Source: Myrmaecium sp. VS I D KN 1
Lineage: Eukaryota > Ascomycota > Dothideomycetes > Valsariales > Valsariaceae
Direction: 5' to 3'
Length of the DNA: 43,056 nucleotides
NCBI GenBank assembly: GCA_019775845.1
Contig: JADQAV010000006.1
Coordinates: 10,744-53,799, forward strand
Below the pieces are notes generated by a model. That model was not told the origin of the DNA. It made no database searches and worked only from the letters and a program-made list of their open reading frames with translations. Position numbers and translations under genes: made by a program. Below, one piece after another: positions 1 to 43,056 of this stretch (position 1 is the first letter of the stretch; each line of letters opens with the position of its first letter).

Positions 1-125
1 TTTTATTAGATTTTTTTTTCTTTTTTATTAGACTTTTTTTTTCTTCTTTTTTAGACTTTTAATTAATAAAAAAAAAGAATAATTAATTAAAAAAAAAGTC
101 TAATAAAAAAGAAGAATAAAAAGAT
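1..125. repeat. T-tract/A-tract inverted repeat
   Basis: The stretch holds long T runs broken by TTAGAC, then mirrored A runs broken by GTCTAA. The arm at about 20-43 (CTTTTTTATTAGAC followed by Ts) is the reverse complement of about 92-114, with AATTAATTA-type sequence between them. It would fold into a long hairpin. It lies in the 3' part of cox1 intron 9, beyond the ORF stop. A similar hairpin lies at 6795-6885. Confidence 0.7.
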
Positions 126-285
126 TTAAAAATTAACGAGCCGACCTATTGAATATAGGCTACCTTTATAAGAATACAGGTATATACTAAAGTATATTAC
201 CATGTTGTACATAATAGTTTATACTTAGCTACAATAAAACTAAATAAAAGAAAAATATCTTTCATGTAAAAAAAAGAAATTTAGA

Positions 286-1458
286 TTAAATTTCTTGCGT
301 GATTGTCTCTGAGGATCCTTTTTTTGCTATACTTATAATTCTCTTTATACCTTTTTCCTGTAAATGTTTACCATCTTTAATATAAATATACACTTTTCTA
401 AATTTAAGAAAATCTTTATATTTATCTGCAAATAAATTATATTTATCGAAATACTTAATTAAATTCGCAGCATTAATAAGATCTGTACTACTATAATATC
501 ATATGTTAGAGGTGTTATTACTAATATTACCTTTTTTAAAAATACCGTGTATAAGGCATAAAGGAAATTTATCGTTATATTTTAGAGAAAAAAGTAATAA
601 TACACAAAAATCTCCTACTATCACCCTTTCTGCTTGTTCAAATAAACTTTGTTGACGTTCAGTAATATCCTTTTTAGCGTCACTGTTAGCATCAGTGTTA
701 GCGCCAGTATTAGCGTCAATGTTAGCATCAGTGTTAGCGTCACTATTAGCGTCATTATTAGCGTTATTTTTTGCGGTTAATATTCTAAAACTCCCAATAA
801 CTTGAGTAAAACCGGCTAACCAATAATTATCTAAGGTTATTCTGTTTAAAGGTTCTTTTAGAGTAATATTATAATTTTCACTAAATTTAAAAAATTGCTT
901 ATGTTTATAAGTAGTTACAATTTTACCATTTATTAAAGATAATATTTTCTTTATACCTTCGGTATGATTACATGTGTATTTTAAATTATTAAGATCTTTG
1001 TAAACTTTACCATATCCTATTTGTTTTTTTATTAAGTAAGCTAATGAAACATCTTTTTTAGAAAAAATAATATTTATTTTATTGTTATCAAATGAACCGC
1101 TTCCCTCTATTAAACCGGCTAAAAAAAAACCTAAATCTTTTTCTGAGAGATCAGATTTATGTTTTGGAACATGTTCAGATATTAAAGGTAAATTATTAAA
1201 TTTATTATAAGTATTTTTAACAATAGGAGTAGTTTTTCTTATTTTTTTTTTTTCAGATTTTTTTTTTTGTACTTTATTGTTTAATACAAAAAAAAAAATA
1301 CAAAAGTATAAAAAACTACCTAAGTTTCCTGCTGATTGTCCTTTTAGATAATACTGCAATAAATAGATTGTTCCGACCATAGTTAATAAGGGTGGACTAT
1401 TTATAAAGGAGTTTCCAGCATATAGCAAGATTTTTTCCGTGAACACAAAAACATATTT
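286..1458 (-). CDS. LAGLIDADG ORF of cox1-i9, altered catalytic motifs
   Basis: This frame continues from cox1 exon 9 and stops at TAA 286-288 (390 codons inside the intron, using TGA as Trp at about 484). Two LAGLIDADG motifs are recognisable: LAGLIEGSGSF near residue 125 of the frame, and WLAGFTQVIGSF near residue 225. At the eighth motif position, where active enzymes carry Asp or Glu, these have Ser and Ile, so cleavage activity is doubtful and a maturase-only or decaying protein is likelier. Just after the second motif lies a low-complexity run of Asp-Ala-Asn tetrapeptides coded by a 12-nt minisatellite. The C-terminus (KYKDFLKF...KDGKHLQEKGIKRI) is the usual end of the family. The GGATCCTCAGAGAC R element of the intron is translated inside the last codons. 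Confidence 0.82.
677..772 (-). repeat. 12-nt minisatellite inside the cox1-i9 ORF
   Basis: About eight copies of a 12-nt unit, GTTAGCGTCACT-like on the + strand, encode alternating Asn/Thr/Ser-Asp-Ala-Asn. The copies differ at the third base of each unit and keep the reading frame. Confidence 0.85.
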
Positions 1459-4400
1459 ATCCACGTCTAAACCTACTGTGTACATGTGATGCAAAGGGTA
1501 AAAACCCTTGTGGACTATATCTTCATCTTTTAATTAAGCTTATCACCAATTTTTTTTGTAACACTGGTAATTAAATTAACTTCTTTACTTAGCTTTCTAA
1601 TTTCGCTAAGTCCTTCTTCTGTAAGATGAGCCTGATTTTTTACTAACTCATAAACTGCTACTCATTTGTCAAAAGATTCTTGTTTTTTACTTTTTAATCT
1701 GAACCTATTCAAATATTCAATGATAAGTGGCGCTTTAACAAAGGAATTACTCTCTATTCTATGCATAGTGCCAAGAGTTCCTTTTTTAAGCTTTCTGTGA
1801 GTTAAAAACAGATTTAATTGATCTTTTATAAAAAGCATATTATCCAAACTATCTTTTTGGTCAATCATAAATCTTAATTTAACTTGATAACCTAAAGTCA
1901 TAGCTTTTCTTTTAAAAAGTGTAACATTAAAACAACCTTCTGCATCTATAAATCCAGATAATCAACTATTATTCAAAAATGGAAGAACATTGTTGTTTAT
2001 TTGTTCTATTTGATGAGTATCTAATCATTTTTTTACTTGGACTTTTCTTTTATCTAAGACCAAATTACCATTAAATAAGGCTATTAGAACAAGTATATCT
2101 TTTTTATCGTCAACACGGTAACGACTAAAAGGACCATATGTTCTAACTCTTCCTATACCTAAAGTTTCATGTACATGATTTAGTATTGCAGTTTCTTTTT
2201 GAGTTAGTACAAAAAAAAGACGTTTGTCTTTTCCAGTAAGAAAAGCTCCATCACCTTCAGAAAACCCAATAAATCAAGTTAATCAATCGTCAGATATTTC
2301 ATCAGATTTTTTTCCTGATATCTTTCTATAATTGTCAAAATTAAAAGATGTTTCGCGTGTAGTCTCTGAGGGGCTCTTGTCAGCTTTTATGTCATATGTT
2401 GTTGAATTTACCAATAAAACAGAAGAAGACATAAAACTAAGATTCCCTGCGGATTGAGCATAGCCAATAAGATTTTCACTATTAAAAGTACTTACAGGCA
2501 CTAAGCTATTCCAGCATACAGCGAAATTTATTACCTTATAGTCACCTATGAGGAAAGCCAGCACTTGACTTCAAACTACAAATCCTAACACTCCAATAGA
2601 CATCATGGCATACACCATACCAAGATATCCGAACACACTTTTGTTAGAGCTAGCTGATATTGTAGTACTTATTATACCAAATCCTGGTATAATTAATATA
2701 TAACAAGAAATTTGATTAACCAAATAGTTATTACTAAATAATAATCTATTTTAATTAATACTCAAGAATTTAACATCCTTGTTAGGATTTTATCTTAAAC
2801 TGCAGTATCACTTAATCTGTTCATTGTACTTTTTAATTTAATAATTTTTTCAAATCCATCTTTATTTAAATGATCTTTATTTTGAATTATTAAATAAGCT
2901 TTTCTTCATTTTAAATAATTAACATGTTTACTAGATAACAGATGAAAGTAATCTAAATAATTAATAACATTTTTAGCTGAACCAAAACTAGTTGAACTGT
3001 AATAATAGGTATCTTGGCTTTTTCTATAACCAATATTACCCCCTAAAAAGTCCTTAATTAATAATAAAATAGTATCTTTTTTTTGATCTATTTGAAAATT
3101 TAATCTAACTTCAACTTTATTCCTACGATTAATTATTTTTATTTGAAAACTAGCATCAGCATCAGAAAACCCGGCTAATCAATGGTTTTTTAAATCTTTA
3201 TCTGTATTTAATTTTAAACTAATTGTTTTTTTAAATCCAGCATACTTATCATGATTTAATATATTATTAGTTATTTGATTAAACTTAGTTTCTGTTCTAA
3301 TTTTACCATTTATTAAATTAATTACTTTTTCCAAACCTTCTCTAGCAGCTACAACTAAAAGAAAAGCATTTTTATCTTTAACTTTTTTAACACTTCCAAA
3401 ACCTAAACGTTCTTTTATATAATAGGCTAAAGAAACATCTGATGAATGAAATACAATAACTAATTGTTGTTTACTACTAAAATGACCATCACCATCTATT
3501 AAACCTGCCAAATAGTGCCCAAATTGATTACCACTGACTGGCTTTAAATGTTTAGGTACATGAACAGAAACTGGTTTTACATTTTCTGAGTTAACTGCAG
3601 TTTCGTTGCGTAAAATCTCTGAGGTTCTATTTTTAATGTAAAAAATATTACCTGCTGATAAACTTCATTGTTTTAACTTTATTACTATGTCATTTAAGAT
3701 GTAGTATTTAAAACTAATTATCGAAGTAGTCCCAGCAAATAGCAACGTCAAGAAGCCTATATATTTAACCTCAGGATGACCGAAGAATCCATTTCTTCAA
3801 ATTTAACTTATCATTAGCAAAGCTAATGCTCTCATATTAAACCCAGGTACCGGAAGCATAAACTCCGGGCTTGTGCATTACATTGAGATAATTCAATACA
3901 ATGGAAGAAACCGACTGTACATTAAGCATCATTTCAGACACCTACCAGTGAACCAGTCTGTAGCGGTCACTTAAATAACCGACGGTCTTTAAATGAGAAA
4001 TTTATTAACCGTTAACACTAGTATCGCTAATGTTTATACTAACTTTTCCTTATATCATATGATTGTGTTAAACCTATAAACTATTATATAAGTTTAATAC
4101 TTAAGAGTTGCAAGTAGTAACAACTAAACATTAACTAAGTCTATGGTATATTGATAGACCAATATTAGCTCTTTCAGATCTTATATCCTTTTACATCTGT
4201 CTTTAGAGCTTCATAACTTATCATCTTTATACGTTAAACCATGACTTTTTTTCCCATTATATTTAAAGAATATTAGATTTATTTATCATTCTTGCTTTTT
4301 CAATCATTTCCAATCTTTTGGATTTGTCTAGATGATTTTGATTAACAAGATCTTTATAGACTTCTTTTCATAAAGTATAAGACAGAGATTTTTTAGTATA

Positions 4401-7400
4401 TAAAGTATATTTGTCAAAATAAGGAAAAATATTTTGACAATTTTTTACTCCTCCTATACGATATTCATATACATTTTCTACTGTATGTTTTGAAACTATA
4501 CCGCTTTTAAATAATAAACATAAATGTTCTAATATTTTTACATTAACTTCTCCTTTTTGTGATATATTAAAATTAAAACTAAATCCTTTTTTTTCTCCGA
4601 TTGAACAAGTAAAACAACCTTCTCCGTCTGTAAAACCTGCCAATCAACTGTTATTTAAGCTAGGTAAGATAATATTATTTTTAATTACTACAGGATCTAA
4701 TCTAATTTTACCTTTAGTAGCTCAACTATTAAATCCTTTAATAAAGCTAGAAAGTTTTTCTTGTCTACTGGGTAAAACAATATTACCATTAAATATACTA
4801 ATTAAAATATCTATTTCTCTCTTACTTTGTGTTACATATCTACTAGTATTTACAGACTGAGCTATAACCTTACCGAACCCTAAAGTTTCTTGTATAAAAT
4901 GTAAAACCTTAAGATCGCTTGTACTTTGTGTAATTACAAAAACTAAATCACCTCTATTATTTACAATAAAAGACCCTTCACCTTCAGTAAATCCAATAAA
5001 TCATGTTAAGAAATTACGCGAGGGGGAAGATTTATTAGGTAAATAAGCTTTATGTTTTTCATAAAATAAAGAAAAAATAAAGTCACAATTTAAAGAAGAA
5101 AAGTTCAGTTTATTTAATTTATCCTTAAAAGCTAAGTTAACACTAAATAATGTAACTATTGGAAACAATGTTAAAAATAAATAATATTCTTTAAATATAT
5201 TTTTCGAGAAAAGATGTTGATATAATATAGGATCACCACCACCTGCAGCTTCAAAGAATGAAGTATTAAAGTTACGGTCTGTTAAAACCATAGTAATACC
5301 CAAATTAATCTTAATCTACTAGACTAGGTCTCATGACAAAAAAGTCTCAAAAATAAAATTATTTAAGGTAGATATTCAATACGTTATCGTATTGTTGGGA
5401 CTATATCTTACTTGTATAAGTTATAAAAATTACCTAAATGATCTCAATTAAATTCTGTTCTTTTATTATTCATATTTGATTTTATTTCAATTATAGCTTT
5501 TATAGATTCAGGATCAGTATGCTTTTTATTTTCAAAAAATGTTAACACTTTTCTTCAATCTTTATAATTTAAATATTTACTTGAAAATAAAGGATTCTTT
5601 TCTAAATAATCTACTAATATTAAGTTTCCAGTTAAATTTGTAGTTCTTACCCTGTATTCAGGTTTAGGTTTATTACCTCTAATTTCTTTAACAGTAGTAG
5701 ATAAAAAATCTGCTATTAAACTTAAATATTCAAAATTATTTTCATTATTATGATCATTTTGCCTTTGAGTTAATTCAAATTTACATTCCATTTTAGGGTA
5801 TTTGGAAACAGTAGTAGTTCTCACTGAAAAGTGTCCGTCCGCATCGATAAATCCTGCTAATCAACTATTAGAATTTATATTGCTTTTATCCTTTATTTTT
5901 TTTTCTATGTTTAAATTAAACTTGATATTTAAATAATCTAATAATCTATGTAAAGCTTGAATTTTGGGTGTTCTCATATAACCATTTATTATATTAGCTA
6001 TAAGAATTATACCTTCATAATTATTAATTGTTAATATATAAGCATTAACACCTTTTTTTCTAGATATTGACCCATGACCTAATTTTAATTGCATTATTAA
6101 AGCTAATGGAAGATCTCTTAAATCAAAGACTATTTGTATTGAGGGGTAATTTAATTTACCTTTAGCAGATCTTTCTGCTTTAGGAACTATTATTGTACCG
6201 TCTCCTTCTATTAGTCCTGCTAAATAAGAAGCAAATCTAAAATCAAAATTATTATTTTTTATATTAGCATTAAAAGAATCAGAAAATAATCTTTTATTCA
6301 AATAAGGTAAAAAACATACAAGTTTTGGCGAGTAGTCTCTGAGGATCCTTAATAAATTAAAGTTTGTTAAGTTTCCTGCTGATAAAGATATAAAAAAATT
6401 AAATATCTCTTCCCAGCATATAGCCAAATATAAAGCTGGCAGTACGCTACCAGCTAAAACAGGTAATGATAATAAAAGTAAAACAGCTGTAATTACAACA
6501 GCTCAACCAAATAAAGCTAATTTGTGAAGTCTTATACCAGGACTTCTCATATTTAATATTGTAGTTATGAAATTCATAGCTCCTAAAAGAGAACTTATAC
6601 CAGATATATGTAATCCAAATATAGCTAAATCTACACTTGGACCACTATGACTTTGTATACCGGATAAAGGAGGGTAACAATTATGTTGGTAATCTCATTT
6701 TATAATATATAAAACTATCATTACGCTCAATAAATTTATTTATTGTTCGGACTATACCATTATCTTCTCACGATATACATTTTTTGTATTTTTAATGTTT
6801 TTTATTTATTTTTTTTTTTTTTATTTTAGACTTTTTTTTTAATTAATTAAAAAAAAAAGAATAAAATAAAAAAAAAAATAATGCAAAAAGTTTAAACAAT
6901 TTAGGATTTAGTTTAAGGGGATATTTCTAAAAGTTTAACTCTAAGTTTTCTAACTATATCTCTTATTTCTTTTAGTTTATTAAAATTTCCTTTATGTTTA
7001 ACATAAGATCTAGCTCATATTCGATACTCTACAGATTTCATCCCCTTCATCGTGTTTTGAAAATAACTAATTATGTTTTCAATTGCTCTAGAATTAGTAG
7101 TATCTAATATATAATGATTATGATTAGTTTTTAATTTTACTTTTGTAGGTATATGTAAAATTAAACGGATACCCTCTAAAACAATACTATCTAACTTTTG
7201 AGTTAGACCAAATCCGTGGACTATTCTGTTTGAGTTTTTTGAAACTAAATAAAAACTACCTTCAGCCTCTATAAACCCAACTAATCAAGCCTTAGTCATT
7301 ATACCTTTAAGGTCATTTACACTCTTTAATGGTAATAACGCAATATTTCAGCAAGGGGCTATGTAGTTTTCAGGTAATACACTATTTTTAAGTAAAAAAA

Positions 7401-10400
7401 GAGCTTTATCCTTTTCTTCTTTAGTTAAGTTTGTATCTTCTAATATATAATAAGCTTTTTTTAACTTATCATAATTATACATCTTACTTGTTAATAAAGG
7501 ATAACTATCAAATATAGGAAATATAACCTTTTCAAGTTTTTTTCGATCTCTAATAAAAAATTGCCCTTTTGTACCGTCTTTAGTTACAGATCCACAACCT
7601 AATTCTTTTTTAATATAATAAAGTAATCTAAGATTATATCTAGATTGAGCTATTTTAAATATTAAACTTCATTTGTTGTTTTGACGTGCGATGGTAAAAG
7701 TACCGTCCCCATCTGTAACTCCCACTAATCATTGTTTAAATCAATTTTTATCGTGTTTATGAAGATACTCTTCGTTTAGTCTCTGATGAGTTGAATAATA
7801 TCTATTATTAACTCAGGCGCATTGTCTCCTTGCAATAAACATTTTTACATATCTTAAATAGCTAACTATTATAATAGTTATAACTAAGATTAAAGATGAG
7901 TAGTTTATAACGTGTGATTCACTTATCACTTGAAGAGTTTCACGCAGCGAGAAGAGTTTTATTGCTTCTGAGTCACCTCAGAACAACTCCCTACCCATAT
8001 TGAGAGTTCAACCTGTCGGTAAAAAAAATAGATTTTTCCCATCTCATTATTGTTAACCCTAATTACATTTAACAGTAAAAACTGTTTAATGAATCTCAAT
8101 TAAATTGAGTTCTTTTAGTATTCATGCTGTTTTTTAGGAAAATTAATTTAGATGTACCCTCAATAGTTTTATACTCTCTAGATAATCTTATACGATGAAA
8201 TTCACGTCAATTTAAGAAATCTTGATGTTTAGAGCTAAATAAAGGATAGATTGATAAATAATTTATTAAAAGATCACAAGAAGTTTTTTTAGTTGTTCTA
8301 ACCTCATAGGCTAATTCAACATAATCCCCCTTAGTCCTTTTAATTTGACTGACGGTTTTTACGTCAAGAAATTCTCTAATTTTATCCATTATTTGGAAAT
8401 TAGAATTATTTTCTTTTGGTATTTCAAAAGTAATTTTATACAATTGTTTTTGAGAAACTCTCATATAACTTTTTACTCCTTCTGTTATACCTTTTGAATT
8501 TAGATCGAAGCCACAATAAAAATTACCGTCAGCTTCAATAAAACCAGTTAATCAAGGGTTATTCCCCAATGAACTGTTATCTAAACCTAATTTAACTATT
8601 TTAGATTTTTCATCTAATCTAGCATTTAATCAATCAATTAATCTATGAAGAGCCTCTATTTTAGGCGTTCTCATTTTTCCATTAAGAAGTACAGCAATCT
8701 TTTTTATTGAATTTAAATCTTGAAATAGAAGATTTAAATATTTTGAATTTTTAGGATGCACCAGAGTACCACCGCCTATAACTTGTTTAATTTTTATTGC
8801 TAATGGTGCATCTTTATCTACAAAAGTGATTTTTACTATAGGGTATAACAATTTACCTTTTTGATTTCTAATTGTTTTAGGTACAATTATAGATCCATCA
8901 CCCTCGATCAATCCTGCTAAATAATGACCCAATAAATTATCATTATTAGATGATGAGTGATATTGACGACGTTTAAAGGAAGATTTCGATATTTTACCTA
9001 ATACATCCTTCACTATTAAAGTAAAATATAGTCTATTTATATTTATATTTTCATATAAAGTTGGACTATATCTTTCACCTATAAGGTGTATCACGTATAG
9101 TCTCTGAGGACTCAAAAAGATAATTATAAATCTATTGATTTCCTGCTGATTTTCCTTTATATTATTTAATTATTATTTTAGGGTTTTCCAGCATATAGTG
9201 ATAATCATTATAGTAATTACTTACTACTCGGGCACAGGATTTTAGTACCCGCTCCATTTTCTATTCCACTAGCAAATAGAAATAAAATTAAACTAGGTGG
9301 TAAAAGTCAGAAACTTATATTATTAAGTCTAGGGAATCTTTAATCATTTGACTAACTAGTCAAACCTTACTTAAGAAGTAGTTTCCTACCCGAATGGACT
9401 ATGTCTTCACCCTTATTATATAAAATAAGGGGCTTCGCGTGTAGTCTCTGAGGATCCTACTCATAATTTAACTTGGAGTAAATTATTTTGGTTTCCTGCA
9501 TATTCTTCCCATGTATACATAAGTGTTACGACTAATTCAGTTGAAAATACAACTTTAGAAGTTTATAACTCCAATTAGGTGTCTATGTATCCGTTAACTG
9601 GAAAAATAATTCCAAATTCGAGAGATTCCATGCTTATAGCGAAGTAATAATTAAAGAGTTTACACTCTTTAACGGCATTCCCCTTGGTTCAAGATTTAAA
9701 TATAAAAATATAGTAATAATTATAGAGATAATACATTTAAGTGATCTCAAGTAAAGTGAGTTCTTTGTCTATTCATACCATTTCTTACAGATTCTGTTTT
9801 ATCAATACCTTTTTCTGTATAATGTTTGTTTTCAAACATTAGTAAGACTATTTCCTTTCAATCCTTATAATCTAAATACTTACTTGAAAATAATGGATAT
9901 TTTTCTAGATAATTTACTATTATATCTAGAGACATTCTACTTGAAGCTGTTAAAGTATAATATTCATTTCCTGTAGACTTCTGTTTTCTAGTTAACAATG
10001 CACAGTTAAGGAAATTAGATATATCAGTTAAAACCTTTGAATAACTTCGACCTTCGGTCGAAGGATCTAACATTCTTTGCTCAATTCTTAATCTGCAAGA
10101 TATCTTTCTTTTCTTTGCACCATTTTCTAGTTTAGTATGTTGCACAGAAAAACTACCATCTGAATCTATGAATCCACTTAATCAACCATCTTCAGATAAA
10201 GAACTATTTTTCAAGGGCAATTTCGTTATATTTGCTAAATGATTTTTGTTTAATCAGTCTATTAAACCATGAAGTTGATGTATTTTTGGTGTTCTTAATT
10301 CACCATTTAATAAATGAACTAATTTCTTCAAACCTGTAACAGGTGAAACAACTAACACACAAGCATTATCTTGTTTTTTATATCTTATAAATCCTGATCC

Positions 10401-12375
10401 TATTAGTTCTAATAATTTTTTAGCTAATGGTTCATTTTTCATATTAAAAGTTATACAAAATCTTGGATTGTGTTTCTTTTTTTCACCAGGTTTTTGAATT
10501 CAAATATGTCCATCCCCTTCAAAGAGACCAGCTAAATAACCCTTAAATCTATTATCTTTTAAACTATTACTATAATACCTTATATTCAACCCAAACGGAC
10601 CCTTTTTTTTTGCCATATCAGGTCCCCCAACTATTAATGGTAATAGGAAATTACCAAATCCACCTATTAAAGCAGGCATACAAATTTAATTTGCAAATCA
10701 TTAATTTGCAAATCATTAATTTTCATTAATGTTTGGACTATATCTTTACCTTTAAATATATATTTAATATTTACTAAGGTATTTCACGTATAGTCTCTGA
10801 GGATCCTACTAAATAAAAGTGTTTAATGCTACAGTGAGCCCTTTTATTTTTGGTTTCCGGCTGATCGCCTAATCCTTTGAAATGTTACTGTATTCTGCCG
10901 CTTTTCTTTTAAAAGAAAGTCTGCAGTACTAGTTCCAAAGGCTCTAAAGGGATTCCAGCATATAGTGAAAAGAAAATAAGATATTTCTATCTTACCCGGC
11001 CATGCCTTTTATATATTTAATTTTTGTATGTAAATTTTCATTTACCTCGATAATAACCAGATTTATTTCCTTTTAGGTATTCTCTAATAACTTGACGGTC
11101 ACCTTTTAGGTGGTTAGCTAAACTATTTAGAGAATTAAATACTAAGTTTTTACTTGAATCATCTTTAAACTCTGCTAAAATAGCTTTAGCTGTGGGATGC
11201 TTAACTATATATATATCCCGTTTATCTTTAACTAAACTCTTAATTTGATCCAAACTAAGAAGATTAGTTTTAGTAGATTCCTCAATTAAATCTAAAGAAA
11301 AGAAGAAAGCGTTTACATATAAGGTACCTAAGTTTAGACAATCATTTAAAGAAGTATGATGAATATTTATTGAATTATACATAAGTTGTTTTGATTCAAA
11401 TACATATAATAAAGTAAAATCATCCGCACTATAGACATATATAGGTGTACCTCTTTGTTTATGAAGTCTATCACGTATTTCTTGACTCATTGGTGTATGA
11501 TACCCAGAACTACTAGCTACTAAGTCTACATTAAGGTTTGGTTTTAGACTATCAATAAAATGTTGTTCTAATGCTACTACTTGTTCTAAACTAGATTTCT
11601 CATCCATAATATAAATAGTTAACTTCATATTACTAAAACCATATTTATTTAAATAACGTAGAACCCTACGTGCTTTAGTTTTAAGTATAGATGGCATAAA
11701 ATAGGAACTTATTCTATTGTACAAATTAATAGAATGACCTACATACATATGTTTACCATCTACACTTTCTCATATATAGACACCTTTTTGCTTTTTAGTA
11801 ACTTTAAGTATAATATCTCTATTATTAAAAGGATCATTTACTAAAATTTTAACATACTTATCTTTAGGATCTTTAGAATTTTTGTTACCATCATTATTAT
11901 TATTGTTACCTGTTGATGAAATATTGTTATTATCACTATTCTCTAAATTTTCCTTCTCTCCACTCTGCAGTAATACAGAGGGAGAGGAGGCACAAGAAGA
12001 TTGCGATTTAAAATTAAATATATTAAAATTTTTTTCGACCATAAAGAAAATCATCACAATAGCGTGTGCAGTTATTATAGCATTGTATAATTGGTTATCT
12101 GCTATAAATTGAACACCTGGTCCTGATAATTCCAGTCTTATTAAGACTGAATATGCTGTACCAACAAGACCTGAAAATAAAGAAAATATCAAATATAGAG
12201 TCCCTATATCTTTTGCATTTGAAGATAAAAATCATCTTTCTGTTCAAAGAGATATAGAAGCTTCTATTATGTCAAAGTTTTTATGCCAACTTGGTTCAGA
12301 ACTTTCTTTTAAATCGAATGATGTCAATTGGGTCTGACTCGATTTAGAATTATTTGAACTAACAAATTTCAACAT
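1459..12375 (-). CDS. cox1: cytochrome c oxidase subunit 1, 5' 341 codons in nine exons
   Basis: COX1 is the catalytic subunit of complex IV in the inner membrane. Exons in transcription order: 12375-12038, 10680-10612, 9337-9247, 8016-8003, 6677-6452, 5300-5207, 3789-3768, 2703-2568, 1491-1459; together 1023 nt, one open frame. Landmarks are [16 protein letters not shown], the heme-ligand block [29 protein letters not shown], the copper/heme histidine block WFFGHPEV (its Tyr in the next exon) and the [11 protein letters not shown] pair. The rest of the gene lies outside the window. The frame starts at ATG 12375, which puts about 42 extra residues before the normal start near ERW; no ATG lies between, so either the extension is real or a non-ATG start is used. 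Boundaries were set by conserved protein blocks plus U|intron|G; the exon 2/3 junction (C before the intron) is the least certain and could move by one base. Exons of 14 and 22 nt are unusually short. Confidence 0.95.
1492..2567 (-). other. group I intron cox1-i8
   Basis: It begins after AGT (Ser, 2568) of VVWS and ends with G at 1492 before CATCACATG. Core elements: P 2511-2524, Q 2446-2459, R 2353-2376, S 1511-1524 (GAAGATATAGTCC). The ORF sits between R and S and its first part overlaps P, Q and R. Confidence 0.85.
1530..2567 (-). CDS. LAGLIDADG endonuclease/maturase of cox1-i8
   Basis: The frame runs on from exon 8 (VVWS|QVLAF) to TAA at 1530-1532, 345 codons in the intron. The N-terminal part translates the P-Q-R core. 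Two intact motifs follow, [12 protein letters not shown] and [12 protein letters not shown], each with an acidic residue in the catalytic eighth position, then the C-terminal helix block [20 protein letters not shown]. Each motif Trp is TGA. Family knowledge: such proteins cleave the intronless allele or help the host intron to splice. The intact frame and motifs suggest a working gene; which of the two roles it has cannot be told. Confidence 0.88.
2704..3767 (-). other. group I intron cox1-i7
   Basis: It follows GAGGT of HPEV and ends with G at 2704 before TTATATATTAATT (YILII). P 3730-3746, Q 3651-3660 and R 3606-3626 are clear; I could not assign an S element between the ORF stop and 2704. 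Confidence 0.8.
2795..3766 (-). CDS. LAGLIDADG endonuclease/maturase of cox1-i7
   Basis: An open frame from exon 7 ([10 protein letters not shown]) to TAA 2795-2797, 323 codons. The intron core is translated first (SLSAGN is the Q element), then [12 protein letters not shown] and [12 protein letters not shown]. Both catalytic acids are present; in the second motif the Gly after the Asp is Ala, which may weaken the helix packing. The end [20 protein letters not shown] is the normal C-terminus, so the protein is full length. The N-terminal spacer between core and first motif resembles that of the cox1-i9 ORF (HVPKHLKP versus HVPKHKSD), so the two introns may be related. Confidence 0.86.
3790..5206 (-). 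other. group I intron cox1-i6, second core type
   Basis: It lies between TTTTCT (5207) and GATTCTTCGG (3789), so a Trp TGA codon is split. Unlike its cox1 neighbours it has no AATCAGCAGG/TCAGAGACTACACG elements. Its 3' half (about 3905-3990) holds GACCGTCGGT, CTACAGACTGG and CAGTCGG, a block shared with cob-i1 and cob-i2. The ORF precedes this core. The 270 bases between ORF stop and that block hold no gene. Confidence 0.8.
4263..5204 (-). CDS. LAGLIDADG endonuclease/maturase of cox1-i6
   Basis: The frame continues from exon 6 ([10 protein letters not shown]) to TAA 4263-4265, 313 codons. After a hydrophobic N-terminal stretch ([14 protein letters not shown], possibly one membrane segment) come [12 protein letters not shown] and [12 protein letters not shown], both with Glu at the catalytic position, and the tail [21 protein letters not shown]. 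Trp in each motif is TGA. Complete and without breaks; function as endonuclease or maturase is inferred from the family. Confidence 0.87.
5301..6451 (-). other. group I intron cox1-i5
   Basis: It begins after GCT (6452) in LPVLA and ends with G at 5301 before GGTATTACTATGG (GITM). All four core elements are present: P 6412-6424, Q 6372-6384, R 6329-6349, and S 5397-5410 after the ORF. Confidence 0.86.
5408..6451 (-). CDS. LAGLIDADG endonuclease/maturase of cox1-i5
   Basis: In frame with exon 5 ([11 protein letters not shown]) down to TAA 5408-5410, 347 codons. The core P-Q-R is translated as the first 45 residues. Motifs [12 protein letters not shown] and [12 protein letters not shown] are intact. 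The linker block [19 protein letters not shown] matches the one in cox1-i3 ([19 protein letters not shown]) and cox1-i2 ([19 protein letters not shown]), and the C-terminus NKRTEFNWDHLGNFY matches theirs, so these three proteins form one subfamily that has spread within cox1. Confidence 0.88.
6795..6885. repeat. T-tract/A-tract inverted repeat in cox1-i4
   Basis: The sequence goes T-run, ATTTTAGAC, T-run, AATTAATT, A-run, GAATAAAAT, A-run. The arms pair around the central AATTAATT. It has the same design as the hairpin at 1-125. Confidence 0.7.
6913..8001 (-). CDS. LAGLIDADG endonuclease/maturase of cox1-i4
   Basis: The frame is open only under the mitochondrial code and reads on from exon 4 ([13 protein letters not shown]) to TAA 6913-6915, 362 codons; the first ATGs inside are at 7998 and 7842. 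A hydrophobic segment ([15 protein letters not shown]) lies near residue 45. The motifs are [12 protein letters not shown] and [12 protein letters not shown], both with the catalytic acid. The C-terminus [31 protein letters not shown] differs in style from the other cox1 ORFs and is of the type found in I-AniI-like maturases. Full length, no breaks. Confidence 0.86.
8017..9246 (-). other. group I intron cox1-i3
   Basis: It lies between GGGT (9247) and ACAGGTTGAAC (8016). The complete core comes first: P 9187-9202, Q 9142-9154, R 9092-9113, S 9063-9076. The ORF follows, which puts it in a loop near the 3' end of the intron. Confidence 0.84.
8069..9115 (-). CDS. LAGLIDADG endonuclease of cox1-i3, non-ATG start
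   Basis: This is the only cox1 intron ORF not in frame with its exon; the frame from exon 3 stops after a few codons. The open frame begins about 9170 and has no early ATG. I give TTG 9115 as a likely start, inside the R element, so R and S are translated ([18 protein letters not shown]). Motifs [12 protein letters not shown] and [12 protein letters not shown] are intact; it ends with TAA 8069-8071 (348 codons). Shared blocks with cox1-i2 and cox1-i5 ([24 protein letters not shown]) show common descent. The true start could lie further up. Confidence 0.82.
9338..10611 (-). other. group I intron cox1-i2
   Basis: The 5' side is GGC|AAAAAA (10612/10611), the 3' side AAAG|ATTCCC (9338/9337), so the exon ends in C, unusual for group I. 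The complete core is behind the ORF: P 9627-9644, Q 9495-9507, R 9436-9457, S 9395-9410. Confidence 0.8.
9720..10610 (-). CDS. LAGLIDADG endonuclease/maturase of cox1-i2
   Basis: The frame continues from exon 2 ([15 protein letters not shown]) to TAA 9720-9722, 296 codons. Motifs [12 protein letters not shown] and [12 protein letters not shown] are intact. The linker [19 protein letters not shown] and tail [17 protein letters not shown] place it with the cox1-i3 and cox1-i5 proteins. It lies wholly upstream of its intron core, unlike cox1-i3, where a similar protein lies downstream of the core, so the gene has moved relative to the ribozyme. Confidence 0.87.
10681..12037 (-). other. group I intron cox1-i1
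   Basis: It begins after ATGGT (12038) in the block [10 protein letters not shown] and ends with G at 10681 before TATGCCTGC. Behind the ORF come P 10954-10968, Q 10856-10868, R 10785-10806 and S 10735-10748. A side hairpin lies between P and Q around 10890-10930. Confidence 0.87.
11038..12036 (-). CDS. GIY-YIG homing endonuclease of cox1-i1
   Basis: In frame with exon 1 to TAA at 11038, 332 codons in the intron; the internal TGA at about 11770 reads as Trp. After an Asn-rich linker ([11 protein letters not shown], residues about 35-60) comes the nuclease domain: [25 protein letters not shown] gives the GVYI...MYVG form of the GIY-YIG signature, with the Arg of YNR and the Glu of LEQHFI as expected catalytic residues. 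The C-terminal half carries short modular DNA-binding repeats of the NUMOD kind ([40 protein letters not shown]). Complete; likely mobile-intron nuclease. Confidence 0.88.
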
Positions 12376-12478
12376 ATACTGTTTGTTTGATAATATGTTT
12401 TTTTTAATATAAACTATATATCAAACATAATATAAAGTCTGTATACTTTTTATATACAAAAAAATCTCTTTTAATAGT
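12376..12478. other. short spacer between tRNA-Met and cox1
   Basis: About 100 AT-rich bases upstream of the cox1 ATG. No clear promoter motif or ribosome-binding signal is visible. Confidence 0.6.
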
Positions 12479-12550
12479 AGCCATAAGAGAAATTCGAATT
12501 CTCACTGTTAATGCATGAAATTAATGTTCTACCCATTAAACTATTATGGC
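12479..12550 (-). tRNA. trnM: tRNA-Met (CAU)
   Basis: Reading the minus strand from 12550: acceptor GCCATAA pairs with TTATGGC ending at 12480; D arm TAGTTTAATGGGTAGAAC; anticodon stem TTAAT/ATTAA around the loop TTCATGC, anticodon CAT; T arm GAGAA TTCGAAT TTCTC. All four arms pair. It lies 104 bases upstream of the cox1 start. Confidence 0.9.
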
Positions 12551-12559
12551 AATTTAAAA

Positions 12560-12708
12560 AAATAAACTCTAAAATTAGTAGTTTTGTTTTTTTTTTTTGT
12601 TCATTTTTTTTTTTTTGTATAATANNNNNNNNNNNNNNNNNNNNNNNNNNNNNNNNAAAAAAAAACAAAACAAAAAAAAAATAAACAAAAAAAAACTACT
12701 AGGACTAT
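12560..12708. repeat. T/A-tract palindrome holding a 32-base N gap (12625-12656)
   Basis: The left arm TTAGTAGTTTTG plus T-tract and the right arm A-tract plus AAAACTACTA are reverse complements; the unknown bases 12625-12656 sit exactly in the loop. The neighbour at 13011-13112 has the same arms and an ungapped loop, so the gap is best explained by a sequencing or assembly failure at a hairpin. No gene is broken by it. Confidence 0.8.
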
Positions 12709-12710
12709 AT

Positions 12711-13018
12711 TATAAAAGAATATAAAATTAGATTATAAAAGAATATAAAATTATATTATAAAATAATATAAAATTAGATTATAAAAGAATATAAAATTAT
12801 AGTATAAAATAATATAAAATTAGATTATAAAAGAATATAAAATTATAGTATAAAAGAATATAAAATTAGATTATAAAAGAATATAAAATTAGATTATAAA
12901 AGAATATAAAATTATAGTATAAAAGAATATAAAATTATAGTATAAAAGAATATAAAATTAGACTATAAAATAATAGACTATAAAATTAAACTCTAAAGGA
13001 ATAGACTATAAAATTAGT
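12711..13018. repeat. 22-nt tandem repeat array
   Basis: About 13 copies of a unit like TATAAAAGAATATAAAATTA, with variants ending in GA or TA and AATA or GAATA. No ORF. Confidence 0.88.
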
Positions 13019-13112
13019 AGTTTATTTTTTTTTTGTTTTGTTTTTTTTTTTTGTATTATACAAAAAAAAAATGAACAAAAAAAAAAACAAAAAAAACTAC
13101 TAAAAATTATCA
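13011..13112. repeat. T/A-tract palindrome
   Basis: TTAGTAGTTTA plus T-tract with two G interruptions, loop TGTATTATACA, then A-tracts with matching C interruptions and AAACTACTAA. Full-length relative of the gapped hairpin at 12560-12708. Confidence 0.8.
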
Positions 13113-13137
13113 AAATATAAAAATATTTTTTTATAAA

Positions 13138-13475
13138 TTAGTAGTTTAAAAAAACTACATATAACCATACATATATATAATTTTTTTTTATTAGTTATAA
13201 CTAACCATATATATAAATTTTTTTAATAAATTATATATAACCATATATATAAATTTTTTTTATAAATTATATATAACCATATATATAAATTTTTTTTATA
13301 AATTATATATAACCATATATATAAATTTTTTTTTTATAAATTATATATAACCATATATAAAAATTTTTTTTTATAAATTATATATAACCATATATATAAT
13401 TTTTTTTTATTAGTTATAACTAACCATATATATAAATTTTTTTTTATAAATTATATATAACCATATATATATAAA
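13138..13475. repeat. tandem array of AT-rich units of about 34-38 nt
   Basis: Around eight copies of TTATATATAACCATATATATAAATTTTTTT-like units, with two variant copies carrying TTAGTTATAACTAACC. Each unit can form a small hairpin. No gene. Confidence 0.85.
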
Positions 13476-13544
13476 AAAATATTTTATATTTAGATATATA
13501 AATAATAATTTGATTAAATCAGATATAAACCATTATTATTTGCT

Positions 13545-13733
13545 TTAAAAAAAAAATACAAAAAAAACAAAACAAAAAAAAAACAGAAGAAAAAAAAATA
13601 CAAAAAAAACAAAACAAAAAAAAAAACAGAAGAAAAAAAAATACAAAAAAAACAAAACAAAAAAAAAAACAGAAGAAAAAAAAAATACAAAAAAAACAAA
13701 ACAAAAAAAAAACAGAAGAAAAAAAAATAAAAG
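13545..13733. repeat. tandem array of a unit of about 43 nt, A/C only
   Basis: Four copies of a purine-rich unit containing ATACAAAAAAAACAAAAC and ACAGAAG. The Phe-rich open frames on the minus strand are low-complexity shadows. Confidence 0.88.
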
Positions 13734-13834
13734 GGCTAGATCTTAATATAAAATAAATTATTATTTATAATATCTATAAATATTATTACTTATTAAATAA
13801 GATCTATAAATATTAAACTTTTAATAAAAATTAA

Positions 13835-14050
13835 CATTTGTTTACTGTCTATTTTTAATGCATTTTTACCCTATTCAAAAGCAAAACCCATAGTTAATAA
13901 AACAAAGAAAAATAGCATTATAATTAAACCATATATTTCATTTGTATATGCACTAACTATGTAAGGATAAACTAAAAGTATTTCTAAATCAAATAAAAGG
14001 AATAATAATGCAAATACAAAAAAAGAGATAGTAAATTGAGTCCTATTTTG
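13835..14050 (-). pseudogene. nad3: displaced 3' end of nad3
   Basis: The minus strand reads QNRTQFTISFFVFALLF, then the conserved LFDLEILLVYPYIVSAYTNEIYG block of ND3, and FE*GKNALKIDSKQM. It matches residues about 48-118 of the intact nad3 at 14895-15326, with one in-frame TAG where the intact gene has Leu. There is no start and no 5' half. Its tail (KNALKIDSKQ) looks more like ordinary fungal ND3 than the tail of the intact copy, so it may be the original gene end. It lies behind a decayed GIY-YIG gene. Confidence 0.85.
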
Positions 14051-14143
14051 TAGTTTTTTTTTTTAAAAACTACTAAAAATGTCCCTCAAAAAAATTATCC
14101 TTTTTTAACGATTAAATATCTATCATCAAATAATTCCCCAGAT

Positions 14144-14193
14144 CTAGGTACATGGACCTAGAAGGTACATGGACCTAGAAGGTACATGGACCT
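14144..14193. repeat. 17-nt repeat, three copies
   Basis: GGTACATGGACCTAGAA occurs three times head to tail, the last copy ending GGATC. It is followed by a small GC hairpin AGCCCTACGGGCT (14199-14212). GC-rich islands like this stand out here. Confidence 0.85.
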
Positions 14194-14220
14194 GGATCAA
14201 GCCCTACGGGCTAGATCTAA

Positions 14221-14759
14221 CTAGTCTTCATACTTTTTAGAGTATGTTTTTAAAGCACGAGCTGTCTCAGCATTTGAATGGCAATCAACAGATTCATTTG
14301 TCCAGGTATCAAATACTGTACAAGCACTTCCTTGAGCTGCAGCTATTTTTTTTCTAGCTTACACTGATTGTACTGAACCAGTACGAGCTTTACTAATTAA
14401 AGCTCTAGTTTCTTCAGAGACAATAGTACCTTTACGTGAACCTGCTAAGATTAATAAGTTATAATCTGGCTTTAAAATATTAATATATTTTTGCTCCATT
14501 TCTAATAACTTTTCTATTGAACAATACTCTAGAATATACAAACTAAAATTAGATGGAGTGTATTTTTAAAAAGCACTATAAATAGCACTTCTACCTCTTT
14601 TTAGCTGAGTATTTAGGAAAATAGTATTAAAATATCTTGATAACCTTCTAGTTAAATTATGAGAACTACCGACGTAGATTTTACCGTTAGTATTATTTTT
14701 CCACATATAGATTCCTGACTTTTTGTGATTATCTTTAAAGATTTTTTCTTTATCTTGTT
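14221..14759 (-). pseudogene. decayed GIY-YIG endonuclease gene
   Basis: The minus strand from about 14740 reads HKKSGIYMWKNNTNGKIYVGSSHNLTRR, a good GIY-YIG signature, then LEMEQKYINILKPDYNLL with the catalytic Glu, and a NUMOD3-like SEETRALISKARTG. The frame is closed by TAA within SAF*KYTPSN and by a second TAA within SVQSV*ARKK, and ends with TAG at 14221. No start codon is clear. It sits between the intact nad3 and a second nad3 3' end, which suggests that it came with an intron or mobile element in nad3. Confidence 0.82.
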
Positions 14760-14894
14760 ATGCATTATTATAGTAAAGAATAGGATTAATGAATAGGATT
14801 AATGTCAGAATTAGATTTGCTTCGAAAAACCACGACGATCAATCTTATTATAAATACTACGAACTATATTAAATTTTAATTTTTTTTTTTTTTT

Positions 14895-15326
14895 TTAAAA
14901 AAAATTAAATTTTAAACGAGGAGTCGAAGAAAAGGTTTGAACATATTTTATATCTTTGGCACTTGTTAGATTTTGTTTAAGATCAAATTTTAAAGCACCT
15001 TTACCTAATTCAAATACAAACCCTAAAGTTAAAACAATAAAGAAAAAAAGCATTATTACTAAACCATATATTTCATTAGTGTATGCACTAACTATGTAAG
15101 GATAAACTAATAATATTTCTAAATCGAAAAGTAGGAACAATAGTGCAAAGATATAAAAGGAAATACTAAATTGAGTTCTATTTTGGGCAAGAAAGGAATG
15201 AAATCCACATTCAAAAGCACTATTTTTTTCTTTATATGGATTATGGGGTGCCAATAATAAATTTACTCCTAATAATATTATTGATAATATAGGTATAAAT
15301 ACAAAAAAGAAAACAAAACTTGTCAT
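14895..15326 (-). CDS. nad3: NADH dehydrogenase subunit 3
   Basis: ND3 is a small membrane subunit of complex I. The 143-residue frame has three hydrophobic helices and the conserved CGF loop (ENSAFECGFHSF; the Cys of the active/deactive switch) followed by LFDLEILLVYP. The ATG overlaps the nad2 stop by one base (TAATG), the usual fungal arrangement, so the two are co-transcribed. The last 25 residues (TSAKDIKYVQTFSSTPRLKFNFF) are not typical of ND3, and a second, more normal gene end lies at 13835-14050. A T/A palindrome (14878-14915) abuts the stop. Confidence 0.96.
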   Translation of the reverse strand: MTSFVFFFVFIPILSIILLGVNLLLAPHNPYKEKNSAFECGFHSFLAQNRTQFSISFYIFALLFLLFDLEILLVYPYIVSAYTNEIYGLVIMLFFFIVLTLGFVFELGKGALKFDLKQNLTSAKDIKYVQTFSSTPRLKFNFF

Positions 15327-18300
15327 TATATTCTAAACAATATAAATGCCAATATATTAGCTAAGTCTAATCATTCTTGAGATATAAATATAAATAATAA
15401 TATAATTAAAGTAAGAATAGATATAATTAATGCTAAAGAATTAGATAAAGCTAGAGTATTTTTTACTCTTACTATATCTAACTGTCTATCAAATTCACTC
15501 TCAAATTCACTCTCATATTCACTCTCATATTTACTCTTATCTTTACTCTCATATATACCAAATAATTCCGGTATTAGCGGAGTCTCTACCATACCTGGTC
15601 TACGTTCTATTCAAACTTTTGGATATTCTATTGGATCTGTTAGAAATACTGTTGTATCTATTGTATTTATTGGATATGTTCAATCCCTTTCTATTCTATA
15701 TATTATTTCTTTTATTATACCTTTTATATGTTCTATTATACCTTTTATAAATCTAGGTTTATAATAGCCCTTTCGTTTCATTCAAGCTAATAATTCAAGA
15801 ATCATTCCCCTTTCTATCAATTCATCATTATTACTAATCAAATTTTCTATCTTACTATTTATTATATATTCAGGTTTATCATAGAATATTTGTTTTATTA
15901 CAGCTAAGTAATAAACAGCACTAACAACACTAGTAAGTATAGCCACTAATGTCATAAAAATATAACCTTCATTTATAGCAGCATTTAAAACCATTTGTTT
16001 AGCAAAAAACCCTACTAAAGGAGGAACTCCTACGAAAGAAAATAAAGTAATAGCTAAACTTAAAGCTAAAATAGGATTTATATAAAAATATCCGTTTAAT
16101 TGATTAATTAGTTGTATAGGAGAATTATTAATATCTATATAATTATTATTCTCTTTTGGAGAAATATTTATATATGATATTAATGAATAACCTATTGATA
16201 ATAATATTATAAAAGAATTTAAATTAGATATTGAGTATTGTATTATATAAAAAATAAAAGATTGAATAGAATCTAAACTATTTAAAGTTAAAGCTAAAAG
16301 CATAAAACCTACATGTGAATGAACTAGAAACAATTTCCTATTACCAGAAATTGCCCCCTTTCCCGAACCGTACGTGATAGTTTCCCATCATACGGCTCTC
16401 CGGAATAAGTCTTAATTAGTTGAGTTCGATTTTATTTCACTTTACTTGGGCTTTTTAGATTTCCCTTACTGTGGTGTTTCATATGGCATTCTCTACAAAG
16501 AGGTATTTGTTTCCTTCTTCTTTCTGCCATTAATTTGTCTATAAGATTTAACTTTGGATTAAGATCTTTAAGCATTCTAACGTGGTGCATTTCAACTCTA
16601 TATTCTGATTCACAAACGGAACATATTAGGTTTTCTAATGATGCTGTTGAGATATTAGAAGCATATAGGGTATTTAATGTATCGATATTGTTCACTTTGA
16701 AATTTCATGGTTTTATTCCATAAATTGCTTTCACGAATGCTACTCTATCGGATCCTTGTAGATTGCTACCAAATTTTTTGAAAGTTGCAGCTTGAGAATC
16801 TAGTTTGAATTTTGCTGCTAATAGTTTCGCGCAGGATGATTTTAGATGCATGTGTAATCAAGAAGATATTTCATTAATATTATGAGTGAAGCTATAGTAA
16901 TTCATTATTCCTCTATATACAGAGTTGTAAAGAGTTATTATGGCGTCTTTGTCATTTGCTAGTCAGATAAATCTCGGGTTGGATATTCCATTTTTGATGA
17001 ATCCCGCCTCTGTCAATTTTTTCTCTATTCTCTTTTTTGGAATTTCAAATCTTAATGTTTTGGCGTTTCTAGATGCGTATCCGAAAGTGTGGTTGAATGT
17101 TTGGTGATCACCAATTCCAATTACAGTTCCTAAGAATAACGCTCTGTCTTTTCTAGCATTGGTTATTAATGTCTTTTCTTCACTTAAATTTAGTTTTAGT
17201 TTTTCTTTTAGAAAAGTTTTAACTTTGTCAAGTAAGATTACACAATCGTTCCTATTTCCTCTGACTCCAAGCATTCAATCATCTGCATATCTTACATATA
17301 CTAATTTCTTGAATGATTCGTCCATAGGGTCAACTGATGGTACTGATAGCATTAGTTTATGTCACTTTGCTTTTTCTATAGGGTCCTTAGTTCTGTTCTT
17401 CTTGTTTCTAAAGCTAATTCATTCTGGATTTGATTTCGCTTTAGTTCCTGTATTAAACTCTTCAATTAATTCGTTTATGAATTTATCGAATTCATTTAAA
17501 TATATATTACATAGAAGAGGACTAATTATGGATCCTTGTGGAGTACCACTAATAGAGTTTTTCAATACTCTGAATTCCATGTATCCGGCTTTCAATGCTT
17601 TTATGATAAGTCTTATGAATCTCTCATCTTTTATCTTATTTCTGATTATAGCTATAAGAATATTGTGATCGAAAGAGTCAAAACATTTAGATATGTCTCC
17701 TTCTATGTATCATGCTGCACCTACGAAGTTTTTCTTGATATGTTGTAAGGCTGAGTGACAGCTTTTGTCGGGTCTAAAACCGTGACTTTGCGTTGAAAAT
17801 GTTGGTTCGAAGATGGCTTCTAATATCATTCTCATTACCTCTTGAACAATTTTGTCTCTAGGAGACGCTACTGTTAAGGGTCTTTGTCCCCCGTTGCCTT
17901 TAGGTATCATTACTCTTCTTCCTAGACCGAATTGGAATTTATCAGTTTTTATGGATTCTATTATTCCCCTTATTACTTCAACAGAGAATCCGTCTAATGT
18001 CGTTGGGTTTATTCCTGGTGTCATATTTCCTGGATTACTTTTTAGTTTTTTGTACGCTAATTCATATAGCTCCTGTTTGTACATTAACTGTATTACAGGT
18101 TCTGCTATGTAAGCTTGAGGATTGTTTTTATTTATTTCGACTAATCTTTGTAGTTTTTTTGTAGCGTCAGATTTAACTGTACTGGATATTCCAGCGGTAC
18201 TTAAATATCTACAAACACTTATTCCTGTAATCCTTCCCGTACTTAGTAGGTTACTACTAAGGTTTAAGTTGCTTCAACTTAAAGGTACTACGATTACTCT

Positions 18301-21300
18301 GTTACCATGTCTGTTTCCAGATTTAGGCAATCCCATAGTTCCGAATTTTGTTCTAACATTTTCTTTAGGTTGTTTACTCTTCACGTTAAAGGAAATTATT
18401 TTTCCCTGGTTATAATGGTTCCTAATCCTTATCACTATCTCAAATAAGAATTCATTAATATATATCTTTACGCAGCCTAGATATTGCCCTATAGATGAGG
18501 CCCCTTGTGAATAAACTTCAAACAGTATAGTCTTAACCTTGGAAATTTCAGCTCAGAAAGCTACTCAAACTGTCTGCTCAGTTCTAATCTTTCTTTTATA
18601 CAGAGATGCTAAGTTCAAGATCGGGCTTTCCCCTTTCCCTAACTCTGTTGCTGGAGTCATTTTGGAACAATGACTAGAATCTGTTAGGATTCCTTGAATA
18701 AATTCGGCGCAATGGCGCACAATAGTACTATAAGCATATAATCTTTTTATTCTAAATTGAGATAATCCCACTACACTTCCTATAATCAAAGATAATAAAG
18801 AACTAATTAAAAAAGTGGTAGTTCAAGTAAAATTAAGAGAATTGGAATCACTTGTGTAATATACCAATTCTAAAAAGAAAGTAAATATAGAAATTTTTGG
18901 AATTATGGCTACAAAAGTTGTAACTATAGTAGGGTCAGTGGATTGGTTACCCTGCCCTCCGAACCGTACGTGATAGTTTCCCATCATACGGCTCTCCACC
19001 AAGAGGCTGTTTTGGACATATGAAGACTAGAAGTATTTTAGTTAAGTATGTCTTTTAGGTCTGGTTATCCCGGAGGTAATTAGGTGAACTTACTGATGGT
19101 TTTTATATCTCAGTAGTTTAGCTTTCCGCTGTGATATAGGCTATGATGGTAGCTACATAGCGGAATCTGCTTTCTTAGATATGCACCAGTTCATTCACTA
19201 TAAGTCGAATTTCCGGTACGCATTTTACGTCTAATGTCTTTCACCTTTCTGACATGGTGCATTTCGACATTAGAGTTTGATCCACAGACTGTACAGGCTT
19301 TGTTGATATTAGATTCTGTAAGTTTATTGTTTCAGCTCACGTCTAAGAAATCTAAACCTTTTTTGACGTGTGTCCCTCTTTTATATTCATGTATGGCATT
19401 AAGGTTCTTGGGGGAATATAACTTGATATCCGTTTCCGGACATTGGAGGTCTTTACCAAATCTCTTGAAGACGGCCCCAAGAGTTCTAATCTTTAGCTTC
19501 TTCGCAAGAGTAAGCGCACAACTTTCTTTCAAAATCCAAATCACATCTCACAGTTTAACTCGATTTCCTGCAAAGGAGTAGAAGTTTAGAATACCGTGAA
19601 TTTTGGAGTTATAGAAAGATATTATCTCGTGGTGAGATAAATTGATCATGGCATTTTTCGCTGTACCTCTAGGAACTAGGCAATTAGCTCTATTCTTCGC
19701 AAGCCCTGCATCAACAATTTTTTTGAAGATCTTCTTCGAGTCAGCATAAACTCTAAGTCTTGTTATCATTCTCCTACGTATTCCGCTTGAAGTTTTGATT
19801 AGACTATTTCTTATCATGTTGGCTCTGCTAATTTGCGCACCCAAGAAATTGAAACCTTCCTTTTGGATGTTGCTAATTACTGTCTTTTCAAGATTTAGGG
19901 ATAATCCGCATTTATTCGCTAGTACACTCTTGATTCTTGCCCGTATGTTTTCCGCATCTTCGAAAGATCCGATAACAAGGATTACGAAGTCATCTGCATA
20001 TCTCACGTATAGCATTCTTTTGAAGTTGGGATCTAGCGGGTTATATGCGTTCATTTTACGCATAGCCTTTAAGGTATCCTTTCTGATTAAAGGATCGCTT
20101 GACCTTCTTCTCCTTATTTCCAATTTGTTATATTCAGAGTTTTTTCGTCTGGTCTTACCTTTATTGAAGTCGTTTCTTAGCTTTTCAGCATAGGTATCTA
20201 GCTCATGTAGAACTATATTACTTATTAAAGGACTAAGTACGCTCCCTTGGGGTGTACCAACGTTGCTCTGAATTAACTTACCAGACTTAGGGTCAATGTA
20301 TCCAGCCCGTAGAGCCTTTTTAATAAGCTCTAAGGTTCTAACACATTTGACTCTTTTCTTTATTTTGGCCATGATTATATCATGAGGGATACTGTCGAAA
20401 CATTTGCTAATGTCTCCCTGTACCACTCAGGTGTAGTTACCCCCTTGTAAATAGAGAGTTTCTAACGCTGTATGTACGGATTTTTTCGGTCTGAAACCGT
20501 GACTATTCGGTGAGAATAGCGGTTCTCAGATTTGCTCTAGGATTGAAGCTAAAGCTTTTTGAACGATTTTCTCTCTAGGCGAGTTAATTCCCAGGGGTCT
20601 CTCCTTACCGTTAGATTTAGGGATCATTACCCTTCTAGCAGGGGAGAAGTCGAATTGGCCTTTAGCCAGTCTAGCCCCAAGGTCTTCGAATCACTTTCAA
20701 GATAGACCGTCTAATGTGTCCTCCGTATGACCTTTAGTCATATTACCTGGTTTACTTCTAATTTCTTCGTAACACGCGACTAAGAAGGCCGGGTTTTTCA
20801 TAATGTTTATTAGCCCATTATATACATTTTGATTGTTACAGTATGTCTGAAGTTCTTTCTTCACTAAACCAACGAACGAATCAGATTTCCGAGTCTTATG
20901 GGCATTGTAAGAGGATTTGTCTGAGACATGTTTTTCGAGGGGTTTAATTTCTAGTAACTTCGCTTCTTGGCTGTCTCCCTTTGAAATATTACTATTTCTA
21001 CTATGGAGACTCCGTCTCCGCATTAATGACGTATCATTAGAGGCGGTTGGATCCCGGAGTAGCGCTAGTCTGCCATATATATTCCGGTTTAGGTTCTTGC
21101 ATTGATTAAATCTGAGGGAAGTCGTGTGTGTTGTATTGGCTTTATTTCAGAGCCCTACTATTCTGAAAACACAATCACAAATATACTGATAGATCCTGGT
21201 TGAAGTATATTGCCTGCTTGTATGCCACTTCAATGTATCAAGTTCGTTATCCTGACCATGCCGGAAGCCACTAACACCTGTCCAAGGGAATTCCAGGATT

Positions 21301-22616
21301 CCCCGCTTAGTGTTTTCGTCCTCTGCTATAACACGACGTAGGGTTATTAGCCCTATGTATGCCAAGAACGTGTGGTACTCTAAGAGAATTAAGTATTCTC
21401 TTAAGCCAATGATGAGTAGTCTCATTTTTTTGAGACAGCAGATTAGCGCCCTTTCGGCGCACGTAGGGATAGCATCATAGACGTCAGGGCTTCAAAAATG
21501 AAAAGGTGCAGCAGATACTTTAAATAAAAACCCTACAGACATTATTAATAAACTAATATTAATATAATGAGATTTATATCAATAAAGTATATTATCATTA
21601 TCTAATTCTATATTACTATGATCTCATTCTATATTAATATCTGATATACTGTTTATTATGTATAAACCATCTAAGCTAGTAGTCCCCGAATTAGCATATA
21701 ATAAACTAGTAGCTAATAATATAAAACAGGATGATAATCCACCTAGTAAAAAATAAGTAAGACCTCCTCAAGTAGATTGTTCAGAATTTCTATAAGAAGA
21801 TGATAATAAATATAATCCATAACTTTGAAGTTCAATAGATAAAAATATTGAGACTAAATCAGAAGATGAGATTAAAAACAATGCACCAGTTATAATAAAT
21901 AAAATAATGAGAGGATATTCAATTATTTTAAATTGTTCTGCTTTTATATTTATTAAATCTCAGAATCTTTCTATACATATGTTATTAATTTCTTCCTTTT
22001 CATCTTTTTCTTCCTCTTCATCTTTTTTTTTCTCTTCATCTTTTTCTAAATTTACAAATACACGTTTTGTTTTCCTTGGAAATATTCTAAAGAGATCATC
22101 TAGAGGATGTCCATAGATTAAATTTAAATCGGGATATTTTATATATCTAGTATATCCAGGAGAAGGCCTATGATAATGGAAAGAAGTAGCTATATAGTTA
22201 TGTCTTATCCTCACATTTTTCCTCATACCCTTAAAGAATGGAATAAATATTTTTTTTTTTATAATTCCTATTTTTTTTTTTATAATTTCTATTTTTTTTT
22301 CTATTTTTTTTTTTATATTTTCTTCTGAATATATTTCACTAATAATTTCTCTGGGGTAATAAGAAGTTAAAATCAATATTATTGCACTTAATAATAAAAT
22401 AAAAAAATGAAAAAATTGAGTGTTAGAACTAGCATGGTATAAACCTCCATACAATCCTATACCTTTGTATAAAAAATTAAATGTTAAATTAATATAAATT
22501 AAAAAAATAGAGTATATAATACTTATTACGGAAGTTCTTGAAAATAAAATTGATAAATCTCGTTTTAATGTTACGGCATTTGATAATAATAAACAAGTTA
22601 AACTTGATAATAACAT
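15326..22616 (-). CDS. nad2: NADH dehydrogenase subunit 2, three exons, expanded
   Basis: ND2 is an antiporter-like proton-pumping membrane subunit of complex I. Exons: 22616-21463, 18928-18721, 16318-15326; 2355 nt, 784 aa, in frame. Conserved blocks are [72 protein letters not shown] and [15 protein letters not shown]. Fungal ND2 is usually near 550-600 residues; the excess lies in two places. One is a charged Lys/Glu-rich loop (about residues 96-218, [21 protein letters not shown] and [13 protein letters not shown]). The other is a stretch before the last helix (about 620-745) with [13 protein letters not shown] repeats. Both lie between membrane segments and keep the frame. Exon 3 is open only with TGA as Trp. 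The stop TAA overlaps the nad3 start. Confidence 0.94.
16363..16402 (-). ncRNA. group II intron domain V (nad2-i2)
   Basis: A 34-nt hairpin GAGCCGTATGATGGGAAACT/ATCACGTACGGTTC, the catalytic hairpin of group II ribozymes, lies about 45 bases before the intron end. The same sequence recurs in nad2-i1. Confidence 0.9.
16432..18336 (-). CDS. group II intron maturase, RT-X-HNH (nad2-i2)
   Basis: 634 aa from ATG 18336 to TAA 16432-16434, under table 4; the frame is open up to about 18525 with no earlier ATG. RT blocks: [23 protein letters not shown] (RT1-2), [26 protein letters not shown] (RT3), [13 protein letters not shown] (RT4) and YVRYADDWMLG with the catalytic YADD (RT5). Then comes the maturase domain X ([15 protein letters not shown]) and a C-terminal HNH nuclease: [31 protein letters not shown]. 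All key residues are present, so it looks able to support splicing and retrohoming into nad2. It is not in frame with exon 2. Confidence 0.93.
18959..18997 (-). ncRNA. group II intron domain V (nad2-i1)
   Basis: The hairpin GAGCCGTATGATGGGAAACT/ATCACGTACGGTTC is identical to that of nad2-i2 over its length, about 30 bases before the intron end. Confidence 0.9.
19080..21425 (-). CDS. group II intron maturase, RT-X-HNH (nad2-i1)
   Basis: 781 aa from ATG 21425 to TAA 19080-19082. The frame also runs back through the intron start into nad2 exon 1 ([14 protein letters not shown]), so it may be made as a fusion and cut. RT blocks: [60 protein letters not shown] and [11 protein letters not shown] with the YADD site. 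Domain X includes [17 protein letters not shown]. The HNH end reads [30 protein letters not shown]. All catalytic positions are kept. The N-terminal 230 residues before RT1 are longer than in nad2-i2. Confidence 0.93.
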
Positions 22617-22639
22617 AAAATGTAAAAAAAAGAATTTAG

Positions 22640-22862
22640 ATACAATTAATCGAAAATATAATTTAAATCGCAGTACAATCTATATGCCAAATATAATTTA
22701 AGTAACAATATAATCTATATCGCAAATATAATTTAAGTAACAATATAATCTATATCGCAAATATAATTTAAGTAACAGCATAATCTATGTCACAAATATA
22801 ATTTAAATCGTAGTATAATCTACAACGTAAATATAATTTAAATTGCAAATACAATCTAAGTA
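22640..22862. repeat. 35-nt tandem repeat array upstream of nad2
   Basis: About six copies of TCTATATCGCAAATATAATTTAAGTAACAATATAA, the outer ones diverged. It starts just upstream of the nad2 ATG (22616) and runs into the next ORF fragment. Confidence 0.86.
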
Positions 22863-23081
22863 TTTGGATTTGGATCTCGATATCAGAGGGGTTAAGATTC
22901 TATATGACTTATCAATTTCACCATTTCTGATTGCTTTGATAAGTCTATTATATTGATGATTCAAATGATGGTTAGCTCTTTTTATTGCCTTAACATCATA
23001 GCCAGTGTAAGGTTTACATGGTATTCTCCATGTACCCTTGGTAGGGTATGAAATAAATGTATCACCCCTAACAGGAATCAC
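22803..23081 (-). other. short ORF fragment, possibly the N-terminus of a reverse transcriptase
   Basis: The minus frame (92 codons) includes GTWRIPCKPYTGYDVKAIKR and RLIKAIRNGEIDKSYRILTP. The pattern Gln/Asn-Arg-Leu-Ile...Ala...Gly-x-Ile-x-Lys...Leu resembles the short domain before RT1 in group II and plasmid reverse transcriptases, but there is no RT core behind it, and the two ends run into tandem repeats. I see it as a possible relic of a mobile element; function not established. Confidence 0.35.
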
Positions 23082-23145
23082 CCCTAACAGGAATCACCCC
23101 GAACAGGAATCACCCCTAACAGGAATCACCCCGAACAGGACCATT
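23058..23145. repeat. 16-nt repeat, five copies
   Basis: AACAGGAATCACCCCT/G, head to tail, relatively GC-rich. It overlaps the start of the ORF fragment at 22803-23081. Confidence 0.87.
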
Positions 23146-23148
23146 AGA

Positions 23149-23253
23149 TAGCGTATTTTGACTTACGTCGTTTATAGCAAAAGAAAACGTATTTTGACTT
23201 ACGTCGTTTATAGCAAAAGAAAGCGTATTTTGACTTACGTCGTTTATAGCAAA
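23149..23253. repeat. 36-nt repeat, three copies
   Basis: Unit GCGTATTTTGACTTACGTCG plus TTTATAGCAAAAGAAA, three nearly exact copies. The + strand frame through it (LTYVVYSKRKRI three times) is a by-product of the 36-nt period. Confidence 0.88.
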
Positions 23254-23382
23254 ATCTACACTGAGCTGTTTGTCGTCTTTCATAATTTTACACTTTTTAT
23301 AATATTAGGCTTATTAGTCGGAGTTCCTACATCCGGTAGGTCCTCTTAAGGAGCAGCGCTAGAAACTTGGAAGATTTTATAA

Positions 23383-23491
23383 TCAGGCTGATTTCTCCCT
23401 ATCAGAGGTTAAGGCTGATTTCTCCCTATCAGAGGTTAAGGCTGATTTCTCCCTATCAGAGGTTAAGGCTGATTTCTCCCTATCAGAGGTT
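23383..23491. repeat. 27-nt repeat, four copies
   Basis: Unit GGCTGATTTCTCCCTATCAG plus AGGTTAA, four exact copies. A diverged single piece (TATCAGAGGGGTTAAG) occurs at 22879-22896. Confidence 0.9.
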
Positions 23492-24422
23492 AACTTGGTA
23501 CCTACGACCAACCATTTATAAGAACCGTAAGATAAAACATAGGGTATACCTCGGAAGCGTCTTTATAAACCTCTTCCTATGCATAAAGACCCCAAGAAAT
23601 ATTTCGCAAATATAATATCTCTCTAAAGCCTACTTTAGGTAAAAGAAAATACAAAACCACAAAACCCAAAAAGCAGTATCTTAGTAATATATCGGGGTTT
23701 TATTTCCCACCTACTACCCTATTTCAGTCTTTAGGTTTTTCTTTGTATTTTTTTAACTAACCTAAAGCCTTTAAACTTACTATAAGAAGGTAATTATGAA
23801 AGACATAAGAAGGTAACTACGAAAGACATAATATATAAATATAAAGAGAACTCTCTATAAAAAAGTATAAAACCCAAAATAAAAAAATATAAATCATAAC
23901 CGATTCTCTAATAGCTAGATAAAACATAAATAGTAATTTTTAATTTTAACCTTTCTTTTAAATTAAAATATTATTTATATTTTACTTAAAAATATAATAA
24001 TTATACCCTAAATAACCGCAAGGCCCCTTGGGCTTTACTTAACATAATCTGTTAATCTTCTCCCTACCTTACCTTACTTAAAAAAAAAAGGGGTTTCCCT
24101 TAGAGGGGATTGCTAAGACAAATATATAAATTTTAATCCGATTGCTAAGACAAATATATAAATTTTAATCCAGCAGTATTTTTATAAAGAGCAAATATTC
24201 TTTTAGGAACGCTATAGTATATTATAAAAAAAGTATAAAGTATAAAAAATAATATACCTCTAAAAAAAAGAAAAATTATATTTTCTTTTTGTATTTTTAT
24301 TTCTCTTTTTTTTGGTTGTTTTTTGTATTTTTGTTTTTTAAATCTAAAAAAAAAGAAAACCTTCTATAAAAGATTAAAAAAAATTAGTTTAAAGTTTACT
24401 TTTTTTTACTAGATAATCTAGT
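23492..24422. other. spacer without a supported gene
   Basis: AT-rich sequence with A/T tracts and a few GC patches (for example 24018-24035). The only structure I see is a perfect 32-nt direct repeat at 24109-24172. No tRNA or conserved protein block was found on either strand. Confidence 0.6.
24109..24172. repeat. 32-nt direct repeat, two copies
   Basis: GATTGCTAAGACAAATATAT plus AAATTTTAATCC occurs twice with no spacer. Confidence 0.88.
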
Positions 24423-25967
24423 TTATCTACCACCATTTCCTCTAGAGTTACCATAATAAAATTCCCAAATTTTCATCTCACGATATCTATTTGTTTGATT
24501 TGTTTTCCATTCGTGAATGAAAAGAAGTCTATATCTTGAATAAAAATTTAGTTTATCTCTGTATAGTCCATCAGCCCTTCTAGTTTGTTCAACACTATTT
24601 CTTAAAGACTGTCATTGAGTATCATTAGGTTCTAATGGGGGATGTAATATATATGCTTGAACACTATTAGATAAGTTTTGTTGAAACCGCAAAGAACCAT
24701 TATGATAGAAAAGATATAAAGCTTCTCCACTTCAATGAGAACTTAGTCCATAGATATTCGGTTGTTCTATACAAATAGGAATTAGGTTAGACTCAACTCC
24801 AGTCCAAAGAGTAGAAAAATCATATAAATTCAAATCTAAATGTTGTGAAGCTAGCATATTATTAAATCAGACTCTTACTTGATTAATTTCGAAAGGAGTA
24901 GCTACACGACTATAATCCCTCGTATTATTTACTTGATAATAGCTACGCTGAATAGAATTTGTTGAAGAACTACTAGAAGCTACAGGACTATTTCTAACAC
25001 TAGATATAGGAGGGTTAGTCGTAGTTAAAGCACTACTAGAAGATACAGGACTATTTCTAACACTAGATATAGGAGGGTTAGTCGTAGTTAAAGCACTACT
25101 AGAAGCTACAGGACTATTTCTAACACTAGATATAGGGGGGTTAGTGATAGTTAAAGCACTACTAGAACCTACAGGACTATTTCTAATATTAGATATAGCA
25201 TGGTTACTGGTAGTTAAAGCACTACTAGAAACAACAGGACTATTTCTAACACTAGATATAGGAGGGTTAGCGATAGTTAAAGCACTACTAGAAGATACAG
25301 AAGTTACTCCATTATTATTAGATGGAGTAGAGTTTAATAGACTATGGATATTAGACCTACGAAAGGTGTTGACTGAAGTACTAGTAGAAGCGATATTACT
25401 AATATTAGAAAAACCACTCTCATTATTAGCTGTAGAAATATTACTAATATTAGACGGACCTCCTCCATTATTAACACCAGAATAAAATCCAACTCCATAA
25501 CAAACTCGAGTTGAACCAAAAGAAAACACAATACGTAGTAGCTTAGAAAAGTCTAATAATTTAGAAATACGTAACGAAATAGGATTTGATCTAAAAAAAA
25601 TATAATCGAAAAACCCAAGTAATTTATCTAAATGAAACTTAGAATTTGCAAAAATAAAATCTCCTATACTTTTCATAAAAACCATATTAACTATAACGAT
25701 TTCTTTTATATCAACCATATTATTTAAAATAATTTTTTTATCTAAATCTTCCAAAATAGGTAATAAATAAATAAAAAAAAATTTTTTTAATGCAGGTATG
25801 ACATAAGGAATAAAATAAAAATAACTACCTAAAGCGGTAAGTAATAATCATAATAAATATAAGGGAGAAGTTTTATCTAAAATAAATTCAGTTTTAAAAC
25901 TTCAATTAATTTTATATACTCTAGAACCTACCTGAGTTAATTTATCAATAACCCATGTTAATGCCAT
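24423..25967 (-). CDS. ORF B, large unknown membrane protein with 21-residue repeats
   Basis: 514 codons from ATG 25967 to TAA 24423-24425 using table 4; the same frame is open upstream to about 26366, overlapping the cob end, and encodes further hydrophobic segments (IVLCVILSLLLLVYSLFGVW) without an ATG, so the true protein may be longer. The N-terminal part has membrane-like stretches (YLLWLLLTALGSYFYFIPYVI). The middle is Ser/Asn-rich with about five and a half copies of a 21-aa unit (SALTTTNPPISSVRNSPV core). The last 150 residues are non-repetitive and look folded (LYDFSTLWTGVESNLIP; GLSSHWSGEALYLFYHNGSL). I recognise no family. ORF A on the other side of cob has the same plan: membrane N-terminus, repeat middle, unique C-terminus. 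Confidence 0.75.
24965..25310 (-). repeat. 63-nt repeats within ORF B
   Basis: Five to six in-frame copies of a 63-nt unit containing ACAGGACTATTTCTAACACT on the + strand. Copies differ by a few bases, some changing residues (NPPISS versus NHAISN). Confidence 0.9.
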
Positions 25968-26347
25968 ATAAAAATTAATAATACATTTTAAAAAATTTAT
26001 AAATGAACTTGTTATATCTATATTAAATATACATATAACTACAACTCTAGTAATGTATAAACCTAAAATTGTACAACCAATAGTTATATATTTTTTTCTT
26101 ACAAAAGTAAAAAATAATTTTAATTTTTTTATAAAAGAAGAAAATAATACTTTAAATGAGTTACGGTTTATAAATTTGTCCTCTTTTAATTTCTCATTAT
26201 AATACTTATTTACCCATATACATAAATTTCTAAATAGTATAATTAAATTAAATAAAAAGAAAGAATCCCATACTCCAAATAAAGAATAAACTAATAGTAA
26301 CAGAGAAAGTATTACACATAGTACTATTGGTTGAAGACATCTATAAA

Positions 26348-29300
26348 TTAAAAAAGGCTCAAAAATTTTTTATTTAAAGATGAATCTTTATTTAAAGATA
26401 ATTCTACTAAACTATTTTCTAATAAACTTACTAAAGGTACTATAATTAAAAAATGTGCAAAATATAAAACTGTACTTATTTGGCCTAACTCGATAAACGG
26501 AGTCTCAACATGTTTAGCTCCTATTTGCATTAATATTAAAAAATTAGCTACAAAAATAAAGAAAGCTATTTTACTAAAAGGTCTAAATTGTATACCTCTA
26601 GTTCTACTTAAGTCTGTAAAAGGCATTGCTAATAATATTAATATTGCACTAAACATAGCTATAACACCTAATAGTTTATTAGGTATAGATCTTAAGATAG
26701 CATAGAAGGGGAGAAGGTATCACTCTGGTACAATAGCAGGTGGTGTTTGCATTGGATTTGCCATTACATAATTTTCTGAATCACCTAAAGCATTAGGCAT
26801 AAAGAAAACAAACATAGACAATACTATAATAAATAAGAATATAGTAATTAAATCTTTAAATATAAAGTATGGAGCAAAAGGTAATCTATCATAGTTACCT
26901 GAAACACCTAAAGGATTACTTGAACCTGCACTATCGTGTAATGCTATTAAATGCATTAACGCTAAAGCTGCTAATACAAAAGGTAACACAAAATGTAATG
27001 AGAAGAATCTATTTAAAGTGGCATTATTCACAGAGAATCCACCTCAAATAACAAATAATTATTGATAAATAGTTTAAAATTTACCATCAAAACTTTAGGT
27101 TTTGTTTAGACTAATTCTTCAATTTTTTACATATTATAATAAATATTTTTACAAAAATTGTGAGGTATTCGTGTTAAGCTTATTGTGGTACTACTCACTT
27201 ATTAGTCGTTGAACGTTTTTGACATCTAAATGTACCGTGTCAAACTTCGCTGCAAATAATTTAAATTAACGGAGGAAATATTAATTAAATGTCCTTGCAA
27301 TTATCCTCATTTGCCTCTAAAACATTAATGTTTTAAGGAGCCTATTTTTTTTTCTTTTTAAAAAAAAAAAAAGCCAGAAATTATCCTATAAGTACTTTAG
27401 GTACAGGCTAAAAAAAGGAGAGAGTAGATATAATAATTAAATTCTTATTAATTATTCAGGAAAATTAAGATTAGCGTAACGAGAACTATTACGCAGATTA
27501 GTTAACCATTTTAAATATTGAATATTTTTTAAACCAATTAAAGGATGTAAACCAGAAAACGAGAAAAAATTAATCACGGTTTGTATGTCAGCTTTAGAAC
27601 TTACACCAAATTGATTATATAAGCCTTTTTCAGTCTCTATTTTCCGACTTGTATTAAACACCAATTTAAAGGCTTCAAATAACATAAGGTGTACTCTTTG
27701 TTTTAATTGAAAGCATCCATCATTATTTTTTTTTACAAAAAAGGAACCTTCAGCCATTGTAAATCCAACTATTCAGTTTTTAAAGAACGATAAATTTGCA
27801 TAATCTAAGGCTGTTTTAGGTAATTCAAATAATGTAGGTATTTCTTCTTTAACCGGTAACTTATCATAAACTTTTTTATCCTCTTTTAAGATAAAGATAG
27901 CTAAGTCAAATTGAGCTCTTCGAGTATCAGTTAAAAAGAATATACCATGGTATAAAAATAATGGAAAAAGAACTTCTTGTAAATCAGTCTTATTAATTAT
28001 TAATTTACAACTTGGACTTTTATGATCACGATTTACTGTAATTTTTCCTATTTTTAATACAGATTTAATATACTCTAATGTAGAAATATCATCTAAATGT
28101 ATTGAAATTACAAGTTTAATAGTTATAAAACCTTTTCCCGTTTTAGTTATTTGAATATAACCATCACCATCTATTAAACCAGCTAAAAAAGCTAGAAAAG
28201 ATGAAGGAATAGAAAGATATTCTTTTTTATCTAATCTTATTTTTTTATTCCCCTTTTTTAACGCATGTACACTAACAGTACCTATAGTAGGCAACACAGA
28301 ATTAGTTATATAGACTATGTTTGAATAATATTCTGTTATGTTTTCTGACTCAACTATGTCTTGGCCAACTCAAGGTATGGCACTCATTAAGTTAGTAATA
28401 CAAAAATTTAGGACCTAAATAGTATTAAATAAAGTAAATGCAGCAGAATTCTATATAGAAGATTGAGAAGAATAGGCTTTGATTCTTTTTACAGTTTGAG
28501 CAACTATTAAACCCTGTTTATTTTTTACAGGTCTACCATCGTTTAAGCGTTGTGTTATAATATTATTACTTACCTGTAAAGCTTTAGCGCAAGAAACACC
28601 ATTAATATAATAATTAATAGAACCGTCTAAAAAAATAGCTTTAATAATATAAGTAGATCTTATATGTTTTTTCTCATTAATTATCATAGCTCTACCTTCA
28701 GAATCTATGCTTATTAAAGGTTTTGATTTAATTAAAAGATCTAATTCTGATTTAGTAGCATTATCAAGAGTTAAAGGCTTAGAATTTGTTGACAATCTAT
28801 TATTATTCATTGTATCTCCTAATTTAATTATTAATTCTTTACCTTTATCTGTAAGATGTTTACCTTCTAATACTAAAAAAGCTATTTTTCTAAAATCAAG
28901 GTAATCAAAATATTTTTTAGTATAAAATGTTATGCAATCAAAATAAGGTATTAATATATTACATATGTAGTCTATTTGATATATTTCTAAGATAGAGATA
29001 GGCTTATGACCCTGTTTTATTTTTTTATCACTAATATTAATTAGTTTAGTAGTACTACCTAAAATATAAGAGGACTCGTCTAATTGATTTAGAAGAAACT
29101 CTCGTATCTTTTCTAAAACTACTCTATTAGCTGTTGTAGTAACAAGTGCTACACGAGCAGTCATATCATGTTTATTTAAATAAAAGGATCCATCACCCTC
29201 TAGAAAACCTACCAAATAATTACCTGTAATAGTGATACAATGTCCCACAGGTAAATCAAAATTTACCCTTTTATCATTCATACCATCCTTTAATTTAAGA

Positions 29301-32300
29301 ATGCTTGAATATAAATCTTGTTTATTTAATCCACTAGTTTTTCGGTTTTTAAACATAAAGAATGCTTTTTTGAAATCCAAAAAATCTAAATATTTTGTGG
29401 TGTTTAATGGGAATTGTTCAAACAAAGGTATTAATATAGTTTCAATAGCACTTAATTGAGATATAGTAAATACTAAAGTATCTCTTTCAGTGTTTAGTCT
29501 TCCACAACCTAAAGTGGATTTTATTAATTCTAAAGCTTTTCTATCGTCTCCCTCTTATCACCTGCAATAAATTTAATATTATGATAGCAATAAAACAATA
29601 AAGTATTAGTTAATATCAGAAGGGTCTTTTCTTCCTCTGTTCATTCCAGATTTTATAACCAATAATTTTTCTAATCCTTCTGAAGTTAAATGTTTTTTAT
29701 CTTTAATCAAGTTTGCACATTTAACAAAATCATCAAATTCAAATCTCTTAACACCATGTAAAGGATATTTTTGGAAAAAAGGAATAATTATATTAATTAT
29801 ATTTTCAAATCTTGTAACAGTTAATACTTTACAATACATGTTACTTTTTAATGTACCACAATTTAAAAATAAAATTATTAAATTCAAAAGTTCTTTATCT
29901 CTTTCATGTTGAGTGATTTGAAAATTTAATTTAACTGTTTTACCTGAGACAGTCTGAGTAGTTTTTTGAACATGCACCATAAAACATCCTTCTCCTTCTG
30001 TGAAACCAACAACTCAATTAGGATTTATGTCTTTAGGGCTATCATAAATAGGATTAAATACAGGGACGATATTAGGGAAACATTCAGCTAGTGTTTCTGT
30101 TAAACCATTACGCATAGAAGCCTTAATTGACAGAACTTTATAAAAACCTTCCTCAGTAAGATGCTCTTTCTTATGCATAATAAGGGCAACCTGTTTAAAA
30201 AGTTCATAGTCTATACGCTTTTTTGTCAATAAAGGATATTTATCAAAAAAAGGTATTATAATATTTACTATTTCTGATAAAGAATATACCTTAAATAAAC
30301 AGCTATTAGTATTATTATAAATATTTCCTACTCCACCCAAACATTCTCTTATTTTTTCTAAAAGTTCTCGTTCTTTACTATGTAAATGGATTTGTAGATG
30401 TATACTAATACTTCAACCTAACTTCATATTTTTATTTCTAGTTAATTGAATAGAAAAACATCCTTCAGCATCTGTAAAACCAGTTACATAATAAGGACTC
30501 AATAGAACTCTGCCACTTTTATCCTTAATATTCGCTTCATGGGAAGATATTCTAGTGTGAAGGTCTCTTGCCCATAGGTAAGTAATACAAGAATACATTA
30601 TAAGATATGTATTACTTCTTAACTAGAAGTATTACCATAAGTATTAACAGCAGAATATTTGATTATTGAAAACAAAAAAAAAAAGATATGTAAACTAATT
30701 CTAAACACAAACTCAAAACCTATTACTTCTCCTTGTTTATTTTTACGTGCTCTACATAAAAAATTAGATTCTGCTTCACAAATACCTACAAACCATTCAA
30801 TAAATTTAATATTTATTGTAGGCAAAACTTCATGGGTACCCTTAATTTTTTTCTGATCTTCGCTACTATTTTTAGAGTTAGAAAAAGTAGTTATACGAAG
30901 GACAGGTGAAACTGTAAAAGGTACAGTTAAAGAAGTAATACAATTAACTTTTTGGGAGAATAACCCCTGTCCCTTGAGCACCAAAAATTAATATATGGCG
31001 CGGTTTAAGATTTTTACTTACACTTTTTTGTAAGTAAAAAAAAATAAAAGGGAAACTAAAAAAGTATCTTAAAGGCCTCATTGAATTTATTTAACAATTT
31101 AAATAGTGTAATACCCTCTCCTATAAAATATAAATAAAAGAGAGAGAGCTAGCCTAAGCCTAGGCCTGGCTCTTAATCTGTAATATACTTAAAAACGCAA
31201 GTTTTTATGATGATCTTCCTCGATTCATTCCTGATTTGATTTTACTAATTTGTTCTAATCCTTCGGTAGTAAGATGACCACCGTTTTCTATTATGTCTTA
31301 TTTTTTTTTGTTATTTTATATAAAATAACAAAAAAAAAATAGGCAAGAAATCAACCCAAGAAATCTTGCAACTTAATACCTACAACGGGGTGTTTATGAA
31401 AAAACGGTATGATTTTCTCACGAATATCGGAAAATTTAGAACATCTATAATCCCCTAACTCTACATGACTAAAAGGATAATATTTTCCACATCCAAAATA
31501 ATTTTCAAAACTTTTGATTAACTGTTCATCCCTAGAATGTTGAGTTAATTGAAAAACTAACATTACTTGGACTCCCAATTTATGGCTTGAAGATTTAGCT
31601 ATAGCGATCTTGAAAGAACCATCACCAGATGTAAAGCCTGCCATTCATTCAGGATGTGGAATTTCGGTCTCTACCGCTAGAGGCCTTGGTACAGGGATAC
31701 ACATAGGGAAGGCTTCTTTCAATACTGAAGTTAAACCTTTATTAAGGGTAGCCCGAATGTTTACAATAGCTTGAAGGCCAGCATCCGTCACATGTTCTTC
31801 TTTATGCATCATCATAACAACATTTTTGAAAAGAATATAATCCCCGTGCTTTTTAGATATTAAAGGGTATTTATCGAAATGAGGAATTAATACCTTCATA
31901 ATCTGTTCTAAAGAACGAACAACCCAAACACAAGAATCTTTTTCTGTATACCTTACCTTTCCAATTCCCCCAAAATAAGTTTGAATAAGCTTTAAAAGAT
32001 CTTCATCTTTTTTATGCAATTTAATCTGGAAAATAGTTTCAATTGATCAACCTGCACGAACTCTAGCCATTTTTCTAACACCGACCATAAAGGATCCCTC
32101 TGCGTCCACAAAGCCCGTGATAAAGCAAGGATTCAATATAGGTTTAGATATAGCAGTAGTATAAAATCTTTTAAATATTTTTAACTTATAATCCTTTATT
32201 TTGGTAAAGTTAGAGTTCGTGCTAAATTGTCAAGTAGTTAAGGAAAGGGTTATAATTAAAAAAATCAGGACACCATAAGAATAAACCATAAAAAGTCTAA

Positions 32301-35300
32301 GCAAGTAAATACATAATCCATTACACCATCTAAATCTAAACGGTCTAAATATACTGCCGGTCTCCCGACGGATCGGACTATATCTTTATCCTCTCAAATA
32401 TAAAACCGTTTGCTTTATTGAGAGAATATATCACGTGTAGCCTCTGAAGACCCAAATACATACGCATTTGGTTTCCTGCTGATTGTCCTAAACTATGCTT
32501 TATTATAAAACAATTATTAATTATTAGGGATTTCCAGCATATAGTGATATTTTTCAACAGCTATTACTTAACTGTTGCACCCCATAGTGACATTTGCCCG
32601 TAGGGCAGTACATACAAACTTACTTATTATAAGAAAGAAGTTTTTAATCTTGTTATCAAATATCAGGCTAAATAGAAGATTCAAATTTATATCTTCCTCT
32701 ATAAAGCTTGTCTGTATCTATTTTTTTAGATATCGCGGAAGAAATATTAATATTACCCAGAGCTAAAGCTGCTTGAGTATAAGAAGAGAAAGGAGAACCT
32801 TCCACTAATTTACCATTATCATAAACATTTACACCAAATCCTGAATTACCTTTTTTAGATACTTTAACAATATCGGATAAAGCTTTATAAGATAACCCTG
32901 AAGATAAATCAAATATAGGAGGATTGTTTAATATTTCATTAATTTTGTTTAAGTTTGGAGCTTCCGCTACCAGAACGTTAGTTGTATATCTTTTATTAAT
33001 ATACTTAATTATTTCAATGAAACATTTTTTACCTTCAGGGTTTGTTGTATGTCCTAAAGTTTTAAGTTTTACTGCTAATTCTCATAACTGGAAATCTACA
33101 CCTTTTCTAGATATAAATGTTAATGATTTAAAAAAAGGTAAAATATAATTATAAAGTTGAAGAATATTAGTAACACTTAAAATACATGTATTAAGATTAT
33201 CTTTAAAGACTCCAGGAGTAGGCTTAGTGTTCAATTTATCAACTTTAGGTCCTATTTCTGGGCAATATGGTAACTTAATTAAAAATTCAGCAATTTCATA
33301 AAAAAAGTGTATATTTTTAGAGTGCTGTTTAATCGCAAAAGTAGGAACCATATTAGATATACAGAATGTACCATCCCCTTCTACAAATCCTAAAAGTCTA
33401 GAAGGAGTTAATGATCTCTTAGGAAGATCATTAATATTAAATTGAAATCTTTGACTATTCATACCCGATTTTATTTTTAATATTTTGTTTAATTCCTCTT
33501 TATTTAATTTTCTTTTTTCCATGTAAGATGTTTTTCTTATTTCAGCTGCTGCTTTAAAATCTTGGAAATCTAAAAATTTAGAAGTTGTAAAATAATATTT
33601 TGAAAAGATAGGAATAAGTATTTCCAGTATATCTTTAAACTTGGCTATTGTATAATAAGATTCATGAAGGTTTTTTGAATCTATAATAACACCTACCTCT
33701 CGATTTACCAATCCACTTAATAAATTTTTTATATATACTAAAGTTTGTCTATCATCTCAATGTAATTTTATTTTGAATGATAAAGCCCCTGTATTAGATA
33801 TAAAAAACATTGATTCTGCTTCTTAAAATCCACAGAATCACTCTAATTTAAATTCTCTTTCCTTTAATCAAGTTTCTTCCGGCTGGTTAATAGCAGTGTT
33901 TTGTTTTTGTCACACTTTATTAACAGATACAGACATGAGCTCAATGCCTTCATGATAACAGTCAGGTAAAACACACAATCTTACTTATTATCAAATAATA
34001 AGCTAGAATAACTTTGAATTCGTATATTCTATTAGTTAAATACTTTTTATCTAACTAAAAGTTCCGACTGTGCATTAAGCAGCATTTCAGCCACCCATTA
34101 GTGACCCAGTCTGTCGCGACCATTTATATGGCCGACGATCTTAAAGCTTGTGAAACTTCTTTGATCGTTTTCACTAACATCGCCAAATAATCTTAAAGAC
34201 TATTCTATATCCCCGTCGGGATATACCACTTTAATCTTTCTTTTTCTATAAAGATTGTAGAAAGATTGTTACTCGCGGGACTATGATTTAATATAAAAAT
34301 GAAGTATAATAAATTATTGATAATAAGATAACTATTTAGTTGACAAATCTTTTACTATTCATTGTCTTTTTACTATTCATTGTCTTTTTACTAATCCTTT
34401 TTCTGTTTTTAGTGCTCTTCTAATAGTTTTTTCATCACAGTTTATAGAATTAGCTGCATCTAAAATAGTAGAATATTCACCGTAAACAGTTCCATTAAGA
34501 TTATATAAAACTACAGGTCTTGTATGTGTAATACACTTTTTCTTAGTCTCATCAGACATAGGAGATCTATTTAAAGCTTTCTCTCTTATTTTCTCTATTG
34601 TTTCAGGAGAAAGCTTTTTACCTCTGTTTAAACTACCTACCATTTCCCGTCTTGCGTCAGTATAAATATCTTTCATTTTTTGACGGTCAACTTCAGTATG
34701 TTTATAACCAAAACTAGAACCTGCCTCAGTTAAAATATTATAATTAGGTAATAACAATTTTAGATATTTATCTTCTAAATCCAACAATTCCTTATTATTT
34801 TCTTTAGTAACTATATTAGGATATAATTCTAATATAATAAAAGCAAAATTATTTAATTCATATTTTTTTACTGCTAATTTAACTATTTTACTCAAGGCCA
34901 TCAGATTTATCATACAAACAAATAATTAATTCTTTACCTCCTATATAGTATCTGTTATTGTCTCCCCCTATTCATACCATCTTTAATTTTATAAATAAGA
35001 TCTATTCCTCCCTCTGTAAGATGAACTTTATTATTCATTAGTTCAATTACTTGAACTCAGTCAGAAAAATCTTGATATTTGGATCCTAAAATAGGATACT
35101 CCTTAAAGAATGGTATAATTATAGAATTAAGGTCTGAAAATTTCGACACTTCAAATATATAAGTATCTTGGTTTTTAAAAACATTTCCTGAATTAAAATA
35201 ATCAATTAAACTTCTTACTAAAAGCTCATCCCTATAATGTTGAGTTAATTGAAATTTTAATTGAACACTAACCCCTTGTTTAGAATTAGAAGATTTAGCC

Positions 35301-38300
35301 GTTTTTATATAAAAACAACCTTCTCCTGTTGCAAACCCAGCTAATCACTGAGGATTAGGAATCTTAGAGTCTATTTCCATAGATTTTTCTGAGACTATAG
35401 CATTAGGAAAAGCTATTTTTAAAGTATCTGAAAGCCCTTTATTAATTGATGCTTTTACTCCCACAAATATTTCTAAACCTTCTTTAGTTAAATGTTCTTT
35501 ATTTAACAAAATGTAATATGCTTTTTTAAAAAGTGTATAGTCTGCGTATTTTTTAGTTATCAAAGGATATTTATCAAAATGGTTTATAATTTTAGCTAAA
35601 TCTTTAATAGATTCAATTCTAAAATGTAACATAGAACCATGTTGAGATATATTCCCTGCATTAAAATAAAGTTTAATTTGTTCTAATAAAACTCTATCTT
35701 TATTGTGTAAACCGATTTGAAAAGTAAGTTTTACTCCTCAACCTGTTTTAGATCTGCTGTCTTTAGTTATTGAGAGAGTAAAGCAACCCTCAGCATCAGT
35801 AAACCCAGTAATGAACCAAGGATTTAATAACATTGTTTTTGGTAGGATTGTTTGACTAGTATAGAACCTTTTATTTATTTGGTTAGAAGGGATTCTGACT
35901 TGATAATTTCTTTCGAAACCCATTAGAGTACACCTTAAATACTTTTCCGTTGTTTTTTTTGATCAATTCGAGATAAGAGGTTTAAAAAAGTATCAACTAC
36001 CGTCTACTCGTTGCTCTTTTACAAACTCGTTTACCTTGTCTGACTTAGATCCGCGATATCCTATTTCTCTTTCGATCATCTTCTGGCTTGTTACCATACC
36101 TGAATAATTACTTCAGCCACTTATATTTTTTCAAATAAAGCTTGGTACCAGAAGCTTTAAGGAGTCCCCGGAGTTTGATAGTTTTAGGCACAATAGTGAG
36201 ATCCCGCCCCACAAAGCACCTCTGAAATAAATTAGATGGTTGCTGAATCTAGCATAAAATCTATTAGTTGCCGCAGAACCTATATAATAATCTTTAGTTA
36301 TTTTATTAACTATCATGTATATTCCACTTAAACCTTTAGTCTCATTTAATATTTGTTTTCTAATATTTTCTGAATCTAGGTTTTCGAAAATATACACAGG
36401 GTTTAGTCCTAATTCTTTAATTATTGAATTTAACCTTTCAGAACAAGAAAATCCAATACTATTATTTGAAGAAGGAATTGTACTATATCTTCTTTTATTT
36501 AAATAGTACGTTGACTTATTATTTAATTTATTATACTTTGTATTTTTCATGTTATTTCCTACTGGGTATATTAATACCTTATTTTTTCTAACTATATTTT
36601 GTATAGTATAATATACAATAATTAAAAGAATTGCAAAGGAAATACTTATATTAAACCATTTTGGGCTATATTCATAACCCAGGAAAGCTGTCTAAGTTCC
36701 GGCTAACTATAACCTAAATTTGTCTGTATAGCGCCCCTGTACTTCATCAATATATTAGTCCCCGATATCTAGTAAATATCTTTATAATATATATCATCTA
36801 AAGCCTTGTGTAATCTTTTAGATTAGGAACTTCCGACTGTACATTAAGCAGCATTTTAGCCACCCACCAGTGAACCAGTCTGTAGCGATCATATAATTAA
36901 CCGACGGTCTCTAATCAGACAACGAATGTTTGACCGTTTTCACTAGCATTGCCAGGTAATATACCCAACACCCCTTTCAGGGTGTTCTACTCTAGTTAAT
37001 AATTAATACAAAACTTATTAATTATAACAGTATATTTCTAATTATATATTTCATATACTCTAAGTTCGAGTAGGACTTTGATTTTTGGAGTCAAGTTAAA
37101 TATACCCAATAAATTTATATTTCATTTCGTCTACTATGTACGGTTTAACTATTGAAACTAAATCAGCCATAGATTGTTTTCAAATACTTATTTTCCATTG
37201 ATCAATATGGCCTGCTTTTATAACACTAGTTTTAAGTCCATATTTTTCATTAAGTATTTTACTTAAGAAAAGACAATCTTTATGTGAAAAACTGTTAGTT
37301 GCAAGAATTATCCCTTGATTTTTTTGTCTAGACCCATCTTGCCAATATCTCAGCGCTCCGTACACATAGTCATAAACTTATATAGTCCCTTACATATGTA
37401 TATAAATACGTATTTATATATAATATATATTTGAAATATAAATAAATAACAATAAATACAAAGTATAGCAGGAAAGATGAATTATTCCGTTAAAGAAATT
37501 ATATATTTACCAAATGCCTCTTTACTTAAGATATATTTTTTTATAGTATTTCTACCTATTTTCATCTTTAAGGCAGCATCTCTCATAGAAACAAAACATA
37601 TTGTTTCTTTAGTTTCTATATTAGTAAAAACAACTTTTTTACTTTTAGTTAAAATATTAAAATTAGCTATACCTTCGCTAATTCTTGCTCGAACCTCAGG
37701 AGAAAAAGGCTTGGAATTTAATTTTTTTAAATGTATTCTTGTTTTTTCTAAATGTTCTGGTGATTTTTTAGACATTTTTAATCGAGTTTCATCTGAATGT
37801 TTAAAACCCAAGCTTGAAGCAGCTTTAATTAAAATATTATATTTAGGTTTTAAAAGATCCATATAATATTGTTCTCTGGCTATTAAATCACATGAAGGAC
37901 TATATTCAAAAATTACTAAAGTAAATTCAGAATAACCATACTTGATTAAAGCTTTATGTATTAACATGTTACGTTTAGGATCAGTAATATAATTAAAACT
38001 ATAATAACTACTAAATCTTTTTCCTAAATCAACACTGCTTCCTACATAAATGTTACCATTTGCTTTGTTTATTCATCCATATATACCAGATTTACCTCTA
38101 TTTTCTTTTACGGCTTGTGCTTTTGAAGTATCGGCATTATCATATATCAAAACCGGAATAACTGGAAAAGAAGGTTTTCCATTTCCTGCTATACTATGTG
38201 AATAACGTAAACTATATTTGTTGCAAAAAGGATTAACGTGGTAAAACATTGTTTATATATATAATTAATTAATTTTTTTCTAGAAGTCTGATTAATCTTG

Positions 38301-39738
38301 TATAAATTAATATATTTTTTTTTAATAAAAATTTTAGATTAAAAAATTCTAGTTGGCTATACTTAACCTATAGTACTCATAATTTAATATAGGCTTTATG
38401 TTATTTTAACCTTTCTCCTAGTAATATAATTACAGATCTACCTTATAAGCGTTTACCTCTAACTATATGGTGGACATATAAATTGAAACCGTCTGACGGA
38501 TCCGTCCATTGCTATAAAAAACTAACTAATAATAAAAAATTAATTATTTAATATAATAGAAAACAATGATTTTATTATATAATACACAGTTGACCACAAA
38601 ATTATTAACATTATTTACGAATTTTATACTCCAATTCAGGTACTATATAGGGTTTTACTATATTCTTTATAATAAAATAATCTTTTTTCTCTATATATAT
38701 AGTAGAGCCTTCTTTAGATGGGCGAATGTTAGGAGATATGCCATATAGTTGATTAAGTATTCGAACCAAAAAAACTACATCCTCATAACTAAAACTATTA
38801 ATATCCAAAGATATACCACGAGAAGTACAATGTCCCATCTGCATGATTCAGTGCGCTAAACCTATAGGTGTTATAAATTCCCCTATTCAGTCTGGTATTT
38901 TTTTTGTCATAATACCATTGACTTCATGATAAAAGGAATTGTATATCCATAATAGACTAGTAAAACTATGGGTAGTTAATCTATAGTTATAACGAGTTAA
39001 TGTGGGATCTAATCGTTTGTCAACTTTTGCTTCAGATTTAACGATTAATTTAGGAGTTACTGTAGAACAGTAACCTAAACTATTTAAAATAATGTTAAGA
39101 TGATGTATATAAGCAGAATTTTTTACACCTTGCTCAATACAAAATCTAACACTATCCATTTGTTTACCTTTTATCTTATTACCCCATCAATCTCCTAACA
39201 TCCCGCATATTATTATTGATAATGCATCAATATTATGAGGACCTATCCTTTGGATAGCTCTAGTTCTACCTTTATTAAAAGGTAAAACAAAAGACTTGTT
39301 ATCATTTACATATTTAACTTGAGAATCCATTAATCAATTTGGCCACATAACTTTTACAATAGCCATCATTAATATAAAAATTACAGTACCAATAGTTCAA
39401 ACTAAAGTTCTTGGTGCTCTATAAGATCCATAGTATAAACCTCTTCCTATGTGTAAATAAACTAAGAAGAAAAAAGCAGAGGCCGTATTAGCGTGTAAAT
39501 AACGTATGAATCATCCATTGTTTACATCCCTCATAATATGTTCAACAGAATTAAAGGCCTCAGCTACACTAGGATTATAATGCATTGCCAAAGTAACTCC
39601 TGTAACAATTTGTATAATTAAACAAAAAGCCAATAAAGAACCAAAATTTCATAAATAACTTAAATTTGATGGTTGAGGTGAGTCTATTACATAGGAATTA
39701 ACCATCTTTAAAAGAGGATGACTTTTTAATATTCTCAT
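26348..39738 (-). CDS. cob: cytochrome b, five exons
   Basis: Cytochrome b carries both b hemes and the quinone sites of complex III. Exons: 39738-39361, 36691-36677, 32614-32571, 28400-28348, 27051-26348; 1194 nt, 397 aa, in frame. The introns fall after coding bases 378, 393, 437 and 490; 393 and 490 are, as I recall, commonly used sites in fungal cob. The heme histidine pairs are present with 14-residue spacing ([15 protein letters not shown] and [15 protein letters not shown]), as are [46 protein letters not shown] and [19 protein letters not shown] codes for most Trp. The start of exon 3 is open to question because a second, similar junction lies at 33976. Confidence 0.95.
27052..28347 (-). 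other. group I intron cob-i4 (coding position 490)
   Basis: It splits a Phe codon: GAGT (28348) before, TTATTTGAGG (27051) after, with G at 27052. The ORF occupies the 5' two thirds; the last 400 bases should hold the rest of the core, of which only a weak S-like AGAATTAGTC (27108-27117) is visible. A T/A-tract hairpin lies at 27345-27375. Confidence 0.8.
27452..28345 (-). CDS. LAGLIDADG endonuclease/maturase of cob-i4
   Basis: In frame with exon 4 of cob (GQDIVE|ENITEYY) to TAA 27452-27454, 297 codons. Motifs [12 protein letters not shown] and [12 protein letters not shown] are intact. The spacing and the ending [22 protein letters not shown] are those of the I-AniI / yeast bI3 family, proteins known to be bifunctional endonuclease-maturases of cob introns. 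This is the best conserved endonuclease in the window, and a splicing role for cob is likely. Confidence 0.9.
28451..29551 (-). pseudogene. LAGLIDADG gene, 3' part of a split gene, with NUMOD-like tail
   Basis: This frame (366 codons to TAG at 28451) starts abruptly with [19 protein letters not shown], which is the middle of a LAGLIDADG domain, and continues the sequence that breaks off at 30688 (FRISLH). It holds the second motif [12 protein letters not shown] with catalytic Asp and a C-terminal NUMOD1-like module ([20 protein letters not shown]). The first half (30688-30984) lies on the far side of an inserted gene (29606-30598). Unless the insert is removed from the RNA, the protein cannot be made whole. 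Confidence 0.8.
29552..30687 (-). mobile_element. inserted endonuclease element inside another endonuclease gene
   Basis: The element separates FRISLH from GDDRKALEL of one LAGLIDADG gene. It consists of one ORF with about 90 bases before and 54 after it. No P/Q/R/S core strings are visible. If it is a group I intron the ribozyme must overlap the ORF; otherwise it is a free-standing endonuclease gene. The ends are uncertain by a few bases. Confidence 0.65.
29606..30598 (-). CDS. LAGLIDADG endonuclease gene inserted in another endonuclease gene
   Basis: 330 aa from ATG 30598 to TAA 29606-29608. Motifs [13 protein letters not shown] and [12 protein letters not shown] carry both acids; the end [23 protein letters not shown] is the typical C-terminus. 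The linker block [21 protein letters not shown] resembles [21 protein letters not shown] of the neighbour at 31291-32289 and [21 protein letters not shown] of the nested cob-i2 gene, so the three are one subfamily multiplied in cob. Looks complete. Confidence 0.86.
30688..30984 (-). pseudogene. LAGLIDADG gene, 5' part of a split gene
   Basis: The frame from ATG 30984 ([15 protein letters not shown]) includes the first motif [12 protein letters not shown] and [10 protein letters not shown], then runs into unrelated T-rich sequence. The rest of the gene is at 28451-29551. In the motif the residue after the catalytic Glu is Ser instead of Gly. Confidence 0.78.
31205..31343. repeat. palindromic insertion at the end of an endonuclease gene
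   Basis: At about 31298-31343 lies a nearly perfect palindrome: TATTTTTTTTT-G-TTATTTTATA followed by its mirror. On its far side (31205-31297) the minus strand continues with [20 protein letters not shown] and [10 protein letters not shown], the normal end of the upstream LAGLIDADG gene in another frame. The insertion therefore displaced the last 30 codons. Confidence 0.8.
31291..32289 (-). CDS. LAGLIDADG endonuclease of cob-i3, C-terminus displaced
   Basis: 332 codons from ATG 32289 to a premature TAA 31291-31293. A hydrophobic N-terminal stretch ([13 protein letters not shown]) could be a membrane segment. Motifs [13 protein letters not shown] and [12 protein letters not shown] are intact. 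The last residues ([17 protein letters not shown]) come from a palindrome inserted in the gene; the ancestral tail lies behind it in another frame. The nuclease domains are whole, so the protein may still work. The frame starts downstream of the intron core and is not fused to cob. Confidence 0.82.
32668..33810 (-). CDS. LAGLIDADG gene with NUMOD1 tail, first motif broken
   Basis: The open frame from ATG 33810 to TAG 32668-32670 has 380 codons. Upstream the same frame runs to 33972 except for one TAA (33823-33825) in the middle of the first LAGLIDADG motif (WFCGF*EAESMF). The second motif [12 protein letters not shown] is intact. The C-terminus is a NUMOD1 module ([23 protein letters not shown]...RGRYKF). 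The break in motif 1 suggests a lost or decaying nuclease; sequencing error or RNA-level change is possible. Only about 55 bases separate its stop from cob exon 3. Confidence 0.75.
33964..33976 (-). other. second copy of the cob-i2 3' junction (CVLP)
   Basis: The minus strand reads ATAATAAGTAAGATTG|TGTGTTTTACC here and ATAATAAGTAAGTTTG|TATGTACTGCC at 32615. The first would code Cys-Val-Leu-Pro, the second Tyr-Val-Leu-Pro, the expected cob sequence. The two are clearly copies of one junction. Confidence 0.7.
34332..36550 (-). CDS. GIY-YIG endonuclease of cob-i2, split by a nested intron
   Basis: Two parts: 36550-36218 and 34892-34332. Joined, they give 297 aa with the codon pair GGT|AGT in frame and the continuous sequence [24 protein letters not shown]. 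Part 1 has [19 protein letters not shown] (GIY...YIG) and the Arg of RFYARFSNH; part 2 has the catalytic Glu ([17 protein letters not shown]), NUMOD3-like repeats ([28 protein letters not shown]) and a NUMOD1-like end ([23 protein letters not shown]). The frame upstream of ATG 36550 continues into cob exon 2 ([13 protein letters not shown]). The last Trp codons are TGA; stop TAG 34332-34334. Confidence 0.85.
34893..36217 (-). mobile_element. nested group I intron inside the GIY-YIG gene (twintron)
   Basis: The insert follows AGAGGT (36218) and ends with ...GCCTTG (34893) before AGTAAAATAG, so it obeys the U|intron|G rule and its removal restores the GIY-YIG frame. Its 5' part (AACTCCGGGGACTCCTTAAAG, 36147-36167) has the look of a group I core, and the ORF starts inside it. 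It is 1325 nt long. Confidence 0.8.
34955..36216 (-). CDS. LAGLIDADG endonuclease of the nested intron
   Basis: The frame is continuous with the first half of the host GIY-YIG gene (open from 36676 to TAA 34955-34957 under table 4), so an unspliced RNA would code a GIY-YIG/LAGLIDADG fusion. Translated intron core comes first ([20 protein letters not shown]), then [13 protein letters not shown] and [12 protein letters not shown], both with the catalytic Glu, and the tail [18 protein letters not shown]. The linker [20 protein letters not shown] links it to the two genes in cob-i3. Complete. Confidence 0.88.
37096..37380 (-). pseudogene. C-terminal fragment of a second-type LAGLIDADG protein
   Basis: The frame ending at TAA 37096-37098 reads [39 protein letters not shown] and [14 protein letters not shown]. 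This is the last third of the family represented by the ORF at 38611-39360 ([33 protein letters not shown]) but diverged from it. The N-terminal part is absent; just upstream lie GGGACTATAT and the GIY-YIG gene. It is the relic of an earlier intron ORF. Confidence 0.8.
37482..38249 (-). CDS. GIY-YIG endonuclease of cob-i1
   Basis: 255 aa from ATG 38249 to TAA 37482-37484, one Trp coded by TGA. The signature is [19 protein letters not shown] with the Arg in [10 protein letters not shown] and the Glu in [21 protein letters not shown]3-like repeat ([15 protein letters not shown]) and a NUMOD1-like end ([21 protein letters not shown]) follow. It stands free between two LAGLIDADG sequences of another family, which suggests that it invaded an intron that already had an ORF. 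Confidence 0.88.
38281..38378. repeat. copy of the intergenic 'CTAGAAGTC...TATAGTACT' repeat inside cob-i1
   Basis: TCTAGAAGTCTGATTAATCTTG and, 50 bases on, TTCTAGTTGGCTATACTTAACC match 39951-40046 upstream of cob, with a diverged AT spacer. Confidence 0.8.
38611..39360 (-). CDS. LAGLIDADG (second type) endonuclease/maturase of cob-i1
   Basis: In frame with cob exon 1 ([14 protein letters not shown]) to TAA 38611-38613, 249 codons. It belongs to the shorter LAGLIDADG_2 family rather than the double WLAGF type: the first motif is [15 protein letters not shown], and the second half shows [40 protein letters not shown] and IVKPYIV. In the second half the expected 'W.MDDG' is WIMQMG, so the second acidic site looks altered. 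Otherwise full length. Confidence 0.85.
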
Positions 39739-39752
39739 ATAGATATAAATAA

Positions 39753-40050
39753 TATTAATTATTCTTTTTTTCTAGAAGTCCGATTAATCTTGTATATACT
39801 TATTAGTATATAAAATAAAATTTGAAAAAAAGAATAAATAATATTTGAAAAAAAGAATAAATAATATTTGAAAAAAAGAATAAATAAAATTTGAAAAAAA
39901 GAATAAATAATATTTGAAAAAAAGAATAAATAATATTAATTATTCTTTTTTTCTAGAAGTCCGATTAATCTTGTATATACTTATTAGTATATAAAATAAA
40001 ATTTGAAAAAAAAAGTTCTAGTTGGCTATACTTAACCTATAGTACTTATA
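39753..40050. repeat. duplicated segment with a 23-nt tandem array upstream of cob
   Basis: A segment of about 80 bp (ATTATTCTTTTTTTCTAGAAG to TAAAATTTGAAAAAAA) occurs at 39758-39835 and again at 39938-40013. Between them are five copies of AATATTTGAAAAAAAGAATAAAT. The second copy goes on into TTCTAGTTGGCTATACTTAACC, also found in cob-i1. Confidence 0.87.
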
Positions 40051-40059
40051 AGAAATAAA

Positions 40060-40120
40060 ATATAGCAGATCACGCTATATAGCAGATCACGCTATATAGC
40101 AGATCACGCTATATTTTATT
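40060..40120. repeat. 17-nt repeat, three copies, flanked by an inverted repeat
   Basis: ATAGCAGATCACGCTAT three times; AGAAATAAAATATAGC before and GCTATATTTTATTTCT after form an inverted repeat, so the block can fold as one hairpin. Confidence 0.87.
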
Positions 40121-40127
40121 TCTGCAC

Positions 40128-40352
40128 CTATTTTTTATTAAAAAAGTATCCTAAAAATAGGAAATACAAAAATAATATGATAAAAATAGGTGATAAGGGT
40201 ATAATATATCAAATAGCTCTTTGAGCTTCTATTATCACAGTTAAATTTAAGCTACCTGATAATAAAACAACCAATAAAATAACAGAGCTTAAAATTAATT
40301 CATAACTAATTAATTGAAAAATAAATATTAGAATTAAAAAAATAGAAATATT
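40128..40352 (-). pseudogene. nad1: nad1 fragment 1
   Basis: The minus frame reads FQLISYELILSSVILLVVLL, SGSLNLTVIIEAQRAIWYII and PLSPIFIILF before leaving the ND1 pattern and stopping at TAG 40128-40130. This matches the internal ND1 block normally preceding AETNRAPFDL (quinone-site region). There is no start and no downstream part. The frame is open, so it could be a displaced exon, but the real nad1 is not in the window; a relic copy is likelier. Confidence 0.8.
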
Positions 40353-40374
40353 TAAATTTTTACATTTTATTTAT

Positions 40375-40488
40375 TTCTAATTTATTTATCTCTGGTTTAT
40401 TTATTTCCCATATCTCTGGTTTATTTATTTCCCATATCTCTGGTTTATTTATTTCCCATATCTCTGGTTTATTTATTTCCCATTTATT
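40375..40488. repeat. 24-nt repeat, four copies
   Basis: CTCTGGTTTATTTATTTCCC plus ATAT four times. It separates the two nad1 fragments. Confidence 0.88.
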
Positions 40489-40499
40489 TAATTTTAGGA

Positions 40500-40628
40500 A
40501 AAAAGGTATAATACATCAAATAGCTCTTTAAGCTTATATTATCTCAGTTAAATTTAAGCTACTTTATAATAAAACAACCAATAAAACTGGAAAGCTTAAA
40601 AGTAATTAATAAATTAATTGAGCAAAAC
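40500..40628 (-). pseudogene. nad1: nad1 fragment 2, more decayed
   Basis: The sequence is about 85 percent alike to fragment 1 at DNA level (by eye) and reads FAQLIY*LLLSFPVLLVVLL*SSLNLTEII*A*RAIWCIIP, with several in-frame stops. It lies next to fragment 1 in the same orientation, so the block was duplicated. Confidence 0.78.
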
Positions 40629-40649
40629 TTTTACTAAATGTTAATAAAA

Positions 40650-40815
40650 AGAATATATTATTTATATAATATATATACTATACATAGAATATATATTATA
40701 TATAATATATATAGAATATATACTATATATAAATATATACTATATATAAATATATACTATATATAAATATATACTATATATAAATATATACTATATATAA
40801 ATATATACTATTTAT
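40650..40815. repeat. 15-nt AT repeat array
   Basis: About six exact copies of ACTATATATAAATAT following less regular TATATA stretches. Confidence 0.87.
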
Positions 40816-40866
40816 AGAGTAAAACTATACATAAAATATATTGGTTGAAAACAAGCTTCAATTATA

Positions 40867-42558
40867 TTATTCTTTTGGTTCTACATAAGGAGGCTCAGTA
40901 GCAATTATATTTGCTATAGATTCAGGGCGTCATCTGAAATAATCGTAGTTATCTCTAGTATACGCAAAATACATAGCATATATATCATATATATGATAAT
41001 AGCGGCTAAAAATATAGTGTACACCAGGATCTCTAAGATCCAACCTACGAAAATAATCAGGTAAATCATGCAACATAGCCCTATGAAGTCTTGCTACTCT
41101 GGATTGAATATCAAACCATAAAGCATTAGATATATGAGCGGGACGGTTGTTTAAATCGCGATTATGAACAATACCCCTACTGTTCACTAAATATCATATT
41201 TGATCTGCTTCAATAGAAGCAGTTCTCATATGTCTAACTATCTCCCTTAAGAAGATAGAATTATTTGGATTAGTAGTATGTAACCTGAAATCGCTTTCCC
41301 ATCGTTCCATACCAGTAAAAGGATCTATTTCAAGAGTACTGAATGTATCATTCGGTCCCGCCGCATCATTTATACCTCTATCATTAACAGGATCGTCTCA
41401 ACTAGGTCTAACCACTATACTATGAAGAAGACGACCTAAACCATTTCTATGTATAGTATTTAAATACTCGTTAAATTCTAAGAATTTTTTACCCATTGTA
41501 TTTTTAAAGCTAGTAAGTCCTTTATTAAGTACATCATTAAAGCTAGTTATCCCTTTACCTAATACATCATTAAAACTAGTAATCCCTTTATCTAATACAT
41601 CATTAAAACTAGTAATCCCTTTATCTAATATATCATTAAAGCTAGTAGACCCTTTATCCAAAATATTTTTAGATGAAGTAACCGCTTTATCAAAAATATT
41701 TTTAGATGAAGTAACCGCTTTATCAAAAATATTTTTAGATGAAGTAACCGCTTTATCCAAAATATTTTTAGATGAAGTAACCGCTTTATCCAAAATATTT
41801 TTAGATGAAATAACCGCTTTATCAAAAAGATTTTTAGATAAACTAACCCCTTGATCAACGGAAAGAATACTATATAAACCTCTAAAAATACTAGGTAAAT
41901 TATATAACAATTTAATAAAGTCTTTATTAGTAGTTATACCTAAAAGCATAAATTTAAATAAATCAGAAATAAATAAATTAGAAATAAATAAATCAGGAAT
42001 AAATAAATCAGGAATAAATAAATTAGAAATAAATAAATCAGGAATAAATAAATTAGAAAAACTATTAGGCGATGAGAAAGTAAAAGTAGAGATAGGGAAA
42101 GGTAAATTCTGGCAGACAGACTCATATGCACGTAATGTTTGCTCAATTATAGGGAAATTTTCCATATATTTAGATAAATCAATTAACTGTGCAGTACCTA
42201 AATAAGGCTCTCCAAATGAAGGATATAATGAGCTATTCACCATCAATAATGAAATATCTGAAAATATAGCAGAAATAAGTAAATATAACGGAGAATCAAA
42301 TATTTGATTTAAATCTTTACTTAATAATAAGAATCTATCACTTAACTCATAAAATAATGAATTTGGATTAGAAAAGAATGGAGTTATTTCAGATATTCTT
42401 TGACCTATATCAGTTAATGCTATTGCTAACTCAGGAGACACTATAAGGATACTTACTCCATAAATTGTAATAACAAGAACGTTTGTACTAATACCAGCCT
42501 TTAAAATAGATATTTCTTTTTTTTCAAAAGGATTTTGTAGTTTAAATAAATTTGTCAT
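40867..42558 (-). CDS. ORF A, large unknown membrane protein with 11-residue repeats
   Basis: 563 aa from ATG 42558 to TAA 40867-40869, continuous under table 4 (Trp TGA at about 41399 and 40937). Order: an N-terminal membrane segment (ISTNVLVITIYGVSILIV, residues 23-41); a region with FIPDLF/FISNLF pentapeptide repeats (15-nt units, about residues 170-205); about eleven 11-residue repeats, first of SSKNILDKAVT type, then SFNDVLDKGIT type (about 235-355); then a non-repetitive, less AT-rich C-terminal domain of about 180 residues rich in Arg, Asp and Tyr (GIVHNRDLNNRPAHISNALW; RYYHIYDIYAMYFAYTRDN). I recognise no family. A constant 11-residue period with hydrophobic residues at fixed places fits an amphipathic helix. 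The plan resembles ORF B. Confidence 0.8.
41495..41850 (-). repeat. 33-nt repeats within ORF A
   Basis: Eleven in-frame copies in two subtypes: a 33-nt unit with AAAATATTTTTAGATGAAGT on the + strand (about six) and one with ACATCATTAAAACTAGTAAT (about five). The subtypes are blocked, which indicates recent copying within each. Confidence 0.9.
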
Positions 42559-43056
42559 AGATTTTATAATTGATACTAATTATCCTAACCTTACTAATTA
42601 TGTGTTAAACTAGACAAAACCAACAAAACCAACAAAACCAACAAAACTATTAATAAAAAAATAAGATATAGGGATAAATTAGTACAAAAACCATAAGTTA
42701 GTGAAAAACTAGGTTAAAAGTGACTATGCCAGCTGATGTAGTTCAACTGAAAAAAAAAAAATATTAAGAGCAAATATTAAAAACAAATGCAGATAAATCA
42801 CTTATTATTATATAAAAGTTTTGTTTTTTGTTTATTTCTGTTTCCAGTTTCTCTTACAAGGTATAATCCTTTTATTTATAAAAATATATTTAATAAATAT
42901 ATTATATTTATTAAATATATTTTATATTATTTTTATATATAATATATATAATATATATAATATATATAATATATAATATATAATATATAATATATATAAC
43001 ATATATAATATATATTATATATACTATATATAATATATATAATATATATAATATAT
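42559..43056. other. spacer with AT repeats at the window end
   Basis: Near 42610-42655 there are copies of ACCAACAAA; from 42880 on the sequence is mostly TATAATATA repeats. At 42728-42750 GCCAGCTGATGTAGTTCAACTG looks like the 5' third of a tRNA on the + strand, but an A-tract follows and no anticodon or T arm can be found. No gene supported. Confidence 0.6.

What the first reader, a model, noticed from the sequence alone, without database searches (positions are those of the whole stretch)
34332..36676. A nested intron with its own LAGLIDADG gene splits a GIY-YIG gene inside cob intron 2
Seen: the GIY-YIG domain stops at NHLIYFRG (36218) and resumes at SKIVKLAV (34892). The 1325-nt insert starts after U and ends with G, and joining the flanks keeps the codon frame (GGT|AGT). 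The inserted LAGLIDADG ORF is in frame with the first GIY-YIG half, so one RNA can give a fusion protein (unspliced) or a complete GIY-YIG nuclease (spliced). Known: fungal mitochondrial twintrons exist. Inferred: splicing of the inner intron switches between two selfish proteins, and the two elements depend on each other's RNA processing.
Basis: partly seen in the sequence, partly recalled or inferred. Interest (0 to 1): 0.78.

Follow-up and report, generated by a model that had tools for sequence, protein, structure and literature searches.

The report
Intron nested inside another intron's gene
In a fungal mitochondrial cytochrome b gene, one self-splicing intron with its own DNA-cutting enzyme has landed exactly inside the enzyme gene of another intron, so that removing the inner intron should decide which of two mobile-element enzymes is made; such nested introns are known, and this is a clean, well-preserved example.

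Summary
A 1325-nt insert (36217..34893, minus strand) splits a GIY-YIG homing-endonuclease gene inside the second cob intron; two relatives carry that gene uninterrupted at this exact place, with no base lost or gained. The insert is a group I intron: a covariance model built from 15 related cores, without this one, finds it at 163 bits (E about 1e-45); P1, P3-P5abc, P7 and P8 are present, and its ends match introns in nad1, nad2 and nad5. It encodes an intact I-OnuI-like LAGLIDADG enzyme in frame with the first GIY-YIG half, itself in frame with cob. Unspliced RNA reads Cob-GIY(N)-LAGLIDADG; inner-spliced RNA reads a complete GIY-YIG gene. Splicing and any 'switch' are inferred; no RNA was available. 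Mutual dependence is half supported: the GIY-YIG enzyme needs inner splicing, but the outer core is untouched and may splice regardless. Introns nested in homing-endonuclease genes are in print (A. stygium nad1-i4, C. thermophilum mS1247; related cases in Leptographium and Hypomyces). This is an unusually intact variant, at cob-393. A third, broken LAGLIDADG gene with an acceptor-like site lies at the outer intron's 3' end.

The parts
36677..36691 (-). cob exon 2 (15 nt, codons T A F L G; ends at cob codon 131, nucleotide 393)
   Evidence: sequence; codons counted by eye on the translation; same exon before the intron in L016 and L017
32615..36676 (-). outer group I intron at cob-393 (distal 3' site; a nearer acceptor-like site ends at 33976)
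   Evidence: P1 exon GGGU with intron GCCC (36676..36663); core motifs at 34286-34061; exon 3 [15 protein letters not shown] follows at 32614; plain version in L016
36218..36676 (-). GIY-YIG gene, first part, in frame with cob exon 2
34893..36217 (-). nested group I intron, 1325 nt
   Evidence: covariance model 163.4 bits; pair counts; P3 pairs; 3' end shared with introns in nad1 and nad2; empty site in L016 and L017
36040..36192 (-). nested intron core, 5' part: guide GCCU, P3 5' strand, P4, P5, P5a, P5b, P5c
35926..36016 (-). nested intron core, 3' part: P7 GAGTA, P3' GGTAGTT, P8, P7' TACTC
   Evidence: motif GAGCAACGAGTAGACGG at 36016-36000; P7'; P3 pairing; P8 read by eye
34955..36217 (-). 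LAGLIDADG ORF of the nested intron, double motif; stop codon directly after
   Evidence: Pfam LAGLIDADG_1 195.2 bits, two stretches; 350.9 bits to solved enzyme aHE15, 298.8 bits to an I-OnuI variant
34332..34892 (-). GIY-YIG gene, second part: rest of catalytic domain, NUMOD3, NUMOD1, stop
34061..34286 (-). outer intron catalytic core region, uninterrupted
   Evidence: aligned with L016 and L017; positions
32668..33975 (-). third homing-endonuclease gene (LAGLIDADG_1), after an acceptor-like site and an exon-3-like start (VLP); in-frame stop in its first motif here, open in L017

Best explanation
A mobile group I intron of the P5abc (IC-like) class, carrying an I-OnuI-like LAGLIDADG gene, inserted exactly between two codons of the GIY-YIG gene carried by the cob-393 intron. 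It is phase 0 and its ORF is open from its first base, so the LAGLIDADG frame is fused to the GIY-YIG frame, which is fused to cob. Proposed mechanism: (1) with both introns in the RNA, ribosomes coming from cob read a Cob-GIY(N)-LAGLIDADG fusion; (2) inner splicing joins 36218 to 34892 and gives a complete Cob-GIY-YIG frame; (3) outer splicing, with or without step 2, removes everything and gives cob. Shown here: anatomy, frames, core, ends, uninterrupted relatives. Inferred: that splicing happens, that both proteins are made and active, and the order of events. The confidence is for the anatomy and origin (a whole, splice-capable intron inserted into a once intact GIY-YIG gene); the first rival below accepts that anatomy and disputes only step 2, so the odds overlap.
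For: Core: a covariance model from 15 other cores, without the window, hits 36192-36040 at 163.4 bits, E 9.5e-46. On 16 cores 89.0% of 464 cells pair, 22 of 29 pairs have changes on both sides, 0 of 500 shuffles reach the covariation score. P3: own strands pair 7 of 7 in 13 of 14 cores and 6 of 7 in one; mean 6.93 against 5.49 for mismatched partners. 5' site: guide GCCU, at the same place as the nad5 guide, pairs with ...AGGU of the GIY-YIG gene ending in U.G; 283 of 43,046 minus-strand window sites would do so. 3' site...GATAAATCTGATGGCCTTG| matches relatives that end in G before nad1 and nad2 exons. Empty site: L016 and L017. Both ORFs intact; GIY-YIG dN/dS against the two relatives 0.29 and 0.32 (first part), 0.18 and 0.18 (second part). 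LAGLIDADG ORF 350.9 bits to a solved enzyme, with GFTDAEG and GFATGEG motifs.
Against: No RNA. Rfam finds no group I intron in the insert even at E 10, though it also misses the ordinary nad5 and nad1 relatives. P1 is only 4 bp, and P10 looks weak (one base at the expected place; read by eye). P6 and P9 were not tested. One pair measure, further pair types, is reached by 19 of 500 shuffles. Purifying selection on the GIY-YIG gene may predate the insertion. An open frame through the core is not a rule of the class: in 8 of 14 related cores (window included in the 14) a stop lies within 190 nt upstream of the P7 motif in that frame.
Confidence: 0.87

Rival explanations
1. 'Zombie' twintron: the composite is always removed as one unit by the outer ribozyme. 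The inner intron never splices by itself, so the GIY-YIG enzyme is never made and only the fusion or the LAGLIDADG part is expressed.
For: The outer core (34286-34061) is intact and away from the insert. Composite splicing is reported for O. ips cox3-640 (PMC12308204, passages).
Against: The inner core, both ends and the GIY-YIG frame are all preserved; GIY-YIG dN/dS is low in both parts.
Confidence: 0.25
2. A LAGLIDADG gene moved with only part of a group I core, as reported for Leptographium cox1-212, and cannot splice; the GIY-YIG gene is dead.
For: Precedent PMC10448965 (passages).
Against: The helices looked for are present and the tested ones covary; both ends match whole introns; the joint is exact.
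Confidence: 0.06
3. Assembly or contamination artefact joining two loci.
For: The window's assembly is a draft, and mitochondrial genes lie on at least two contigs (C3, C50).
Against: The ends fit a whole intron on both sides and the flanks fit the empty site to the base; one full-length copy found and no empty copy.
Confidence: 0.02

Closest known systems
Annulohypoxylon stygium nad1-i4 (PMC6140425, passages seen)
   Same: Group I intron with a GIY-YIG gene invaded by a 1329-bp intron with a double LAGLIDADG_1 gene; two isolates lack the insert
   Different: There the GIY-YIG gene is already in three pieces and a 46-bp inverted repeat lies 9 bp from the insert; here the gene is whole once joined and the joint is exact
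Chaetomium thermophilum mS1247 twintron (I-CthI; PMC4801052 and PMC8393795, passages seen)
   Same: An inner intron interrupts the homing-endonuclease gene of the outer group I intron; splicing restores it; tested in vitro and in E. coli
   Different: Inner intron is group II without ORF; here it is group I with its own endonuclease gene in frame
Leptographium sp. cox1-212 complex intron (PMC10448965, passages seen)
   Same: LAGLIDADG gene fused in frame to a GIY-YIG gene and the upstream exon
   Different: Only a partial second ribozyme there; the passages read propose no restoration of the GIY-YIG gene by splicing
Hypomyces aurantius cox2-i1 (PMC4964425, passages seen)
   Same: GIY-YIG gene split by a fragment carrying a LAGLIDADG gene
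   Different: 2183-bp fragment without recognised intron structure; authors consider the GIY-YIG gene degenerate
Powdery mildew introns cox1-1016, nad1-636 and nad5-717 (PMC8767329, figure legend seen)
   Same: Described as holding hybrid LAGLIDADG/GIY-YIG domains
   Different: How the two domains are arranged is not in the passages I read
cob-393 intron (PMC8767329, PMC11856489; H. aurantius cob intron 2 in PMC4964425; passages seen)
   Same: Same site (after cob codon 131). GIY-YIG ORF stated for G. cichoracearum and the other Leotiomycetes analysed, N. crassa and H. aurantius
   Different: No nested intron there is mentioned in the passages read

Membership tests
Group I intron (inner) | Conserved paired core (P3, P4, P5, P7, P8) | tested here: met
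   P7 by motif match, P8 by eye; P6 and P9 not tested
Group I intron (inner) | 5' exon ends in U paired with guide G (P1) | tested here: met
   AGGU/GCCU, 4 bp
Group I intron (inner) | Intron ends in G | tested here: met
   CCTTG| at 34893, as in relatives
Group I intron (inner) | P10 with the 3' exon | tested here: inconclusive
   by eye: one base at the expected place, a 5-bp match a few bases further on
Group I intron (inner) | Splices | not testable with these tools
   no RNA
Group IC subtype | P5abc extension | tested here: met
   P5a, P5b, P5c helices; the link of P5abc to IC is recalled; IC1 against IC2 not decided; no RNAweasel
Twintron / nested intron | Whole intron inside another intron | tested here: met
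Twintron (strict) | Outer splicing requires prior inner splicing | not testable with these tools
   position in the ORF, upstream of the outer core, argues against it
I-OnuI-like LAGLIDADG endonuclease | Two LAGLIDADG motifs with acidic residues | tested here: met
   GFTDAEG and GFATGEG read by eye
GIY-YIG endonuclease (after joining) | Catalytic domain above curated cut-off | tested here: met
   27.6 bits against 22.6
cob-393 GIY-YIG intron | After cob codon 131 with fused GIY-YIG ORF | tested here: met
cob-393 GIY-YIG intron | Subgroup ID | not tested
   ID is printed for H. aurantius cob intron 2

The most novel reading that the evidence does not exclude
A working post-transcriptional choice between two rival homing endonucleases from one frame: the extent of inner group I splicing sets the ratio of a Cob-LAGLIDADG fusion to a Cob-GIY-YIG enzyme, so the inner intron spreads by homing into GIY-YIG genes of other introns (an intron whose 'host gene' is another parasite) while sparing its carrier's mobility.
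Probability: 0.3. Interest if true: 0.66.

Novelty: new variant of a known kind. Interest (0 to 1): 0.45.

Why it matters
It is a clean case of a mobile element using another mobile element's gene as its home, with relatives that show the outer intron alone (L016) and the outer intron plus a 3' homing-endonuclease gene but no nested intron (L017). Because both enzymes look intact and one frame runs through all three genes, it allows a direct test of whether a nested intron regulates homing endonucleases in nature; the tested example I met in the papers is a group II intron (C. thermophilum mS1247).

Tried and rejected
Rfam: no group I hit on the insert and none on L002 and L023, which hold ordinary relatives, so not informative. 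Bacterial and archaeal genome contigs searched for the GIY-YIG gene: 252 pattern matches, 0 relatives. A second IMG/VR scan for it gave 8 loci: the two already known (again, as L027 and L028) and six distant GIY-YIG genes (29-35% identity); L032, which looked split, holds three separate GIY-YIG matches. So 2 of 8 bear on the empty site. The IMG/VR scan with the nested LAGLIDADG protein gave 1 relative of 4 pattern matches (L018, 44%). A profile of the GIY-YIG gene finds no solved relative: the one hit up to E 1 is ribosomal protein uL29 at E 0.029, taken as chance. In the P1 script the fifth case (L024) scored 0 because I cut its exon one base short; I do not count it. Loci overlapping others (L001, L011-L015, L026) were left out of the core collection. 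Most viral-contig cores were found by an exact 17-base motif that covers P7 and the first two bases of P3', so those positions are preselected. The two nad5 cores are among the 15 that built the model, so their own scores are by construction. The structure was drawn on the window's row, which favours its percentage paired over slid versions. Considered and rejected: tandem introns (the insert lies inside an ORF, not beside the outer intron); GIY-YIG gene as plain pseudogene.

Literature: the listings (30 of 169 papers shown; 20 of 23; 2 of 2; 7 of 7; 3 of 3; 7 of 7; 10 of 34), which show titles and the start of abstracts, and the passages I opened in nine papers, mention no nested intron in the cob-393 GIY-YIG gene. 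Most subscription papers are not held; the Guha et al. survey of cob introns (DOI 10.1080/24701394.2017.1404042; title recalled) is not, so a prior report cannot be excluded.
Full report
The window is fungal mitochondrial DNA, contig C50 of an unnamed 25.66-Mb assembly ('fungal' is my reading of its genes and code), with cob on the minus strand. cob exon 1 ends ...ILMMA (codon 126). Exon 2 is only 15 nt (TAFLG). The second intron begins at 36676 (TATGAATATAGCCC, whose GCCC pairs with exon GGGU). This is after codon 131, nucleotide 393: the site called cob-393 in the literature. An intron with a GIY-YIG domain at cob-393 is reported for G. cichoracearum, the other Leotiomycetes analysed and N. 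crassa (PMC8767329); an ID intron with a GIY-YIG ORF at cob codon 131 for H. aurantius (PMC4964425); and a conserved cob-393 intron, ORF type not stated, for Moelleriella (PMC11856489); passages.

Check of the observation. Joining 36218 to 34892 keeps the frame and yields one 344-aa frame with GIY-YIG, NUMOD3 and NUMOD1. Of the forms tested, the GIY-YIG model passes its cut-off only for the exact join: 27.6 bits, against 17.3 for the first half, no hit for the second half, and 17.8 and 20.1 for two wrong joins. Two IMG/VR contigs that by their genes are fungal mtDNA (L016, L017) carry the same gene uninterrupted, in an intron after the same TAFLG codons. Across the joint they read AGAGGTAGCAAA and AGAGGTAGTAAA against AGAGGT|AGTAAA here: no base lost or gained. 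L016 has the plain outer intron. L017 has the outer intron plus the 3'-terminal LAGLIDADG gene but no nested intron. The GIY-YIG gene of L016 has an in-frame stop; that of L017 is open.

The insert is a group I intron. Its best other DNA match in this assembly is a nad5 intron at codons YMSHDP|HNQ on contig C3 (78% over 196 nt of core; read). A 17-base motif fetched further relatives. From 15 cores without the window I built a covariance model; RNAalifold chose P4, P5, P5a, P5b and P5c by itself, plus small 2-bp helices. Over 63,056 bases it gives three strong hits: the nad5 intron (164.3 bits), the nested core (163.4 bits, E 9.5e-46) and a second nad5 intron (142.1); the two nad5 cores helped to build the model, the nested one did not. 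The next hit is 14.8 bits. On the 16-row alignment with a hand-drawn structure, 89.0% of 464 cells pair, 22 of 29 pairs have changes on both sides, and 0 of 500 shuffles reach the covariation score; 19 of 500 reach the count of further pair types; slid structures drop to 35-47% paired. P3 was tested apart: among 14 cores (of 16) with both strands found, 13 pair 7 of 7 and one 6 of 7, through several different sequences such as AACTATC/GGTAGTT here and AAGAACC/GGTTCTT elsewhere. P7 (GAGTA/TACTC) and P8 (ATACTTTT/AAAAGTAT) are also there (P8 read by eye). P6 and P9 were not tested. Rfam does not see the intron, but it misses the ordinary nad5 and nad1 relatives too.

Ends. The guide GCCU sits the same 23 bases before the end of the CCGGG box as the nad5 guide GGGAU (counted by eye), and pairs with the GIY-YIG gene's AGGU, ending in the U.G pair; the nad5 guide pairs with nad5's AUCCU. 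Of 43,046 minus-strand window sites, 283 would pair as well. The last 20 or so bases...TATGATAAATCTGATGGCCTTG, match introns that end in G before real exons, for example nad1 GAATACGCTAGC and nad2 TTCCATTTTTGATC (exon names are my own reading). P10 looks weak, which is a point against.

The proteins. The inner ORF is a full double-motif LAGLIDADG enzyme (195.2 bits, two stretches; 350.9 bits to the solved enzyme aHE15 and 298.8 bits to an I-OnuI variant) with both acidic motif residues (by eye). It is open from the first base of the intron; single-base shuffles of the 318-nt core stretch stay open in 8 of 5000 cases and of the whole 1263 nt in 0 of 2000. In 8 of 14 cores of the class a stop lies within 190 nt upstream of the P7 motif in this frame, so the fusion is not simply a property of the ribozyme. 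The GIY-YIG gene shows dN/dS of 0.29 and 0.32 (first part) and 0.18 and 0.18 (second part) against L016 and L017, no higher than between those two (0.41 and 0.20). These values rest on strongly diverged synonymous sites, and much of that history may predate the insertion.

How it most likely works. One frame runs from cob through the GIY-YIG start into the LAGLIDADG gene. Unspliced RNA can therefore give a Cob-GIY(N)-LAGLIDADG fusion, in the manner described for fungal intron ORFs fused to exons ('core creep', PMC8393795, passages). Inner splicing would restore a complete GIY-YIG frame, and outer splicing gives cob. Since the GIY-YIG domain's conserved parts lie on both sides of the insert, inner splicing should be needed for that enzyme. 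Whether the ratio is regulated is open.

Compared with what is known. A. stygium nad1-i4 has a 1329-bp LAGLIDADG intron in an already broken GIY-YIG gene. H. aurantius cox2-i1 has a GIY-YIG gene split by a LAGLIDADG fragment without recognised intron structure. Leptographium cox1-212 has the same in-frame stacking with a partial ribozyme. Powdery mildew introns with hybrid LAGLIDADG/GIY-YIG domains are listed in a figure legend. C. thermophilum mS1247 is the tested version with a group II intron. The present case combines a full inner core (as far as tested), two intact enzymes and one continuous frame. I met no report of it at cob-393 in the listings and passages seen, which do not cover most subscription papers. 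I class it as a new variant of a known kind.

Neighbourhood. Downstream of the outer core there is an acceptor-like end (...AATAAGTAAGATTG, ending at 33976), an exon-3-like start (VLP) and a third LAGLIDADG gene, which ends before a second, similar acceptor at 32615. This resembles the biorfic introns of Podospora (described in PMC4964425; that such introns use alternative 3' sites is recalled). In the window this gene has an in-frame stop in its first motif; L017 has it open, with 92.7% DNA identity over 1379 bases, against 78.7% over 1331 bases for exon 2 and the outer intron without the insert (window 36691-33900), which suggests a later transfer.

Noticed in passing
36690-39350 (minus strand): cob intron 1: a LAGLIDADG_2 gene fused to exon 1 is followed by a complete GIY-YIG/NUMOD gene (37482-38252) and then a second copy of the LAGLIDADG_2 C-terminal part (37096-37377): a GIY-YIG element seems to have entered a LAGLIDADG gene, the reverse of intron 2.
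   Followed up: partly
32615-33976 (minus strand): Third homing-endonuclease gene at the 3' end of the outer intron with its own acceptor-like site and exon-3-like start; broken here, open in L017 at 92.7% DNA identity, higher than the outer intron's 78.7%: possible recent transfer.
   Followed up: partly
about 36530-36650 (minus strand): Between the cob exon and the GIY-YIG domain the window has extra residues, including a hydrophobic stretch ([18 protein letters not shown]), that L016 and L017 lack.
   Followed up: no
14895-22679 (minus strand): Genes that look like nad2 and nad3 (named by eye), with two group II introns (domain V at 18929-18996 and 16319-16400) and ORFs that look like group II reverse transcriptases by eye.
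   Followed up: no
24423-26369 and 40867-42579 (minus strand): Long free-standing ORFs with internal repeats (NPPISSVRNSPV...; SSKNILDKAVT...); no function looked up.
   Followed up: no
window 10819-10979 (minus strand): Weak hit of the core model (14.8 bits, E 0.027) near cox1: possibly a diverged intron of the same class.
   Followed up: no
L018 2900-3500: In a contig of IMG/VR that looks like fungal mtDNA, a GIY-YIG/NUMOD-like ORF end is followed by a LAGLIDADG C-terminal piece and an intron end of the nested class (by eye): perhaps another stacked homing-endonuclease case.
   Followed up: no
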